This document shows positions 1 through 64,000 of a stretch of 64,000 nt of DNA, in pieces. The notes beneath the pieces were generated by a model. The model was given only the letters and a program-made list of their open reading frames with translations, ran no database searches and was not told the origin of the DNA. Numbering within the stretch: position 1 is the stretch's first letter; each line of letters begins with the position of its first letter. This DNA comes from Gemmobacter lutimaris. GTDB taxonomy: Bacteria > Pseudomonadota > Alphaproteobacteria > Rhodobacterales > Rhodobacteraceae. Location: the NCBI RefSeq assembly GCF_003570715.1, contig NZ_QXXQ01000014.1:1-64000 (forward strand), written 5' to 3'. The position numbers and the translations under genes were made by a program.

Positions 1-99
1 CGCGCCATCGGTGACTGGATCAGCTTCTACAACAACCGACGCCCGCATCAGGCGCTGGATATGAAAACCCCCGCTGAGGCATTCGCATTAGCGGCTTAA
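1..99 (+). CDS. IS3-family transposase (OrfB, integrase core), C-terminal fragment
   Basis: The first 33 codons are an open frame entering from the left edge and ending at TAA 97-99. The peptide carries FYNNRRPHQALDMKTPAEAF, the typical end of the DDE integrase core of IS3-family OrfB transposases (YNxxRPHxALxxxTPxE). The catalytic D, D and E lie outside the window, so intactness cannot be judged. The right end of the element must lie between about 100 and 130, but its terminal repeat cannot be defined without the left end. It sits directly upstream of manC and marks a likely recombination border of the polysaccharide locus. Confidence 0.85.
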   Translation, partial: RAIGDWISFYNNRRPHQALDMKTPAEAFALAA

Positions 100-196
100 C
101 CTGTGCAGATTCCGCTGGGTCGATACACTTTTGCCAAGTATTTTATTAACCACAAGCCTCAGCATATCTGGAAACTCTAACCCACTGGTCTATGAG

Positions 197-1654
197 ATGA
201 CATTGCCCCAGATCACCCCTGTCCTGCTGTGCGGCGGGTCTGGCACCCGGCTCTGGCCGCTGTCGCGCAAGAGCTACCCTAAGCAATTCGCGCTGGAAAT
301 CGACAGCAGGTCGCTGTTCCAGGCCACCGCGCTCAGGCTGACCGGGCGGGCGGAGGGCTGCGATTTCGCAGCCCCGCTGGTGGTGACTGGCAGCGATTTC
401 CGCTTTATCGTGACCGAACAGCTGGCCTCTGCCGGCGTCGACCCCGGCCCGATCCTGATCGAGCCCTCGGCCCGCAATACCGCGCCTGCGGTGCTGGCGG
501 CGGCGCTGCATCTGCTGGCAGCAGATCCCGGGGCCATCGCGCTGGTCGCGCCCTCGGATCACGCGGTACCCGATCCGGCCGCCTTCCACGCCGCCATCGC
601 CCGCGGTCTGCCGGCGCTGGAGGAAGGCCGGATCGTGACCTTTGGCATCACGCCCGAGCGGCCCGAAACAGGCTATGGCTGGCTGGAGCTCGTCGGCCCA
701 GTCTCGGCCGACGGCACCCCGGTCGCGCTGTCACGTTTCGTCGAGAAACCCGATTCCGCCCAGGCCGGGACGATGATGGCGGCGGGGAATTTTCTGTGGA
801 ACGCCGGGATCTTCCTGTTCCGCGCCGCCGATCTGGTTGCGGCCTATCGCCGGCTGCAACCGGCCATGGTGGCCGGGGTCGAGGCGGCGCTGGCAACGGG
901 GCGCCCGGATCTTGGCTTCCTGCGACTCGCCGAAGGGCCCTGGACCGCGCTCGAGGACATCTCGATCGACTATGCGGTGATGGAAAAATCCGACAATCTT
1001 TCGGTTGTGCCCTATGATGCGGGATGGTCCGATCTGGGCGGCTGGGATGCGGTCTGGCGTGCGGGCGGGCCGGATGCGGCCGGCAATGTGACCTCGGCCC
1101 ATGCCACCGCCATCGACTGCCGCGACACGCTGCTGCGCTCCGAGAGCCCGGCGGTGGAACTGGTGGGCATCGGGCTGGAGGGGCTGATTGCCGTAGCCAT
1201 GCCGGATGCGGTACTGGTGGCAGCGGCCGACCGGGCGCAGGATGTGAAACAGGCGGTCTCGGCGCTGAAGGCGCGCGGCGCCCCCCAGGCCGAGACACTG
1301 CCCCGCGACTATCGCCCCTGGGGGTGGTATGAAAGCCTAGTGATCGGCGACCGCTTCCAGGTGAAGCGCATCCATGTCCATCCCGGGGCGGCCTTGTCGC
1401 TGCAATCGCATTTCCATCGCTCGGAACACTGGATCGTGGTCGAGGGTACCGCCCGGGTGACCGTGGGGGAGGAGGTGCGCCTGCTGACCGAGAACCAGTC
1501 AGTCTATATCCCGTTGGGGGCGGTGCACCGGATGGAAAACCCGGGCAAGGTGCCGATGGTGCTGATCGAGGTACAGACCGGCAGCTATCTCGGTGAGGAT
1601 GACATTATCCGCTTCGACGATGTCTATGCCCGCGGTCAGGGTGCGAAAGTCTGA
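197..1654 (+). CDS. manC: Mannose-1-phosphate guanylyltransferase / mannose-6-phosphate isomerase, copy 1
   Basis: Bifunctional type II enzyme (485 aa) of cytoplasmic GDP-mannose synthesis: mannose-6-P isomerisation and GTP + mannose-1-P to GDP-mannose. The nucleotidyltransferase signature GGSGTRLWPLSRKSYPKQF is at residues 13-31 and FVEKPD lies mid-domain. The C-terminal cupin (from about residue 370) has the metal-binding stretch LSLQSHFHRSEHW and ends with the family signature VQTGSYLGEDDI. An upstream TTG at 131 would add 22 unconserved residues, so ATG 197 is chosen. A second manC lies at 60938-62431 with the same architecture. No phosphomannomutase gene is in the window, so mannose-1-P must come from elsewhere. 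Confidence 0.95.
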   Translation: MTLPQITPVLLCGGSGTRLWPLSRKSYPKQFALEIDSRSLFQATALRLTGRAEGCDFAAPLVVTGSDFRFIVTEQLASAGVDPGPILIEPSARNTAPAVLAAALHLLAADPGAIALVAPSDHAVPDPAAFHAAIARGLPALEEGRIVTFGITPERPETGYGWLELVGPVSADGTPVALSRFVEKPDSAQAGTMMAAGNFLWNAGIFLFRAADLVAAYRRLQPAMVAGVEAALATGRPDLGFLRLAEGPWTALEDISIDYAVMEKSDNLSVVPYDAGWSDLGGWDAVWRAGGPDAAGNVTSAHATAIDCRDTLLRSESPAVELVGIGLEGLIAVAMPDAVLVAAADRAQDVKQAVSALKARGAPQAETLPRDYRPWGWYESLVIGDRFQVKRIHVHPGAALSLQSHFHRSEHWIVVEGTARVTVGEEVRLLTENQSVYIPLGAVHRMENPGKVPMVLIEVQTGSYLGEDDIIRFDDVYARGQGAKV

Positions 1655-1817
1655 GGCAGAGCCTGTACCTGCCCGTTTTCCGACCAGCGCGCGGTAGCAG
1701 GGGTACGGCTTCGGGCAAAGCCTCGCAAAACGCCGCTCCCGGCCAAAGCCGGGTTGCGTGGCGCTCGCGAAACATCTTACCTGTAGCCAAGAAAACGGAC
1801 GGGGATATTTCCAGATA

Positions 1818-4800
1818 ATGCTTTCGGACCACATCTCTTACGTCGCGCTGAGCGGTAGCGATCTCTTTGTCAAGGCAGCCCCCGTCGCGATGGAGCGGGG
1901 CCTGCATGCCACCGTCGGGGAAGCCATGATCGCCCTAGAGCCTCTGGGGGCCGAAAAGATGTTCCGTGCGGCGGTTGAGATCACGCCCGAGGAACTGGAC
2001 GAGGCCGACATCATCCTAAACGGTCTGGAGGACTGGGCCGCCGAGGGCACCCGGACCTATCAGATCCAGTTCAAGAACCGCGAACGCAGCCGGACCCTGC
2101 CGCTGGGCTCCCCGGTTGCGTTGGCCGAGGGGTTGCCCAGCATCACCATCGGCACCTATATCGCCGGCCACCGGGCCGCCGCGACGCTGGAGGTGGAAAT
2201 CCTCGATGCCACCGGTCAGGTTCTGGAGCGCGCCGGCGTGGATCTTCAGCCGAATATGCAGGGGGGGCGGACGCTCGATCTCTACCAGAAGATCGACCTG
2301 ACGCTGCCGCTGACCGACAAGGCCCACAAGGTCGCGTTGGTGCTGAACTACCTATCCACCAATGCGCCGGGTTCGTCGCATGATCCCTATGTCTTTCTCG
2401 TGGAGCCGGTGCTCTCCACCGATCCCGGGGCGCAATTGTCGCATCAGACAATGCTGCATCAGGGCCCGGATCTCGTCGATGCTGGCTGGTTCCGCGCCAC
2501 GGTGCCGTCAGTGCGGGCCGGAGCGGCCGGGCTCGATCTGGTGGTGGGCGACCAGAGGATGACGATTCTGGCGCCACCGCCGCAAAGCAATATCCGCCTG
2601 CTGCGCGATGACGGCCATTCGCTTTGCTTCCAGGCCAGCGAGCCGGTCGATGCGCGGCTGTTTCTCAACGGCCGCTCGATCTGCGCCTGCCGGATCGAAC
2701 CCGATGACAGCTGGTTGCGTCTGCCCGCCCAGGCCCTGACCGGCGAGCCAGCCCGGCTGGAGATTCGCGACAGCGCCGGATTGCGCACGCTTTATGAAAC
2801 CTGGATCCTGCCGCCGCGCGTTCTGACCCCGACCGAAGTGTTGCAGCGCGAGACCTCGCGTCCCTTCCCGGTACAGATGTTCAGCCAATCAGCCAAACGG
2901 TACGAGGCGTTGCGCGCCCATCTGGAAGCCGGAAGCCCGCCCGAGGTTCTGGCGCAGCTTGCCCATGCCATCGACACGCTGGAAGCGGGTTATGACAATC
3001 TGAAACTGCGCCCGCTGACTCTGCCCGAAGTGGAAGAGCCCGAGGTTTCGATAATTATCCCAGCCCATAACAAGGTAAAGGTAACCTATGCCGGGCTCTG
3101 CGCGCTGCTACTGGCCTGGAACCGCACCAGCTTCGAGGTGATCCTCGTCGATGATGCCTCTAGTGACGAGACAGCCACGATCGAACGGCTGGTGTCCGGG
3201 CTGAAAGTGGTGCGCAACGTCGAGCCGCAGCGCTTCATCCGGGCCTGCAATGCCGGTGTGGCGGCCTCGCGAGGCAAATACGTCGTTCTGTTGAACAATG
3301 ACACCGAACCGACGACCGGTTGGTTGGACGAGCTGCGCGATACCTTCGACCGGTTCGACAAGGTGGGCATGGTCGGTTCCAAGCTGATCTATCCCGACGG
3401 CACCTTGCAGGATGCCGGTGGCATCATCTGGGGCAGCGGCAATCCCTGGAACTATGGCAACCGCCAAAATCCTTGGGACCCGCGCTTCTGCTATGCCCGG
3501 CAGGCGGATTACCTGTCGGGTGCGGCGCTGATGATGCCGCGCGATCTGTGGGACCGAATCGGCGGGCTGAGCCAGTATCTCGAGCCGATGTATTTCGAGG
3601 ATACCGACCTTGCCTTCAAGGTGCGCGAAGCGGGGTTCAGCACTTGGTTTATGCCAACCTCAATCGTCTATCACTACGAGGGGATGACCAGCGGCACTAG
3701 CACCGCCTCGGGCTTCAAGCGCTTCCAAGAAGTCAACCGACCCAAGTTCAAGCGCCGTTGGTCGCGCGCCTTCGCCAATCATGGCCGTGAGGGCGAGTTG
3801 CCCGATCTGGAGAAGGATCGCGGCTGCATTGGACGGGTGCTGTTTATCGACTATATGCTGCCCCGTCCGGATCAGGATGCCGGTAGCTATGCCGCGATCC
3901 AGGAAATCCGGTTAGTGCAGTCGCTGGGCTTCAAGGTTACCTTCCTGCCCGAGAATATCGCCGATCTCGGCCATTACACTACCGAATTGCAGCGCATGGG
4001 GGTTGAGGTCATCACCGCTCCCTTCGTGCTGTCGGTGAACGAATTCTTGGAAGCGCGTGGCCGGGAATTTGATGCCTTCTACTTGACCCGCTACCATGTG
4101 GCCGAGAATGTCACCTCGACCCTGCGACGTATCAATCCGCAGGCCCGGATCATTCTGAACAATGCTGATCTGCATTTCTTGCGCGTCATGCGCAAGATGC
4201 TGACGAACAAGGGGATGGAGCAGATATCCGATGTCGACATGCTGCGCAACCGCGAGCTAGCCGCGATGCGCTCTGTTGATCTGGTACTGTCCTACAACGA
4301 AGTCGAACATGCAGTGATCCAGTCGCATACCAATGGGGCGGTGAAAGTGGCGAAATGTCCTTGGGTCGTCCAGGCCCCGGCGACGGTACCGGAGCGCCAA
4401 GGGCGTAAGGGGCTTTCATTCTTGGGAAGCTTCCGACATGATCCTAATGAGGAAGGTGTTTTGTGGTTCACCTCCGAAGTCATGGCACGGCTGGCCAATA
4501 CGCGACCCGAGACTGTTCTGTCGATCTATGGCTCGGGCATGAACGACAGAATCCGCAATCTTGCTTCGCCGCAGATTGATCCCGTCGGCTTTATCGAGAC
4601 GCTCGATCTGGCTTATGACCGCCATATGGCTTTTGTGGCACCGCTGCTGTCAGGGGCCGGGATCAAGGGAAAGGTACTGGGGGCCTTGGCGCATGGCATT
4701 CCCTGCGTGCTCAGCCCAGTGGCGGCAGAGGGTATTGGCCTCCGCAGCGGCTATGACTGCCTCATCGCCAATACACCAGCAGAATGGGAAAGCGCCATCC

Positions 4801-4946
4801 TGCGTCTGCTGGACGACGCAGGACTATGGAACCGGATATCCACCCATGCGCGGGAACTGGTCGAAGATGTATACTCCTTTACAAAAGGACGGAAGGATAT
4901 GCGCCACGCCTTCGAAACCGTTGATATTTTCGGGATGCTCGAATAA
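1818..4946 (+). CDS. Two-domain glycosyltransferase (GT2 + GT4)
   Basis: A 1042-aa cytoplasmic glycosyltransferase. Residues 1-400 are a beta-rich region with no motif I recognise. A GT2 (GT-A) domain begins at about 410 with VSIIIPAHN, followed by VDDASSDET, the DXD-like LLNNDTEP (about 493-500) and the acceptor-side EDTDLAFKVREAGF, as in rhamnosyltransferase-like GT2 enzymes. The last third (about 670-1042) is a GT-B/GT4 domain with LSFLGSFRHDPNEEG and the nucleotide-sugar end region PLLSGAGIKGKVLGALAHG. ATG 1818 starts the conserved protein; a GTG at 1758 would add 20 unsupported residues. A GC stem-loop (CCCGGC/GCCGGG, about 1738-1753) precedes it. Two glycosidic bonds could be made by one chain; donors are unknown. 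Confidence 0.85.
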   Translation: MLSDHISYVALSGSDLFVKAAPVAMERGLHATVGEAMIALEPLGAEKMFRAAVEITPEELDEADIILNGLEDWAAEGTRTYQIQFKNRERSRTLPLGSPVALAEGLPSITIGTYIAGHRAAATLEVEILDATGQVLERAGVDLQPNMQGGRTLDLYQKIDLTLPLTDKAHKVALVLNYLSTNAPGSSHDPYVFLVEPVLSTDPGAQLSHQTMLHQGPDLVDAGWFRATVPSVRAGAAGLDLVVGDQRMTILAPPPQSNIRLLRDDGHSLCFQASEPVDARLFLNGRSICACRIEPDDSWLRLPAQALTGEPARLEIRDSAGLRTLYETWILPPRVLTPTEVLQRETSRPFPVQMFSQSAKRYEALRAHLEAGSPPEVLAQLAHAIDTLEAGYDNLKLRPLTLPEVEEPEVSIIIPAHNKVKVTYAGLCALLLAWNRTSFEVILVDDASSDETATIERLVSGLKVVRNVEPQRFIRACNAGVAASRGKYVVLLNNDTEPTTGWLDELRDTFDRFDKVGMVGSKLIYPDGTLQDAGGIIWGSGNPWNYGNRQNPWDPRFCYARQADYLSGAALMMPRDLWDRIGGLSQYLEPMYFEDTDLAFKVREAGFSTWFMPTSIVYHYEGMTSGTSTASGFKRFQEVNRPKFKRRWSRAFANHGREGELPDLEKDRGCIGRVLFIDYMLPRPDQDAGSYAAIQEIRLVQSLGFKVTFLPENIADLGHYTTELQRMGVEVITAPFVLSVNEFLEARGREFDAFYLTRYHVAENVTSTLRRINPQARIILNNADLHFLRVMRKMLTNKGMEQISDVDMLRNRELAAMRSVDLVLSYNEVEHAVIQSHTNGAVKVAKCPWVVQAPATVPERQGRKGLSFLGSFRHDPNEEGVLWFTSEVMARLANTRPETVLSIYGSGMNDRIRNLASPQIDPVGFIETLDLAYDRHMAFVAPLLSGAGIKGKVLGALAHGIPCVLSPVAAEGIGLRSGYDCLIANTPAEWESAILRLLDDAGLWNRISTHARELVEDVYSFTKGRKDMRHAFETVDIFGMLE

Positions 4947-5062
4947 GGGGGGGAATTCAAGGAAGCGACATCATTCTATCAATGGTTGCCGCACTTGCTG
5001 AAATTTAGGGCAGGGTAGAGGCGCGGTTCCCGCGGCCGGTCCCGGCATTCAGGGGGCACAGG

Positions 5063-5764
5063 TTGCGAACCGTCGTTCTGCACTACCATTTGTTCAAAAA
5101 TGCGGGCACGTCGCTCGATGCAGTTCTCAAGCGTAATTTCGACGATGCTTGGGTCACGCAGGAATTTCCGGCCATGTCCGGTAACAACAGCGCGCTGGTC
5201 GCGGACTGGATCGCAGGCAGCCCGAAGGGCGCTGCCTATTCCTCCCATACAATGACCGGCCCGCTGCCGGAGATCGAAGGGGTCCGTGTCATTCCGGTGA
5301 TACTTCTACGGGATCCGTTGACACGTATCCGCTCGGCCTATCAGTTCGAAAGACGGCAGGTGGCCAATACGCTGGGCACCCAGCTGGCCAGGGCCCATGA
5401 CTTCGAGGGCTATGTCCGCGCCCGTCTGGAGGTTGCAGGCGACCGCCAGTGCCGTAACTTTCACACCACCATCCTCGCCCGGATGATCCCGGGTGCGGGG
5501 GACGAGTTGACGCGGGCCAAGGCCTCGGTCAGCAGGCTGCGGGACGCCGGCGTGGTCGGCCTAGTCGCGCGCTTCGACGAGACGATGGAGCGGCTGACCA
5601 AACGGCTCCGACCGGTCTGGCCGTCATTCGACTGGCAGCAAACTCGAGCGAATACCTCTGAAAAGGCCGATCCGGTCGAGATGAACCCCGCGTTGGAGGC
5701 GCTTCTGCGCGAGGCCAATGCTCAGGACATTGCCCTGCTGGACTGGGTGAAGGCAACATTCTGA
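5063..5764 (+). CDS. Sulfotransferase family 2-like protein
   Basis: A 233-aa protein with the PAPS-binding layout of carbohydrate sulfotransferases: a 5'-phosphosulfate loop FKNAGTSLD at residues 11-19 and a 3'-phosphate strand LLRDPLTRIRSAY at about 80-93. The HYHLFKNAGTS start resembles the heparan/chondroitin-type Sulfotransfer_2 group rather than the estrogen-type family. The start is TTG 5063, preceded by AGGGGG about six bases upstream; no in-frame ATG lies closer to the PAPS loop. It lies between two glycosyltransferase genes, so the acceptor is probably a sugar hydroxyl of the locus polymer. First of nine sulfotransferase-like genes here. Confidence 0.8.
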   Translation: MRTVVLHYHLFKNAGTSLDAVLKRNFDDAWVTQEFPAMSGNNSALVADWIAGSPKGAAYSSHTMTGPLPEIEGVRVIPVILLRDPLTRIRSAYQFERRQVANTLGTQLARAHDFEGYVRARLEVAGDRQCRNFHTTILARMIPGAGDELTRAKASVSRLRDAGVVGLVARFDETMERLTKRLRPVWPSFDWQQTRANTSEKADPVEMNPALEALLREANAQDIALLDWVKATF

Positions 5765-5827
5765 ACAGGGCCGCCGGGCCGCACATCCAGTAGGCATTTC
5801 ATTCGTTTCCGTCAGGGATGCCAGCAC

Positions 5828-8416
5828 ATGAAGATTCTCGTCTTGGGCAATTGTCAGGCCCGCCCCGTCTCGCAGCTTCTCGGTCTGGCGACCGGAGCCA
5901 CGATGCTGGAGCCGGTGGTGCTGCATCTTGCCCGGTCCGAGGAAGCGCCCGTGCATGAGGCCCGGATGCGGGAGGTAGATCTGATTGTCGCGCAGGCGAC
6001 ACAGGACGCCTTTTCTCCCGCCCATGTCGCCTCGTCGGGTATCCGGGCGCGACATGCTGGCAAGGTGCTGGTCTGGCCCAACCTATTCTATGCTGGCCAG
6101 CAACCCTGGCTGCGCTATGTCACCCATGCACGGCTGGGTCGCATCCTCGGGCCGCTCGACACCTATCACGACCTGCGCATCCTCGGGGACTGGTATCAGG
6201 CTCGCACCGGACACAACCCACTGCCTGTGATCAACCCCGATGCGGTGACGCGCTGCGCGCTGGACGATCTGCGCCTGCGCGAGGCGAACTGCGATGTGAT
6301 CGTCTCCGACCTGATCGAGGCCGAAGCGCACCGGCGGCCGCTGTTCTTCACCTTCAATCATCCTGCCAACTGGCTGCTGCACCGGCTGGTGCAGCGGGTC
6401 TGCGACCGGGCCGGCCTGATCCCGCGCCCCTTCACACCGCCGGAGCAGGAGCCGCTGGCGCGGATCGTGCCGCCATCGCTCTGGCACGGGCCGGACAGCG
6501 GCTTCCCGCTTCAGGGGCTGCTCCCCGATCTGCAGCAGTCTGGAGTTCATCTGCCCGATCCGCCGGAACGCCTGGACATGTCGCAATTGCGCGATTGGAG
6601 CTTCGCCTGCTACGACCGGCAGGCTGAGGCCTTGCAGGATCATGCCAACCTACGATTTACACCACAGATGCCGACCATGCCCGCCTCTGAAGGCTCGGCG
6701 CAAGCCGTCTGGGTATCCACCCGCAAAACTATCTTGTTCGAGACGGAAAACCTAGTCTGCATCCTGCATGACCGTGGCAGCGACCAACTTGTCATGACCT
6801 TCGCCGGGTCCGGCCTTCGGCCACAGCGCAACCGGGTCTGGGCCGAAGAGCCGCTGGAAAAGCTCGGCTGCTCCGTGCTTGGATTCGTGGCGAAAGCACC
6901 GAACTGGTATCCGCAGCGCGATATGCAACGGGCGATTGACCATCTCGCGAATGACCCTGCATTGCAGGGCTTTAAAAGGCGGTTGGGTTATGGCTCCAGC
7001 ATGGGGGGATATGCCCTGTTGCGCTACGGCAAAGCGCTGCAACTGGACATGGCCTTCGTTCTGGCACCGCAATGTTCGATTGACCCGGCGGACATCACGG
7101 ACCCTCGTTTCAACAGGTTCTTCGATCCAGCACTGCATCCGGCCATGAAGCTTCAGCCTCAGGACATCGATTTCCCCGTAGTCGCCCTTTTCGATCCACT
7201 TGATGTGGTCGACAATGCCCATATGCGTGAAATCACCCGCTCCGGGGAGGTCGTTCCGCTGCCCGTGCGCAATGCTGGCCATGTCGTCGCCGAGCTTGTG
7301 GCCGGAACGGAGCGGCTGGCTCGTGTCCTGCATAATCTTGCCAGCGGAAACATCGTCGGCTTGCGCCATGATATCCAACGCTGGCGCCGCGGCGCCCTCA
7401 CCCGCCCGCTGCGTGTCGCCTTGCAGGCCAGCAGACGGCACAAGGCAACCGCCTTTCGTATCTTCAAGACAAGATGTGCGGCAATAGACCCCGGGGGCTG
7501 GGCCAATATCCTGCTGCCACTTTGCCAGGCGGGTTACGGGGCACAGTTGCAAGACGAGATGCGCCGGGCGCTGGAGAAAACCCCGGAAAACCATGTTCTG
7601 CTGCTTGCCCATGCGGTTGCCTGCCGTCAGGCGGGCGATGAGGATAGGGCCATGGAATATGCTCGCCACGCGCATCGCCTGCATCCCGGACAATTCAGCA
7701 CCTTCTTTCTCGAACGGCACGGGAAAGCCGCAGCCCGCACGCCTGCCCGGCCGGAGCAGCCCACGCCCATTCCCGCTCCTATTGAAAACCTCTGCCGCAA
7801 TGTGATGCTCTACTGGGCCGATGACACGCCACCGCCCTCGGTGCGCGATGTGGTCGGACAATGGCAGGAGATCTATGCGGACTGGACGGTGACACTTTTT
7901 TCGCAAGCCTCGGCCGGGGCTTGGTTGCAGGACCGATGCGGCGTCGAAATCGCCCGGCTGTTCAGGAAATGCCGACTACCCGCGATGCAGGCGGATTTCT
8001 TCCGGGTATTCTGGGCAATAGAGGAGGGTGGGATCTACAGCGACATCACCCTCGCCCCTCTAGTCTGCCCGGGTTTCGCAGCGACAGGCAAAGATCTGGT
8101 CGTCATGCGGCGCTTCCATGGCCGGATCGTGAACAGCATTTTTTATGCCCGGAAGGGCTCTGCCGATCTCAAACAGGTTGCCTATCATATCCTGCAGGCG
8201 ATGAGCCTGCAAACCGACCAGAATGTCTGGAGCGTAACCGGCCCCGGTGCCTGGATCGCGGCGCTGGGACAGGAGGAGACGACGACGCTGGGCATCATCC
8301 CCGATCAGGAGATGTATGAGACATATGTCAAGCGCTCAATGTATCAGGCCTCGACGCGCGGCAGCAGCCAGCACTGGTCGCAGGATCAGCTGACAGCCTC
8401 AATCTACCTAGGATAG
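5828..8416 (+). CDS. Fusion: WcbI-like acyltransferase + alpha/beta hydrolase + TPR-like + GT32-like domain
   Basis: An 862-aa protein of four joined parts. Residues 1 to about 265 look like WcbI, a capsule-associated CoA-binding putative acetyltransferase: start MKILVLGNCQARP and a conserved FFTFNHPANWLL. Residues about 285-510 look like an alpha/beta hydrolase with nucleophile elbow GYGSSMGGY (387-395, Ser391) and a candidate catalytic histidine in NAGHVVAEL (His485). About 540-640 is a helical TPR-like segment. From about 655 the end resembles GT32 enzymes (MLYWADDTPPPSV, QADFFRVFWAIEEGGIYSDI). The usual GT32 DXD is degenerate (YSDIT, Asp739), so transferase activity is uncertain. Likely role: adding and trimming acyl groups and adding a sugar on the polymer. 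The fusion itself is unfamiliar. Confidence 0.72.
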   Translation: MKILVLGNCQARPVSQLLGLATGATMLEPVVLHLARSEEAPVHEARMREVDLIVAQATQDAFSPAHVASSGIRARHAGKVLVWPNLFYAGQQPWLRYVTHARLGRILGPLDTYHDLRILGDWYQARTGHNPLPVINPDAVTRCALDDLRLREANCDVIVSDLIEAEAHRRPLFFTFNHPANWLLHRLVQRVCDRAGLIPRPFTPPEQEPLARIVPPSLWHGPDSGFPLQGLLPDLQQSGVHLPDPPERLDMSQLRDWSFACYDRQAEALQDHANLRFTPQMPTMPASEGSAQAVWVSTRKTILFETENLVCILHDRGSDQLVMTFAGSGLRPQRNRVWAEEPLEKLGCSVLGFVAKAPNWYPQRDMQRAIDHLANDPALQGFKRRLGYGSSMGGYALLRYGKALQLDMAFVLAPQCSIDPADITDPRFNRFFDPALHPAMKLQPQDIDFPVVALFDPLDVVDNAHMREITRSGEVVPLPVRNAGHVVAELVAGTERLARVLHNLASGNIVGLRHDIQRWRRGALTRPLRVALQASRRHKATAFRIFKTRCAAIDPGGWANILLPLCQAGYGAQLQDEMRRALEKTPENHVLLLAHAVACRQAGDEDRAMEYARHAHRLHPGQFSTFFLERHGKAAARTPARPEQPTPIPAPIENLCRNVMLYWADDTPPPSVRDVVGQWQEIYADWTVTLFSQASAGAWLQDRCGVEIARLFRKCRLPAMQADFFRVFWAIEEGGIYSDITLAPLVCPGFAATGKDLVVMRRFHGRIVNSIFYARKGSADLKQVAYHILQAMSLQTDQNVWSVTGPGAWIAALGQEETTTLGIIPDQEMYETYVKRSMYQASTRGSSQHWSQDQLTASIYLG

Positions 8417-8554
8417 AAAAATCCAATGAGTTGGCCTATTATCGAGCCGCCGGGAGCAGATCTACACAAAGTATTCCGCCATGGTATTGTACTGGTGCAT
8501 TGATCCCATTCAAATGAACGGAGTTGAAGCGGTTGGTCACCACAGCATGACACC
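8417..8554. other. Gap between the left polysaccharide genes and the transfer module
   Basis: These 138 bases separate the converging fusion gene and the minus-strand transfer operon. I see no strong hairpin, no T-run terminator and no credible open frame. The base composition is more A/T-rich than the flanks. It is a plausible junction where the transfer module was joined to the polysaccharide genes, but no repeat or attachment site is visible. Confidence 0.4.
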
Positions 8555-8776
8555 TCAGGTCCCATCTAGATCGGTCACAACAGTGCAATTCTTCGCGCGC
8601 CGTTTGTTCTGCGTGTACCAGACAGTTTTTCGCGTGCCGGTCTGGCTGAACTCGTAGGTGACACCGAGAACCTTGTCGGGATGATGTGGGTCGACCATCC
8701 ATTCGACGGGATTGCCCACGTCGTATTCCGCTGCTAGCTGGAGGCAGGTGCGGGCGTCTGGCTTGTGGTCTGTCAT
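8555..8776 (-). CDS. Small hypothetical protein, third gene of the virC-like operon
   Basis: A 73-aa soluble protein that I do not recognise. Its ATG overlaps the stop of the VirC2-like gene by ATGA (8773-8776), so it is probably translated by coupling and is a real gene. The sequence is polar, with EWMVDPHHPDK and a basic patch TQNKRRAKN near the C-terminus and no membrane segment or signal peptide. Position suggests an accessory part of the DNA-transfer module. An alternative is a truncated remnant left at the module border. Confidence 0.5.
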   Translation of the reverse strand: MTDHKPDARTCLQLAAEYDVGNPVEWMVDPHHPDKVLGVTYEFSQTGTRKTVWYTQNKRRAKNCTVVTDLDGT

Positions 8777-9450
8777 TCTGCTTTCCCTCCGGGTTTCATC
8801 TGACGCTCCGCCTTTTCCAGAGCCACATCGAAGGCCTCGTGGAACCGGGCGCGGTAGGCCGGGCCCATGACGCGCGCCAGACCCATGAGGCCCAGCGGAT
8901 CATGCCGGGCGGCCAGATCGGTGGCGAACTGCTGTCGCAGGGTCAGGGTCACGCTGGTCGGATGTTTGCCCCGCACCCCGCGCGGCTCGGTGACCTCCGG
9001 CATGCCATCGCGCGCCCAGTCATCAAAGACCTGATCGCGCAGGGCTTGCGCTACGCGGCGGATCAGGAACCGGACCGGGCACCGGGCTGCCGCAGCCCAG
9101 ACCTCCGCCCGCGCCGCCTGACGGGGTGTCAGCGAGACCGCGACATAAACGACCTGCCCGCGGGCGGCGGGGGGCTGGGCAGAGGCTGCGGAATGTATGG
9201 GGGGTGTTACGGCGGCCGGAGGTTCACCCTCCTCTTTCCGGGCTTCTTCCCGGATGCGACCGGGCCGCCCGCCGTCATCGCCTTGCGGCATGACCTCTGC
9301 GCTGTCGATTGTGGCGGGCGGCACCTTTGGGGACGGCGGTGCTGGCGTTTCGGCGACCGGCCCCTCTCCACCCGCCGTACCAAATCCGAGCTTGGCCGAG
9401 AAGCCTGCATCCTGCCGGATGATCCGCATCTGATCCTTGCGCGGCGCCAT
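8773..9450 (-). CDS. VirC2-like relaxosome accessory protein
   Basis: A 225-aa protein. The first 100 residues are Pro/Ala/Glu-rich and probably disordered. The C-terminal part starts at VVYVAVSLTPRQAA and contains RFLIRRVAQALRD, consistent with a ribbon-helix-helix-like DNA-binding fold. It ends with HDPLGLMGLARVMGPAYRA, which resembles the end of Agrobacterium VirC2 as I remember it (DPLGL followed by alternating helices). Its start overlaps the stop of the VirC1-like gene by one base. With VirC1 it would bind an overdrive-like enhancer near the nick site and promote relaxosome assembly. The assignment rests on the DPLGL motif, size and gene order. Confidence 0.62.
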   Translation of the reverse strand: MAPRKDQMRIIRQDAGFSAKLGFGTAGGEGPVAETPAPPSPKVPPATIDSAEVMPQGDDGGRPGRIREEARKEEGEPPAAVTPPIHSAASAQPPAARGQVVYVAVSLTPRQAARAEVWAAAARCPVRFLIRRVAQALRDQVFDDWARDGMPEVTEPRGVRGKHPTSVTLTLRQQFATDLAARHDPLGLMGLARVMGPAYRARFHEAFDVALEKAERQMKPGGKAE

Positions 9451-10175
9451 CAGGCGACCTCTGCCGGGGACAGGATCGACTGGTCGATCTCATCGAGAAG
9501 CGCGCCTGCCTCCGTCACGGCGGCCTGCAGATGCGCGGCCAGCCCGCGGTTCGGGGTCTTGTCGGCGATGACACCGAGAAGTCCCTCCCTGTCCATCCGG
9601 ACATAGGCGCTGCGGTTCGAGAGCCAGGCCTCACAGGCGGGCAGGGAGCGGAACAATTCCTCCGCCACGAGACGTTCAGTCTCTGACAACCGTGCGGGCA
9701 CCCGGCTGAGGATCACCGAGAAACTGGCCAATGCCTCCGGCCTGTCGATCCGCTGGCGCAGGGTCAGATACCAGCGGGCGGTTTCCATGGTCTCGCTGAG
9801 ATCACCGCGCGACAGCATCATCGGACAGACGATGCGGTGGGCCGCGACTGCCAGCATATCCTGGGCCTCCGACCCGCCGCCGAAGGTGTCGATCAGGATC
9901 AGATGCTCCTGATCCGGCTGTTCGTAGATCTGGTCAATCGCCTCGGCGACCCGGTGGGCATCGAGCGTATGAATCACCGCGACGGAAGGGGACCAGTGGC
10001 CCGCCGTCTGCCCGGCCCGCATCCAGTTCAGACAGGATTTCGAACTGTCGGTGTCGAAGATGGTCACCGTCTCGCCGCGGGCCACTGCGGCTGACGCGAG
10101 GGCGCGGCAGAGCGTGCTTTTGCCTGATCCGCCCTTCCTGTTCATCACCAGCACAACCCGTATTCCGTATTCCAT
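9450..10175 (-). CDS. VirC1-like ParA/MinD-family ATPase
   Basis: A 241-aa P-loop ATPase with the deviant Walker A NRKGGSGKST at residues 12-21, the switch-region FDTDSSKSCLNW at about 40-51 and a Walker B-like LILIDTFGGG. Length and layout fit VirC1 rather than plasmid ParA, which usually has an extra N-terminal helix-turn-helix. No parB lies next to it; instead a VirC2-like gene follows directly and virD1/virD2-like genes are divergent. A GGGAAAGG Shine-Dalgarno lies about five bases before ATG 10175. Known VirC1 recruits the relaxosome to the cell pole and stimulates strand transfer. A partition role is the main alternative. Confidence 0.75.
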   Translation of the reverse strand: MEYGIRVVLVMNRKGGSGKSTLCRALASAAVARGETVTIFDTDSSKSCLNWMRAGQTAGHWSPSVAVIHTLDAHRVAEAIDQIYEQPDQEHLILIDTFGGGSEAQDMLAVAAHRIVCPMMLSRGDLSETMETARWYLTLRQRIDRPEALASFSVILSRVPARLSETERLVAEELFRSLPACEAWLSNRSAYVRMDREGLLGVIADKTPNRGLAAHLQAAVTEAGALLDEIDQSILSPAEVA

Positions 10176-10273
10176 CGCACCTTTCCCACATTCTACATGT
10201 CCTGCGGCATTTCTCTGAATGCCGGAGGCCGAATTCCTTTATCATAATGCGCATCCCTTTATTCCGATCCCGC

Positions 10274-10284
10274 AGGCCGGATAT
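10274..10284 (-). other. Candidate nick (nic) site
   Basis: On the minus strand this reads ATATCCGGCCT. The nick core of T-DNA borders and IncP-type oriT sites is ATATCCTG followed by C, so only one core base differs. It lies 99 bases upstream of the virC1-like start and close to the direct repeats. A short degenerate word like this can occur by chance, so this is only a candidate. Confidence 0.25.
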
Positions 10285-10321
10285 CAGAATGCGCCCCGCG
10301 AAAAACGTAATGCGCAAGTCC

Positions 10322-10369
10322 TTTGTCTTTTATCCCTTGCCTGATGACCGGATGCGTTTGTCTTTTATC
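10322..10369 (+). repeat. 13-bp direct repeat pair, overdrive-like
   Basis: TTTGTCTTTTATC occurs at 10322-10334 and again at 10357-10369, a 35-bp period. The second copy is preceded by GATGCG, giving TGCGTTTGTC, reminiscent of the TGTTTGT core of Ti plasmid overdrive. Proximity to virC1/virC2-like genes makes an enhancer or relaxosome-binding role plausible. Iterons or regulator half-sites are alternatives. Confidence 0.45.
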
Positions 10370-10630
10370 TGATCGCGCAATGCGTGTGGCGCAATTCACA
10401 AGACCTGACGCGCTTCCCTGATGCCATACCCCGCATCCCACCTGTCCTTTCTCCGATCCAGGGTACGGAATTCCTGGGTTCAAATAAAACAAAAACAATG
10501 CATTACTGCATGTATCATTCAGGAAGCCCGCCTTGTTGCGATGCCCGCAGGGACATCGTATCGGCCAGTTTCCGGTGCCGCCCGTGATCCGTGACAGGCC
10601 TCGGGTAATGGATGGATGCCCTAAGGTCAA

Positions 10631-10667
10631 CACAATCACAGATTTAATTGATCCCCCGTTGATTGTG
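10631..10667. promoter_or_regulatory. Inverted repeat upstream of the virD1-like gene
   Basis: CACAATCA at 10631-10638 and TGATTGTG at 10660-10667 are exact inverted repeats separated by 21 bases, and similarity continues weakly outward. The pair lies just before the virD1-like start. It could be an operator for autoregulation by the VirD1-like DNA-binding protein or part of oriT; relaxase origins usually carry such an arm pair. Confidence 0.4.
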
Positions 10668-10681
10668 CTTGATTGGAAAGA

Positions 10682-11260
10682 ATGGAGGGGAATAGGAAGG
10701 GTGGCAAGAAATGCGATGTGTCTACAAATATTCGGTGGATGAGGTCTGTGGTAAAATATGACGCGCATGGAAAAGACCGGAATTCGGATGGGGCGGAGAG
10801 GAATGCCGTTGATCCGGTGCCCCGGAAATCCGCCGGGCGCGGGTGCCCCCGGTCGGCGGATCGGGGACAGGTCGTCAGCTGCCGTCTGCCGGCTGAAGAG
10901 CTGCGAGCCTTCGATGCGCTTTGCGTGCAGCTTGGCGCGAAATCCCGCTCGGACGGGGTGCGGTCGGTCGTGCGGATGGCCTCGGGCTTCCTCGAGTTCA
11001 GCAGGGAGGACAGCGCGCGTCTGGAGGAGATCCGCTACGAGCTGGCGAAGATCGGTACCAATGTGAACCAGATCGCGCTGGCGGCGAACCGGGGCCGGGC
11101 GCCGATGGTGCGGGCGCAATGGGCCACGGTCGGGGAACTGCGGCGATCCTTGCCGGTCGTGGCGCGGGTCCTGAACCAGATCATCGCAGAACGTCGGCGG
11201 CAGGGCGTGGCGCTGTTCCGCAAGTTTGCCGAAGGTCAGGAAGGCGCGCGCCATGGTTAA
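10682..11260 (+). CDS. VirD1/MobC-like relaxosome accessory protein
   Basis: A protein of up to 192 aa with a variable basic N-terminus and a conserved core from VVSCRLPAEELRAFDAL through SRSDGVRSVVRMASGFLEF to EIRYELAKIGTNVNQIA and AANRG. This core is typical of VirD1 and MobC-type proteins, which bind oriT DNA and assist relaxase nicking. The start is uncertain: ATG 10682, ATG 10739 or GTG 10748 are all in frame and none has an ideal ribosome site; conservation begins well downstream of all three. Its stop overlaps the relaxase start (ATG 11253), indicating translational coupling. It opens the plus-strand arm of the divergent transfer module. Confidence 0.72.
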   Translation: MEGNRKGGKKCDVSTNIRWMRSVVKYDAHGKDRNSDGAERNAVDPVPRKSAGRGCPRSADRGQVVSCRLPAEELRAFDALCVQLGAKSRSDGVRSVVRMASGFLEFSREDSARLEEIRYELAKIGTNVNQIALAANRGRAPMVRAQWATVGELRRSLPVVARVLNQIIAERRRQGVALFRKFAEGQEGARHG

Positions 11261-13079
11261 GCCTGGTTCGCGTCCTGTTGGCCTCGCTCAGGCGGTTCTG
11301 GGTGAGCTTGAAGTGCTGCGGCCTCGGCAGGGGCGGGTGAAGGCGGGGGTATCCTCCCCCTCCCGGCAGGGCTTCCGGTTCTCAGCGCGGGCCAGCCAGA
11401 TGTGGCGCTTTGCCCTCGGCTCGCATGCCGCGGTCATCAAGAAGATCGGCAGGGGCGGTACGGCCAATGCGAAGGAGTTGGCGGCGCAGATGGACTATCT
11501 GTTCTCGAAATCGGCCGCGATCTTCGGCAATGGCGTCGTGCTGGATGCAGATGCCAAGGGTCTAACCAAGGACGAACGGAACGAGATCGTCGGCGACTGG
11601 GTGGAGGATTGGCGAGGGTCGCCCAGGAACGGGCACACCAGTCATCTGCTGCTGAGCTTTCCGTCCCATGTCCGTCCCGCAAAGGCGAAGCTGATCGCCG
11701 AGGCCTGGGCCTTCGAGATGTTCCAGTCGGGCGAACATCAGGACGATGTCTGGTCCTATGTCGCGGCGCTGCATACCGACCGGGCGCATCCGCATGTCCA
11801 TATCGTGGTGAACAACCGGGGCACGCTGAACGACGGCTGGTTCTTCATGGCCAAGGAGCATGCGTTCAACCTCGACAGGATGAAGGACCGCATGGTGGCC
11901 ATCGCGGCCGAGGAAGGCGTGTTCCTCGATGCCACGTCCCGGGCGGAGCGGGGGCTGCTGACCTATGGCCCGTCGCGCGCTGAGATCGAGCAGGCACGGA
12001 CGGAAGGCCGGGCGCCGGAAGAACGACCGCGCGAGGGCCGGGCGCTGGAGGATGCGCTGGCCACTCTGGCGCGTGCGGCCGACACCATGCGCAGCCTGCA
12101 CCATGTCGCGGCTCTGACCGGGTTGCCGGAGATCGGGGAAAAGATCGCCGAAGCGGAGGAGGTACTTCGGCGGGGCGGGGTGCTGCATCCTTTCCCGGCC
12201 GAGGCGGCGACGCTTGAGCGCGCTGATCTGGATCTGCACTTCAGCGGCTGGATGACGGAGACAGAAGCCAGGATCCGCAAGGCACCCATGGCCGAGCGGA
12301 AGGACCTGCGGGATGAGCTTTATGGCTATGCCGTCGACATCGCGCGTGGGCTTGGTGATACCCGCGGCGCGCAGCTTCTGCAGATGATGCCGCAGTCGGC
12401 GGTTTACGGCATGGCGCTCGATGGCGATGTCCTGATGCGGGGGCGTGTGGAAACGACCCTGCAGCCCGGGGCGGCGGAGCGGCTGCGCGCGGAGATCGTG
12501 GCCAGCGCGAGTGCAATTGGCCTGAGCGGCGATCGTATCGCCAGCCGTCTGGAAACGGGCGCGGCGAACGCCTGGGAAGAGCGGGATTGGGTCCGGAGTG
12601 ATCTTTTGGTCCTCGCCGGACGGCGGCGGCTGGACCTGCGCAATCCGGAGCAGGGACGGCGCATTGCCGGGGACCTGCAGGCCTTTTATGACAAGTCTGC
12701 CCAATTGATCGATCATGCTGCTACCCACGAGGTCGTGCAGAAAAATGACCGACTGGTCTGCACGCTGCGCTCAATGGGACGGATCATGCAGGCCGAGGGC
12801 AAGGTCGAGTTCCGCAACGATACCCATGCCGAGCGGTTCGCGGCGGAATTGCGGGCGCGGTATGGGGCGGGCATCGTGACAGACCTCACCGCAGGCCGGA
12901 CAGATGCCTTGGCGCAGGATGTCGGGGACGAGGCCGATCGTCACTGGATCGCCCGCGCAGTGGTCTCAGCCGCAAGGTCGCATGTGGCCTTCGGGTTGAT
13001 GCTGAAAGAGGCGACGGTGGCGGAGCGGCAGTTAAGCGATGTGCGGGAACCCACCGACACAAAGGATTGGGAGCAGTGA
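11253..13079 (+). CDS. VirD2-like relaxase (MobP type)
   Basis: A 608-aa relaxase that would nick oriT and stay covalently bound to the transferred strand. A candidate nucleophile is Tyr82 in AAQMDYLFSK. The metal-binding histidine motif is clear: HTDRAHPHVHIVVNNRG from residue 174, as in the HxDxxHPHVHxxxN signature of MobP/VirD2 relaxases, and HTSHLLLSFPSH lies just before it. The C-terminal half is helical and shows no helicase motifs. ATG 11253 is chosen because it overlaps the previous stop and follows AGGAAGG by a few bases. No VirD4 coupling protein or VirB channel is present, so any mobilisation would need machinery in trans. Confidence 0.85.
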   Translation: MVKPGSRPVGLAQAVLGELEVLRPRQGRVKAGVSSPSRQGFRFSARASQMWRFALGSHAAVIKKIGRGGTANAKELAAQMDYLFSKSAAIFGNGVVLDADAKGLTKDERNEIVGDWVEDWRGSPRNGHTSHLLLSFPSHVRPAKAKLIAEAWAFEMFQSGEHQDDVWSYVAALHTDRAHPHVHIVVNNRGTLNDGWFFMAKEHAFNLDRMKDRMVAIAAEEGVFLDATSRAERGLLTYGPSRAEIEQARTEGRAPEERPREGRALEDALATLARAADTMRSLHHVAALTGLPEIGEKIAEAEEVLRRGGVLHPFPAEAATLERADLDLHFSGWMTETEARIRKAPMAERKDLRDELYGYAVDIARGLGDTRGAQLLQMMPQSAVYGMALDGDVLMRGRVETTLQPGAAERLRAEIVASASAIGLSGDRIASRLETGAANAWEERDWVRSDLLVLAGRRRLDLRNPEQGRRIAGDLQAFYDKSAQLIDHAATHEVVQKNDRLVCTLRSMGRIMQAEGKVEFRNDTHAERFAAELRARYGAGIVTDLTAGRTDALAQDVGDEADRHWIARAVVSAARSHVAFGLMLKEATVAERQLSDVREPTDTKDWEQ

Positions 13080-13159
13080 GCAAGGCGAAGGCTGTTCTGG
13101 TCAGGGAGCGGGACCTGATGAACAGCGCCCCCTCAGTGACGCTCAGCATATTGCCCTGA
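13076..13159 (+). CDS. 27-codon ORF coupled to the relaxase, possibly a truncated gene remnant
   Basis: GTG 13076 overlaps the relaxase stop (GTGA) and has AAAGGA about nine bases upstream. It opens a 27-residue frame beginning MSKAKAVLVRERDLM and ending at TGA 13157-13159. The good ribosome site and coupling suggest that translation starts here, but the product is too short to recognise. It may be the start of a former downstream transfer gene cut off where the XRE genes were joined. Chance is possible. Confidence 0.28.
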   Translation: MSKAKAVLVRERDLMNSAPSVTLSILP

Positions 13160-13177
13160 CGAGGTGCTGGTTGTGCT

Positions 13178-13432
13178 CTACTCGGTTGGGCGGCAGGCTG
13201 GGCTTACCCTGTCCTCGTCCTTCGATGACCGTTTGAGCAGATCAGCTGCTTCTATTCCAAGCTCCCTTGCCAGGCGATCAACAACGTCAATGCTGGCGTT
13301 ATACAGGCAGCGCTCCAAGGCGCTGATGTAAGTTCGATCCAGTCCCGCGCGATAAGCAAGTTCCTCCTGTGATAACCCCCGGGACCGGCGGATCACTCTC
13401 AGATTGCGTGCAAATATCTCTCGGATTTCCAT
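13178..13432 (-). CDS. XRE-family transcriptional regulator (short)
   Basis: An 84-aa Cro/CI-type helix-turn-helix protein. The DNA-binding domain covers about residues 8-62, with RRSRGLSQEELAYRAGLDRT (helices 1-2) and YISALERCLYNASIDVVDRL (recognition helix and helix 4). There is no room for an effector domain. The start at 13432 lies 18 bases from an exact inverted repeat (13451-13485), so autorepression is likely. It converges on the relaxase operon. No toxin-like partner is adjacent, arguing against a toxin-antitoxin pair. Its targets could include the transfer genes or the neighbouring sulfotransferase genes. Confidence 0.82.
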   Translation of the reverse strand: MEIREIFARNLRVIRRSRGLSQEELAYRAGLDRTYISALERCLYNASIDVVDRLARELGIEAADLLKRSSKDEDRVSPACRPTE

Positions 13433-13450
13433 GATCGCGAGAGCTATTCC

Positions 13451-13485
13451 TTGAAGAGTATTTATCTACGGAGTATACTCTTCAA
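13451..13485. promoter_or_regulatory. Operator-like palindrome with nested 10-bp palindrome
   Basis: TTGAAGAGTAT (13451-13461) and ATACTCTTCAA (13475-13485) are perfect 11-bp inverted repeats with a 13-base spacer. GAGTATACTC (13471-13480) is a second, exact palindrome overlapping the right arm, giving three GAGTAT half-sites. It lies just upstream of the minus-strand XRE gene and 160 bases before the plus-strand one. The best reading is the binding site of one of the two regulators. A further small hairpin AGCGTG-CTT-CACGCT lies at 13533-13547. Confidence 0.65.
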
Positions 13486-13645
13486 AAAGGTATCTGAACG
13501 ATTGTAAGGTAAATATGAGTTGAGTACGATCAAGCGTGCTTCACGCTCGAGAAAAGTGGCAGGTCAGGCGGATCACCGGATTGCCTCTGCTTTATTGCCT
13601 TGGCGATACAGGTAGTGGCTTGCTGAGCAGGAAGGGTGGCGCCGA

Positions 13646-14002
13646 GTGACACATGAAATAGATCATCTCGTCGGTCGGCGCATTCGGCAAAGACGGTGGT
13701 TCACGGGTCTTACACAGCAGGAACTGGCCGAAAGTGTTGGCGTCAAGTTCCAGCAAATCCAGAAATATGAGACGGGCGCCAACCGGGTTAGCGCGTCACG
13801 GCTTTGGATGATCGGGGAAAGCCTAGAAGCCCCTGTCTCCTATTTCTTTACCGACGATGCCTGTACCTCAGCCTCGTGCGGCCAGAAATGGCAGCCTGAG
13901 TTACCTCCAAAAGATCTCATGCTTCTGGTTAAGCTTTTCAGCAGGCTTTCCAGCGATCAAAAGGAAGCACTTCTAGGGCTGGCCAGAACCATGGCGATAT
14001 AA
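13646..14002 (+). CDS. XRE-family transcriptional regulator
   Basis: A 118-aa helix-turn-helix protein of the alphaproteobacterial XRE type. Residues about 9-65 carry RRIRQRRWFTGLTQQELAES and VGVKFQQIQKYETGANRVSA, with ASRLWMIGESLEAPVSYFF closing the domain. The C-terminal 45 residues form a short amphipathic tail (LMLLVKLFSRLSSDQKEALL), probably for dimerisation. The start is GTG 13646 after AGGAAGG. This protein style resembles rhizobial and rhodobacteral regulators in which the KFQQIQKYE helix reads the operator. It is divergent from the other XRE gene and shares the 213-bp control region with it. Confidence 0.85.
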   Translation: MTHEIDHLVGRRIRQRRWFTGLTQQELAESVGVKFQQIQKYETGANRVSASRLWMIGESLEAPVSYFFTDDACTSASCGQKWQPELPPKDLMLLVKLFSRLSSDQKEALLGLARTMAI

Positions 14003-14056
14003 GGGATATCCAGCGCATCAGAATCCTTCCCACGGCCAACCTTCCGCCGCACGCCA

Positions 14057-14095
14057 GAGTGCCGTAGGCATGGCACTCCCGTTTCGCGCTACGGG
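14057..14095. terminator. Two adjacent stem-loops between converging genes
   Basis: GAGTGCC (14057-14063) pairs with GGCACTC (14072-14078) around an 8-base loop. Then CCCGT (14078-14082) pairs with ACGGG (14091-14095), followed by an A/T-rich stretch. They lie between the XRE gene ending at 14002 and the sulfotransferase gene ending at 14186 from the other strand, so a weak bidirectional terminator is plausible. The two structures share one base and may compete. No clean T-run follows. Confidence 0.35.
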
Positions 14096-14185
14096 TGACA
14101 TTTTAGAACATGACCGCTACACCAAGTTTATCAGATAAGGTTAATTATGTAATACATATGAGCCGTGCCCGCCTGACGGCCACCG

Positions 14186-15043
14186 TCAGACAGCGGGCGA
14201 TGGCGGTGGCACGGCGGGCAAGGGCTCCGAGACGATGTGATGGGCCAGGGTGTTGTTGCGGCTTGACCAGAAGGCGAGATCGGCGAATTGCCGGAAAAGT
14301 TCGGGCGGCAGGATCGACCGGCGGCTGCGGTATTCCACCCGGCCGCGCACAGTATGCAACCCCGGTGCCATCATCTGCGTGTCGAATTCCTCGGCCTGAT
14401 ATTCGACATGTTCGAAATCATGCGCGAACCAGGGTTCGCCGATGAACTGGTAGATCAGCTTCATCGTCTCCTGCGGCCGCGCGGTCAGCAGGTCATAATC
14501 GACCAGCAGCAGCGCCCCTGCCTCGTTGCCCCAATAGGCTTCCTTCAGCGCGGTCAGGGCCGAGCCGATCATCCGGTTGCGTCCCAGAAGCGCTTCGGCC
14601 CGCGCATAGACCGAACTGCGCTCGGCCGGGTTCGAGAACATGCGCGACACGTCGAAGGCATTGCGCCGGATCAGGCTTTCCACCGAATCGAGCACCCAGC
14701 CGGGATTGCGGACGCAGCAGATCACCTTCGCGCCGGGAAACAGTTGCAGCAGTGCCGGCAGGCGGCTGGTCCACATCCGGTTGGTGTCGAAGACCAGGCG
14801 GTCGGGGCCGCGGTCGCGGTAATAGGCGTCGAAGGTCGCCATCAGGATGTCGCGCTTGTGCTGTTCGGTCAGGAAGACGGAAAATTCGTTCTCGGGGCCC
14901 ATCGCCGTGAGACAGGCATTGAAGATGGTGCCGACCGGACTCGACATCGCGGCGTCGAAGGCCGGATTCTGGCGCAGGATGGCGGAAAGCAGGGTCGAAC
15001 CGGAGCGGGGCAGGCCGGAAATGAAATGGATCTTGCGCATCAT
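14186..15043 (-). CDS. Sulfotransferase (Sulfotransfer_3-like)
   Basis: A 285-aa protein with a textbook 5'-phosphosulfate loop GLPRSGSTLL at residues 10-19 and a 3'-phosphate motif CCVRNPGWVLDS with Arg at about 112. The middle holds MSSPVGTIF and a conserved RLVFDTNRMW, as in the PAPS-dependent sulfotransferase group common in marine and rhodobacteral genomes. ATG 15043 (tandem ATG 15040) is chosen because GGGAAAG lies just upstream; an earlier in-frame start at 15070 lacks a ribosome site. It is transcribed away from the next sulfotransferase gene at 15258. Confidence 0.85.
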   Translation of the reverse strand: MMRKIHFISGLPRSGSTLLSAILRQNPAFDAAMSSPVGTIFNACLTAMGPENEFSVFLTEQHKRDILMATFDAYYRDRGPDRLVFDTNRMWTSRLPALLQLFPGAKVICCVRNPGWVLDSVESLIRRNAFDVSRMFSNPAERSSVYARAEALLGRNRMIGSALTALKEAYWGNEAGALLLVDYDLLTARPQETMKLIYQFIGEPWFAHDFEHVEYQAEEFDTQMMAPGLHTVRGRVEYRSRRSILPPELFRQFADLAFWSSRNNTLAHHIVSEPLPAVPPPSPAV

Positions 15044-15257
15044 GCTTTCCCGTATGAACCCCCCGAACATGCCGTTCCCGGTATCGGGCGGTCAATGGCC
15101 TTGCACCGCCTGACCGCACCGCCTGACCTCACCGCCGGGGCACCGCGGCTTGAAACCGCAGGGCAAACACGCGATGACAGGGCGGATTGATGGCCGCAGA
15201 GGGCCGGAATTTGATATGCCCGGCGCCGGACAGGCCCCGTGCAGAAAGGATAGTGCC

Positions 15258-16343
15258 ATGACGGACCGCCCCCGCCTGATCGTGCATATCGGGGCCGGCA
15301 AGACCGGCTCCAGCTCGATCCAGCTGACCCTGTCGAACAATGCGGCGGCGCTTGCGGCGCAGGGGGTGAAATATCTGGGCCTGATGCTGGAACATGCGGT
15401 GACGCAGACCGGCCGGGACTGGCAGCGCACGCCCGGCTCTCCCGCGTTCTTCGCCGGGGCAGAGCCCCCAGCGAACCATGCGCAGGATCTGGAGCGCATC
15501 CTGTCGGACGAGCTGGCCGCCGCGTCTGACGCGGGTCTGCATACGCTGATCTGGAGCAATGAATGGATGTACAGCCGGCACGACCGCGTGCTGGAGGCGT
15601 TGCTGCGCCTGCGCGCGGCGGGCCATCCGGTGCAGGTGATCTGCTATCTGCGCCGCCACGACAAATGGGTACAAAGCGCCTATACGCAATGGGGCCTGAA
15701 GAACAAGACCTATCCGGGGCCGATCCGGCCTTATGGCGCGTGGAAACAGGGGCGTTCCTTCGCCCAGATGCCGGCGGTGCAGCCCTGGATCGACGCTTTC
15801 GGACTGGATTGCCTGCTGTTCAATTTCGACGCGGTGGGCGATGTGGTGACGCATTTCAACGCCCGGCTCGGCCTGACCGGCCTCGTGCCGGAAAACGACA
15901 ATATCTCGCCCGACGCGGCTGAACTGGCGGCCTGGAGCGTCTATAACAACCGGTTTGACGAGGTGATCGCGGCGGGCCGCTTTCCGCAACTGCTTCAGCC
16001 CACGCTGGCGCAGGATGCGCTGAAGGCGCGTCTGCCACCGCTGGATGCGCTGATGCCCACGCCCGAGGATCTGGCCCGTGTGGTCGAGGAAAATGCCGCG
16101 GATATCGCGGCGCTGAACGCGGCCTTCGCGGCGCGGGGCGAGGCGGCGCTGCGCTTCGACAGCCCGGCGCGGCAGAGCCAGCATCCCGCCCCCTGGGAGA
16201 TGGACCAGTTCATGCTGAAGATGATCTTCGCGTTGCAGGAACAGATCATGGGGCTGCGCGCCCGCCTTGCCAGGGCCGAGGCCGCACTGGCGCAGGAGGG
16301 CAAGACCCCCCTGCCCCCGAAGGCCACCCCCCCGAAAGGCTGA
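15258..16343 (+). CDS. Sulfotransferase-like protein, paralogue of 40113-41189
   Basis: A 361-aa protein with the P-loop-like PAPS motif VHIGAGKTGSSSIQ at residues 9-22 and a second basic motif CYLRRHDKWVQSAYTQWGLK. It aligns along its whole length with the protein at 40113-41189: shared KYLGLMLEHA/HYLGLMLEHA, IWSNEW, LRRHDKW/VRRHDKW, and a C-terminal PWEMDQFMLKMIFAL/PWEMDQLMLKLIFAL helix leading to a coiled coil. ATG 15258 follows AGAAAGGA; an upstream in-frame ATG at 15150 would add 36 unconserved residues. Sulfation of a polysaccharide is inferred; the family also holds proteins of unproven activity. Confidence 0.75.
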   Translation: MTDRPRLIVHIGAGKTGSSSIQLTLSNNAAALAAQGVKYLGLMLEHAVTQTGRDWQRTPGSPAFFAGAEPPANHAQDLERILSDELAAASDAGLHTLIWSNEWMYSRHDRVLEALLRLRAAGHPVQVICYLRRHDKWVQSAYTQWGLKNKTYPGPIRPYGAWKQGRSFAQMPAVQPWIDAFGLDCLLFNFDAVGDVVTHFNARLGLTGLVPENDNISPDAAELAAWSVYNNRFDEVIAAGRFPQLLQPTLAQDALKARLPPLDALMPTPEDLARVVEENAADIAALNAAFAARGEAALRFDSPARQSQHPAPWEMDQFMLKMIFALQEQIMGLRARLARAEAALAQEGKTPLPPKATPPKG

Positions 16344-16383
16344 GGCGGGCACCGGGGGAGCGCCCCCGGCCCCGTCAGGCCGC

Positions 16384-17481
16384 TCAGTCCACCGAACGCT
16401 GGATCATCTCTTCGTCGCAGATGATCTCCAGCCCCTTCTGGACGCTGGCGGTGAAATCGGCCGCCGGGGTTTTCGGCGCTGCCCTGGCGGGGGCCGCGCC
16501 GGGGGGCGTATCGGTGTAATGGCGCATGAACAGCCCCATCACATGTTCCACCCCTGCGGTTTCCACCTCGCGCAGGTCGGGGCCGTAATAGGCGCCCCGC
16601 GTGTAATTGCCGGTGATGACCTCGTAAGAGGGGAAATAGTGGCAGTCGGACAGGCTGTTGCGCAGTTCCTCGCAGGCCACGCGCAGCACCGCCTTGGAAT
16701 AGGCGGTGGCGGCGATCACGCTTTCCCCGGCCCGCGCCGTGGCGATCAGCGGCACCGGCGAGACGGTCATCAGGATCTTCACGCCGGGATTCACCGCCCG
16801 CATCATGCTGGCGAATTCGGTGAAATCCGCGATGGTCTCGGTCACCGAGAAATTGACGAATTCATGTTTCTCCGGGTCGAAGCTGCCCCCGGCCACCCCC
16901 GGCGCCAGCGGGAAGACCGCGCCATCGGCGCGCGCGCGCCAGCCTTCGGTCAGGCCGAAGGTGAAGACGAAGACATCCGCCTCGGCCATCATCCGGCGCA
17001 CCGCCGCAAAATGGGTTTCGCGGGCGGCGCGGAATTCCGACAGACTACAGAAGCCACCGGGCTGGATATTGGGGCGGAACGGGTCGATCAGCCGGCCATC
17101 CGCCGCCTCCCACACGTCTTCCAGCGGCGAGAAGCGGCCATGGGCGCGCTGCGCGAGTTGCAGAAGCTGGCGTGCGGTATAAAGGTTGCCATAGCGGGCC
17201 GAGAACACGCCATAACCATAGCGGCGGGCCACCTCGTCCGAAATCAGCGGATGCGCCTGTTCGGTGACGAAGTAATTGTAGCCCCGCGCCTGAAGGTGCC
17301 GGGCGATATGCTGGGCAAAGCAGCTTCCGGCCGTGGCAATGCGCATCTCGGGCTTCAGCCGGAATGCGCCCGACACCACCGGGTCGATCTCCGAGACCTC
17401 CCGGCCGCGATGGCTGCGCGACCAGAAGCAATGCGCCGGCAGTCCGGCATAGGGATTTGCGGGTTTTTCGGGGCGGGTCAT
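16384..17481 (-). CDS. GSCFA-domain protein
   Basis: A 365-aa protein named by its diagnostic motif AGSCFAQHIARHLQARGYNY at about residues 51-70. Further conserved blocks are FTFGLTEGW, LMTVSPVPLIAT and a C-terminal HYFPSYEVITG. The GSCFA family is SGNH-hydrolase-like and its biochemical role is unproven. The catalytic serine would be the Ser of GSCFA. Its start overlaps the stop of the SGNH-like gene (17478-17481, ATGA), so the two are co-translated. In this locus a role in adding or removing an acyl or other ester on the polymer is a reasonable inference. The last 50 residues are Ala/Pro-rich. Confidence 0.85.
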   Translation of the reverse strand: MTRPEKPANPYAGLPAHCFWSRSHRGREVSEIDPVVSGAFRLKPEMRIATAGSCFAQHIARHLQARGYNYFVTEQAHPLISDEVARRYGYGVFSARYGNLYTARQLLQLAQRAHGRFSPLEDVWEAADGRLIDPFRPNIQPGGFCSLSEFRAARETHFAAVRRMMAEADVFVFTFGLTEGWRARADGAVFPLAPGVAGGSFDPEKHEFVNFSVTETIADFTEFASMMRAVNPGVKILMTVSPVPLIATARAGESVIAATAYSKAVLRVACEELRNSLSDCHYFPSYEVITGNYTRGAYYGPDLREVETAGVEHVMGLFMRHYTDTPPGAAPARAAPKTPAADFTASVQKGLEIICDEEMIQRSVD

Positions 17482-18260
17482 GCGGATTCCTCCGTCCGGG
17501 CGGCAGCGAGCGCCGCAAGCACATCGGCCAGAAGCATCCGGCCATATTCCTGATTGCCATGGGTCGGATCATTGCCGCGCAGCCTTTCGGCCAGCCCCAG
17601 ATCCGTGATCGCGGCGGCGGGGGCCGGAACGAAAGCCGCCCCCAGTTCCGCCGCCAGATCCTGCCGCAGCCTTGCGTCGATCCGCCAGAGCTTGTGCCGG
17701 AAATCGGCCGGCGCGATTTCAAGCTTGTCCATCCGGTCGGCGAAGACGCCGGGATGGGCGCGGATATGCGCCTCGTCCACGATGGGGGGCGGCGGGCCAA
17801 CGATGACCAGCGGGCAGTCCACCTGCCCCGCGATCCAGCGGCAGAAGCGGAAATTGGCGCGGTCGAGCTGGTTCTGCATCTCGGCGAAAAGCAGGTCGGC
17901 CGGCACCCGATCACGGCCCTCGGCCAGCGGCAGGCCGCTTTCGGGCCAGTCCACATCCGGCGGGGCGGGCGTATCGGGATGGCGGAACAGGCCGAGGATA
18001 TTGTGCTCGTTCCCCGTCACCAGCAGCACCACCGCCTTCGGCCGACACCCGGCCAGCAGCGTCGAGACATGTTCGACCAGGTCCGGCGCCAGTTCGCGCC
18101 GACCCTCGACCAGAACGGTCCTGAGCTGGCAGGGCGGGTCGTTCAGCGGCACGAATTCCATGTCATCTGCGGCGGCCTCGCCATGCCGCACCCGCCACAG
18201 ATGCCCCGCGCGCAGGGCGACCATGTGGCTGTGACCGAAACAGAGAATGGGTTCTCGCAT
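17478..18260 (-). CDS. SGNH-hydrolase-like protein
   Basis: A 260-aa protein with features of the SGNH fold: N-terminal CFGHSHMVALRAG, where GHSH replaces the usual GDS block, a central VTGNEHN matching the GxxxN block, and a C-terminal NDPTHGNQEYGRMLL resembling the catalytic DxxH. It may be an esterase or acyltransferase acting with the following GSCFA protein, with which it is translationally coupled. ATG 18260 follows AAGGACA; an in-frame start at 18332 would add 24 unconserved residues. No signal peptide is visible, which fits a cytoplasmic modifying enzyme. Confidence 0.65.
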   Translation of the reverse strand: MREPILCFGHSHMVALRAGHLWRVRHGEAAADDMEFVPLNDPPCQLRTVLVEGRRELAPDLVEHVSTLLAGCRPKAVVLLVTGNEHNILGLFRHPDTPAPPDVDWPESGLPLAEGRDRVPADLLFAEMQNQLDRANFRFCRWIAGQVDCPLVIVGPPPPIVDEAHIRAHPGVFADRMDKLEIAPADFRHKLWRIDARLRQDLAAELGAAFVPAPAAAITDLGLAERLRGNDPTHGNQEYGRMLLADVLAALAAARTEESA

Positions 18261-18719
18261 GAAAATGTCCTTGCAGCAGAAGATTCGGGGCAGCAGACGC
18301 TCCGGGGCGGCAGACATGTCGGGCGGTGGCAAGTCAGACCCCCGGAAAACCCGGTGGTCCCGGCCTGCCCTGCAGCGGCCCGGCAGGCCGACCCGCAGCC
18401 CCCGTTCATAGATCGCACCCCCGGCACGAAGGTCAAGGCGATATGTCCCCGACAGGGGGGCGAACCGGGTTTTCGGACCCTCTTCAAAAGTTGACTGTTG
18501 ATCGGTTCCCCGAATTGGCGCAAAATTATGGCGAGTTTTCAGGAATTTTATACCGGCGCCACGACACCAGCGGCGAAATATCGAAAGGAGGTTCCGGAAA
18601 GTCCTTGCTTCCCCGTTCCGCGTGCTGCGCCGGAACCTCTTTTCTTAACCGCGGCTGCCCATCCCGTTTCCGATATTCTTCGTGTGCCGGGCTTGCCGCC
18701 AAATCATTGGATCACGCTC
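18261..18719. other. Divergent intergenic region before the RTX cluster
   Basis: This 459-bp gap carries the promoters of the minus-strand SGNH/GSCFA pair and of the first RTX gene. A weak -35/-10 candidate facing the RTX gene is TTGATC (18498-18503) and AAAATT (18522-18527) with 18 bases between. An RNA starting there would pass through a strong hairpin (18588-18646) before the first start codon. An open frame runs in from TTG 18498 in phase with the RTX gene, but its peptide lacks any secretion or domain signature. Confidence 0.45.
18588..18646 (+). terminator. Terminator- or attenuator-like hairpin in the RTX1 leader
   Basis: GAGGTTCCGG (18588-18597) pairs perfectly with CCGGAACCTC (18630-18639), with a 32-base loop and TTTTCTT directly after (18640-18646). 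This is the shape of an intrinsic terminator. The left arm includes a strong Shine-Dalgarno word, AAGGAGG (18585-18591), with no in-frame start close behind it. It may end stray transcripts from upstream or attenuate RTX1 expression. Confidence 0.5.
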
Positions 18720-21700
18720 ATGCCTCTTACTCCCGAAACCTGGCTTCCCGAAACCGTCGTCAACACCACGGTCAACAACATCCAGTCCGAACCCCGGATC
18801 ATCCAGCTGACCAACGGCAACATGATCGTGGCCTGGACGTCGTCCGACGACACCGGCGTCGGCAGCCCGAACGGCACCGACATCATCGGCCAGATCCTCG
18901 ATCCGTTCGGCGCCAAGATCGGTGCGGAATTCCGGCTGAACATCGCCTTCAACGTCGATGACGAGCGCGATTTCAGCCTCGCCGCATTGCCCGGCGGCGG
19001 TTTCATCGTGGCCTATGAGGATACGGATGCCAACGGCACCTCGATCCGGCTTCAGGAATTCAATGCCAGCGGCACCTCGGTCACGGCCTCCACCTCGGTC
19101 GTCAGTGACGGCTCCACCGCCGTTCCGAACTATTCCGACCCCGAGATCGCGGCCTCCAGCGATACTTCGGTGATGATCGCCTATACGGTGACCACCGGCG
19201 CGGGGGTCAGCAATGTCTCCTTCCGGATCTACAACCCCACCACGGATACCTATGGCGCGGAAACCATTGGAATGTCTGGTGCCGCGACCGGCAATGTCAA
19301 GATCGCCACGCTGACCAATGGCAATTATGTCCTTGTCGGTACGCGCAGCGATACCGACAATTCGCTGGTCTATCGCATCTTCAATGCGGCCGGCACCTCG
19401 GTGCTGGGCGCCAGCTTCGTGACCGGCACCGACAACAACGGCCAGAATGACCGCGAACCCGCGATCACCGCACTGACCGGCGGTGGTTTCGTCATCACCT
19501 ATACCAATACCGACAGCAACGATACCGACGTCAACTTCCGCATCTACAGTGCGGTTGGCGTCCAGACGGGCAGCGGCACGGTCGCGGGCAGTGCCTTCAC
19601 CGACAACAACAACCAGTCGAAGGTCGTGGCGCTGGAAGATGGCGGGTTCATCATCCTGTGGGACGATGACGAATCGGGCAATAATGCCGGGCGCGGCCAG
19701 CGGTTTTCCGCGACCGGCAGCCTTGTCGGGGCGGAATTTGTCTTCGACCCGTCCGATGGCAGCGTGGTGGATGCGATCCTGCTGGGGGACGGGCGCGTGG
19801 CGCTGGTCAAGCAAAGCGGCGAGATCGAGTTGCAGATCTTCGATACCCGCGACGGGGTGAACTCGCCCGCGGTCTACAGCCCCGACAGCCACCAGATCGG
19901 CACGGTGGGCAATGATACCTTCACCGCCGATTCCAGCGCCGATGTCGTGCATGCCTGGGATGGCAACGATGTCGTCACCGCGAATGGCATCGTCAAGACC
20001 TACTATCTGGGCGAGGGCAACGATTCCATCGTCGTCGTCTCGGCGGTCAATCTCGATGCCTATTACGGTGGCAACGGGATCGACACGATTTCCTGGACCA
20101 GCTCGGGCGTTTCCAACGCCACCTTCAACATGGGGGCCGGCACCGCCACGGTCGGCGCCAACACCGAAGTGATGGACGGGTTCGAGATCCTTTACGCCAC
20201 CAACAATGCCGATACGATCATCGGGTCAAGCGGCGCAGACACGATCTATGGCGGCGACGGCAATGACACGGTCAGCGCCGGCTCCGGTGCCGATGTGGTT
20301 TCTGCGGGCACAGGCGACGATACGGTCAATGGTGAGGGCAGCAACGACACGATCAGCGGCAATGGCGGCAATGACGTGCTCTTCGGCGGCAGCGGCGACG
20401 ACTCTCTTGTTGGTGGCGATGACAACGACACGCTTTACGGCGGCTTCAACACCGACACCCTTGACGGCGGCGCGGGCAACGACCGGTTCATCGTGCAGGT
20501 CGGCGAGTTCCTCGACCATGTCTATGGCGGCAGCGGCACCGATACGCTGGACAATTCGGCCTCCAGCGTCTCCGACGTGGATGGCGCGGTCATCAACATG
20601 GTGGCGCAGACACTGACCACCACATTCGCCTCGACCGCGGTTCTGGACATGCAGAGCATCGAGGTCTACCTCGACAATGACGGGTCGAACACCATCCATG
20701 ACGGCGCGGGCAATACCACCCTGCGCGGCAATGGCGGCAATGATACCGTCTTCGGCAATACCGGGGTGGATGACATCAACCTTGGCGCGGGCGGCGACCG
20801 GATCTTCGTGCAGTCCAATGCGCTGGACGGCGATACGCTGGACGGCGGGACCGGAACCGACTGGCTGGACCTGTCGCTGCTGGGCACCGCTTTCGCCGCG
20901 GGCACGGTCGTCAACCTGACCAGCCAGAAGATCGTGAATGGCGGCAGCTCGGTCGGCATCCTGAACTTCGAGAATGTCACCGGCTCGGCCTTCGCCGACA
21001 ATATTCTGGGCGACAGCGGCAATAACGAGGTCAATGCCGGGGGCGGCAACGACAATATCGGCGGCGCCGACGGCAATGACACGCTGCGCGGGGCCGATGG
21101 CGATGACACGCTGCGCGGCGGCGCAGGCAATGACAACATGAATGGCGGCGCCGGGATCGACACGGCCGATTATTCCGCCGCCTCGGCGCGGGTGGTGGTC
21201 GAACTGGGCATTTCGGGCGTGCCGCAGGTGATTTCGGCCACCGAAGGCTCGGATACGCTGGTGCTGATCGAGAATGTCCTCGGCGGTTCGGGCGGCGACC
21301 GCATCGTTGGCGATACCGTCGATAACACGCTGACCGGCAATGCTGGCAATGACAACCTGTTCGGCGTCGGCGGCAATGACACGCTGTTCGGTGGCACGGG
21401 GATTGACGGGCTTTACGGTGCCGATGGCGCGGACCAGCTGTTCGGCGGGGCCGACAATGACCGGCTGTTCGGTGGCGCGGGCAATGACACGCTGGACGGC
21501 GGCGCGGGTCTCGATTTCGCCGATTACCGCCCGGCGGCGGGCACCGGCGTCACCGTCAACCTGTCGATCGCCGGGGCGCAGGCCATCTCGGTCAGCGAAG
21601 GCTTCGATACCCTGGTGAATGTCGAGAACCTGTCGGGTTCGGGCTTCGGCGACACGCTGACCGGCAATGCGGGCGACAATGTGATCTACGGGATCGAGGG

Positions 21701-22094
21701 CAATGACACGATCTCGGGCGGTGGCGGGGTGGACCGGCTGATCGGCGGTCTGGGGCAGGATACGCTGACCGGCGGCGCCGGGGCGGATGTGTTCTTCTTC
21801 ACCCGCGTCGCCGACAGCGACCTGATCTCGGGGCGCGACACGATCACCGATTTCGTCAGTGGCACCGACAAGCTCAACCTCGCCCAGATCGACGCCAATA
21901 CCGGCCTCGCGGGGGATCAGGCCTTCACCTTCCTCGGCACCGGCGCCTTTACCAATGTCGCAGGGCAGCTGCGCCTTGCGGTATCCGGGGCCAACAGCTT
22001 CCTGCTGGGTGATACCGACGGCAACGGCACCGCCGATCTGAACGTGGCGCTGCTGGGCGTGACCTCCATCGTCGCGGGCGACATCATCCTCTGA
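18720..22094 (+). CDS. RTX1: secreted RTX calcium-binding protein with beta-propeller-like head
   Basis: A 1124-aa acidic, Gly/Asp/Asn-rich protein. Residues about 15-385 contain repeats of the form GGGFIVAYEDTDANG / GNYVLVGTRSDTDN / GGFIILWDDDESG, suggesting a beta-propeller. From about 394 to 1000 run many GGxGxDxLx nonapeptides that bind calcium and fold into beta-rolls. The last 115 residues (GADVFFFTRVADSDLISGRD to GVTSIVAGDIIL) are the serralysin-type C-terminal domain used for type I export. There is no HExxH, so it is not a protease. No Sec signal is present. ATG 18720 is the first start after the leader hairpin but lacks a clear ribosome site. First of four paralogues. Confidence 0.85.
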   Translation: MPLTPETWLPETVVNTTVNNIQSEPRIIQLTNGNMIVAWTSSDDTGVGSPNGTDIIGQILDPFGAKIGAEFRLNIAFNVDDERDFSLAALPGGGFIVAYEDTDANGTSIRLQEFNASGTSVTASTSVVSDGSTAVPNYSDPEIAASSDTSVMIAYTVTTGAGVSNVSFRIYNPTTDTYGAETIGMSGAATGNVKIATLTNGNYVLVGTRSDTDNSLVYRIFNAAGTSVLGASFVTGTDNNGQNDREPAITALTGGGFVITYTNTDSNDTDVNFRIYSAVGVQTGSGTVAGSAFTDNNNQSKVVALEDGGFIILWDDDESGNNAGRGQRFSATGSLVGAEFVFDPSDGSVVDAILLGDGRVALVKQSGEIELQIFDTRDGVNSPAVYSPDSHQIGTVGNDTFTADSSADVVHAWDGNDVVTANGIVKTYYLGEGNDSIVVVSAVNLDAYYGGNGIDTISWTSSGVSNATFNMGAGTATVGANTEVMDGFEILYATNNADTIIGSSGADTIYGGDGNDTVSAGSGADVVSAGTGDDTVNGEGSNDTISGNGGNDVLFGGSGDDSLVGGDDNDTLYGGFNTDTLDGGAGNDRFIVQVGEFLDHVYGGSGTDTLDNSASSVSDVDGAVINMVAQTLTTTFASTAVLDMQSIEVYLDNDGSNTIHDGAGNTTLRGNGGNDTVFGNTGVDDINLGAGGDRIFVQSNALDGDTLDGGTGTDWLDLSLLGTAFAAGTVVNLTSQKIVNGGSSVGILNFENVTGSAFADNILGDSGNNEVNAGGGNDNIGGADGNDTLRGADGDDTLRGGAGNDNMNGGAGIDTADYSAASARVVVELGISGVPQVISATEGSDTLVLIENVLGGSGGDRIVGDTVDNTLTGNAGNDNLFGVGGNDTLFGGTGIDGLYGADGADQLFGGADNDRLFGGAGNDTLDGGAGLDFADYRPAAGTGVTVNLSIAGAQAISVSEGFDTLVNVENLSGSGFGDTLTGNAGDNVIYGIEGNDTISGGGGVDRLIGGLGQDTLTGGAGADVFFFTRVADSDLISGRDTITDFVSGTDKLNLAQIDANTGLAGDQAFTFLGTGAFTNVAGQLRLAVSGANSFLLGDTDGNGTADLNVALLGVTSIVAGDIIL
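21621..22094 (+). repeat. 474-bp C-terminal repeat shared by four RTX genes
   Basis: The last 474 bases of all four RTX genes are homologous, of equal length and almost identical: 21621-22094, 24699-25172, 26415-26888 and 28579-29052. Copies 1-3 differ by only a few codons; copy 4 has more changes (for example TDRINLGHMDAD for TDKLNLAQIDAN). RTX1 and RTX4 stay colinear much further, over 1281 bases (20814-22094 and 27772-29052). This indicates tandem duplication with gene conversion of the export end. Confidence 0.9.
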
Positions 22095-22112
22095 TCGAGG
22101 GCAGGCGCCCAT

Positions 22113-22140
22113 GCCCGGCCCGGTTTTCCGGGCCGGGCTT
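22113..22140 (+). terminator. Terminator hairpin after RTX1
   Basis: GCCCGGCCCGG (22113-22123), a TTTT loop and CCGGGCCGGGC (22128-22138) form a perfect 11-bp stem followed by TT. The surrounding sequence, from about 22107 to 22151, is repeated exactly after RTX4 at about 29067-29111. Confidence 0.7.
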
Positions 22141-22199
22141 CGCCGGTCAGATCCGTCCCTTTTCCTTTAACCTGAACCCCTTTTCCCCGGAGTATCGAA

Positions 22200-25172
22200 A
22201 TGGCCGTGATTACCGTAACGACCGGCAATGATGTCGTCGGCAACGACGGGCTGACCAGCCTGCGCGAAGCCCTGACCATCGCGCAGGGATCCGCCGGAGC
22301 GGATACCGTCATCTTCGACGCTTCGCTGTCGGTGATCAACATCACCGCGCCCCTGACCATCGCCGCCGGAGAGGCCATCACGATCAACGGCGATACCAAT
22401 GGCGATGGCCTTGCCGACATCATGCTCAACGGCAGCAGCGCCACGATCCTCGACATCACCAGCACCGCCAGCCTGACCCTGCAATCGCTGCGGCTGCAAT
22501 CGGGCTGGAGCAACGGAACATATGGCGGCTATGGCGGCAGCGGCAGCCCCGGCAGCTATGGCAGTTATGGTGGTGGCCCCGGCGGCTATGGCGGCAACGG
22601 CACTCCCGGCGGCGATGGCGGATCGGCGGCCTTCATTCACAATGCCGGATCTCTGGTCATCGAAAAGTCGGAGATCACCAGCAACAGCGCCTGGGGCGGT
22701 TATGGCGGTAGCGGCGGCGGTGGCGGCGGCGGCGGGACCGGCGGCAACGGATATTACGGCTCTTATGGCGGCGGCGCAGGCGGTGACGGCGGTGCTGGTG
22801 GCAATGGCGGCAACGGGGCCGATGGCGGGACCGGCGGCAATGCCGCCATCATCCTGAACGATGCCGGCGCCTCGCTGAACCTGCGCGACACCATGATTGC
22901 CTATAACAACACGACCGCCGGCAACGGCGGCAACGGCGGCTGGGGCGGCTATGGCGGCAGCGGCGGCTCGGGCGGGGCAGGCGGCAGCGGAGCCTATTCC
23001 TATTATGGCTACGGCTACGGTGGTGGCTTTGGGCCGGGTGGCAATGGCGGCAATGGCGGCGATGGCGGCTACGGCGGTTCGGGCGGCAATGGTGGCAATG
23101 GCGGCAATGCCGCCACCATCCTGAACTATGGCACTTTGTCGGGCACCGGTGCTTTCCAGTATAACTATGCCGCTGCCGGAAACGGCGGCACCGCGGGCTA
23201 TGGCGGCGGTGGCGGCAGCGGCGGCGGCGCCGGCTACGGCGGCTTCGGCACCCCCAGCGGCTATAACGGCACCCCCGGCACATCTGGCGGCAGTGGCAGC
23301 AACGGCAGTGCGGGCAGCAACGGGCAGGCGAGCGCGAACAGCCTGAACCTCGGGGCCGGATCGGGCAGCGTCACCGATGCCGATACGCTTTATTACATCC
23401 ATTCCGCCACGCCCGGCGTCACCGAAACCGGCGGCGGATCAACGATCTACACCTTCTACATCAACCGCACCGGCATGGCCTCGGAAGCGGGCACGGTGTT
23501 CTGGCAACTGACGCCGACGCATCCCGGCCTTGTCGCCGCGGATTTCACCGGCGGCGTGCTGCCCTCGGGTTCGGTCAACTTCGCCGCCTATGGGGCCAAC
23601 AGCATCCAGGTCACCTTCCAGATCGCCGATGACGCGCTGATCGAGCCGATCGAGACCTTCACCCTGCAACTGACCGGGATTTCCGATCCCTTCGGTGGCC
23701 CGACGCAGCAGCTGGGCACCAGCACATTGAACGGCTCCATCACGGATGGCGACACCGGCACCGCGCTGGTCAGCGTCTTCAACACATCCGCCAAGACCCA
23801 GCTTCTTTACAGCACGGGTCTGGGGCCGAACCCCTTCGGCCTTGCGATGCAGAATACCCAGGCCGGCAATGCTGTCGTCGTCAACGCCCCCGCCACGCTG
23901 GGCAATGTCGGCACCCATAACGTGATCCGCGACAATCTGACGGTCGAGGCCAATGGCCCCTTCGAGGCCGATTTCGTGCTGGGCGCCGGGGTGAGCCTTT
24001 TCACCATGACGGGCACCGCCGCCATGGATGCGACCGGCAACGCGGCCACGGTCTTCGGCAACAACGGCGCCAATGCCCTGACCGGCGGCGCCGGAGCCAA
24101 TACGCTGAACGGGCTGGGGGCCGATGACACGCTGACCGGCAATGGCGGCAATGACATCCTGCGCGGCGGTGACGGCAATGACCTGCTGATCGGCGGCACT
24201 GGCAATGACACGCTGAACGGTGGCGCGGGCTTCGGCGATACCGCCGATTATTCGGCCGAGGCCGCACGGGTCGTGGTCGAACTGGGTATCGTCGGGGTCG
24301 GCCAGCTCGTTTCGGCCACGGCGGGCACCGATACGCTGGTCGATATCGAGAATGTCCGGGGCGGCGCGGGCAATGACCGCATCGTCGGCAGCACCGCAAA
24401 CAATGTGCTGGCGGGCAATGCCGGGGCCGACAACCTGTTCGGGGTGGATGGCAGCGATGTGCTTTATGGCGGCGACAGCAATGACGGGCTTTATGGCGGC
24501 GCCGGCAATGACCAGATCTTCGGCATGAATGACAATGACCGGCTGTTCGGCGGCGCGGGCAATGACACGCTGGACGGCGGCGCGGGTGTCGATTTCGCCG
24601 ATTACCGCCCGGCGGCGGGCACCGGCGTCAATGTCAACCTGTCGATCGCCGGGTCGCAACTTGTTTCCGCCAGCGAAGGCTTCGATACCCTGGTGAACAT
24701 CGAGAACCTGTCGGGTTCGGGCTTCGGCGACACGCTGACCGGCAATGCGGGCGACAATGTGATCTACGGGATCGAGGGCAATGACACGATCTCGGGCGGC
24801 GGCGGTGTGGACCGGCTGATCGGCGGTCTGGGGCAGGATACGCTGACCGGCGGCGCCGGGGCGGATGTGTTCTTCTTCACCCGTGTCGCCGACAGCGACC
24901 TGATCTCGGGGCGCGACACGATCACCGATTTCGTCAGCGGCACCGACAAGCTCAACCTCGCCCAGATCGACGCCAATACCGGCGTCGCGGGGGATCAGGC
25001 TTTCACCTTCCTCGGCACCGGCGCCTTTACCGGCGTCGCGGGACAGCTGCGCCTTGCGGTATCCGGGGCCAACAGCTTCCTGCTGGGTGATACCGATGGC
25101 AACGGCACCGCCGATCTGAACGTGGCGCTGCTGGGCGTGACCTCCATCGTCGCGGGCGACATCATCCTCTGA
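22200..25172 (+). CDS. RTX2: beta-helix/glycine-rich head, Calx-beta-like domain and RTX tail
   Basis: A 990-aa secreted-type protein. Residues 1-100 resemble the start of CSLREA-type parallel beta-helices (GNDGLTSLREALTIAQ, GEAITINGD). Four long Gly-rich blocks follow at about 107-142, 166-214, 241-303 and 327-376, built of GGYGGSGG, GGNGGNGG and similar, and separated by short beta-rungs such as AAFIHNAGSLVIEKSEI, AAIILNDAGASLNLRDTMI and AATILNYGTLSG. About 390-520 looks like a Calx-beta domain. RTX nonapeptides span about 620-870 and the type I export domain ends the protein. GGAG lies eight bases before ATG 22200. The Gly-rich blocks recall mycobacterial PGRS or polyglycine-II proteins, without proof of relationship. 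Confidence 0.85.
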   Translation: MAVITVTTGNDVVGNDGLTSLREALTIAQGSAGADTVIFDASLSVINITAPLTIAAGEAITINGDTNGDGLADIMLNGSSATILDITSTASLTLQSLRLQSGWSNGTYGGYGGSGSPGSYGSYGGGPGGYGGNGTPGGDGGSAAFIHNAGSLVIEKSEITSNSAWGGYGGSGGGGGGGGTGGNGYYGSYGGGAGGDGGAGGNGGNGADGGTGGNAAIILNDAGASLNLRDTMIAYNNTTAGNGGNGGWGGYGGSGGSGGAGGSGAYSYYGYGYGGGFGPGGNGGNGGDGGYGGSGGNGGNGGNAATILNYGTLSGTGAFQYNYAAAGNGGTAGYGGGGGSGGGAGYGGFGTPSGYNGTPGTSGGSGSNGSAGSNGQASANSLNLGAGSGSVTDADTLYYIHSATPGVTETGGGSTIYTFYINRTGMASEAGTVFWQLTPTHPGLVAADFTGGVLPSGSVNFAAYGANSIQVTFQIADDALIEPIETFTLQLTGISDPFGGPTQQLGTSTLNGSITDGDTGTALVSVFNTSAKTQLLYSTGLGPNPFGLAMQNTQAGNAVVVNAPATLGNVGTHNVIRDNLTVEANGPFEADFVLGAGVSLFTMTGTAAMDATGNAATVFGNNGANALTGGAGANTLNGLGADDTLTGNGGNDILRGGDGNDLLIGGTGNDTLNGGAGFGDTADYSAEAARVVVELGIVGVGQLVSATAGTDTLVDIENVRGGAGNDRIVGSTANNVLAGNAGADNLFGVDGSDVLYGGDSNDGLYGGAGNDQIFGMNDNDRLFGGAGNDTLDGGAGVDFADYRPAAGTGVNVNLSIAGSQLVSASEGFDTLVNIENLSGSGFGDTLTGNAGDNVIYGIEGNDTISGGGGVDRLIGGLGQDTLTGGAGADVFFFTRVADSDLISGRDTITDFVSGTDKLNLAQIDANTGVAGDQAFTFLGTGAFTGVAGQLRLAVSGANSFLLGDTDGNGTADLNVALLGVTSIVAGDIIL

Positions 25173-25202
25173 CCCCGGCACGCCCCGTGCGGAACCGGGA
25201 AA

Positions 25203-25230
25203 AACGGGCGGTCCTGCGGGACCGCCCGTT
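25203..25230 (+). terminator. Terminator hairpin after RTX2
   Basis: AACGGGCGGTCC (25203-25214), a TGCG loop and GGACCGCCCGTT (25219-25230) form a perfect 12-bp stem followed by GCATTT. It lies 31 bases after the RTX2 stop, so RTX2 and RTX3 are probably separate transcripts or only partly co-transcribed. Confidence 0.65.
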
Positions 25231-25355
25231 GCATTTGGGGCCATGACGGACTGACAGGGGCGCCTGCATCTGCTATTTTCTGCCTGCCCGTTTCGGGCCT
25301 GTTCCGTATGACCCGTTCACTTTTTCGCCGGATATGATTTTCAGGAGGAATACCT

Positions 25356-26888
25356 ATGGCAACCGTCACTTATACGGGGCTGGCCCCGCTTTCGGCACAA
25401 TCCTGGGCCGGATGGACCGCCGAGACATGGCTGGCCGGCATCTCGCCCTATGTCGTGTTCAACGGGGTCGGCTACGAGGTCGTGCCGGTCTATGACGCCC
25501 AGCTTGCCGTGCTTCAGACCGGGCCCCTTGCCGGCTATCTGGTGCGCTTCACCGGGGACAGTTCGCTGTCCATCGCCGGGGATTTCAGCCAGACCAATCC
25601 GGTGCCGTTTTCCGGCACCATCACCGGCATCGAAATCTATGACCGCTACGAAAACCTGCTGACCTTCGACGACCCGAACAACCAGATCCTGACCTCCAGC
25701 TATCAGCCATGGGACGGGCAGCTGGTGGCCGAGGTCAGCGGCCTGTCGATGGATTCCGCCGCGCTTGATGCCGCACCGAACCTGGCGGCGGCGCTGCTGG
25801 CGGGGCTGGCGGGCGGGCATGACCTCGTGACCGGCAGCGGCCAGAACGACCTGCTGGAAGGCTTTGCCGGCAATGACACGCTGCGGGGCGGGGCGGGCAA
25901 TGACACGCTGCGCGGTGGCGCCGGGCTGGACAACATGAATGGCGGTGCCGGGATCGACACGGCGGACTATTCCGCCGCCACCACGCGGGTGGTGGTCGAG
26001 CTGCAATTCCAGGGCGCCCCGCAGATGGTTTCGGCCAGCGAGGGGCTCGATACGCTGGCCGATATTGAAAACGTGTCCGGGGGCGCGGCTGGCGACCGCA
26101 TCGTCGGCAAGCAGGACAGCAATGTGCTGACCGGCAATGGCGGCAATGACAACCTGTTCGGGGTCGGCGGCAATGACACGCTGTTCGGCGGCGCGGGCAA
26201 TGACGGGCTTTACGGTGCCGATGGCGCGGACCAGCTGTTCGGCGGGGCCGACAATGACCGGCTGTTCGGTGGCGCGGGCAATGACACGCTGGACGGCGGC
26301 GCGGGTCTCGATTTCGCCGATTACCGCCCGGCGGCGCTGGCCGTGCAGGTCAGCCTGGCAATCGCCGGGGCGCAATTCGTCTCCAGCGCCGATGCAAGCG
26401 ACACGCTGATCAATATCGAGAACCTGTCGGGATCGATCCGGAACGACACGCTGACCGGCAATGCGGGCGACAATGTGATCTACGGGATCGAGGGCAATGA
26501 CACGATCTCGGGCGGCGGCGGTGTGGACCGGCTGATCGGCGGTCTGGGGCAGGATACGCTGACCGGCGGCGCCGGGGCGGATGTGTTCTTCTTCACCCGT
26601 GTCGCCGACAGCGACCTGATCTCGGGGCGCGACACGATCACCGATTTCGTCAGCGGCACCGACAAGCTCAACCTCGCCCAGATCGACGCCAATAGCGGCC
26701 TCGCGGGGGATCAGGCCTTCACCTTCCTCGGCACCGGCGCCTTTACCGGCGTCGTGGGGCAGTTGCGCCTTGCGGTATCCGGGGCCAACAGCTTCCTGCT
26801 GGGTGATACCGACGGCAACGGCACCGCCGATCTGAACGTGGCGCTGCTGGGCGTGACCTCCATCGTCGCGGGCGACATCATCCTCTGA
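25356..26888 (+). CDS. RTX3: RTX protein with a short unrecognised head
   Basis: A 510-aa protein with about 140 N-terminal residues that I do not recognise (MATVTYTGLAPLSAQSW, then beta-rich ITGIEIYDRYENLLTFDD). RTX nonapeptides start at about 165 (GFAGNDTLRGGAGNDTLRGG) and the type I export domain shared with the other three genes follows. AGGAGG lies just before ATG 25356, the best ribosome site in the cluster. The head is too small for a known enzyme and may bind matrix or sugar. Secretion would need a type I transporter encoded elsewhere. Confidence 0.85.
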   Translation: MATVTYTGLAPLSAQSWAGWTAETWLAGISPYVVFNGVGYEVVPVYDAQLAVLQTGPLAGYLVRFTGDSSLSIAGDFSQTNPVPFSGTITGIEIYDRYENLLTFDDPNNQILTSSYQPWDGQLVAEVSGLSMDSAALDAAPNLAAALLAGLAGGHDLVTGSGQNDLLEGFAGNDTLRGGAGNDTLRGGAGLDNMNGGAGIDTADYSAATTRVVVELQFQGAPQMVSASEGLDTLADIENVSGGAAGDRIVGKQDSNVLTGNGGNDNLFGVGGNDTLFGGAGNDGLYGADGADQLFGGADNDRLFGGAGNDTLDGGAGLDFADYRPAALAVQVSLAIAGAQFVSSADASDTLINIENLSGSIRNDTLTGNAGDNVIYGIEGNDTISGGGGVDRLIGGLGQDTLTGGAGADVFFFTRVADSDLISGRDTITDFVSGTDKLNLAQIDANSGLAGDQAFTFLGTGAFTGVVGQLRLAVSGANSFLLGDTDGNGTADLNVALLGVTSIVAGDIIL

Positions 26889-26912
26889 CATCTGCTTTTG
26901 CGAAACATGTGC

Positions 26913-26942
26913 CCCGGCGCCGACAGCCCTGTCGGCGCCGGG
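26913..26942. terminator. Stem-loop after RTX3
   Basis: CCCGGCGCCGAC (26913-26924) pairs perfectly with GTCGGCGCCGGG (26931-26942) around AGCCCT. No T-run follows, so termination may be inefficient or factor-assisted. The rest of the 298-bp gap before RTX4 is A/T-richer and contains a 10-bp palindrome AGACGCGTCT at 27056-27065 that could mark a promoter or operator. Confidence 0.55.
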
Positions 26943-27186
26943 CTGCGTTCAGGCCGCGCGTGACACGATCCTGTCTGCCCGGAAATTGCCACTTCCGTTC
27001 CCAAAGAGCGCAAAGTTTCGACACTTTTCTGACGCAAATCTCGCCAAGATTGAAAAGACGCGTCTGTAATACATCTTTAAAAGCCCGCCATGCTTCCCAT
27101 GGTTGAGGGCCTTGATGCGCATACCCGTGTGTAATCGGTTTTTTGCAAGTGCTCACGACCAATCGCATATTTCCGGGAAAACACCC

Positions 27187-29052
27187 ATGACCATCACTTC
27201 GAATGTAACGAATATCTATGCTTTCGACGGCACCCTGCTCGACATCACGACGGGGGGCATTATCAGTGCCAGCCTGATCAATGTCTCGGGCGGGCCGAAC
27301 AGTGGCAGCTTCATCGACAACAACGGCCAGCTGACAACGGATGACAACGGGATCACCACGTTTGCCCTCGGCGGCGGCAGTGGTGCGGCGATCACCTATC
27401 TCGGCTCCGGCACCATCCAGACGCTGACCCTGCTCGGCATCCCGCTGCTCAGCAGGCCGGTGGCCGCTTTCCAGGTCGGCGGGCAGATCTATCTTTATGC
27501 CCCCGACGGCCTGCCCCTGCTGAGCGGGGTTCTGGTCGATCTGACCATCGACGCGGATGCCCCCTTCACCCTGCCCGCCACCAGCAATGGCGTGGTCGAA
27601 GGGCTGGATACCGCCGAGGGGATGGCGATCGGGTATACCGACCTGCAAGGGGACCAGATCACCAGCGGCGCGAATACGGTCTTCGGCAATGGCGGCAATG
27701 ACACGATCAGCGGCGGCAGTGCGACGGATGCGCTTTATGGCGGCACCGGCGACGACCAGATCCTCGTGCGATCCAATGCGCTGGACGGCGATACGCTGGA
27801 CGGCGGCGCCGGAACCGACTGGCTGGACCTGTCGCAACTGGGCACCGCTTTCGCCGCGGGCACGATCGTCAATATGGCCAGCCAGCAGATCGTGAATGGC
27901 GGCAGTTCGGTCGGTATCGTGAACTTCGAGAATGTCACCGGCTCGGACTTTTCCGACAATATTCTGGGTGACGCCGGAAATAACGAGATCAATGCCGGGA
28001 CGGGCAACGACAATCTGGTCGGCGGCGCAGGCAATGATACGCTGCGCGGGGACGATGGCGACGACACGCTGCGCGGCGGTCTGGGGGACGACACCCTGAC
28101 CGGCGGCGCCGGGACCGACACCGCCGATTATTCCGCCGCCACGGCGCGGGTGGTGGTCGAACTGGGCATTTCGGGCGTGCCGCAGGTGATTTCGGCCACC
28201 GAAGGTTCGGACACGCTGCTGCAGATCGAGAATATCCTTGGCGGCGCGGGCGGCGACCGGCTGGTCGGCAATGCCGGCACCAATGTGCTGACCGGCAATG
28301 CCGGGGCCGACAACCTGTTCGGCGTCGGCGGCAATGACACGCTGTTCGGTGGCGCGGGGGTTGACGGGCTTTACGGCGCCGATGGCGCGGACCAGCTGTT
28401 CGGCGGCGAAGACAATGACCGGCTGTTCGGCGGTGCGGGCGACGACACGCTGGACGGCGGGGACGGTCTCGATTTCGCCGATTACCGCCCGGCGGCAAAC
28501 AGCGGCATCACCGTGGATCTGTCGATCACCGGGGCACAGGCCATCTCGGCCAGCGAGGGGTTCGATACCCTGGTGAATGTCGAGAACCTGTCGGGTTCGG
28601 GCTTCGGCGACACGCTGACCGGCAATGCGGACGACAATGTGATCTACGGGATCGAGGGCAATGACACGATCTCGGGCGGCGGCGGGGTGGACCGGCTGAT
28701 CGGCGGTCTGGGGCAGGATACGCTGACCGGCGGCGCCGGGGCGGATGTGTTCTTCTTCACCCGTGCGGCCGACAGCGACCTGATCTCGGGCCGCGACACG
28801 ATCACCGATTTCGTCAGCGGCACCGACAGGATCAACCTTGGCCATATGGATGCCGACAGCGGCACAGCGGGGGATCAGGAATTCACCTTCCTCGGCACCG
28901 CCGCCTTCACCGGCGTCGCGGGGCAGTTGCGCCTTGCAGTATCCGGGGCCAACAGCTTCCTGCTGGGCGATACCGATGGCGACGGGAACGCCGATCTGAA
29001 CGTGGCGCTGCTGGGGGTGACCTCCGTCGTCGTGGGCGACTTCATCCTCTGA
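27187..29052 (+). CDS. RTX4: RTX protein closely related to RTX1 in its 3' half
   Basis: A 621-aa protein. The first 150 residues form an unrecognised beta-rich head (TSNVTNIYAFDGTLLDITTG, AITYLGSGTIQTLTLLG). From about residue 195 it matches RTX1 closely (SNALDGDTLDGG, GTAFAAGT, NGGSSVGI.NFENVTGS) through the nonapeptides to the end. The export domain is the most diverged of the four. ATG 27187 is chosen over an upstream in-frame ATG at 27103, whose 28 extra residues are basic and unlike the paralogues. A short GGGAA precedes it. The head differs from those of RTX1, RTX2 and RTX3. Confidence 0.85.
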   Translation: MTITSNVTNIYAFDGTLLDITTGGIISASLINVSGGPNSGSFIDNNGQLTTDDNGITTFALGGGSGAAITYLGSGTIQTLTLLGIPLLSRPVAAFQVGGQIYLYAPDGLPLLSGVLVDLTIDADAPFTLPATSNGVVEGLDTAEGMAIGYTDLQGDQITSGANTVFGNGGNDTISGGSATDALYGGTGDDQILVRSNALDGDTLDGGAGTDWLDLSQLGTAFAAGTIVNMASQQIVNGGSSVGIVNFENVTGSDFSDNILGDAGNNEINAGTGNDNLVGGAGNDTLRGDDGDDTLRGGLGDDTLTGGAGTDTADYSAATARVVVELGISGVPQVISATEGSDTLLQIENILGGAGGDRLVGNAGTNVLTGNAGADNLFGVGGNDTLFGGAGVDGLYGADGADQLFGGEDNDRLFGGAGDDTLDGGDGLDFADYRPAANSGITVDLSITGAQAISASEGFDTLVNVENLSGSGFGDTLTGNADDNVIYGIEGNDTISGGGGVDRLIGGLGQDTLTGGAGADVFFFTRAADSDLISGRDTITDFVSGTDRINLGHMDADSGTAGDQEFTFLGTAAFTGVAGQLRLAVSGANSFLLGDTDGDGNADLNVALLGVTSVVVGDFIL

Positions 29053-29072
29053 GCGACGGCAGACGCGCCCAT

Positions 29073-29100
29073 GCCCGGCCCGGTTTTCCGGGCCGGGCTT
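29073..29100. terminator. Bidirectional terminator between RTX4 and glf
   Basis: The same 11-bp GCCCGGCCCGG/CCGGGCCGGGC stem with TTTT loop found after RTX1 lies here (29073-29098) between converging RTX4 and glf. About 45 bases, including the last codons of glf, are identical to the sequence at about 22107-22151. Confidence 0.7.
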
Positions 29101-29106
29101 CGCCGG

Positions 29107-30348
<1,242 letters not shown>

Positions 30349-30362
30349 TCACTTCGGCCCCG

Positions 30363-31361
30363 TCACTTCGTATAGCCGGGTCCCTGCGCCCAGCCCCAGG
30401 CATCGCCGATCATCTGCCGCAGGGTGGAATGCACGGGCTCCCAGCCCAGTTCCTCGATGGCGCGGGCCGAACCCGAAACCAGCGCCACCGCATCGCCCGC
30501 GCGGCGCGCGCCCTCGATGATCGGCACCTCGCGGTTGGTGACGGCGCGGCTGGCCTCGATCACCTCGCGCACGGTGAATCCGGTGCCGGTGCCAAGGTTG
30601 AAGACCCGGTTGCCCTTGCCCTCCAGCAGCCATTGCAGGCCCAGCACATGCGCCTGCACCAGATCCATCACATGCACATAATCGCGCACGCAGGTGCCGT
30701 CGCGGGTGGGATAGTCGCTGCCAAAGACCGTCAGCGCCGGGCGCTTGCCCGCCACCGCATCCAGCATCAGCGGGATCAGATGGGTTTCCGGCACATGCTG
30801 TTCGCCGATCTCGCCCTCGGGGTCACACCCGGCGACGTTGAAATAGCGGAAGATCACATGGTTCAGCCCGTGGCTTTCACCGAAATTGACCAGCATGTCC
30901 TCGATGGCGCGTTTCGAGGCGCCATAGGAATTGATCGGCTTCTGCACCGAGTTTTCATCCAGAAGCACCCCGTCCTGATCGCCATAGGTGGCGCAGGTCG
31001 AGGAGAAGACGAAATTCCTGCATCCTGCGGCCAGCGCGCCCTCGATCAGGTTCAGCGCACCCATGACATTGACGCGCCAGTATTTGCCGGGGTCTTTCAT
31101 GCTTTCGCCCACAAGGCTCAGCGCCGCGAAATGCAGAACCGCCACCGGGCGATATTGCACGAAAGCCGCATCGACATCGGCGCGGTTCATCAGATCGCCC
31201 CTGAAGAAGGGGCCGAATTTCACCGCCTCCTCCCAGCCGGTGTTCAGATTGTCGAAGGTGACGGGGGTGAAGCCCGCCGCCTTCAGAACCTTGCAGGCAT
31301 GGGCCCCGATATAGCCCGCGCCGCCCGTCACCAGAACCGTCTGCATCCGCCTTGCCGCCAT
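30363..31361 (-). CDS. galE: UDP-glucose 4-epimerase
   Basis: A 332-aa short-chain dehydrogenase-type epimerase interconverting UDP-glucose and UDP-galactose. The Rossmann motif GGAGYIGAHACK is at the N-terminus, SSTCATYG precedes the catalytic YGASK, and the RDYVHVMDLVQAH and VFNLGTGTGFTVREVI signatures are present. ATG 31361 is chosen because GGAGG lies eight bases upstream; the frame stays open further upstream but without conserved residues. It supplies UDP-galactose to the glf product encoded next, and both probably form one transcript. Confidence 0.95.
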   Translation of the reverse strand: MAARRMQTVLVTGGAGYIGAHACKVLKAAGFTPVTFDNLNTGWEEAVKFGPFFRGDLMNRADVDAAFVQYRPVAVLHFAALSLVGESMKDPGKYWRVNVMGALNLIEGALAAGCRNFVFSSTCATYGDQDGVLLDENSVQKPINSYGASKRAIEDMLVNFGESHGLNHVIFRYFNVAGCDPEGEIGEQHVPETHLIPLMLDAVAGKRPALTVFGSDYPTRDGTCVRDYVHVMDLVQAHVLGLQWLLEGKGNRVFNLGTGTGFTVREVIEASRAVTNREVPIIEGARRAGDAVALVSGSARAIEELGWEPVHSTLRQMIGDAWGWAQGPGYTK

Positions 31362-31569
31362 TGCTGTCGCCTCCCCGCCCGGAGGAGCGCCGTTCCCCCT
31401 TCTATGGGCCAGGGCAGGGGCGAAAGGCAACAGCGGCAGGCGAAACAGCGCAAGCCGCGCTTTACCTCTGGGCGGCAGGCCAGTAATCAGGGCGCCGAAC
31501 CCCGTGGCCCTTGCCCGGCCGCATCTCAGGGCCGCGTCCCGGCCCCGGCCTCTCAGGATCGCGCCGCGC

Positions 31570-32688
31570 ATGAAATTCGTCTGCCACATCGGCCATCACA
31601 AGACCGGCACCACCTCGCTTCAGGTCTTCCTGTCGCAGAATGCCATCGCCCTGCTGAAGGCGGGCATCCTTTACCCTTCGGTGGAAAGCCAGGGTGCGGC
31701 GCTGATGCTGGCCCGCGCGCTTGGCGGCGACAGCGCCGATGTGCTGCCGATCAACATGCGCGAGGCGCATAACGCGCTGGCCTTCCGCATGCTGGCCGAT
31801 ACGCTGCCGAACTGGAAGGTTCCGCAATATCACCGCGAACTGCCGCATTCCAACCAGATGCTGATCTCGATGCGCAACCAGATCATGGCGCTGATGCCCG
31901 ATACGGTGGTGCTCTGCTCCGAGGTCATGTCGCATTTCGGCATCGCCGCGCCCCAGCTCATCGACCGGCTGCGCACGGTGGCGGGCGAGGCGGAGACACA
32001 GCTTTACTGCACCCTGCGGCGGCCCGACGAACATCTGATGTCCTGGCATGGCCAGCAGCTGCGCTTCGGCCAGTCGCCCGCCCTGCTGTCGGACCCGGAC
32101 AAGGGCGTCAACCTGAAGGCGCTGCATTTCGATTATCGCGGCGTGCTGGAACCCTGGATCGCGCGGCTGCCGCAGGCGAAGATCCAGATCACCCCCTATG
32201 CCGAGCTGATGGCAGCGGGCGGATCGGTGCAGCATTTCATCGACCATGCCGGCATCGCCTTCCCCGAGGGCCTGCTGGAAGCGCGCACGATGAACGTGAG
32301 CTTCCCCGCCGCCACCTTCACCCTGCTGCGCGAGGCCAACCGCGCCCTGCCGCGCCCCGCCTCGCTGGCGCTGGCGCATGAGATCGCCACCCTGACCGAG
32401 GGGCTGGAAATGCCATCGCAGAAGGATGTCGAATTCTTCGGCCCCGCTCAGCGCGCCCGCATGATGGAGGCCTTCCGCCCGATCCACGACTGGCTGTCGC
32501 AGACCACCGGGCGCGAGGCCTTCTTCCCCGATCTGGAGGCGATGGCCGAGTGTCGCCCGCTGACCGAAGCCGAGGCGCTGCACCGCGTTCTGGACCAGAT
32601 CACCCCCGAACATCTGGCCCGGCTGAGCCACCCGGAAGCCCGCGGTTTCGTCGCGGGCCTGCGCGAGACCCATCGCGCCCAGCCCTGA
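31570..32688 (+). CDS. Sulfotransferase-like protein
   Basis: A 372-aa protein with a PAPS loop CHIGHHKTGTTSLQ at residues 5-18 and a second motif CTLRRPDEHLMSWHGQQL. It belongs to the same loose group as the proteins at 34637, 40113 and 62563 (HIGxxKTGTTS start). ATG 31570 begins immediately before the motif; an earlier in-frame GTG or ATG at 31504 would add a basic, unconserved stretch. It is divergent from galE and is followed after 79 bases by the galactofuranosyltransferase gene, so it may sulfate galactofuranose residues or the growing chain. Confidence 0.72.
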   Translation: MKFVCHIGHHKTGTTSLQVFLSQNAIALLKAGILYPSVESQGAALMLARALGGDSADVLPINMREAHNALAFRMLADTLPNWKVPQYHRELPHSNQMLISMRNQIMALMPDTVVLCSEVMSHFGIAAPQLIDRLRTVAGEAETQLYCTLRRPDEHLMSWHGQQLRFGQSPALLSDPDKGVNLKALHFDYRGVLEPWIARLPQAKIQITPYAELMAAGGSVQHFIDHAGIAFPEGLLEARTMNVSFPAATFTLLREANRALPRPASLALAHEIATLTEGLEMPSQKDVEFFGPAQRARMMEAFRPIHDWLSQTTGREAFFPDLEAMAECRPLTEAEALHRVLDQITPEHLARLSHPEARGFVAGLRETHRAQP

Positions 32689-32767
32689 GCCGCCCCGTCC
32701 GACACCCGTCCGGGGCCGGCCCCGGACCCCGCGCGCCCGATCGCCGCGCCCTGCCCCGGAGCCCGCC

Positions 32768-34621
32768 ATGCAAGACGCAACCGCCCTTTCCGCCCCTGTC
32801 CCGGCCGCCAGCCCTGCCCCCGCCCCTGTCGTCCTGCAATCGCTGCTCTGGCCCGAGGCGGGCTTTTCCTCGGAACGCGATCTCTATCTGCGGCTGGAAG
32901 GTCCGGCCTTCTGGACCGATGACACGAATGAGGTGTCTTTCGGCCCGGCGGGCGAATTGCGTTTCGATACCGCCTTCAACCTGTTCAACCTCGGGAAATG
33001 GCGGCGGTCCTGCGCGCTGGACCAGATCGGGCTGCGGCTGCATGGCGCGGGGCGGTTCGAACTCGCGGTGTTTCAGGCCCTGCCGGGGCGGTCCTGGGAA
33101 CGGCTGGTCAACCGCATCGTGACGCTGGAGCCCGGCCTGCCGCTGGATCTGGCGTTGGCGCCGGTGGAAGATCCGCTGGGCAGCGTGCTGTGGTTCACCC
33201 TGAAGGCGCTGGACGCGGGCCGCTTCTCGGGGGCCGACTGGATCACCCCGCAGCAGCCGCTGCGACAGCCCGATCTGGTGATCGCCGTCACCACCTTCCG
33301 GCGCGAGGTGGCGGTGCGGGCCAGCGTGGCGCGGTTCGAGGACTTCATGCGCGCAACCCCCCTCGCGCCCTATCTGCACATGGTGGTGGTCGATAACGGT
33401 CAAAGCGCCGAAATCCCCGCCTCGGCCCATGTGACGCCGGTGCCGAACGAGAACCTCGGCGGGGCGGGCGGCTTTGCCCGCGGCCTGCTGGAGGCCGAGG
33501 CCCGCGGCGCCAGCCATTGCCTGTTCATGGATGACGATGCCTCGGTCCATATGGCGGCGCTGGAACGGACATGGATGTTCCTCGCCTATGCCACCGATCC
33601 GGCGACGGCGGTGGCGGCGGGGCTTCTGTCGGCGCGGCACCGCTGGGCGATGTGGGAAAACGGCGCGCTGTTCGACCGGGTCTGCCGGCCGCAATTCATG
33701 GGCACCGACCTGCGCGACATCTTCCAGACCGTCGAGATGGAGATGGAATCGACCCCGCGCAATGCGCCGAACTTCTATGGCGGCTGGTGGTTCTTCGCCT
33801 TCCCGCTGGCTTCGGCGCAGTATCGGCCCTTCCCCTTCTTCGTGCGCGGCGACGATGTGAGCTTCAGCCTCGCCAATACTTTCGACATCGTGACCCTGCC
33901 GGGCGTCGTCTCCAGCCAGGAGGCGGATTTCTCGGACAAGGAAAGCCCGCTGACCGTCTATCTGGATCTGCGCAGCCATCTGGTGCATCACCTGTCGCTG
34001 CCATCGATGGAGATCGGCCGCATCGGGCTGGTGAAGCTTCTGGCCTTCTTCTTCCTGCGCAGCCTGATCCAGATGCATTACGAAACCATCGCGGCCCAGA
34101 GCCTTGCCGTGCAGGATGTGATGCGCGGCCCGGATTTCTTTGCCGCCAACGCCGATATGGCGCAGCGCCGCGCCGATCTGGCCGCGCTGCGCAAGGTCGA
34201 GGCCTGGCATGCACCCGAAGGGCCGCTGCCCGCCCCGCGCAAGAGGCTGAACCCCGAAAACCCGCTGGTGCGGCTGGCGATGAAAGCCACGCTGAACGGA
34301 CATCTGCTGCCCTTCTTCGGCCTGTTCGGCAACCGGCTGGTCCTGAAAACCGGCGAGCGCGGCGCCATCCGCCGGGTCTGGGGTGCGGCTGCGGTCACCT
34401 GCCGCAACGATGCCGGGCAGATCTATACCGTGCGCCATTCCAAGCTGGCGGCGCTGCGGGCAACCGGGGTCTTCCTGCGCGACCTGCTGCGCCTGATGCT
34501 GCGCTATCCGGCGCTGCGGGCCGAATGGCGGCAGGGCTACGAGCGGCTGGCCAGCACCGGCTTCTGGCGTGGCCGTCTGGGGCTGGATGCGCCCGCGGAA
34601 ACCGGCGCCCCCCGGCCCTGA
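32768..34621 (+). CDS. Galactofuranosyltransferase, GlfT2-like (GT2/GT78-type)
   Basis: A 617-aa transferase laid out like mycobacterial GlfT2: an N-terminal beta-sandwich (about 20-170), a GT-A domain starting VIAVTTFRRE, the metal-binding FMDDDAS (Asp255-Asp257), then GGWWFFAFP and FVRGDDVSFSLAN, matching the acceptor/catalytic region of GlfT2, and a helical C-terminus. The neighbours galE and glf provide its donor UDP-galactofuranose. In mycobacteria the homologue polymerises alternating Galf linkages; here it would add Galf to the surface polymer. The family assignment is strong; linkage and processivity are unknown. Confidence 0.85.
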   Translation: MQDATALSAPVPAASPAPAPVVLQSLLWPEAGFSSERDLYLRLEGPAFWTDDTNEVSFGPAGELRFDTAFNLFNLGKWRRSCALDQIGLRLHGAGRFELAVFQALPGRSWERLVNRIVTLEPGLPLDLALAPVEDPLGSVLWFTLKALDAGRFSGADWITPQQPLRQPDLVIAVTTFRREVAVRASVARFEDFMRATPLAPYLHMVVVDNGQSAEIPASAHVTPVPNENLGGAGGFARGLLEAEARGASHCLFMDDDASVHMAALERTWMFLAYATDPATAVAAGLLSARHRWAMWENGALFDRVCRPQFMGTDLRDIFQTVEMEMESTPRNAPNFYGGWWFFAFPLASAQYRPFPFFVRGDDVSFSLANTFDIVTLPGVVSSQEADFSDKESPLTVYLDLRSHLVHHLSLPSMEIGRIGLVKLLAFFFLRSLIQMHYETIAAQSLAVQDVMRGPDFFAANADMAQRRADLAALRKVEAWHAPEGPLPAPRKRLNPENPLVRLAMKATLNGHLLPFFGLFGNRLVLKTGERGAIRRVWGAAAVTCRNDAGQIYTVRHSKLAALRATGVFLRDLLRLMLRYPALRAEWRQGYERLASTGFWRGRLGLDAPAETGAPRP

Positions 34622-34636
34622 TCCCGCGCCGGGGCG

Positions 34637-35752
34637 TCAGTCGTCCGCCGGGTCCTCGTCAGACGGATCTTCATCCGTCTGGTCCGGGCTGGCCTGATAG
34701 CCCATGCGCATCCGGGTCAGCGCGCTGCGCGCGCCCTTGGGATCGGCGGCGATCAGGGTCGCGGCAAGCTCGGCCATGGCCTCGACCCGGCGCAGTTCGT
34801 CGGCGTCGAAATGATCGGCCGGGTTCAGCGACTGCGGCTCGGCCGGGGCCTCGTCCACCGCGCGGTCCAGTTCCTGCTCCATCACCGGGGTCGCGGCGAA
34901 GGGGCTGCGGTCAAGGATGCGGGCATCTGCCAGATAGGTCTTGCGGATCTGTGCGGCCATGGCGCGGTCCAGCGCCAGCGGCGTGCTGGCACCCGCCCGC
35001 GGCCGGTTCAGCAGCGCCTGCGCCAGCGCCCAGCCCGCCGCATGGCGTTGCAGCCGCGGCAGCTTGCGCAACTGCCGCTGGACATGGCGCAGGAGCACCA
35101 GATCCTCCACACAGAGCGCTTCATTGCTGATCCGTTCCGCCGCGATGGTGACGGGCGCATCGGGGCCAAAGGCGGTGCGCGCGAAATCCTGCACCACCGA
35201 GCCCCCCGCCAGCAGGTCGCGCCGCAGCGGCCGCAGGTGGAAATCGGCGCCGAAAACCTCGGCCCACATCGCCAGACGCGGGGCGTAGAAGAACTGCTGG
35301 TCCTTCACCACCGCCGCGTGAAAGTCGCGCATCCCGCCCTGGAACCAGCCGATCTTCACCCGCTCGGCATAGCTTGACAGGAAGCGCGCGGCATGGGGGC
35401 GGACATAGCAGATCACCGCCATCTCGTCGAAAAACGGCAGGAAGAACCGTTCCAGCACCCGCGCGACACCTTCCGGGTCGCTCCATTCGAAATCCTCGGC
35501 CGAAAAGACGGCGTGATCATAGCCGCCTTCCGCCAGCTTCTTTTCCAGCGCCGCCAGAACCGGGGGCACCTCCGCCGCCGCATCTGCCTTCAGCCAGGCC
35601 TCGAACTGCGCCGGCAGATGGTTGTGTGACAGCGGCGCGGTATAAAGAATGCGCTGCCCCTCGATGCTGACGCTGCCGGTCGAGAAAGCGTCCTGAATGG
35701 CGGTCGAACCGGCCTTGTGCTGGCCGATGTGGAAGATGAGCTTCGGCGGCAT
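34637..35752 (-). CDS. Sulfotransferase-like protein with acidic tail
   Basis: A 371-aa protein with PAPS loop FHIGQHKAGSTAIQ at residues 7-20 and second motif CYVRPHAARFLSSYAERV. The middle HAVFSAEDFEW and FQGGMRDFH are shared with related loci I cannot name. The C-terminus ends in an acidic tail (DQTDEDPSDEDPADD). ATG 35752 gives a start directly before the motif; the frame continues open upstream across the epimerase gene, which is only a shadow. It lies 119 bases downstream of the epimerase on the same strand and converges on the galactofuranosyltransferase. Confidence 0.72.
   Translation of the reverse strand: MPPKLIFHIGQHKAGSTAIQDAFSTGSVSIEGQRILYTAPLSHNHLPAQFEAWLKADAAAEVPPVLAALEKKLAEGGYDHAVFSAEDFEWSDPEGVARVLERFFLPFFDEMAVICYVRPHAARFLSSYAERVKIGWFQGGMRDFHAAVVKDQQFFYAPRLAMWAEVFGADFHLRPLRRDLLAGGSVVQDFARTAFGPDAPVTIAAERISNEALCVEDLVLLRHVQRQLRKLPRLQRHAAGWALAQALLNRPRAGASTPLALDRAMAAQIRKTYLADARILDRSPFAATPVMEQELDRAVDEAPAEPQSLNPADHFDADELRRVEAMAELAATLIAADPKGARSALTRMRMGYQASPDQTDEDPSDEDPADD
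34660..34681. terminator. Perfect 9-bp stem-loop inside the 3' end of the sulfotransferase gene
   Basis: CAGACGGAT (34660-34668), CTTC loop and ATCCGTCTG (34673-34681) form a perfect stem close to the meeting point of two converging genes. It lies within the codons of the acidic tail, so it could be a bidirectional terminator embedded in coding sequence. There is no T-run. Confidence 0.35.
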
Positions 35753-35871
35753 GAAACGGCTGTGGTCCTGTCCTGCTGCGGGGCGGCCCGGATGGACCAC
35801 GATTGCGGTCAGGTCGCAACCCTTTTCCGGCCTGCCCGGCCCTTTTTCCGCAAGATGGCGGGAAACCGGCC

Positions 35872-36798
35872 TCAGCTGCGGCTGCGCACCCAGTCCCAGC
35901 TTTCGGCGATCCCCTCGTCCAGACCGATGCGCGGCGCCCATCCCAGCTCCGTGCGGGCGCGGGTGATGTCCAGCACCACGCGCGGCACGTCGAAATTGCG
36001 GCCGGGCTTGTAAAGCGGCCGGACCGGCGCCCCGCCCCGCGCCTGCACGATACGGTCGATGCTGGCGACGATCTCGGCGACCGAGGTACCGCTGCCGCTG
36101 CCCGCATTGTAGCAGCCCGCCACATCCGACTGCACCGCCCGCACACAGAGATCGGCCAGATCGCGCACATGGATGAAGTCGCGCACCACGCTGCCGTCGC
36201 CCCAGACCTCGACCGGCTCGCCGCGGGCGACGCGCCACAGATGCGTGCCGATGATGCCCTGAATGCCGGTATGGCCCTGCCGAGGCCCATAGGGGTTGGA
36301 AGCGCGCAGGATCACATGCTGCACCCCGTGCAGCTTGTGTTCCATGTGCAGGTAATTCTCGATGGCGACCTTGACGATCCCGTAGGAGCTGATGGGCCGC
36401 AGCGGATGGCTTTCCGCCACCGGGTCGGTTTCGGGCGGGCCATAGACGGTGCCGCCCGAGGACAGATAGACGATCTTCTTCAACCCGGTCGCCCGCATCA
36501 TTTCCAGCAGGCGGACCATCGACACCAGATTGCCGGTGATATCGGCCACCGGATCAAGGTTGGAGGTCGCCGGAACCGTGGTGCTGGCCAGATGGATGAT
36601 GGCATCGACACCGCTCATCGCCTCGTAGACCAGCGAAATGTCGCCGATATCGCCCGATACATATTCGACACCGGGCACCGGCTCGCGGAAAAGCTCGGGG
36701 CGGCGGTCGTAAACGCGAATCTGGAAGCCCTGCGCAAGCAGACTGTCAACGACATGGGAGCCGATGAAGCCGCAACCTCCGATCAACAGGATTTTCAA
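35872..36798 (-). CDS. NAD-dependent sugar epimerase/dehydratase (extended SDR)
   Basis: A 308-aa extended short-chain dehydrogenase with Rossmann motif GGCGFIGSHVVD at residues 8-19, YLSSGGTVYG, and catalytic YGIVK (preceded by RPISS). RASNPYGPRQ and the C-terminal VLDITRARTELGW match nucleotide-sugar 4-epimerases of the GalE type, but the sequence differs clearly from the galE product at 30363, so the substrate is uncertain (UDP-glucose, UDP-GlcNAc or UDP-uronate possible). The start codon is TTG 36798 with GGAG eight bases upstream. It is divergent from 37071 and probably heads a transcript with the sulfotransferase downstream. Confidence 0.82.
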   Translation of the reverse strand: MKILLIGGCGFIGSHVVDSLLAQGFQIRVYDRRPELFREPVPGVEYVSGDIGDISLVYEAMSGVDAIIHLASTTVPATSNLDPVADITGNLVSMVRLLEMMRATGLKKIVYLSSGGTVYGPPETDPVAESHPLRPISSYGIVKVAIENYLHMEHKLHGVQHVILRASNPYGPRQGHTGIQGIIGTHLWRVARGEPVEVWGDGSVVRDFIHVRDLADLCVRAVQSDVAGCYNAGSGSGTSVAEIVASIDRIVQARGGAPVRPLYKPGRNFDVPRVVLDITRARTELGWAPRIGLDEGIAESWDWVRSRS

Positions 36799-37070
36799 AT
36801 GCGTCTCCCCAGACTGCCTAAAATAATGGAAAAGGAACGAAACGCCCAGGCATCCGATCCGGTTGGATTCGCCTGTTTAACCGTGCCTTTCCGGCTCCGT
36901 AATACCCCGGTTGGGGTAAATGGCGCCGCGGCGGAAAAAACTACGACTCGGCCCGGAAATCAAGTAGACGGGCCTCCAGTCACTGTTTATCACCCTTTTG
37001 CCGGTGCCGCGAGGGTTTCCCGCCCGGTCATCGGCCCCGACTTCTTGAAGCCGAACAATTTGAGTCACTC
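36799..37070. promoter_or_regulatory. Divergent control region
   Basis: A 272-bp gap between divergent genes, A/T-richer than both sides. It contains the palindrome TACCCC-GGTT-GGGGTA at 36903-36918. The promoters of the epimerase operon and of the 37071-46784 operon must lie here. No clear -35/-10 pair can be fixed by eye. Confidence 0.45.
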
Positions 37071-37556
37071 ATGCTGATCCTGACTTCGGACACCATCGCA
37101 GACAACAGCGATACGCTGTCCGCATCCTGGCCGGGACCGCGTGTCCTGATCCTGCGGCCGGACACCGGCCTGTCCCCGGCAGATGTCGAGCGCCTGAACC
37201 GCGACTTCATCATCGTCGAACATCTTGAACCGGCCGGCGGCGCGGCGGCATTGCTGTGCGACGCGCTTGGCTGGCTGGCGCCGCTGCTGCGCGAGGCGGA
37301 CTGGCCGCTGCTCTATCTCGACCATCCGGCCGGGGCGGCCTTCGTCGCCGCAGAGGCGGCAGCCGGACAGAGCCATCCGCATGACCTGCGGGCAGATCTG
37401 TCACCGGAGGGGCGGCTGCTGTCGCTGCGTCTGGGCGAGATGATCGCGACCAGCCCGCTGATGCCCGAATTCCTTGCCGTCCTGCGGGGCCGCCCGGTGG
37501 AGGATGCCACCTTCGCCGCCCTGCTTCACGACGCTTTCGCTTGGACCTCCGCATGA
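37071..37556 (+). CDS. Hypothetical protein coupled to the GT4-RgpF gene
   Basis: A 161-aa soluble protein with no motif I recognise. It begins MLILTSDTIADNSDTL and alternates beta strands and helices (RVLILRPDTGLSP, FIIVEHLEPAGGAAALL, LLYLDHPAGAAFVAAEA), which could be a small Rossmann-like fold. Its stop overlaps the start of the following glycosyltransferase (ATGA at 37553), so stoichiometric co-expression is likely. It is the first gene of a plus-strand operon that continues to at least 43819. No signal peptide or membrane segment is present. A partner or regulator of the glycosyltransferase is a fair guess, nothing more. Confidence 0.6.
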   Translation: MLILTSDTIADNSDTLSASWPGPRVLILRPDTGLSPADVERLNRDFIIVEHLEPAGGAAALLCDALGWLAPLLREADWPLLYLDHPAGAAFVAAEAAAGQSHPHDLRADLSPEGRLLSLRLGEMIATSPLMPEFLAVLRGRPVEDATFAALLHDAFAWTSA

Positions 37557-40108
37557 CCGATCTCGACCTGCTGTGGCAGAAATATGCCACCGAAGCCAAT
37601 GTCTTCCGGGACCGCCCGGATTTCCGGTTCGACCCGGTCCATTACGGCGCGGGCCAGCCCGATCTGCCGCAGGACCCCGAGACGCTCGCCGCGCATTACC
37701 GCAGCGCCGGGCGGGCAGAGGGCCGGTCTCCGACTTTCTATGCCCTGCACAAGGCGCAGAAACCCGCGATCGACGCGGTTCTGGCCGATCTGGTGCTGCT
37801 GCCCGAACTGGCCGAGGCCATTGCCGCCGGTCAGCCCGATGCCTGCCATCTGGCCTGCGAGTTGATCCGGCTTGGCGATCCGGTCGATGCGGCGATCTCG
37901 GATTTCTCGTTGCGGGGCTATCTGATCACCCATCCCGACATCGCCCGTGCGGGGATGGACCCGCTGATGCACTATCTGCTTTACGGTGCGACCGAGGGAC
38001 GCCGGACGCTGGCGGACCTGCGCAAGACCCAGTATCGCGGCCATCTGGCCTATTCGCCGGCCCGGCCGACCTGCATGATCATGGTGCATGAATTCTCGCG
38101 CACCGGGGCGCCGATCGTCGGGCTCGATCTGGTGCGCGAGGCGGCGCTGACCCACAATGTGATCGTGGCCGCGCTGAAGGGCGGCGATCTGCTGGAAGAT
38201 TTCCGCGACCATGCCTGCGAGGTGATCGTCACCAACCGGCCCCTGATCGACATCCCCTTCTATTTCGGCGAGATCTTTTCGAAGATCGACCTTGCGATCA
38301 CCAATTCGGTGGAATGCTATGCCTTCGCGCCCTTCCTCGTGGCGCGCGAGATCCCCTTCGCCGCCTATGTGCACGAATATGCGGATTACACCTTCCCGCA
38401 TTACAAATCGACCTTCACCGCGCTGTTCACCGATCTTCTGGTCTTCTCGACCGAACATGTGCGCGACAGCTGGGCGGGGCGGCTCAGGGACATCGAATTC
38501 GATGTGGCGCGCGACACCCATATCCTGCCGCAGCGCGATTTCATCATCGGCGGTGTCGATGCCGAAACCCATGCGGCCGCGCGGGCCCGGCTGTCGGCCC
38601 TGGTCGGGCGCGACCTGTCGCAGGTGCGGCTGGTCTGCGGCGCGGGCCATCTGCAATGGCGCAAGGGCACCGACATCTTCGCCATGACCGCCAGCATCTG
38701 CCGGCGGCGCGACCCCGAGACCGTCTTTCTGTGGATCGGCGACGGGCTGAATGCCGAAGACACCCATTTCGGCGCCTGGATGGGCTATCACCTGCGCCAG
38801 ATCGGGGCGGACCTGCCCGACAGCAACCTGTTCCTGCTGCCCGCCGGCCCGGCCTATCCCGATGTCATGGCAGCCTCGGATGCGATGTTCGTCTCGTCGC
38901 GGCTCGATCCGCTGCCCAATGTCGTCTTCGACGCGCTGGACCGGGGCTGCCGCATCGTGCAGTTCGAGGGCGCCACCGGCTTCAACGATCCGCTCTATCG
39001 CGCCTCGGATCACTTCACCGCGGTCGGTTATGCCGATCCCGAAGCGGCCGCCACCGCGCTGCTGGCCCTGCCCCGCAAGCAGCCCGCCGCCGAAATCCCG
39101 GAAGCGCCGCCGCGCCCGCAGCTCTTTGCCGCGATCTGCGACGCGCTGCGGACCCGGCTGAAGGCACAGCGCTATTTCCTGCGCGGGGCTTCCGAAATCG
39201 ACGTGCCGATGCTGTTCACCAGCGCGCCGGAGGATCGCCCGCTGCGCATCCGCGAACGCGAAAAGATGCTGCGCTACGGCCGCCGTCTGGTCTGGCGCGA
39301 TCTGGCCGAGGTGCAGCACAGTCTGGACCGTTCGGACAACTGGATCCACCGCCAGTGCCGGCTTGCCCCCTATGGTGTGGCCGAAGCGGCGGAGGTGCCC
39401 GATTTTTCGATGCATATCCACGCCTTCTATACCGACGAACTGGGCGAGGATCTGGCACGCTACCGGGCCTATCATGCCGCCCGGCGGATCGTGGTGACCA
39501 CCGATACCGAGAAGAAGGCCGACGAGATCCGCACCACCATGCGCGCCGAGGGGCTGGAGCCCGAGATCGTGCTGGTGAAGAACCGCGGCCGCGACATCCT
39601 GCCCTTCATGGAACTGTTCCACGAAGGCGGCGCGGCGGGCGAGGACGAAATCTGGTGCCACCTGCATCAGAAGAAATCGCTCAACACCACCTCGACCGGC
39701 GACATCTGGCGCAGCTTCCTGATGCGGATCCTGCTGGGCGACGAAACCGGCCTGTCGGATGCGCTGACCCGGATCGGTGATCCCGGCACCGGGCTGGTCT
39801 CGCCCTTCGATCCCTATTACATCCCGTGGAATGCCGCGCGCGGGCTGCTGCCGAAATTCGCCTCCCGCCTGCCGGGACCGATGCCCGAGAACCCGCTGCT
39901 CTTCCCGGTCGGCAACATGTTCTGGGTCCGCCGCCCGGTGGTTCTGGCGATGAATGCGGTCTTCGGACCGGAATACCCCTGGCCGAACGAGCCGATCGCC
40001 AATGACGGCACGGAATTCCACCTGATCGAACGGCTCTGGCCCGCGATGGCGACCCATCTGGGGCTCGACTCGGTCTTCGTGCACAAGCTGGACCAGAAAA
40101 GGACCTGA
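37553..40108 (+). CDS. Glycosyltransferase: GT4 domain fused to rhamnan-synthesis RgpF domain
   Basis: An 851-aa protein. The N-terminus carries two copies of a 35-residue motif, FDPVHYGAG...AAHYRSAGRAEGRSP (about 25-60) and GYLITHPDIARAGMDPLMHY (about 122-142). A GT4 domain spans about 160-500 (VHEFSRTGAPIVGLDLV, RKGTDIFAMTA, and the donor region VSSRLDPLPNVVFDAL). The C-terminal 290 residues are an RgpF-type domain with FYTDELGEDL, KNRGRDILPFMELF and HLHQKKS, as in enzymes of rhamnose-glucose polysaccharide assembly. Since rfbABCD is in the window, dTDP-rhamnose is a likely donor. ATG 37553 overlaps the previous stop. Both domains look intact. Confidence 0.87.
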   Translation: MTDLDLLWQKYATEANVFRDRPDFRFDPVHYGAGQPDLPQDPETLAAHYRSAGRAEGRSPTFYALHKAQKPAIDAVLADLVLLPELAEAIAAGQPDACHLACELIRLGDPVDAAISDFSLRGYLITHPDIARAGMDPLMHYLLYGATEGRRTLADLRKTQYRGHLAYSPARPTCMIMVHEFSRTGAPIVGLDLVREAALTHNVIVAALKGGDLLEDFRDHACEVIVTNRPLIDIPFYFGEIFSKIDLAITNSVECYAFAPFLVAREIPFAAYVHEYADYTFPHYKSTFTALFTDLLVFSTEHVRDSWAGRLRDIEFDVARDTHILPQRDFIIGGVDAETHAAARARLSALVGRDLSQVRLVCGAGHLQWRKGTDIFAMTASICRRRDPETVFLWIGDGLNAEDTHFGAWMGYHLRQIGADLPDSNLFLLPAGPAYPDVMAASDAMFVSSRLDPLPNVVFDALDRGCRIVQFEGATGFNDPLYRASDHFTAVGYADPEAAATALLALPRKQPAAEIPEAPPRPQLFAAICDALRTRLKAQRYFLRGASEIDVPMLFTSAPEDRPLRIREREKMLRYGRRLVWRDLAEVQHSLDRSDNWIHRQCRLAPYGVAEAAEVPDFSMHIHAFYTDELGEDLARYRAYHAARRIVVTTDTEKKADEIRTTMRAEGLEPEIVLVKNRGRDILPFMELFHEGGAAGEDEIWCHLHQKKSLNTTSTGDIWRSFLMRILLGDETGLSDALTRIGDPGTGLVSPFDPYYIPWNAARGLLPKFASRLPGPMPENPLLFPVGNMFWVRRPVVLAMNAVFGPEYPWPNEPIANDGTEFHLIERLWPAMATHLGLDSVFVHKLDQKRT

Positions 40109-40112
40109 GCCC

Positions 40113-41189
40113 GTGGTGAAGCTTGTTGTTCATATCGGTCACGGCAAGACCGGCTCGACCTCGATCCAGCAAAGCCTGCTGGCGGCCCGGCCTGCCCTCG
40201 CCACCCAGGGCGTGCATTATCTGGGCCTGATGCTGGAACATGCGCAGAATGCGCCGCGCCCGGCCTGGCAGATCATGTCCGGCTCGAACCAGTTCTTCGA
40301 CGGAACGGACCCGGCCACCGCCAATGCCGAACTGCTGGCGGTGCTGGAAAGCGAACTGGCCCGGCTGGACCGCGCGGGCGTGGCGCGCGCGATCTGGAGC
40401 AACGAATGGCTGCTTGAACGCTCGCGCTCGGTCCTGCCTGCGCTGTGCGACCTCAAGCGCCGCGGCCAGGCGATCGAGATCCAGTGCTATGTGCGCCGCC
40501 ATGACAAATGGGCGCAAAGCGCCTATGCGCAATGGGGGCTGAAGCACAAATCCTACGCCGGCCCGATCCGCGATTTCGCCAGCTGGCTGCCGGTCTTCGG
40601 CGACCGCGAATTCCGCTTTGCCCCGGCGCTGGCCATCTGGGAAGCCGCCTTCGGCCCCGATCTGCGGGTATTCAACTTCGATGCCGCCGGGGATGTGGTG
40701 CAGCATTTCCTTGCCGCCAACGGCCTGCACGATGTTGAAAGCATCACCGAGAATGTCTCGCCCGATCCGGCGATCACCGCCGCCCAGACGGTGTTCAACA
40801 CCATGCGGCGCGATCAGGTGCTGCCCACGGCTTTCGACGGGGTGCAGAACATGCTGCGCCGCCATGACCAGACCGGCGGGGCGCCGCTGCCGCCGATCGA
40901 CCGCCTGATGCCCTCGGCCGGGGTGCTGCACGATCTGGTGCGCGACCGTGCGGCGGATATTGCGCAGATCGACGCGATGCTGGCGCGTTCGGGCGAGCCG
41001 CCGCTGGCCTTCGACAGCCCGCCCCGCCAGACCCTGCATCCCTCCCCTTGGGAAATGGACCAGCTGATGCTGAAGCTGATTTTCGCCCTGACCGCCGAAC
41101 TCGGCGGGCTGCGTCATCAGGTGGCAACGCTGCAAAAGCAGCTTGCCGATCAGACAACACCCCCGAAGACGGATGGTGCCCGGCCATGA
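40113..41189 (+). CDS. Sulfotransferase-like protein, paralogue of 15258-16343
   Basis: A 358-aa protein with PAPS loop VHIGHGKTGSTSIQ at residues 6-19, the YLGLMLEHA block, IWSNEW, and second motif CYVRRHDKWAQSAYAQWGLK. It ends with the PWEMDQLMLKLIFALTAEL helix and a short coiled coil. It matches the protein at 15258-16343 from end to end, so one copy arose by duplication and now serves another part of the locus. The start is GTG 40113 with AAGGA about ten bases upstream; GTG 40116 is an alternative. It is five bases after the RgpF gene and overlaps the next gene by ATGA. Confidence 0.75.
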   Translation: MVKLVVHIGHGKTGSTSIQQSLLAARPALATQGVHYLGLMLEHAQNAPRPAWQIMSGSNQFFDGTDPATANAELLAVLESELARLDRAGVARAIWSNEWLLERSRSVLPALCDLKRRGQAIEIQCYVRRHDKWAQSAYAQWGLKHKSYAGPIRDFASWLPVFGDREFRFAPALAIWEAAFGPDLRVFNFDAAGDVVQHFLAANGLHDVESITENVSPDPAITAAQTVFNTMRRDQVLPTAFDGVQNMLRRHDQTGGAPLPPIDRLMPSAGVLHDLVRDRAADIAQIDAMLARSGEPPLAFDSPPRQTLHPSPWEMDQLMLKLIFALTAELGGLRHQVATLQKQLADQTTPPKTDGARP

Positions 41190-43819
41190 AGACCGCCCGC
41201 AAGACCAAACCGCGCCGCGCCGATGCCGCCCGCCCGTCCGGGGCCGGACGCTCTGCCCTGATCGTGCTGGGCATGCACAGATCCGGCACCTCGGCCCTGG
41301 CCGGGGTTCTGGGGCAGATGGGCTGCGACCTGCCGCAGGATCTGATGGAGCCGGCACCGATGAATGCGAAAGGGTTCTTCGAATCCAACCGCATCACCGG
41401 CCTGAACGAAGAGCTGCTGGCCTCGGCGGGCTTCACCTGGTATTCCGTGCCGCGCTTTCCGGCGGACTGGTTCGCCTCGCCCAAGGCGGGCGAATTCGCG
41501 CTCCGCGCGCAGGAGGTGCTGCGCGACGAATTCGGCCAGTCGCATCTTTTCGTGATGAAGGACCCGCGGATCTGCCGCCTGCTGCCGTTCTGGCATGATG
41601 CGCTGGAAACCGCAGACTGCCGCCCGCTGCATGTCTGCACCCACCGTCATCCGCTGGATGTTGCCGCCTCGCTGACCCGCTGGGCCAATTACGAGCCGGG
41701 ATACGGGCTGGTGCTGTGGCTGCGGCATGTGCTGGATGCCGAGGCGGAAAGCCGGGGCCGGGCACGGGTGTTCACCTCCTATGACCGGCTGCTGACCGAC
41801 TGGACGCAGGAGATCGGCCGCATCGGGCAGGGGCTGGGGCTGAAATGGCCCCGCAGCCCGGAAACGGCCGCCCCGGCGGTCGCCGGTTTCCTGTCGAACG
41901 AATTGCGCCATTTCAACCAGACGGCCGATGCCGACCGCCGCGGGCAGGTGTTGCCCGACTGGGTGGCCGAGGCGCATGCCATTCTGGATCGCTGGGCGGT
42001 GACGGGCGAGGATGCGGCCGATCATCCCGTGCTGGACCGCATCCGGGACGGGCTCGATGCGGCCAGCCCCTCTTTCGTGCCGATCGTGCGCCGCAGTCAG
42101 GAATTGCGGCTGGAAGGGCAAAACCGGCAGCAGAGTGTCGAGCGTCTGTCCGACGAGGCCCGCAACGCCCGGCAGGAGGCGGCCAGCCATGCCGCCAATC
42201 ACCGCACCGAACAGAAGACCCGGGCCGCCGCAGAGGCCCGCGCAAAGGAGCTGGCGCAGGCCCTGGACGAGATCCGCGCCAGTGCCGAAAGCCATGCCGC
42301 CAATCACCGCGCCGAACAGCAGGCCCGCGCCGCGGCAGAGGCCCGCGTGAAGGATCTGGCGCAGGCCCTGGACGAGGCCCGCGCCAGTGCCGAAAGCCAG
42401 GCGGCCAGTCTCCGCGCCGCACAGCAGGCCCGCACCGCGGCGGAAAGCCGTGCGAATGACCTTGCCCGCGCGCTGGACGAAGCCCATGCCACGGCCGACA
42501 GCCATGCCGCCAACCATCGCGCCGAGCAGCAGGCCCGTGCCGCAGCGGAGGCACGCGCGAATGACCTCGCCACTGCCCTGACCGAAGCCCGCGCCAGTGC
42601 GGGCAGCCATGCCGCCAACCATCGTGCCGAACAACAGGCCCGGGCCGCAGCGGAGGCACGCGCGAATGACCTCGCCGCGGCCCTGGCCGAAGCCCGCGCC
42701 AGTGCCGACAGCCATGCCGCCAACCATCGTGCCGAACAGCTGACCCGGGCCGCCGCAGAGGCCGGTGCCGAAGCCCTGACCGCGCGGATCGCCGAAATGC
42801 AGCAGATGGCAGAGCTTCAGGCCGCCGAGGTGCAGGCCGGGCAGGACCGGGCCGAAGCGCTGCAGGCTCGGCAGGAGGCGCTGGAGGCGGAACTGTCCCG
42901 CAGCGAGGAGACCCGCAGCCAGCAGGAACAGGATCTGCACCGGCTGCAAAGCATGCTGCTTCAGCGCAGCCAGGAGATTGACGACATGCAGCGCCAGCAT
43001 CTGGAAGACCAGACCCGGATCGCCACCATGGAGGCGACCCTTGGCCAGTTGCGTCAGGCACATGCCGATCTCGACCGCCGCGCCCGCCGCAGCGCCGGGC
43101 ATCTGGACCAGATGAGCCGCCGGGTCGCGGCCGCAATGCGGCGCGACCTTCTGGCCCGGCTGGACGGATCGGCCACGCCCGCTGCCGCTGCCGAGACCCC
43201 GGTCGAGCTCCCCGCCCCCGACCCTGCCCTGACCGAGGCCGCACAGGCGGCGATCCGTTCGGAATACGAGGCGCGGCTGACCGAAGCCGCCGTGGCCCAG
43301 AACCGGCTGGCCGGAGCCAGTGCCGCGCTGGAAGCCGAGCTGGCGGCCCGTGATGCCGCGTTGCGGGCCGCCGAGGCCCGCCATGCCGCCGACATGGCCC
43401 GGCTGGAAGCCGAAGTCCGGCAGCTTCAGGCCGGAACCGATACAACCAGCGGTCTGAAACAGGAACTGACCCGTCTGCGCGAGGCCCATGCCGAAGCGCA
43501 GAAGACCGGCAAGGCCGAGACCGACCGCCTGCGCAAGCAGGCCCGCGACGCCACCGCCGAAATCCGCCGACTGGCGGCGCAGATGTCGCAGCAGGCGGTC
43601 GAGCTGGAGGAAAGCCGTGCCGCTGCCGAGGCGCGGATCGCCGAAAGCGTGGCCGAGGCCGAGGCGCTGCGTCAGGCTGGCCACGAGGAGCGCGAGGCGC
43701 TGCTGGCGCGGATGCGCGAGATCGAGGCCGACAATGCCGCCCTGCGCGACAGCACCTCCTGGCGTGTCACCGCCCCGCTGCGCAAGCTTTCGCTGGCGGT
43801 GCGGCGGCGGCAGGACTGA
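41186..43819 (+). CDS. Sulfotransferase with long repeated coiled-coil tail
   Basis: An 877-aa protein. Residues about 25-270 are a sulfotransferase-like domain with PAPS loop GMHRSGTSALAG, FVMKDPRICRLLPFW and second motif CTHRHPLDVAASLTRW. Residues about 305-860 are an Ala/Glu/Arg-rich coiled coil including six tandem 35-residue repeats (HAANHRAEQQARAAAEAR and following). The C-terminus ends with STSWRVTAPLRKL, a short motif that in many loci precedes or follows glycosyltransferases, and which recurs in the coiled-coil protein at 51853. ATG 41186 overlaps the preceding stop. The tail could form a long rod or scaffold linking enzymes of the polymerising complex. Confidence 0.78.
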   Translation: MKTARKTKPRRADAARPSGAGRSALIVLGMHRSGTSALAGVLGQMGCDLPQDLMEPAPMNAKGFFESNRITGLNEELLASAGFTWYSVPRFPADWFASPKAGEFALRAQEVLRDEFGQSHLFVMKDPRICRLLPFWHDALETADCRPLHVCTHRHPLDVAASLTRWANYEPGYGLVLWLRHVLDAEAESRGRARVFTSYDRLLTDWTQEIGRIGQGLGLKWPRSPETAAPAVAGFLSNELRHFNQTADADRRGQVLPDWVAEAHAILDRWAVTGEDAADHPVLDRIRDGLDAASPSFVPIVRRSQELRLEGQNRQQSVERLSDEARNARQEAASHAANHRTEQKTRAAAEARAKELAQALDEIRASAESHAANHRAEQQARAAAEARVKDLAQALDEARASAESQAASLRAAQQARTAAESRANDLARALDEAHATADSHAANHRAEQQARAAAEARANDLATALTEARASAGSHAANHRAEQQARAAAEARANDLAAALAEARASADSHAANHRAEQLTRAAAEAGAEALTARIAEMQQMAELQAAEVQAGQDRAEALQARQEALEAELSRSEETRSQQEQDLHRLQSMLLQRSQEIDDMQRQHLEDQTRIATMEATLGQLRQAHADLDRRARRSAGHLDQMSRRVAAAMRRDLLARLDGSATPAAAAETPVELPAPDPALTEAAQAAIRSEYEARLTEAAVAQNRLAGASAALEAELAARDAALRAAEARHAADMARLEAEVRQLQAGTDTTSGLKQELTRLREAHAEAQKTGKAETDRLRKQARDATAEIRRLAAQMSQQAVELEESRAAAEARIAESVAEAEALRQAGHEEREALLARMREIEADNAALRDSTSWRVTAPLRKLSLAVRRRQD
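42188..42817 (+). repeat. Six tandem 105-bp coding repeats
   Basis: Six in-frame units of 105 bp start at 42188 (42188, 42293 and so on). Each encodes about HAANHRAEQQARAAAEAR then a helix such as DLAQALDEARASAES. Units 4 and 5 are nearly identical at DNA level; unit 3 and the last unit are most diverged. A 35-residue period equals five heptads. The array is prone to copy-number change. Confidence 0.9.
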
Positions 43820-43868
43820 CCCCTCGCCCCCGCAGGCGCCGCACAAAGACAAAGGACCGATTGGCCCC

Positions 43869-46784
43869 ATGACCCGGACCCAGGCGGATGCAGACCGCAT
43901 CACGGCAAGCGCGTTCTTCGATGCCGAATGGTATATCGGTCAGCATCCCGATCTGCGCAGGCCCGGCGCACTGGGGCCGGCCGCGCATTACCTGCGCATC
44001 GGCTGGCGGCTGGGCCGTGATCCGGGGCCGGAATTCTCGACCCGGGCCTATCTGGAAGCCTATGGCGACCACATTCCGCCCGACGTCAATCCGCTGCTGC
44101 ATTTTCTGGACGAGGGAGAGGCCGCGGGCCTGTCGCCCCTGCGCCGCACGGATCGCCATGCGCTGATCCTCCAGCTTGCGGCGGAGGACATGACGCCCGG
44201 GCGGATCGCAGCGCTGGCCCGGCATGCGGCGCTGTATCCGCCGCGCACGGATCGCTTCCTGCTCTGCCCGGCGGAGACCCCCGCCCCGACCCTGGCCGCC
44301 TTCCCCGGCGTGCAGCGCATCGACCTGCCCCCCGGCGCCGGGGATGCCGCCCTGACCGGGCTGGAAGCGCTTGCCGAAGCCGTGGATCTTGCCGCCTATG
44401 GCCTGTTCTGCCGGATCGGCCCGCCGCTGACCGCCCCGGACGGGACCCCCGTGCCGGATGCGGCGGCGACCCTGGCGGACGCCCTGCCCGATGCCGAAAC
44501 CATCGCCGCCACGATTGCCGATTTCCGCGCCGATCGCGGCCTGAAGCTGGGCGGGTCGGTTGCCCCCCTTCCCGCCACGCGGGCGGCGGCACGGGCGGCC
44601 TGTCTCGACCTGCTGCGCGCCGGTTGCTTCTGGTTCCGGCCCGGCCTGATCGCCCGTCTGGCCCGGACCGAGGATATCGCCGACCCGGCCGAACGCCTTC
44701 TGGCCGCTGCGGGCAATGGCATCGGCGTCCGGTTCCGGCAAGCCGGTCAGATCCGGCGGTCCCGGATCGAGCAGGACCGCCCGCAGGGGCAGGCGCCGGA
44801 CGGGCTGCGCGGCAATCTCGACCTGCCCACAGGTGCCACGCTGCGGGGCTGGCTTGCGCTTCAGGGCGACACCGCCCCGCGCCGCGCCCGGCTGAGCATC
44901 GGCAGTTGCGAGATCGAGGTCACCGCAGGCAGCTTCCGCGACGATCTGCTGCGCAACGGCATCAATGCGGGCTGGCACGGCTTTCAGGTGCAGGTCCCCA
45001 TGTCCGAGCGCGACGGGCAGCCCCGCGATGTCGTGCTGCGCGATGCCGAAACCGGCCGGGTCGTGGCGCGCCGTCAGGCCAGCTGGCGCAAGCCCAAACC
45101 GGAATATGCCGATTTTCAGGGCTTTCTGCGCCATCGCATGACCCAGCCGCTGATCGAAGGGCCCTTCGCAGAAGAGGACAAGCGCTGTTTCGCGGTGATG
45201 GAGGGGATCGCCAACCGCTTCTGCGCCCGGGCCGCCGCCCTGGAGGCGCCGCCGCTGGTTTCGGTCGTCATGCCGGTCTTCAACCGCGAGGCCATTCTGG
45301 CCGAGGCCATCGCCTCGGTCCTTGCGCAGGACTATCCGCATTTCGAACTGATCGTGGTCGATGACGGCAGCAGCGACGGCAGCGTCGCGGTGGCCGAAGG
45401 CTTTGCCGATCCGCGGCTGCGGCTGATCCGCCTGCCGGAAAACCGCGGGCAGACCGTGGCGCGCAATACCGGGCTGGCGGCCGCGCAGGGCACGCTTCTG
45501 GCCTTTCTTGACAGCGACAACCAGTGGGACAGCCGCTATCTGGGCGCGATGGTCGGCGCCTTCGACAGCCTGCCCGCCGCCGATGCGATCTATTCGGGCA
45601 TGCTGCTTTATCGCGGCACGGAACCCGATCCCTTCGCGGTGCGCTACGGCCACTTCAACCGCGCCCTGCTGGAAAACAAGAATTACATCGACACCAATGT
45701 GATCGCGCTGCGCCGCCGCGCACTGGGGCCGGGGGCCGCCTTCTTCGACGAGACGCTGCGCCGCTATCCCGATTACGATGCGATCCTGCGCTTTTCCGAA
45801 ACCGGGCGGCTGGTCTCGGTGCCGGTGCTGTTGTGCCACTATTTCTATGACAAGGCCGAGAATGCCATGACCAGCGACCCGCGCCATGCGGGCGACATGG
45901 CGGTGATCCGGGCGCGGCTGGCCGAACGGCAGGCGGCGCAACGCGCCGCAGCCGACCGCGCCGGGCTGGAACGGCCGGTCACCGTGGTCATTCCGAACTG
46001 GCAATCCCCCGAGGATCTGCGTGACTGTCTGGCCGCACTGGCCGCACGCGACTGGCAGGGCCTGCTGGAAATCGTGGTGGCCGACAACGGCTCGGACGAG
46101 GCGGTGCTGGAGCCGCTGCGCGCCGGGGCGGCCGCCGGGCGGCTCCGGCTGATCGAAAGCGGCCGCAACTACGGCTTCACCCATGCCGCCAATCTGGGGA
46201 TCGCCGCTGCCCGGCCGGGCAGCGACATCCTGCTGCTGAACAATGATGCCATCGTGCAGGGCGGCGCGATCCAGGCACTGCAACGCGCGGCGCTGACCCT
46301 GCCCTCGGCGGGGATGACCGTGCCGCGCCAGATCCTGCCCGGCAAGACCAAGACCATCGCCGATCATGTGCCCTTCGCCAATCCGGGGCTGGATTGCGAC
46401 GTGAACATCTCGGCCCATCACCGCAATCTCGCGGATGTGCCGGTCTTTCACGATGGCGGGGCGCTGGAACTGGGCTTTGCGCCCTTCTTCGCGGTCTATA
46501 TCCGTCACGAGGTTCTGGCGGAACTGGGCCCGCTGGATGCGGAATATGGCCGCCATTACCGGTCGGACCGGGTCTTCTGCGACATGATGCGCAGCCTGAC
46601 CGGGCTGAAGCTCTATTATGTGCCGGAGGCGCATGTGATCCACAAGCTGCAACAGGCCACAGACCGGCTGCGCGGCAAGGACGGGCGCAATGCGGAATTC
46701 GAACTGATGTTCCGCCGCAACCAGTGGGATGCCGAAACCGCCGCCGAACTGGGGTTCCGCGCCGCACCCTGGGACACGTTCTGA
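43869..46784 (+). CDS. Glycosyltransferase with two tandem GT2 domains
   Basis: A 971-aa protein. The N-terminus has the paired motif FFDAEWYIGQHPDL...AAHYLRIGWRLGRDP (about 13-57) and FSTRAYLEAYGDHIP...LLHFLDEGEAAGLSP. Residues about 100-450 are not recognised. The first GT2 domain starts at about 462 (LVSVVMPVFNREAILAEAI, VVDDGSSDGS, LAFLDSDNQWD). The second starts at about 701 (VTVVIPNWQSPEDLRDCL, VVADNGSDE, LLLNNDAIVQGG) and ends HVIHKLQQA. Each domain has its own DXD-like site, so two transfers per protein are likely. ATG 43869 follows AAAGGA. It closes the plus-strand operon and converges on the rfb operon. Confidence 0.87.
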   Translation: MTRTQADADRITASAFFDAEWYIGQHPDLRRPGALGPAAHYLRIGWRLGRDPGPEFSTRAYLEAYGDHIPPDVNPLLHFLDEGEAAGLSPLRRTDRHALILQLAAEDMTPGRIAALARHAALYPPRTDRFLLCPAETPAPTLAAFPGVQRIDLPPGAGDAALTGLEALAEAVDLAAYGLFCRIGPPLTAPDGTPVPDAAATLADALPDAETIAATIADFRADRGLKLGGSVAPLPATRAAARAACLDLLRAGCFWFRPGLIARLARTEDIADPAERLLAAAGNGIGVRFRQAGQIRRSRIEQDRPQGQAPDGLRGNLDLPTGATLRGWLALQGDTAPRRARLSIGSCEIEVTAGSFRDDLLRNGINAGWHGFQVQVPMSERDGQPRDVVLRDAETGRVVARRQASWRKPKPEYADFQGFLRHRMTQPLIEGPFAEEDKRCFAVMEGIANRFCARAAALEAPPLVSVVMPVFNREAILAEAIASVLAQDYPHFELIVVDDGSSDGSVAVAEGFADPRLRLIRLPENRGQTVARNTGLAAAQGTLLAFLDSDNQWDSRYLGAMVGAFDSLPAADAIYSGMLLYRGTEPDPFAVRYGHFNRALLENKNYIDTNVIALRRRALGPGAAFFDETLRRYPDYDAILRFSETGRLVSVPVLLCHYFYDKAENAMTSDPRHAGDMAVIRARLAERQAAQRAAADRAGLERPVTVVIPNWQSPEDLRDCLAALAARDWQGLLEIVVADNGSDEAVLEPLRAGAAAGRLRLIESGRNYGFTHAANLGIAAARPGSDILLLNNDAIVQGGAIQALQRAALTLPSAGMTVPRQILPGKTKTIADHVPFANPGLDCDVNISAHHRNLADVPVFHDGGALELGFAPFFAVYIRHEVLAELGPLDAEYGRHYRSDRVFCDMMRSLTGLKLYYVPEAHVIHKLQQATDRLRGKDGRNAEFELMFRRNQWDAETAAELGFRAAPWDTF

Positions 46785-46815
46785 GGAACATGTTCCGGGC
46801 CGAGGAACACGTTCC
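46785..46815. terminator. Two tandem palindromes between converging operons
   Basis: GGAACATGTTCC (46785-46796) is a perfect 12-bp palindrome and GGAACACGTTCC (46804-46815) repeats it with one change, in a 40-bp gap between the ends of two long converging operons. As RNA, the pair could form either two small hairpins or one larger stem. They may end transcription in both directions or be binding sites; no T-run is seen. Confidence 0.4.
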
Positions 46816-46824
46816 GGCGCCGGC

Positions 46825-47619
46825 CTAGCGGATTTCCGCAAAGGCCGCCGCGATCCGGCCGGCATCGCGCCATTCCGGCAGGGCCCGTCCGGTCATGGCC
46901 TCGACAAAGGCAATATCGGCCTCGAACAGCGCGACCAGCCGGTTGATCGTTCCGGCATCGAAGCCGGGAATGGCCTCGACCTGCTGGCGCGTCATGTTCG
47001 AGCGGATGTTGTTGAAAGGCTGGCGAAACGGAAATTCCGCATAGGCCGCTTCGGGAAAATCCAGATCCAGCCCCGCCAGCACCTGCCGCAGCAAGCGGCG
47101 CGGACGCAGGGCCAGATCGTCGAACAGATGGACAGAGAACCGGCCGGGATCGAACGGCTGCGTCCAGGCCCGCCAGTGCCGCGCATAATGGCTCAGTTCC
47201 AGCAGGCCCTGGGCAGGTGGCGCCTCGAAGATCGAGACCGCCTCGCTAAGCCGCCCGTAGACATAATTGTGACGCCATCCCGCCAGGGCGCGTTCAACCG
47301 GGTTGCGCAGGATCAGCACGATGCGCAGATCCGTGCCCAGCCAGCCGGCGATCCGTTCCGCCACCTGACTGCGCCCTGAACCGTCGCGGTCGCTGGAAAA
47401 GTAATGCGGCGTCGCCTCGCCAAGATAGCGCACCGCGCCCGCATCGGCGAAATTTTCCAGATATTCCGCGAAATCCTGCGCCGTCAGCCCCTGACGGTTG
47501 AAGAAGTTCAGCTCTTTCCGGGCCGCCATGAAGATCTCGGGATGCCGCGCCAGCATCCGGTAGAGGCTGGAGGTTCCGCTTTTCTGGGCCCCCGCGATCA
47601 GCAGGTTCGGCCGTCTCAT
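46825..47619 (-). CDS. Sulfotransferase (Sulfotransfer_1, heparan-sulfate type)
   Basis: A 264-aa protein resembling N-/O-deacetylase-sulfotransferase-type enzymes: 5'-phosphosulfate loop AGAQKSGTSSLYRML at residues 9-23, ARKELNFFN, GEATPHYF, and 3'-phosphate motif LILRNPVERALAGWRHN. This is one of the most canonical of the nine sulfotransferases in the window. Its ATG overlaps the stop of the giant glycosyltransferase gene (47616-47619), making it the last gene of the rfb operon. A carbohydrate substrate is very likely given its partners. Confidence 0.87.
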   Translation of the reverse strand: MRRPNLLIAGAQKSGTSSLYRMLARHPEIFMAARKELNFFNRQGLTAQDFAEYLENFADAGAVRYLGEATPHYFSSDRDGSGRSQVAERIAGWLGTDLRIVLILRNPVERALAGWRHNYVYGRLSEAVSIFEAPPAQGLLELSHYARHWRAWTQPFDPGRFSVHLFDDLALRPRRLLRQVLAGLDLDFPEAAYAEFPFRQPFNNIRSNMTRQQVEAIPGFDAGTINRLVALFEADIAFVEAMTGRALPEWRDAGRIAAAFAEIR

Positions 47620-50600
47620 TGCGCCGCCCGTTCCGCCGCCGCCCGCAGGGCCGCCATCTCCGGCCCGGCAAAAGCCGCCTTCACCCGCTTGGCGTAATCG
47701 GGGTAGCGTTTCGTCACCACATCCACCCCGGCCTTCACCAGCGCGGTCTTCTCGCCTTTGAAGCTGGCGGTGCGGATGTGATAGACGAAGGACCAGGGCG
47801 AGATCAGGTTGACCCAGCCCGCCGTCAGGCCGCGCATGCAGAAATCATTCTCCTCGCCATAGCCGCGCGGGAAGCCCTCTTCATCGAACAGCCCGCATTC
47901 CTCCATCATCGCCCGGCGGATGTAGACGCAGAAGCCCGAGCCGGTGGGCACCTCGGGCGGCGTGCAGTCGCGCGTGGCCTGGGTGATCAGCAGCGCGTAA
48001 TCCTCATGCGTCAGATGCGCGGGGCGGGGGCAGTATTCGTTGAACCTCGGGAAAGAGAAGGCCCCGGCATTGTCGCTCATCGCCGTCACCGTGCCGACCT
48101 TCGCCCGGCTGTAGGCCGCGCTGCGCAAGCCCTCCAGCCAGCGCGGTGTCACCACGGTATCGGAATTGAGCAACACCACATCGTCGCCGCCCGCCTCGCG
48201 GATGCCGCGGTTGATGGTCCTAGTATAGCCGATGTTCGGCTCGTTCTTCAGGAGGGTCACGCCCGGCGTGCCCTCGAATTCGGCCAGCATCGGGGCGACC
48301 GCCGGATCGGGGCTGCCATCGTCGATCACCAGAAGCCGGTCGCGGGTCAGGTCGGTGTGCTTCAGCACCGAACGGAGGCAGTCGCGCACCTCCTCCGGGG
48401 CATTGTAGACCGGAACGATGACCGTGGTGCGGGCGGGCGGCAGGCCCACGGCGCGCGCGGCGGTGGGTGCGGCGGTGGGGGCGGCCTCGCCCGCCCCTGC
48501 CCCCGCCCCTGTTCCGGTCATCGGCCGGTTCAGGATCGCGCCATAGCCTTCGGCAAGGCGCGCGCGCAGGTTGTCCTGCCCGAAATGGCGGCTGACGAAG
48601 GCACGGCCCGCCTCGCCCATCCGGACGATCAGGCTGTCCTCCGCGCACAGGCGCACCACCGCATCGACCACGCCGTCCAGATCGCGGTAAGGCACCAGAA
48701 GGCCGGTTTCCTCGTGCTGCACCAGTTCGGACAGCGCCCCCCAGTCATAGGCGATGACCGGACGCCGCGCCGCCATGCCCTCGGCCACGGTGCGCCCGAA
48801 GCTTTCGGCAAAGCGTGACAGGTTCATCAGCACATCAAGCTGCGCCATCGCGGTGCGCGGATGATCGGCATAGCCCGCGATGACCAGATTGGCCGGGCGG
48901 GTGCCGGCCTTCACCTCGTCGCGCCAGCGTTTCACCTGATCGTTCACCGGGCCCACGATGACGAACTGCGCCCGCGGCGCCCGTTCGGCGGCCCGGCGCG
49001 CCACCTCGACGAAATCGGTCACGCCCTTCTGCGGGATATTGGAACTGACGATGCCGAAACGGATCATGGGTCCCGCCGTGATTTCCATGTCGAAATCCGA
49101 CGGGGTCACGGCATTGGGCACATAAAGCGTCCGGCCCGGCCGCGAGAACAGCTTTTCGGTGGCGCGGCTGTTGGCGATCACCCAGTCCGAACGGGCATGG
49201 ACCCGGCCGAGGATCTCCGAGACGCCCAGCCCGATCTTCTCGCGCAGCGCATCGTCCAGCGAGATCAGCTCGCGCGTATGGGTCACCCGGATGCGCCGCA
49301 TCCGCGCCGCCGCCGCCAGCGGCTCCAGCAGCACGATCGTATTGGCATGGACCACATCCACCGCATGCCGGGCGAGGATGTCGGCAAAAGTGGTGGTCAG
49401 CCAGCCCTGGCTGTCGCGGTCGTCCTTCCACTGCGGATAGGGAAAGGCATGAACCCCCAGCGCGCGGGCGCAGATCGCCGCCAGATAGGCGGCATTGCGG
49501 TCCGAGGGCAGCGTCACCACCACATTCAGCGGCAGTTCCGCCAGCGCCTCCAGCACGTCAAGCAGGCTGCGCTCGCCGCCGAACAGGTGGTGGCCCGAGA
49601 TATGGGCGCAGAGCATGACCGTCGGCCAGTCGGGGTTGCGGATGCGCGCGCCCGGATGCCAGACCGGCGGCGCCAGCGCTTTCGCATCGGGATTGCCCAG
49701 CCGCTCCAGCGCCGTGGTGCCGCGCGGCAGGGCAGCGACACCTGCGGGCAGAACCGGGGTGGTGACGCCGGGTGTGGCCGCCACCGCCGAGGCGAGAGCC
49801 GTCAGATAGCCGCGCCCCCAGCGCTGGTCGGGTTCCAGATAGGTCCCCTCGGCCCATTCGTTCCAGGCATTGAGAAAGACGAGCGACTCGTCCTTGCCGT
49901 TCAGCCGCTGCTCCTGTTCCAGAATGCCCTGCATCCAGCGGCGGAAGCCGTAGGGCGTGGCACCGTGGAAGATGCGCGCCTCGGTCAGGCGGCGGGCGGT
50001 ATTATCCCAGCCCAGCATGGCACCGCGATGCACCGGCCAGCCGTAGCCCTGACCGAATGTTTCCAGATCGCCCTCGACCACTGCGGTATAATCGAAGATC
50101 TGGCCCCGGAAATCCGGCGCCAGATCCGGCATCCTGTCGCGCAGATCGACCCGCGCCGCCTCATGCGGGGGGAACAGCACATAGCTGTCGAGCCCGTGAT
50201 CCCCTGGCCCGCCCTGAAGCGTTTCCAGCCCGAAGCGCACGGCGCAAAGATGGATCTCGCCCAGGCCCGCCTTGCGGCATTCCTCGCGCCAGGCTGCGGC
50301 GGTTTCCAGCCAGTTCGGGATGATCGAGATCCGGTAGACCATCATCACCGGCCTGCCCTCGTGGCGGATCCAGCGCGGGTCTTTCATCATGGGGATCAAT
50401 TCGCGGATCAGCGCGAGATTGCTCTCCATCGTATAGGTCTGTTCCATCAGGACATGGCGGTTCTGCCCGTCCCAGTTGCGCGACCAGTTCTCATTGGCCC
50501 AGCAGACGCAGAATCCGGTGTCGATGCGGGTCGAGCGTGCCATCTGCTCGACCGGATGGTTCAGCAGCTTCCTGCCGTCGAACCAGTAATAGTAATAGCA

Positions 50601-51827
50601 GAAGCCATGGATGCCGAAGGCGCTGGCAAGTCTGGCCTGCGCCACCTGGGTTTCCTCCAGCCGCAGGTCGTAATAACCCAGTTCGGTGGGCACACGCGGC
50701 TGGTCATGACCCGGAAACATCGGCCGCGCCCGTGTCACATTGGCCCATTCGGTAAAGCCCTTGCCCCACCACAGGTCATTTTCCGGGATCGGGTGGAACT
50801 GCGGCAGGTAGAAGGCCACGGCCTTGACCGTGCGCGCCTTCGCGGCGGGCCGCGCCACGGGGCTGCCCCGCAGATCAAGCCCCGCCTCCCGCGCCAGCAG
50901 GGCCAGCGCGGCCAGCACCGTGCCGCGATCCGGCATTTCGGCACCGGCAGGCGGGAAGGCCCGCGCCAGACCGCGCAGCAGCAGGGGTTTCAGCCAGATT
51001 TCCGCGCCGCGCGGCACCGTCAGCCCGCCTTCGGGCGGCCGCAGCCCCAGAGTGGCCGCCAATACCTGCCGGACCGGGGCTGTGCCCTGCTCTGCGGCAG
51101 GCTCCGTTTCCGCGCCGATCCCCCAGCCGGGATCTTCTGCAAAACCGGACAGGTCGGAGCCCCCGCCCTCGCCGGGAGAGAGCCACAGCAGCGCCGCGTA
51201 ATCGTCAAGCACCTGCGTCTGCACCAGCGACAGGAATTCCGCCGCCGCCCCCGGCGCATCGGCCGGGCCGGTTTCGGTGACCGAAAGGGTTTCGGGCACA
51301 TGCACCGCGCCTTCCGGCTCGACCACGCCCAGCAGGAACAGGTCATGCGCGATGCCCAGCCGCGCCAGCCGCGCCAGCACCATCTCCCATGCCGCCTCGT
51401 CGGCGACATTGGCCACCACGGCAACCGGGGCCAGCGGCCGCAGGCTGCGCAACAGGAACGCGGCCCGGCCATCCCGGAACAGCGGCCCCCTGCGCCCAGG
51501 GCCGGAGGCGACCGGATCGGGGGCCAGATCAGGGACCGGAACCGCAGCGGCCGGGGTCTCCCTGACCCCGCAGGGACTGAGCCCCCGTGCCCGCCCGATC
51601 CTGAGGTAATGCAGCAACGGCGGCAGGCCGGTGGCTTCCGCCTCGGGCAGTTGCGCCAGATAATGCCGGCTGTCGAAGCCCGGCCCCGGATCGCGGCCGA
51701 TCTTCATGCCGACCCGCACGAAATGCGCCAGCGGCGGAATGCCCGACACCGCGACATCCCGATAGGTCTTCAGATACCAGTCCCGGTCGAACAGGCCCGA
51801 GCCTTTCACCTCGTCCGAAACGCTCAT
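47616..51827 (-). CDS. Giant glycosyltransferase: WbsX-like + GT4 + GT2
   Basis: A 1403-aa protein. The N-terminus has the paired motif LFDRDWYLKTYRDVAVSG and FDSRHYLAQLPEAEATG (about 10-85). A WbsX-like domain begins at about 333 (AVAFYLPQFHPIPENDLWW, WANENWSRNWDG, AWNEWAEGTYLEPD), followed by a GT4 domain at about 735-1130 (SGHHLFGGERSLLDVLEAL, SNIPQKGVTDFVEVARR, RFAESFGRTVAEGMAARRP). A GT2 domain from about 1134 closes it (TVIVPVYNAPEEVRDCL, VIDDGSPDP, VLLNSDTVVTP, GEENDFCMRG). Such fused proteins assemble O-antigen-like oligosaccharides. ATG 51827 is chosen because AAGGA lies about five bases upstream; ATG 51845 is an alternative. It follows the coiled-coil gene by 25 bases. Confidence 0.85.
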   Translation of the reverse strand: MSVSDEVKGSGLFDRDWYLKTYRDVAVSGIPPLAHFVRVGMKIGRDPGPGFDSRHYLAQLPEAEATGLPPLLHYLRIGRARGLSPCGVRETPAAAVPVPDLAPDPVASGPGRRGPLFRDGRAAFLLRSLRPLAPVAVVANVADEAAWEMVLARLARLGIAHDLFLLGVVEPEGAVHVPETLSVTETGPADAPGAAAEFLSLVQTQVLDDYAALLWLSPGEGGGSDLSGFAEDPGWGIGAETEPAAEQGTAPVRQVLAATLGLRPPEGGLTVPRGAEIWLKPLLLRGLARAFPPAGAEMPDRGTVLAALALLAREAGLDLRGSPVARPAAKARTVKAVAFYLPQFHPIPENDLWWGKGFTEWANVTRARPMFPGHDQPRVPTELGYYDLRLEETQVAQARLASAFGIHGFCYYYYWFDGRKLLNHPVEQMARSTRIDTGFCVCWANENWSRNWDGQNRHVLMEQTYTMESNLALIRELIPMMKDPRWIRHEGRPVMMVYRISIIPNWLETAAAWREECRKAGLGEIHLCAVRFGLETLQGGPGDHGLDSYVLFPPHEAARVDLRDRMPDLAPDFRGQIFDYTAVVEGDLETFGQGYGWPVHRGAMLGWDNTARRLTEARIFHGATPYGFRRWMQGILEQEQRLNGKDESLVFLNAWNEWAEGTYLEPDQRWGRGYLTALASAVAATPGVTTPVLPAGVAALPRGTTALERLGNPDAKALAPPVWHPGARIRNPDWPTVMLCAHISGHHLFGGERSLLDVLEALAELPLNVVVTLPSDRNAAYLAAICARALGVHAFPYPQWKDDRDSQGWLTTTFADILARHAVDVVHANTIVLLEPLAAAARMRRIRVTHTRELISLDDALREKIGLGVSEILGRVHARSDWVIANSRATEKLFSRPGRTLYVPNAVTPSDFDMEITAGPMIRFGIVSSNIPQKGVTDFVEVARRAAERAPRAQFVIVGPVNDQVKRWRDEVKAGTRPANLVIAGYADHPRTAMAQLDVLMNLSRFAESFGRTVAEGMAARRPVIAYDWGALSELVQHEETGLLVPYRDLDGVVDAVVRLCAEDSLIVRMGEAGRAFVSRHFGQDNLRARLAEGYGAILNRPMTGTGAGAGAGEAAPTAAPTAARAVGLPPARTTVIVPVYNAPEEVRDCLRSVLKHTDLTRDRLLVIDDGSPDPAVAPMLAEFEGTPGVTLLKNEPNIGYTRTINRGIREAGGDDVVLLNSDTVVTPRWLEGLRSAAYSRAKVGTVTAMSDNAGAFSFPRFNEYCPRPAHLTHEDYALLITQATRDCTPPEVPTGSGFCVYIRRAMMEECGLFDEEGFPRGYGEENDFCMRGLTAGWVNLISPWSFVYHIRTASFKGEKTALVKAGVDVVTKRYPDYAKRVKAAFAGPEMAALRAAAERAAQ

Positions 51828-51852
51828 CTGTTCCTTGCCCGGCATGTCCGGC

Positions 51853-52386
51853 TTACCGCTTCCACAGCCGGGCCAGACCGCGCAGCGGTGCCGTGATCCG
51901 CCAGGAACTGCTGTGCAGCAGCGCCTCGATCCGCGCCTCCGCCTCGGCCAGACGCCGGGCGCAGGCCGCCTCGGCCTCCTGTGCCGCCAGCAGGTCGCGC
52001 CGCGCCGCAGCCGCAGCCTGCCCGGCCTCATGCGCGGCGGCGTTGCGGCGCTTCAGCGCCTCTTCCTTGTCGAAGACCAGCCGGGCAAGACGGGCCAGAT
52101 CCTGCGCCTGCCCGTCGCTTTCGGCATTCAGCTCGGCCACCCGGCGGCGCAGGCTGGAAAGCGCACGGCGATATTCCTCGGGGGCCTGTGCCGTGCCGGT
52201 CTCCTCGGGGATTTCGCGCGCCGCCGCGAGATCGTGCTCCAGCGCGGCACAGCGGGCCTCGGCACGGTCCAGCAGACTGGCCAGATCGGCAAGCTCCTGC
52301 GCCTGCCGCCGGGTTTCGGCGGTCAGCGCGGCGATCCGGTCCTGCGCAGCCGTCCCGGCCACGGGCGCCGCATCCTGTTTCGCCAT
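51853..52386 (-). CDS. Coiled-coil protein with C-terminal SSSWRITAPLR motif
   Basis: A 177-aa Ala/Glu/Arg-rich protein that is almost entirely coiled coil (heptads from about residue 15 to 155) and ends with SSSWRITAPLRGLARLWKR. The same SWRxTAPLR end closes the coiled-coil sulfotransferase at 41186, and similar stretches are known between coiled coils and glycosyltransferase domains elsewhere. It lies between rfbA and the giant glycosyltransferase on the same strand with 22- to 25-base gaps, so it may be a detached scaffold or length-control subunit of that enzyme. It has no enzymatic motif. Confidence 0.72.
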   Translation of the reverse strand: MAKQDAAPVAGTAAQDRIAALTAETRRQAQELADLASLLDRAEARCAALEHDLAAAREIPEETGTAQAPEEYRRALSSLRRRVAELNAESDGQAQDLARLARLVFDKEEALKRRNAAAHEAGQAAAAARRDLLAAQEAEAACARRLAEAEARIEALLHSSSWRITAPLRGLARLWKR

Positions 52387-52408
52387 GCCGTCCCTCGCCT
52401 TCCTGCCG

Positions 52409-53299
52409 TCACTCGTGTATCAGCCGCGCCAGATAGGCCCCGTAGTCATTCTTGGCAAACAGCTTCGCCCGCGCCCTGAGCGCCGCGGCGTCGATCCAGC
52501 CCTGTTCGAAGGCGATCTCGTCGGGGCAGCCCACCTGAAGGCCCTGCCGTTTTTCCAGTGTGCGCACGAAATTCCCGGCGTCGAGCAGGCTGCCATGGGT
52601 GCCGGTATCGAGCCAGGCATAACCGCGGCCCATGCGCTGCACCGTCAGTGTGCCCTCGGCCAGATACATCTCCAGGAGCGAGGTGATCTCCAGCTCGCCC
52701 CGCGCCGAGGGCTGCACCGCCCGCGCCTTGGCCGGTGCCGTGCCGTCCATGAAATAAAGCCCGGTCACCGCATAGTTCGATTTCGGCTTTTCCGGCTTCT
52801 CGATGATGCTTTCCACCCGGCCCTCGGCATCGAAGGCCACCACGCCATAGCGTTCCGGGTCCGAGACGCGATAGCCGAAGACCGTGGCGCCTTCCGGCTG
52901 GGCCGAGGCCTCGGCCAAAAGCTTCGTCAGCCCGTGGCCGAAGAAGATATTGTCGCCCAGCACCATGACCGAAGGCGCCCCGGCCAGAAACTCCTCGGCC
53001 AGGATATAGGCCTGCGCCAGCCCGTCGGGCGAGGGCTGGGTGATATAGGTGAGGCTCAGCCCCCACTGGCTGCCGTCGCCCAGGGTGCGGCAGAACTGGT
53101 CCTGATCCTGCGGCGTGGTGATCAGCGCGATCTCGCGGATGCCCGCCAGCATCAGCGCGGTCAGCGGATAATAGATCATGGGCTTGTCATAGACCGGCAG
53201 CAGCTGTTTCGACACGCCCTGCGTGATCGGATAAAGCCGCGTGCCGGAGCCGCCCGCCAGAATGATGCCCTTGCGCGAAAGCGCCGGTGCCTGCGTCAT
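52409..53299 (-). CDS. rfbA: Glucose-1-phosphate thymidylyltransferase
   Basis: A 296-aa enzyme making dTDP-glucose from dTTP and glucose-1-P, the first step of dTDP-rhamnose synthesis. The nucleotidyltransferase signature [16 protein letters not shown] is followed by [23 protein letters not shown] and [17 protein letters not shown] are typical of RmlA. Its start overlaps the rfbD stop by ATGA (53296-53299). Length and all active-site blocks are normal. It is the fourth gene of the rfbC-B-D-A order on the minus strand. Confidence 0.96.
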
Positions 53300-54156
53300 G
53301 AAAGTGCTCCAAGTTCTGTCAATGCGTCCGTGACCCCGGCCCGCCAGTCAGGGCGGGTGAGGCCGAAAATGGAAAGTCCCGCACAGTCCATCCGCGAATT
53401 CGCCGGCCGCCGGGCCGGGGTCGGGTAGGCGCTGGTCGGAATGTCACCGATACTACAGGAAAGCCCGGCCTGTGTCATGATCTCGCGCGCGAAACCGGCC
53501 CAGCTGACATCGGGCGCGCCCGAGAAGTGATAGGTGCCGCCCTTGCCCGGATCGGCCTGCAATTGCGCGGCGATGGCAAGGCAGGCCTTGGCGATGGCAC
53601 GCGCCGGGGTCGGGCCGCCGATCTGGTCGGCCACCACGGTCAGGCTGTCGCGTTCCCGCCCCAGCCGCAGCATGGTCTTCAGAAAATTGTTGCCATGGGC
53701 CGAAAACACCCAGGAGGTGCGCAGGATCGCATGCACCCCGCCCGCGGCGCGCACGCCTTCCTCGCCCTTCAGCTTGGACCGGCCATAAGCCCCCAGCGGC
53801 GCGGTCGGGTGACCGGGGGCAAAAGGCGTCTCGCCCGCGCCGTCGAAAACATAATCGGTCGAGATATGGATGAAGGTAATGCCCAGTGCCGCGCATTCCG
53901 CCGCCATGGCCGCGGGCGCCGCGCCGTTCACCACGGTGGCGGCTTCTTCCTCGGTCTCGGCCTTGTCCACCGCCGTCCAGGCGGCGGCATTGATCACCGC
54001 TGCGGGGCCTGCGGCCCGGATCGCGGCGGCACAGGCGGCCGGGTCCATGAGATCGGCCCGGTCACGGCCCAGAAACAGCGCCTCCGGTGCGAGGCGCTGC
54101 AATTCGGTGGCCACCTGGCCGGTCTTGCCGAAAATCAGAAGACCGGCGCCGCTCAT
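53296..54156 (-). CDS. rfbD: dTDP-4-dehydrorhamnose reductase
   Basis: A 286-aa NAD(P)H reductase that makes dTDP-L-rhamnose in the last step of the pathway. It has [14 protein letters not shown] at the N-terminus, [23 protein letters not shown], catalytic YGRSK, and [13 protein letters not shown]. The start at 54156 overlaps the rfbB stop (ATGA), and upstream in-frame starts would run into rfbB. Normal length and motifs. Confidence 0.95.
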
Positions 54157-55202
54157 GCCTTGGTCCCGAGCCGCTGGCCGACCCCGTGGCGTTCCTGAAG
54201 CGGGCGCCACCAGGCCTCGTTGTCGAGATACCATTGCACGGTCTTCGCCAGACCTTCCTCCACCGTCACGCTGGGTTTCCAGCCCAGCTCGGTGCGGATG
54301 CGGGCGGGGTCGATCGCGTAACGCGCATCATGGCCGGGACGGTCGGTGACGAAGGTGATCTGGTCGGCATAGGAGCCTTCCGCCTTCGGACGCTTCTCGT
54401 CCAGAATGGCGCAGAGCGTCTTCACCAGTTCCAGATTGGTGCGCTCGTTCTCGCCGCCGATATTGTAGCTGCGGCCCAGCTCGCCCTTTTCCACCACTGT
54501 CAGCAGCGCATCGGCGTGATCCTCGACATAAAGCCAGTCGCGGATATTGCTGCCATCGCCATAGATCGGCAGCGGTTTGCCGGCCAGCGCGTTGAGGATG
54601 ATCACCGGGATCAGCTTTTCGGGGAAGTGATAGGGCCCGTAGTTGTTGGAGCAATTGGTCAGGACGACCGGCAGGCCATAGGTCTCGGCCCAGGCGCGGA
54701 CCAGATGGTCCGAGGCGGCCTTGGAGGCCGAATAGGGGCTGCGCGGGTCATAGGGCGTCTCTTCGGTGAACTTGACCGAAGGATCGGCGGGCAGCGAGCC
54801 GAAGACCTCGTCGGTGGAAATGTGATGGAAGCGGAAGCCCGCGGGCCTGCCCTTGCGCATCCAGTATGCGCGCGCGGCCTCCAGCATGTTGTAGGTGCCG
54901 GTGATATTGGTCTCGACGAAATCGCCCGGCCCGTCGATCGAACGGTCCACATGCGATTCGGCGGCCAGATGCATCACCACATCGGGGTCATGCGCGGCAA
55001 AGATGCGGTCCAGCGCGGCGCGGTCGCGGATGTCGGCATGTTCGAAGGCGTAAAGCGGGCTTTGCGCCGCCCCGGCCACATTTTCCAGACAGGCGGCATA
55101 GGTCAGCGCATCCAGATTGACCACGGCATGCCCGCGCGCGATGGCCAGCCGCACCACGGCCGAGCCGATGAACCCGGCGCCGCCGGTCACGAGGATCTTC
55201 AT
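54153..55202 (-). CDS. rfbB: dTDP-glucose 4,6-dehydratase
   Basis: A 349-aa extended SDR enzyme, second step of dTDP-rhamnose synthesis. It has [13 protein letters not shown] at the N-terminus, [23 protein letters not shown], catalytic YSASK, and [17 protein letters not shown], the hallmark of RmlB. Both ends overlap neighbouring rfb genes (ATGA at 55199-55202 and 54153-54156), indicating tight translational coupling. Confidence 0.97.
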
Positions 55203-55768
55203 TTGTCACCCTCCCAGGTGAAAGGGCTGTCAAAACCGGCGAGCAGCGGCGCCACCGCATCCTTGTCGGACAGCACGGGTTGTGTAGGGCCCAGCCCCCA
55301 GTCGATGCCGATGGATGGGTCATCCCAGCGGATGCCGCCATCGCAGTCGGGCGCATAGAGGTCGGTGCATTTGTACTGCACCTCGCAATCGGGGGTGCGT
55401 GTGACAAAGCCGTGAAGGAAGCCCTTGGGAATCAGCAACTGCCTGCCGTTTTCCGCCGAAAGCTCCTCCCCCACCCATTTCCCGTAGGTGGGCGACCCCT
55501 TGCGGATATCGACAGCCACATCGAAGATCACGCCGCGGGTGCAGCGCACCAGCTTGTCCTGGGCATGCGGTGGACGCTGGTAATGCAGCCCCCGCAGGGT
55601 GCCCGGCGTGGCCGAGAAGGAATGGTTGTCCTGCACGAAGCCCATATCCAGCCCCGCCTCGGCCATCCGGGCCGCGTTCCAGGTCTCGCTGAACCAGCCG
55701 CGCGCGTCCCCGAATCTCCGGGGCGAAATCACCACGACACCCGGTAGCGCCGTCTGTTCGATCTGCAT
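55199..55768 (-). CDS. rfbC: dTDP-4-dehydrorhamnose 3,5-epimerase
   Basis: A 189-aa cupin epimerase, third step of dTDP-rhamnose synthesis. [33 protein letters not shown] and [20 protein letters not shown] are diagnostic; the His of GLHYQ and the Asp of FDVAVD are the catalytic residues. ATG 55768 follows AAGGAAATTGATT; a TTG two codons earlier is less likely. It heads the seven-gene minus-strand operon reaching 46825. The 244-bp gap to the divergent gene at 56013 holds its promoter; a small GC hairpin CCCGCG-TGT-CGCGGG lies at 55829-55843. Confidence 0.96.
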
Positions 55769-56012
55769 AATCAATTTCCTTCGGCAAAGGATAGCCTGTT
55801 CCCTAGCCCAGCCATATCAGCATGACAACCCGCGTGTCGCGGGGGCTTGTGGAACCTCTCCGGCGCCTCCCATACTGGGCAGGATCGCACGCTTCGCAGC
55901 CGCAGATGTGTCAGAATGGCCGGCAGGTTTCCGCCCCCCGAAAGGCAGATGCCCGCCAATATGGCAAAAAATAGTGAACCCTGCCCACCGAAGGTGCCGA
56001 GGAGGTGAAAAA

Positions 56013-57776
56013 ATGAGCAGCGCCCGCCCGGCCTTCCCCCTCCCCGGACCGGGAGTGCTGGCCGCACGGATCGCAAAACTCTGTGCCCTGCCGGACGAGA
56101 CCGCCCTGACCGTGGCGCGCGGGCTGCTGGCCCCCGGCACGGGGCGGTCGCCCAGCGCGCTGGCGGCGCTGCGCGGGTTCTGCCCCGAGCCGGACGCGCT
56201 GCTGCGGCTGGTCTGCCTGTTCGAGGCGCCCGCGACCGCGGCGGCGCAACCGGGCGGGCCGCTGCTGGCGCATCTGGCGGGGGGCTGGCGGCGCGGGGAG
56301 GCACCCGCCCCCTGGTTCGACCCGACCGGCTACGAGGTGCTGAGCGCGGCGCGGCGCGACCCGCAGGAGGCGGCGATCCTGCATTACGCGCGCGAGGGCT
56401 GGGCGCGGGGGCTGGACCCCGATCCGCGCCAGATCCGCGGCGGGCTGACGGCGGGCGCCAGCCTCGTGCTGGCGGTGCAGGACGGGGCCGAGGCCGGGCC
56501 CGCGCTGGCACTGATCCGGCGCGGCCTTGCCGGCAAGGCTGCCGGTCAGGGGCCGGAGGGGGCCGAATGTCTGGTGCTGGATGCCAGCCCCGGCCATGCG
56601 GTCGCGCATATGCTGACCCGGCTGCCCGAGGGGATGGCCGCGCTGCGGGCGGGGCTGCTGCGGCTGGTGCTGGCCGATGCCGGCACCGATGCCGCCGAGC
56701 TGGGCCGGATCCTGCAGGCCGAGGCGGCGGGGCCGGTCCTTCTGCGGCCACTGCCGCGGCCCGATCATCCGCCGGTGCCGGTGCCCGCCCCGCCGCGCGC
56801 GGCGGCGCTGCATCTGACCGGGCGGCGGCAAAGGCTGCGGCAGGGCGAGATCGCACCGCGCCTGACCATCCGCTGCCCCGCCCCCGATCCGGCGCGGGCG
56901 CATCGCTGGGGCGACTATCACTTCGCGGGCAGCCTTGCCGTGGCGCTGCGCGCCGAAGGGGTGACGGTGCGGGTGGCGCTGGCCGAGGACTGGGAGATGC
57001 CGGAGGATTCCGCCCCCGATGCCACGCTTCTGCTGCGCGGGGTGCGGCGCTGCCGCCCGCGCCCCGGCCCGGTGAACCTGATGTGGATGCTGAGCCACCC
57101 CGACCGGGTGGAGGCGCCGGAACTCTTGCGTTACGACCATGTCTTCGTGGCCTCGCTGCCCCATGCGGCGGCGCTGAAACCGCTGATGGGCGCGCGGGTC
57201 TCGGCCTTGCTGCAATGTTCCGACCCCGACCGCTTCGCCCCCGATACGCAGACCGGCGCGGCGCGGCAGGCCGAGGCCAGCCTGCCCGCCCATCCGCTGC
57301 TTTTTGTCGGCAATTCGCGCCGGGCCGACCGCTGGATCGTCTCGGCCGCGCTGGCCACCGGGCATCCGCCCGCGATCTACGGCGCGGAATGGGAGGATAC
57401 CCCGGCAGAACCCTTCGTGCGGGCGCAATCGCTGCCCAATGCCAGCCTCGGCGCCTATTACCGCCGGGCCAGAATCGTGCTGAACGACCACTGGCCCGAC
57501 ATGGCGGCACGCGGCTTCGTCTCGAACCGGCTGTTCGACATCGCCATGGCGGGGGGGTTTCCGCTGTCGGACGGGTTCGAAGGGGCGGGCATGTTCTTCG
57601 GCCAGTTGCCGCAGGTGCGCGATGCCGCCGAACTGGACCGCGCGATCCGCCATTTCACCGCGCGCCCGGCCGAACGCGCCGCCCGCGCGGCCGCGCTGCA
57701 TGCGCTGGTGCGCCATCGCCATACCTTTGCCGCCCGCGCCCGGCGGATCACCGCCCGCCTGCGGGAGCTGTTCTGA
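56013..57776 (+). CDS. Glycosyltransferase, CgeB-like (Glyco_trans_1_2)
   Basis: A 587-aa protein. Residues about 105-140 contain one copy of the locus-wide motif (WFDPTGYEVLSAARRDPQEA, ILHYAREGWARGLDP). From about 270 it is a GT-B enzyme of the CgeB-like group: WGDYHFAGSLAVALRAEG, NLMWMLSHPDRVEAPELL, LLFVGNSRRADRW, and the donor-binding end YYRRARIVLNDHW then RLFDIAMAGGFPLSD. AGGAGG lies about seven bases before ATG 56013. The frame is open further upstream but only over the rfbC promoter region. Donor and acceptor are unknown. Confidence 0.82.
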   Translation: MSSARPAFPLPGPGVLAARIAKLCALPDETALTVARGLLAPGTGRSPSALAALRGFCPEPDALLRLVCLFEAPATAAAQPGGPLLAHLAGGWRRGEAPAPWFDPTGYEVLSAARRDPQEAAILHYAREGWARGLDPDPRQIRGGLTAGASLVLAVQDGAEAGPALALIRRGLAGKAAGQGPEGAECLVLDASPGHAVAHMLTRLPEGMAALRAGLLRLVLADAGTDAAELGRILQAEAAGPVLLRPLPRPDHPPVPVPAPPRAAALHLTGRRQRLRQGEIAPRLTIRCPAPDPARAHRWGDYHFAGSLAVALRAEGVTVRVALAEDWEMPEDSAPDATLLLRGVRRCRPRPGPVNLMWMLSHPDRVEAPELLRYDHVFVASLPHAAALKPLMGARVSALLQCSDPDRFAPDTQTGAARQAEASLPAHPLLFVGNSRRADRWIVSAALATGHPPAIYGAEWEDTPAEPFVRAQSLPNASLGAYYRRARIVLNDHWPDMAARGFVSNRLFDIAMAGGFPLSDGFEGAGMFFGQLPQVRDAAELDRAIRHFTARPAERAARAAALHALVRHRHTFAARARRITARLRELF

Positions 57777-57811
57777 GACCCGCACCGCACCGCCGTCGGC
57801 ACCCGCGCCGA

Positions 57812-57877
57812 TTGACAAGCCCCGCCCCCGGCCCGTAACTCGGGCCTGACCTGTCGCACCCGGCCCGGAACCGGGCC
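57812..57877 (+). promoter_or_regulatory. Candidate promoter and GC hairpins upstream of 57927
   Basis: TTGACA at 57812-57817 and TAACTC at 57836-57841 are 18 bases apart and could be a sigma-70-type promoter with a poor -10. Two hairpins overlap or follow: GGCCCG-TAACT-CGGGCC (57830-57846) and GGCCCGG-AA-CCGGGCC (57862-57877). The second could also terminate transcripts of the preceding gene. Confidence 0.35.
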
Positions 57878-57926
57878 AGAATTCCCTGCGGGGCACATGC
57901 CCCCGAGAACCGCTGAGGAACCACGT

Positions 57927-58463
57927 ATGACCCACAGCCTCGATCTCGGCCCGGAAGCCGGCATCAATGCCCGTGTGGCGGAACTGCGCGCGCTCGACCG
58001 TGCCACGGCCCCGCTGCCCGCGGGGGAACCGCTGGTCCCGGGCGTCTTTTTCAACACCGATCCCGAGGCGCCGACCGGCATCGCCATCGAAAGCCGCCCC
58101 GGCGCGCTGATGCGGGCCGAATTCACCGTGCCCGCAGGCGCGCGCTGGCTGGCGCTGCATATCGCGCTGGAGGAATGCGATCTGTCGGGTCGGATGATGT
58201 TCGGCCTTGTCTGCCGCTCCGCCGCGCCGCAATCGACCACCTTCCGCCCCTGCCTGCGCACCGGCACGGCCGAAGGCTTCCGCGACATCTTCTTCCGCAA
58301 GACCGCCATCGCCTATGCGGAACCGAGCCTGCATCTGGATGCGCTGGTGATCGACGATCACCCCGATCTGGCCGCCCCCGCGCCCTGGCGCGAGCTGGTG
58401 CTGTTCTTCCGCCCCGAAACCGCAACGATCGACCTGCAGGATCTGCGGGTCTTCGTGATCTGA
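57927..58463 (+). CDS. Hypothetical protein in the glycosyltransferase operon
   Basis: A 178-aa soluble, beta-rich protein that I do not recognise. It has blocks GVFFNTDPEAPTGIAIES, LALHIALEECDLSG, GFRDIFFRKTAIAYAEPSLH and a conserved-looking end LVLFFRPETATIDLQDLRVF. The pattern suggests a small jelly-roll or carbohydrate-binding fold, which is inference only. GAGGA lies about eight bases before ATG 57927. It is 11 bases upstream of a GT2 gene and probably shares its transcript, so a role in glycan recognition or assembly is plausible. Confidence 0.6.
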   Translation: MTHSLDLGPEAGINARVAELRALDRATAPLPAGEPLVPGVFFNTDPEAPTGIAIESRPGALMRAEFTVPAGARWLALHIALEECDLSGRMMFGLVCRSAAPQSTTFRPCLRTGTAEGFRDIFFRKTAIAYAEPSLHLDALVIDDHPDLAAPAPWRELVLFFRPETATIDLQDLRVFVI

Positions 58464-58474
58464 CGGGGCCGGGC

Positions 58475-59551
58475 ATGGGGGCCGAGATGCAGGCCGATAC
58501 GGTGGCCGCTTCCGAACCGGGGCCCGAAGCAGGGTCTGTACCCGCACCGACACCGGCACCGGCCCTGCCGCTGTCGGTTGTCATTCCGGTCTGGAACGAC
58601 CCCGAGGGGCTGGCGCGGCTGCTGCCCGTGCTGACCGCCCTGCCGGGTGTGGCGCAGATCATCGTGGTTGACGATGCCTCGGATGTGCCGGTCGGCGCGA
58701 AAAGCATCGGCCTGCCCGGTCTGGCGACGGATTCCCGCATCCTGTGGCTGCGCAGCGCGACCCAGAAGGGCGCGGGCCATGCCCGAAACCTCGGCCTTGC
58801 GCGGGTGGACTGCCCGCATGTGCTGTTCTTCGATTCCGACGATCTGCCGCTCCCCGGCCTGACCGCGCTGCTGGCCGATCTGGCCGCCCTGCCCTCCGAA
58901 GACGCGCCCTTCGATTTCTGCCTGTTCCGCCATATCGACAGCCGCACCCGCGCCAGTGGCACGCCGGGGCCGCTGGCGGGCGACCAGCGGCTGTGGGATC
59001 TGCTGCGCGCGGCCGAGGCCCCGGCTCTGATCGACCGGGCGCAGGCCGCGCGGATGGTGCGCATCGCCGCCTATCCCTGGAACAAGATCTACCGCACCGC
59101 CTTTCTGCGCGCGGCCGCCATCCGCTGCACCGAGATCCCGGTGCACAACGATGTGGAACTGCACTGGACCGGCTTTTTCCATGCCCGGCGCATCCTCGTC
59201 TCCACCCGCGAGGGCTGCGAGCATTTCGTGGCGCAGGGCGGCAGCCGGCTGACCAACCGCAGCGGGCTCGACCGGTTCGAGGTGTTTCACGCGCTGGAGG
59301 CGGTGCAGGCGGCGCTGACCGCCTCGGGCCCGCGGGCGGCGGCCTTCGGCGATGCGGCGGCGGAATTCTACCTCAACCTCTTTCGCTGGATCGACGAGAC
59401 GCTGGAACCCGAACTGCGCGCCACCTTCCGCTGGCGGGCGCAGGATTTCCTGCGCCGCGCCCTGACGCCCGCGCTGTTCACGCTTGTCGCACAGGCCGAC
59501 CCGGATCTGGCCGGGCGGATCAACCGTTTTCTGGCGGAGGGCCGGACATGA
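58475..59551 (+). CDS. Glycosyltransferase family 2
   Basis: A 358-aa single-domain GT2 enzyme. After a Pro/Ala-rich leader of about 30 residues comes LSVVIPVWNDPEGLARLLPV, then IIVVDDASDVPVG, the DXD site VLFFDSDDLPLPG and WNKIYRTAFL followed by HNDVELHW, which serve acceptor binding and catalysis in the capsular GT2 group. ATG 58475 or ATG 58487 are both possible. The stop overlaps the next gene's start by ATGA at 59548. The donor cannot be told from sequence. Confidence 0.85.
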   Translation: MGAEMQADTVAASEPGPEAGSVPAPTPAPALPLSVVIPVWNDPEGLARLLPVLTALPGVAQIIVVDDASDVPVGAKSIGLPGLATDSRILWLRSATQKGAGHARNLGLARVDCPHVLFFDSDDLPLPGLTALLADLAALPSEDAPFDFCLFRHIDSRTRASGTPGPLAGDQRLWDLLRAAEAPALIDRAQAARMVRIAAYPWNKIYRTAFLRAAAIRCTEIPVHNDVELHWTGFFHARRILVSTREGCEHFVAQGGSRLTNRSGLDRFEVFHALEAVQAALTASGPRAAAFGDAAAEFYLNLFRWIDETLEPELRATFRWRAQDFLRRALTPALFTLVAQADPDLAGRINRFLAEGRT

Positions 59552-60822
59552 GCCGCGAGATGCCGCTGGGCTTCGTCGTCACCAGCTACAACATCCTGCC
59601 CTATATCGACCGCTGCCTCGACAGCCTTGCCGCCTGCGTGCGGCCGGGCGACCGGGTGGTGCTGGTGGATGACGGATCTTCCGACGGCAGCGCCGAACGC
59701 ATCGCCGAACGCGCCGCGGCCGGTCTGGGCGCCGGGGTGACGGTGACGCCCGTCCTGTTCGGCACCAATACGATCGGCGGGGTCGGCATCGCGGGCAATA
59801 CCGGCATGGCCGAGGTGCTGGCCGATCCGGCGCTGGCGGGGCTGTTCTTCGTCGATGGCGACGACTGGCTGGAGGCGCCGGGCTTCCATGCCTGCCGCGC
59901 CGCCTTCGAACGCTCGGGCGCCGATATCCTGATCGGCAATTACGCCGAATATGACGAGGCGAAGGACAGCCACCGCCGCCCGGCCGATGCCGCCCGCTGG
60001 GCACGGGTGCCCGCCCTGCGGCGCGGCGGCACCGGCGAGGCGGCGCGCGATCTGGCGCTGGCCATGATCGCCGTGCCCTGGCGCAAGTTCTATCGCAGCG
60101 ATTTCCTGCGCCGCCACGGGCTGCGCTTCCCCGAGGGGCGGTTCTTCTTCGAGGACAACCCGTTTCACTGGGCGGTCTGCCTGAAGGCCGAAAGCATCGC
60201 CTTCCACGATGCGCTGCTCTGTCAGCACCGGATCAACCGGCCCGGACAGACCATGGCCTCGACCGGGGCCGAGCTTGCGGCCTTCTTCGATCATTACCGC
60301 ACGATCCGCGGGCTCCTGCCCACTGGCGATGAAACCGCCCGCGCGGGCACCGCGCTGGACTGGCTGCTGAACAACATGGCCTGGCATGTGGAGCGGCTCG
60401 CCCCCTCCGCCTACTGGGCCTATGCTGGCCGCGCGGCGCAGGTTCTGGCCGAGGTGCCCGAGCCGGTCTGGCAGGCCGCGGCCGAGCGTTTTGCCAGCAC
60501 CCAGATCGGCGCGGTGGCGGGTGCCCTGCGCCGGGGCGATGTCCCGGGCGTGGTGGCGGTCTGGGCGGCCAGCCGCACCCAGAGCCTGCTGTCGGGCGTG
60601 CAGTCGCATCTGCGGCGGCTGGAAACCGCGCTTGCCGATCAGGGCCAGCGCACCGGGGCGCTGGAACGGCAAATGCGGATCGGGCAGGAAATCGCCCGCT
60701 ATGCAGCGCTGCGCGACCTGCCGATGCCGGACCTGCCGCCCGCCCTGCCCGCCAGCCTGCTGCCCGAGATGGCCCCCGAGATGGCCGGAGAAGACGGCGA
60801 CGCGGGCCCGCTGCAATCCTGA
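59548..60822 (+). CDS. Glycosyltransferase family 2 with C-terminal helical tail
   Basis: A 424-aa protein of the same type as the preceding gene: GFVVTSYNILPYIDRCLDSL, VVLVDDGSSDGSAERIAE, DXD site LFFVDGDDWLEAP, PWRKFYRSDFL and FFFEDNPFHW. After about residue 290 there is a helical extension with a short coiled coil (LRRLETALADQGQRTGALER) and a Pro/Met-rich end. It overlaps the previous gene by four bases, so the two GT2 enzymes are made together and may add successive sugars. Confidence 0.85.
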   Translation: MSREMPLGFVVTSYNILPYIDRCLDSLAACVRPGDRVVLVDDGSSDGSAERIAERAAAGLGAGVTVTPVLFGTNTIGGVGIAGNTGMAEVLADPALAGLFFVDGDDWLEAPGFHACRAAFERSGADILIGNYAEYDEAKDSHRRPADAARWARVPALRRGGTGEAARDLALAMIAVPWRKFYRSDFLRRHGLRFPEGRFFFEDNPFHWAVCLKAESIAFHDALLCQHRINRPGQTMASTGAELAAFFDHYRTIRGLLPTGDETARAGTALDWLLNNMAWHVERLAPSAYWAYAGRAAQVLAEVPEPVWQAAAERFASTQIGAVAGALRRGDVPGVVAVWAASRTQSLLSGVQSHLRRLETALADQGQRTGALERQMRIGQEIARYAALRDLPMPDLPPALPASLLPEMAPEMAGEDGDAGPLQS

Positions 60823-60937
60823 TCCGGCGCGGGGGGACGCGCGCGGCACTGGGGGGCACGCGCGCCCCGCCCGCGCCACAAAACCGCCATTCGCCCCCGG
60901 CACATTGCGCCATCCCGCGATCCCCGAGGCCCGTTCC

Positions 60938-62431
60938 GTGACTGCCCAAGCTGTGCCCCCCTCCGCCCCCCCGTCGCCCCGGTCTCCGGTCGTGCATCCC
61001 GTGCTGCTGTGCGGTGGCTCCGGCACCCGGCTCTGGCCGCTGTCGCGCAAGAGCTATCCCAAGCAGTTCGCGCCGCTGACCGGGGCGGAAAGCCTGTTTC
61101 AGGCCTCGGCCCGGCGTCTGGCGGGGCCGGGTTTTGCCGCGCCGCTGGTGGTGACGGCCAGCGATTTCCGCTTCATCGTGCTGGAACAGCTGGCGCAGAT
61201 CGAGACCGCGCCCGCCGCGCTGCTGATCGAACCCGCCCCGCGCAACACCGCTCCCGCCATTCTGGCCGCCGCGCTGTGGCTGGCGGCGGATGACCCCGGC
61301 GCGCTGCTGCTGGTCGCGCCCTCGGATCATGTGGTGCCCGATGCCGAAGGCTTCCGCGCCGCCGTTGCCGCCGCCCTGCCTGCCGCTGCCGCAGGCCGCA
61401 TCGTCACCTTCGGCATCCGCCCCGACCGGGCCGAGACCGGCTATGGCTGGCTGGAGCCCGAGGGCAGCGCCCCGGCGGATTTCACCGCCCCCGCGCCCCG
61501 GCCGCTTTGCCGCTTCGTCGAGAAACCCGATGCCGCCACCGCCGCCGCCATGCTGGCCGATGGCCGCCATCTGTGGAATGCCGGGATCTTCCTCTTTACC
61601 GCCGCCACGCTGATCGCGGCTTTCGAAGCCCATGCCCCGGTCCTGCTGGCGGCGGTGCGCGCCTCGGTCGCGGGCACGCAGCCCGATCTGGCCTTCCAGC
61701 GGCTTGACCCTGCCCCCTGGGAGGCGGTCGAGGATATCTCGATCGACTATGCGGTGATGGAAAAGGCCGGCAATCTGGATGTGCTGCCCTATGGTGGCGC
61801 CTGGTCCGATCTGGGCGGCTGGGAGGCAGTCTGGCGCGAGACCGGCCCCGATGCCGCAGGCGTGGTGACGCAGGGCGCGGTGACCGCGCTCGGCTGTGCC
61901 GACAGCCTGCTGCGCAGCGAGGCCGAGGGGCTGCAACTGGTCGCCATCGGCGTGAAGGATCTGATCGCCGTGGCCATGCCCGATGCCGTGCTGGTGGCCG
62001 ACCGCGCCCATGCGCAGGATGTGAAGCTGGCGGTGGCCCGGCTGAAGGCCGGGGGCGTGGCGCAGGCCGAGGAATTCCCCCGCGACCACCGGCCCTGGGG
62101 CTGGTTCGAAAGCCTTGCCCGCGGGCCACGCTTTCAGGTCAAGCGCATCCTCGTGCACCCCGGCGGACAGCTGAGCCTGCAAAGCCACCATCACCGCGCC
62201 GAACACTGGATCGTGGTCGAGGGCACCGCACGGGTCACCATCGGCGATGAGGTGCGGCTGGTGACGGAAAACCAGTCGGTCTATATCCCGCTGGGGGTCC
62301 GGCACCGGCTGGAAAACCCCGGCAAGCTGCCCATGGTGCTGATCGAGGTGCAGACCGGCAGCTATCTGGGCGAGGATGACATCCAGCGCTACGAGGATGC
62401 CTATGCCCGCGGTCCGGGCACCCGCGGCTGA
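60938..62431 (+). CDS. manC: Mannose-1-phosphate guanylyltransferase / mannose-6-phosphate isomerase, copy 2
   Basis: A 497-aa bifunctional enzyme with the same plan as copy 1: LLCGGSGTRLWPLSRKSYPK near the N-terminus, APSDHVVPD, FVEKPDAA, EDISIDYAVMEK and a C-terminal cupin with LSLQSHHHRAEHWIVVEG and VQTGSYLGEDDI. The likely start is GTG 60938 with GAGG nine bases upstream; the frame is open far upstream through the previous gene without homology. It differs from copy 1 at many positions and is more GC-rich, so the two are old duplicates or were acquired separately. Both look functional. Confidence 0.94.
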   Translation: MTAQAVPPSAPPSPRSPVVHPVLLCGGSGTRLWPLSRKSYPKQFAPLTGAESLFQASARRLAGPGFAAPLVVTASDFRFIVLEQLAQIETAPAALLIEPAPRNTAPAILAAALWLAADDPGALLLVAPSDHVVPDAEGFRAAVAAALPAAAAGRIVTFGIRPDRAETGYGWLEPEGSAPADFTAPAPRPLCRFVEKPDAATAAAMLADGRHLWNAGIFLFTAATLIAAFEAHAPVLLAAVRASVAGTQPDLAFQRLDPAPWEAVEDISIDYAVMEKAGNLDVLPYGGAWSDLGGWEAVWRETGPDAAGVVTQGAVTALGCADSLLRSEAEGLQLVAIGVKDLIAVAMPDAVLVADRAHAQDVKLAVARLKAGGVAQAEEFPRDHRPWGWFESLARGPRFQVKRILVHPGGQLSLQSHHHRAEHWIVVEGTARVTIGDEVRLVTENQSVYIPLGVRHRLENPGKLPMVLIEVQTGSYLGEDDIQRYEDAYARGPGTRG

Positions 62432-62562
62432 CCGCGGCCCCAAAGCAGGCAACCCGCGCACCGAAAGCCCCGGACCCGCCGGTCAGGCTGGATTCCCTGA
62501 CGGAAATCCGCCAGAAAGCCCCGGTGCCCGGATCGGCCGGGCCGGAACGGAAATGACGCGGC

Positions 62563-63813
62563 ATGAAACTGATCCTGCATATCGGCACCCCGAAGACCGG
62601 CACCACCAGCATGCAGCGCTGGTTCGCGCAGAACCGCGCCGCGCTGACGCAGCAGGGCATCCGCTATGCCCGCGCGCCGGGGGCCGAGAACCATCGCCGC
62701 CTGATGGCCTATGCCCGCGATACCGACAAGCCCGATGAAAGCTTCGCCCGTTTCGGCATCACCTCGGACGAAAGCCACGCCGCATTCCGCAACCAGCTGC
62801 AACGCGCCATCGCCCGCGAGGTCGAGGCCCATCCGGGCATGCGCTGTTTCGTGATGTCGAACGAACATATCTACAGCAAGATCGACCGCCGCCCCATGGC
62901 CGAGCGGCTGCACGCGCTGCTGGCGCCGCTGTTCGACGAGATCGAGGTCTGGCTGCATCTGCGCCCGCAGGTCGATCTGCTGATGTCCAATGCCTCGCAG
63001 CTGATCCGCATGGGGCGGCATATCACCGCCGCCAGCCTGTCGCGCCCGGCCATCGCCCCCGACAACCGCTTCTATGGCTACGGCCGGTTTCTGGATGAAT
63101 GGGAGCCGGTCTTCGGTGCCGGAAATATCCGGCTGATCCCCTTCCGCCGCCGCCCCGACATCACCCGCGCCCTGATCGAGGATCTGGGCATCGACATGAC
63201 CGGCCTGACCGAGCCGGAACGGGTGAATACCGCACTGGACTGGCGGGCGGTGGCGCTTGGCAATACGATCAACCGCAGCCTTGCCGCCGCCGGCCATCCG
63301 CAGCGGGTGGACTATTTCATCGACGAGATGCCCGGCCGCGAGAAGGTGCAGCCCGGCCGTGCGCAGGCCCGGCAGATCCATACCCGCTTCGAGGAAGCCA
63401 ACCGCGCGCTGGAGGCCCGCCACCCCGAACTGCCCGCCGCCGACCTGACCCCCGACTGGGACGCCTATCCCGAAGAGGGCAACCTGCATCTGCTGGATAC
63501 GCCCTGCCCCTTCGAGCCGCAGCTTGGCCATATGGTGCGCCGCTTCACCGAAGAACTGCTGCGCGAACGCTGGCTGCGCCACAGCGCCGAGTTGCGGCTG
63601 GCACAACAGCGCAAGGACACGGCCGCGGTCCAGCGCCAGCGGCAGAAACGTGCCGATGTGGCGAAAGAGATGAAACGGCTGGGAATCGAGCCCCCCGCCC
63701 CCGGCCCGGCCACCGCGAAAGCCGCAGACCCCGCCGGGCCCACGAAAGGCCCGCAGGCGGGCAAACCTGCCCAGAAGGCCAAGACCCCGCGGAAGGGTGC
63801 CGGGAAATCCTGA
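62563..63813 (+). CDS. Sulfotransferase-like protein with basic Pro/Lys/Ala-rich tail
   Basis: A 416-aa protein with PAPS loop LHIGTPKTGTTSMQRWF at residues 5-21 and second motif LHLRPQVDLLMSNASQL. FVMSNEHIYSKI and PFRRRPDITRALIEDLGID match the group of HIGxxKTGTTS proteins in this locus. The last 60 residues are a low-complexity basic tail rich in Lys, Pro and Ala, possibly for binding the anionic polymer or membrane surface. ATG 62563 lies directly before the loop. It is the ninth sulfotransferase-like gene and follows manC after 131 bases. Confidence 0.72.
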   Translation: MKLILHIGTPKTGTTSMQRWFAQNRAALTQQGIRYARAPGAENHRRLMAYARDTDKPDESFARFGITSDESHAAFRNQLQRAIAREVEAHPGMRCFVMSNEHIYSKIDRRPMAERLHALLAPLFDEIEVWLHLRPQVDLLMSNASQLIRMGRHITAASLSRPAIAPDNRFYGYGRFLDEWEPVFGAGNIRLIPFRRRPDITRALIEDLGIDMTGLTEPERVNTALDWRAVALGNTINRSLAAAGHPQRVDYFIDEMPGREKVQPGRAQARQIHTRFEEANRALEARHPELPAADLTPDWDAYPEEGNLHLLDTPCPFEPQLGHMVRRFTEELLRERWLRHSAELRLAQQRKDTAAVQRQRQKRADVAKEMKRLGIEPPAPGPATAKAADPAGPTKGPQAGKPAQKAKTPRKGAGKS

Positions 63814-64000
63814 TTTTCCAAAGGCATGAATTGAGACCCCGCCCCGGTGCGCCGCGGCGGCGCCCCCGCACGGCGTATTGCTGGCGGCGCAGACAGGCGC
63901 CAGCCTTCGTGGCGCGGCACAACCGGGGCAGCGGATCGCCGCGGGCCTCTGGTGGTGCGGCAGACCTTTTCAAACCGCCTCGGGACTGTGCAATTCCCGG
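63814..64000. other. Right edge, no gene recognised
   Basis: These 187 bases hold no convincing coding frame. A very GC-rich self-complementary stretch (about 63845-63875, GGTGCGCCGCGGCGGCGCC) may be a terminator for the preceding gene. The remainder may be the start of a gene continuing beyond the window. Confidence 0.4.

What the first reader, a model, noticed from the sequence alone, without database searches (positions are those of the whole stretch)
8555..13079. A stand-alone virC/virD-like DNA-processing module inside a polysaccharide locus
The sequence shows a ParA-like ATPase (KGGSGKST) followed by a protein with a VirC2-like DPLGL end on the minus strand. Divergent from them are a VirD1/MobC-like protein and a relaxase with HTDRAHPHVHIVVNN. 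In Agrobacterium the virC and virD operons are divergent in just this way. Here there is no VirB channel, VirD4 coupling protein, replication gene or T-DNA border pair nearby. It is unclear why a relaxosome kit sits between sulfated-polysaccharide genes. It may mobilise the biosynthetic locus itself using channels supplied in trans.
Basis: partly seen in the sequence, partly recalled or inferred. Interest (0 to 1): 0.75.

Follow-up and report, generated by a model that had tools for sequence, protein, structure and literature searches.

The report
Relaxosome module on a polysaccharide plasmid
A five-gene kit that nicks and prepares DNA for transfer sits on what looks like a sugar-coat ("biofilm"-type) plasmid of a bacterium, and it probably lets that plasmid travel through secretion channels encoded by other plasmids in the same cell.

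Summary
Window 8555-13079 holds a complete MOBP (VirD2-type) relaxosome: a 73-aa ORF, a tandem ribbon-helix-helix protein (VirC2-like by predicted fold, not by sequence), VirC1, and, divergently, MobC/VirD1 and a relaxase. Between them is a T-DNA-border-like putative nic site (10702-10727), present in 31 of 34 related loci scanned.
The "puzzle" largely dissolves. The 108-kb contig has its own replicon (PF10134 plus ParAB, 9-13 kb past the window) and a dTDP-rhamnose operon. A related Gemmobacter plasmid has the same replicon and similar sugar genes but no module. So the kit marks a mobilizable RepA/rhamnose plasmid, not a mobile sugar locus. The genome has two further modules, one beside a VirB/VirD4 channel, and VirD4 genes on two other contigs.
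The real novelty: the relaxase's ~265-aa C-terminal domain is shared with a nuclease-less protein encoded between virB11 and virD4, the place next to virD4 where sampled relatives have the relaxase. I infer a channel-docking domain that lets relaxosomes use channels in trans; this is untested.
Verdict: new variant of a known kind. Warning: the window's nic site has a substitution seen in none of the other 30 sites.

The parts
8555..8776 (-). small conserved ORF (73 aa), third gene of the virC-side operon
   Evidence: a homologue beside virC2 in 27 of the 31 loci with a VirC2 hit; no Pfam hit
8773..9450 (-). VirC2-like protein, 225 aa: low-confidence, probably disordered N-half and C-terminal tandem ribbon-helix-helix (residues about 99-218)
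   Evidence: best PDB fold match is TraY of the F relaxosome; no sequence-family hit
9450..10175 (-). VirC1-type ParA-like ATPase, 241 aa
   Evidence: PF07015 1.7e-24, 86.9 bits vs cut-off 24; PRK13849 84.9 bits, under its cut-off of 313
10176..10701 (.). conserved intergenic region, candidate oriT / accessory-protein binding region with short repeats (e.g. TTTGTCTTTTATC x2)
   Evidence: alignment of 24 loci; repeats
10702..10727 (+). putative nic site TGGCAAGAAATGCGATGTGTCTACAA, T-DNA-border-like; predicted nick on the - strand opposite 10704/10705 (by recall of the Ti border)
   Evidence: pattern taken from the alignment, none expected by chance; found in 31 of 34 loci scanned, A at position 6 only in the window; 3 exact sites in the genome, one per module, with 1 match of the reversed-pattern control at up to 3 mismatches
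10718..11260 (+). MobC/VirD1-type relaxosome protein (likely GTG start at 10718; the longest ORF starts at 10673)
   Evidence: PF05713 24.7 bits over cut-off 23.2; VirD1 PRK13858 2.9e-11, under its cut-off
11253..13079 (+). MOBP relaxase, 608 aa; HTDRAHPHVH from residue 174, candidate catalytic Tyr82 (assignment by recall)
   Evidence: PF03432 38.8 bits over cut-off 24.6; VirD2 PRK13863 1e-24, under its cut-off; positions and dN/dS
12240..13034 (+). relaxase C-terminal domain, about 265 aa, shared with the protein encoded between virB11 and virD4
   Evidence: 39% identity, E 6e-46; five places in the genome; predicted mostly helical

Best explanation
The module is a VirC/VirD-type MOBP relaxosome that makes a RepA-type, rhamnose-operon polysaccharide plasmid mobilizable. 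Steps: (1) MobC/VirD1 and the relaxase bind the region between the operons and the relaxase nicks the border-like site at 10702-10727 (site shown by conservation; nicking inferred). (2) The tandem-RHH VirC2-like protein and the VirC1 ATPase bind repeats in the 0.5-kb intergenic region, raise relaxosome yield and carry it to a coupling protein (inferred from VirC1/VirC2). (3) The relaxase-DNA complex is taken up by a VirD4/VirB channel encoded on another replicon of the cell through the relaxase C-terminal domain, which is also carried by a nuclease-less protein encoded between virB11 and virD4 of those channels (sharing shown; docking role inferred). The unit transferred is the plasmid.
For: Families. 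Conserved divergent layout. nic site. Replicon with PF10134 and ParAB on the same contig. Related G. fulvus p5 has the same replicon and sugar genes; virC1, virC2, mobC and relaxase find nothing in it, and it is typed non-mobilizable. VirD4 on C14 and C19, VirB4 on C14, C7 and C8. Shared domain; relatives with a relaxase next to virD4. VirD4 in 7 of 8 module-bearing genomes tested (8 of the 16 behind), against 108 of 295 in the family (Fisher p 0.0055). C6 vs C19 dN/dS: relaxase 0.165/1.28, virC1 0.133/1.21. A sister module contig (C20) is 99.97% identical over 17.6 kb to one in Gemmobacter caeni, while one 6-kb sample of a 655-kb contig, presumed chromosomal, is 93% identical.
Against: No transfer data. 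The window's nic site alone differs (TGGCAAGA vs TGGCAGGA in the other 30 sites). The C-terminal domain matches no solved translocation-signal structure (top hit E 0.74) and no PDB sequence convincingly (one hit, E 0.36). In the one Paracoccus locus where it could be checked the middle protein is absent, so the domain is not always duplicated. Contig C6 shows no end overlap. The 7-of-8 count used genomes of my choosing, and the comparison sample is drawn differently; within the 295-genome sample 3 of 4 module carriers have VirD4. The fold match of the VirC2-like protein is weak (none at E 0.001 or better).
Confidence: 0.72

Rival explanations
1. Decaying remnant: the module was acquired, but the nic site has mutated and the plasmid is no longer mobilized.
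For: The window is the only one of 31 sites with A at position 6 of the nic block. Intergenic repeats look more degenerate than in C19. A 196-bp piece 96% identical to window 10002-10197 lies alone in G. caeni, so decay of such modules does occur; L047 has only pieces.
Against: All five ORFs are open and dN is well below dS for the four genes tested. By recall, MOBP nick consensus tolerates C or T at that position of the cleaved strand; a search for that consensus found it in none of the ten papers listed.
Confidence: 0.15
2. The VirC1/VirC2-like pair is a second plasmid-partition system (ParA plus an RHH centromere binder) and the neighbouring relaxase is incidental.
For: NCBIfam ParA partition model scores 75.9 bits; the ATPase's only two PDB hits are ParF and ParA; RHH proteins can serve as centromere binders (recalled).
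Against: The VirC1 models score higher; a separate ParAB lies beside the replication gene; the pair stays linked to mobC-relaxase across genera; the best fold match of the partner is TraY.
Confidence: 0.07
3. An integrative mobilizable element that moves only the polysaccharide locus.
For: The module sits among polysaccharide genes; similarity to two Gemmobacter genomes ends at its edges.
Against: The contig has its own replication initiator and ParAB. I saw no integrase among the ORFs scanned beside the module, but made no dedicated search for one or for attachment sites.
Confidence: 0.03
4. A T-DNA-like system that delivers a defined segment between two borders.
For: VirC/VirD layout; the first 8 bases of the sites in the other loci equal the T-DNA border start (border sequence recalled).
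Against: One site per module, no pair; the pattern for the Ti border itself found nothing in the window.
Confidence: 0.02

Closest known systems
Agrobacterium Ti plasmid virC/virD operons (VirC1, VirC2, VirD1, VirD2)
   Same: Divergent layout (as recalled), VirC1 and VirD2-type families, RHH accessory protein, border-like nic core
   Different: Single nic rather than a border pair; far below the NCBIfam equivalog cut-offs; relaxase C-terminal domain shared with another protein of the channel locus; located on a polysaccharide plasmid
Rhodobacteraceae virD2-virD4 mobilization operons beside virB (PMC5613091, PMC9426580, PMC4886583: passages seen)
   Same: VirD2-type relaxase with a VirB/VirD4 channel; relaxases beside virD4 in family genomes carry distant versions of the C-terminal domain
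   Different: Here the relaxase is in a separate virC1-virC2 / mobC-relaxase module, and a nuclease-less protein fills the place beside virD4
[quoted passage not shown] 2016: not held, seen only in reference lists; PMC9426580 passage)
   Same: Rhamnose operon and a PF10134 initiator related to that of Phaeobacter inhibens plasmids
   Different: Carries a relaxosome module; the related G. fulvus p5 does not. Role in biofilm not tested
BID domain of alphaproteobacterial relaxases, toxins and Bartonella effectors (PMC6509941: passages seen)
   Same: A C-terminal domain shared by relaxases and other proteins of a VirB/VirD4 channel
   Different: About 265 aa rather than about 100; no sequence or fold match; no positively charged tail in the window's relaxase
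F plasmid TraY
   Same: Relaxosome accessory protein, best fold match
   Different: MOBF system; no sequence match; long low-confidence N-terminus here

Membership tests
MOBP / VirD2-type relaxase | Relaxase nuclease domain PF03432 over the curated cut-off | tested here: met
   38.8 vs 24.6 bits; NCBIfam VirD2 equivalog cut-off not met (88 vs 623 bits)
MOBP / VirD2-type relaxase | Three-histidine motif and upstream catalytic tyrosine | tested here: met
   HTDRAHPHVH from residue 174 read directly; Tyr82 in MDYLFSK, its catalytic role assigned by recall
MOBP / VirD2-type relaxase | Site-specific nick at a border/IncP-like nic | tested here: inconclusive
   Conserved border-like site; cleavage not testable; the window copy carries one substitution
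VirC1 | Pfam VirC1 over cut-off | tested here: met
   86.9 vs 24 bits; NCBIfam equivalog cut-off not met (84.9 vs 313)
VirC2 | Sequence similarity to VirC2 | tested here: not met
   No VirC2 hit in Pfam, NCBIfam or PDB, alone or as an 11-row set
VirC2 | C-terminal RHH fold | tested here: inconclusive
   Tandem RHH predicted, pLDDT of ten-residue blocks 76-94 in 101-220; best hits TraY (E 7.4e-3) and, further down, DndE (E 0.39), none at E 0.001; DndE is a fold relative of VirC2 2rh3; 2rh3 itself not among the 50 of 172 hits shown
VirD1 / MobC | Curated family match | tested here: met
   MobC PF05713 24.7 vs 23.2; VirD1 PF07328 23.7 vs 28.2 and PRK13858 43.5 vs 173, both under cut-off
T-DNA transfer system | Pair of border repeats | tested here: not met
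   One site in the window, three in the genome, one per module
RepA/rhamnose 'biofilm' plasmid | PF10134 replication initiator with ParAB, and rhamnose operon | tested here: met
   PF10134 2.5e-95; 71% to a protein annotated RepA-I; rfbA/rfbD/rfbB relatives 94/83/90% at window 52409-55202 and rfbC 84% at 55199-55774. Role in biofilm not tested
BID translocation-signal domain | BID sequence or fold | tested here: not met
   No BID family in the relaxase's Pfam scan at E 1 (that Pfam holds a BID model is recalled); no credible PDB fold match; model confidence moderate (pTM 0.51)

The most novel reading that the evidence does not exclude
The relaxase C-terminal domain is a new, non-BID docking signal for VirB/VirD4 channels. 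In the Gemmobacter/Rhodobacter lineage the ancestral virD2 gene beside virD4 was replaced by a nuclease-less LPD7-like protein that keeps the domain (perhaps itself sent to the recipient), while relaxases moved into stand-alone virC/virD modules scattered over plasmids. All modules would share the channels through one common tag, making sugar-coat plasmids mobile in trans.
Probability: 0.4. Interest if true: 0.68.

Novelty: new variant of a known kind. Interest (0 to 1): 0.5.

Why it matters
One paper states that mobilization of plasmids by another plasmid's channel is hypothesized but not conclusively demonstrated in Roseobacteraceae, and it scores mobilizable plasmids by mobQ relaxases (PMC13386836, passages). 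This genome offers a testable MOBP case: three modules, two VirD4 genes and a shared candidate docking domain. It also means that some RepA/rhamnose plasmids may be mobilizable, so surface polysaccharide traits could spread by conjugation.

Tried and rejected
VirC2 by sequence: nothing in Pfam, NCBIfam or PDB, so claimed by fold only. Search for the Ti border pattern itself: none. Rfam at 8000-14000: nothing at gathering scores. PHROGs: a ParA-like family for the ATPase, plus weak hits. Promoter scan: 6 weak matches, not used; no terminator-like site. Fold search with the relaxase C-terminal domain: best hit a 14-3-3 protein, E 0.74, taken as noise. Search for C6's other genes in the module loci held: only an HTH gene and a ParA matched (E 1e-15), so the polysaccharide link is not a general trait of the module within the flanks held. 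ARAGORN reported one odd tRNA call at 56144, taken as spurious. A relaxase tree of 28 rows groups the window with C20 and L030 (100/99) but warns of long branches, and is not leaned on.

Considered and dropped: T-DNA-like delivery, partition system, integrative element (see rivals).

Full report
What is there. Between window 8555 and 13079 lie five genes: on the minus strand, in order of transcription, virC1 (9450-10175), a 225-aa gene (8773-9450) and a 73-aa gene (8555-8776); on the plus strand mobC (likely 10718-11260) and a relaxase (11253-13079), whose start overlaps the mobC stop. The ATPase is over Pfam's VirC1 cut-off (1.7e-24), the relaxase over PF03432's, and the small protein just over MobC's. 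NCBIfam's best models are VirC1, VirD1 and VirD2, all far below their equivalog cut-offs. So these are relatives of the Agrobacterium proteins, not the same proteins.

The 225-aa protein. No sequence library names it, and an 11-row profile finds no VirC2 in the PDB. From 21 sequences AlphaFold2 gives strand-helix-helix-strand-helix-helix for residues 99-218 (ten-residue blocks at pLDDT 76-94) after a low-confidence N-half (mean pLDDT 67, pTM 0.52). The best PDB match is a chain of the F relaxosome (E 7.4e-3, probability 0.95, low TM-scores; none of 172 matches reaches E 0.001), identified as TraY. DndE appears at rank 11 (E 0.39). A paper describes VirC2 (2rh3) as an RHH fold with the same topology as DndE (PMC5425179, passages). 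2rh3 was not among the 50 matches shown. I therefore call the protein VirC2-like in fold and place, not a member by sequence.

The nic site. Aligning 24 intergenic regions showed a block TGGCARGAAATGC-N4-TGTNTACAA at the start of mobC in all 24. A wider scan finds it in 31 of 34 loci: in all 27 with both virC1 and mobC and in four others; the three without it are L032 and L039, cut short, and L047, broken. In 30 of 31 the first eight bases are those of the T-DNA border (recalled); the window alone has TGGCAAGA. The pattern was drawn from these loci; in the window it occurs once, none expected by chance. The whole genome has three exact sites, one per module; the control, the pattern read backwards, gave one match at up to 3 mismatches. 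Upstream are short repeats that may bind the accessory proteins; they are clearer in C19 than in the window.

Setting. The window is part of contig C6 (108,257 bases), whose ends do not overlap. Beyond the window it carries ParA, a weakly matching ParB and a replication initiator (PF10134, 2.5e-95) at C6:73157-77195. The initiator is 79.5% identical to that of Gemmobacter fulvus plasmid p5, 71% to one annotated RepA-I and 63% to one on a Phaeobacter inhibens DSM 17395 plasmid. p5 shares with C6 the replicon, the rhamnose genes (rfbA 94%, rfbB 90%, rfbD 83%, rfbC 84%) and polysaccharide export genes. It is typed non-mobilizable, lists no relaxase (the gene table is incomplete), and virC1, virC2, mobC and the relaxase find nothing in its sequence. 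In G. caeni and G. caeruleus, similarity to window 4000-18000 is limited to window 8587-13080, apart from pieces under 150 bases. The kit is thus a discrete cassette on a RepA/rhamnose plasmid.

Not alone in the cell. The genome has three modules: C6, C19 and C20. C19 also has a virB8-virB11/virD4 cluster (names by similarity to annotated loci). VirD4 occurs on C19 and C14, VirB4 on C14, C7 and C8; on C7 and C8 it lies near the contig end. Of 8 module-bearing genomes that I chose from the 16 behind the 21 loci, 7 have VirD4; the eighth is the one whose module is broken (L047). In the family it is 108 of 295 (Fisher p 0.0055). Within that sample 4 genomes have the 225-aa protein and 3 of those 4 have VirD4.

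The shared domain. Residues 339-603 of the relaxase ORF (617-aa numbering) are 39% identical (E 6e-46) to the C-terminus of a 727-aa protein encoded between virB11 and virD4 on C19; C14 has another. In plasmid records the domain occurs in 22 places in 19 records: the best place in each of the 19 is an annotated relaxase, and 3 records have a second place; the same 3 records hold full-length relatives of the 727-aa protein. That protein has no Pfam hit; part of its N-terminus resembles proteins annotated TraO primase or LPD7. A profile of the domain finds 47 matches in 37 of 295 family genomes, many weak or partial. Of the 30 loci fetched, 25 have a VirD2-type relaxase with VirD4 in the same stretch, 3 are relaxases of modules like the window's, and 2 (L083, L084) are relaxases without VirD4 in the stretch held (in one search my script picked the wrong strand for L087 and L090). 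One (L067) has a window-like nuclease domain (61%) beside a 73% VirD4, and its C-terminus is nearer to the 727-aa protein (42%) than to the window's relaxase (38%). My reading is that the nuclease half was replaced in this lineage while the C-terminal half stayed at the channel locus, which fits a docking role. In Paracoccus pYEE5 virB11 and virD4 are adjacent, with no such protein. BID domains are a precedent (PMC6509941, passages), but neither sequence nor fold links them to this domain.

Is it alive and mobile? C6 vs C19 dN/dS: relaxase 0.165/1.28, virC1 0.133/1.21, mobC 0.169/0.73, virC2-like 0.340/1.18. The C20 copy and its surroundings are 99.97% identical over 17,625 bases to a contig of Gemmobacter caeni, whereas one 6-kb sample of contig C1 (654,821 bases, presumed chromosomal) is 93% identical. 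This suggests recent transfer of a plasmid bearing a sister module, though only one such sample was compared.

What is known. Papers describe virD2-virD4 beside virB as the conserved rhodobacteral arrangement (PMC5613091 and PMC9426580, passages) and trans-mobilization as not yet conclusively demonstrated in Roseobacteraceae (PMC13386836, passages). Searches for VirC1/VirC2 with Rhodobacter (8 listed) or Paracoccus (13 listed), for T4SS with roseobacter and relaxase (20 of 22 listed), and for biofilm plasmids with relaxase or mobilization (10 of 889 listed) showed no title describing this module. The library is partial, and most listed papers were not opened.

Noticed in passing
L015:7444-9627 (C19) and L017:11999-14158 (C14): 719-727-aa proteins between virB11 and virD4: LPD7/TraO-like stretch in the N-terminal part plus the relaxase C-terminal domain, no relaxase nuclease. 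Annotated 'hypothetical protein' in Gemmobacter plasmids.
   Followed up: partly
window 10707: The window's nic block has A where the other 30 of 31 sites have G.
   Followed up: partly
window 10718-13079 vs L016 (C20): mobC and the relaxase N-half differ from C20 by dS about 0.13, but virC1/virC2 by 0.9-1.0: a mosaic, suggesting recombination between module copies.
   Followed up: partly
L027 (Paracoccus yeei pYEE5): A VirC1-MobC-relaxase module sits beside the T4SS. Passages of the genome paper (PMC6209633; 12 of 24 places seen) name relaxases on four other replicons and a putative T4SS on pYEE5; it looks like a conjugation system.
   Followed up: no
L026 and L063 (G. fulvus p1 and p4): Lone relaxases of this type without annotated mobC or virC genes; both keep the nic block about 110 bases upstream.
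   Followed up: partly
G. caeni contig C34:18288-18483 (G295): A 196-bp piece 96% identical to window 10002-10197 stands alone, possibly a remnant of a close relative of the window's module.
   Followed up: no
window 13178-13432: XRE-type regulator beside the module, 49% identical over 65 aa to one just downstream of virD4 on C14.
   Followed up: no
L041:10001-10705: The VirC2-like gene of the Gemmobacter serpentinus locus carries an internal stop in the matched stretch.
   Followed up: no
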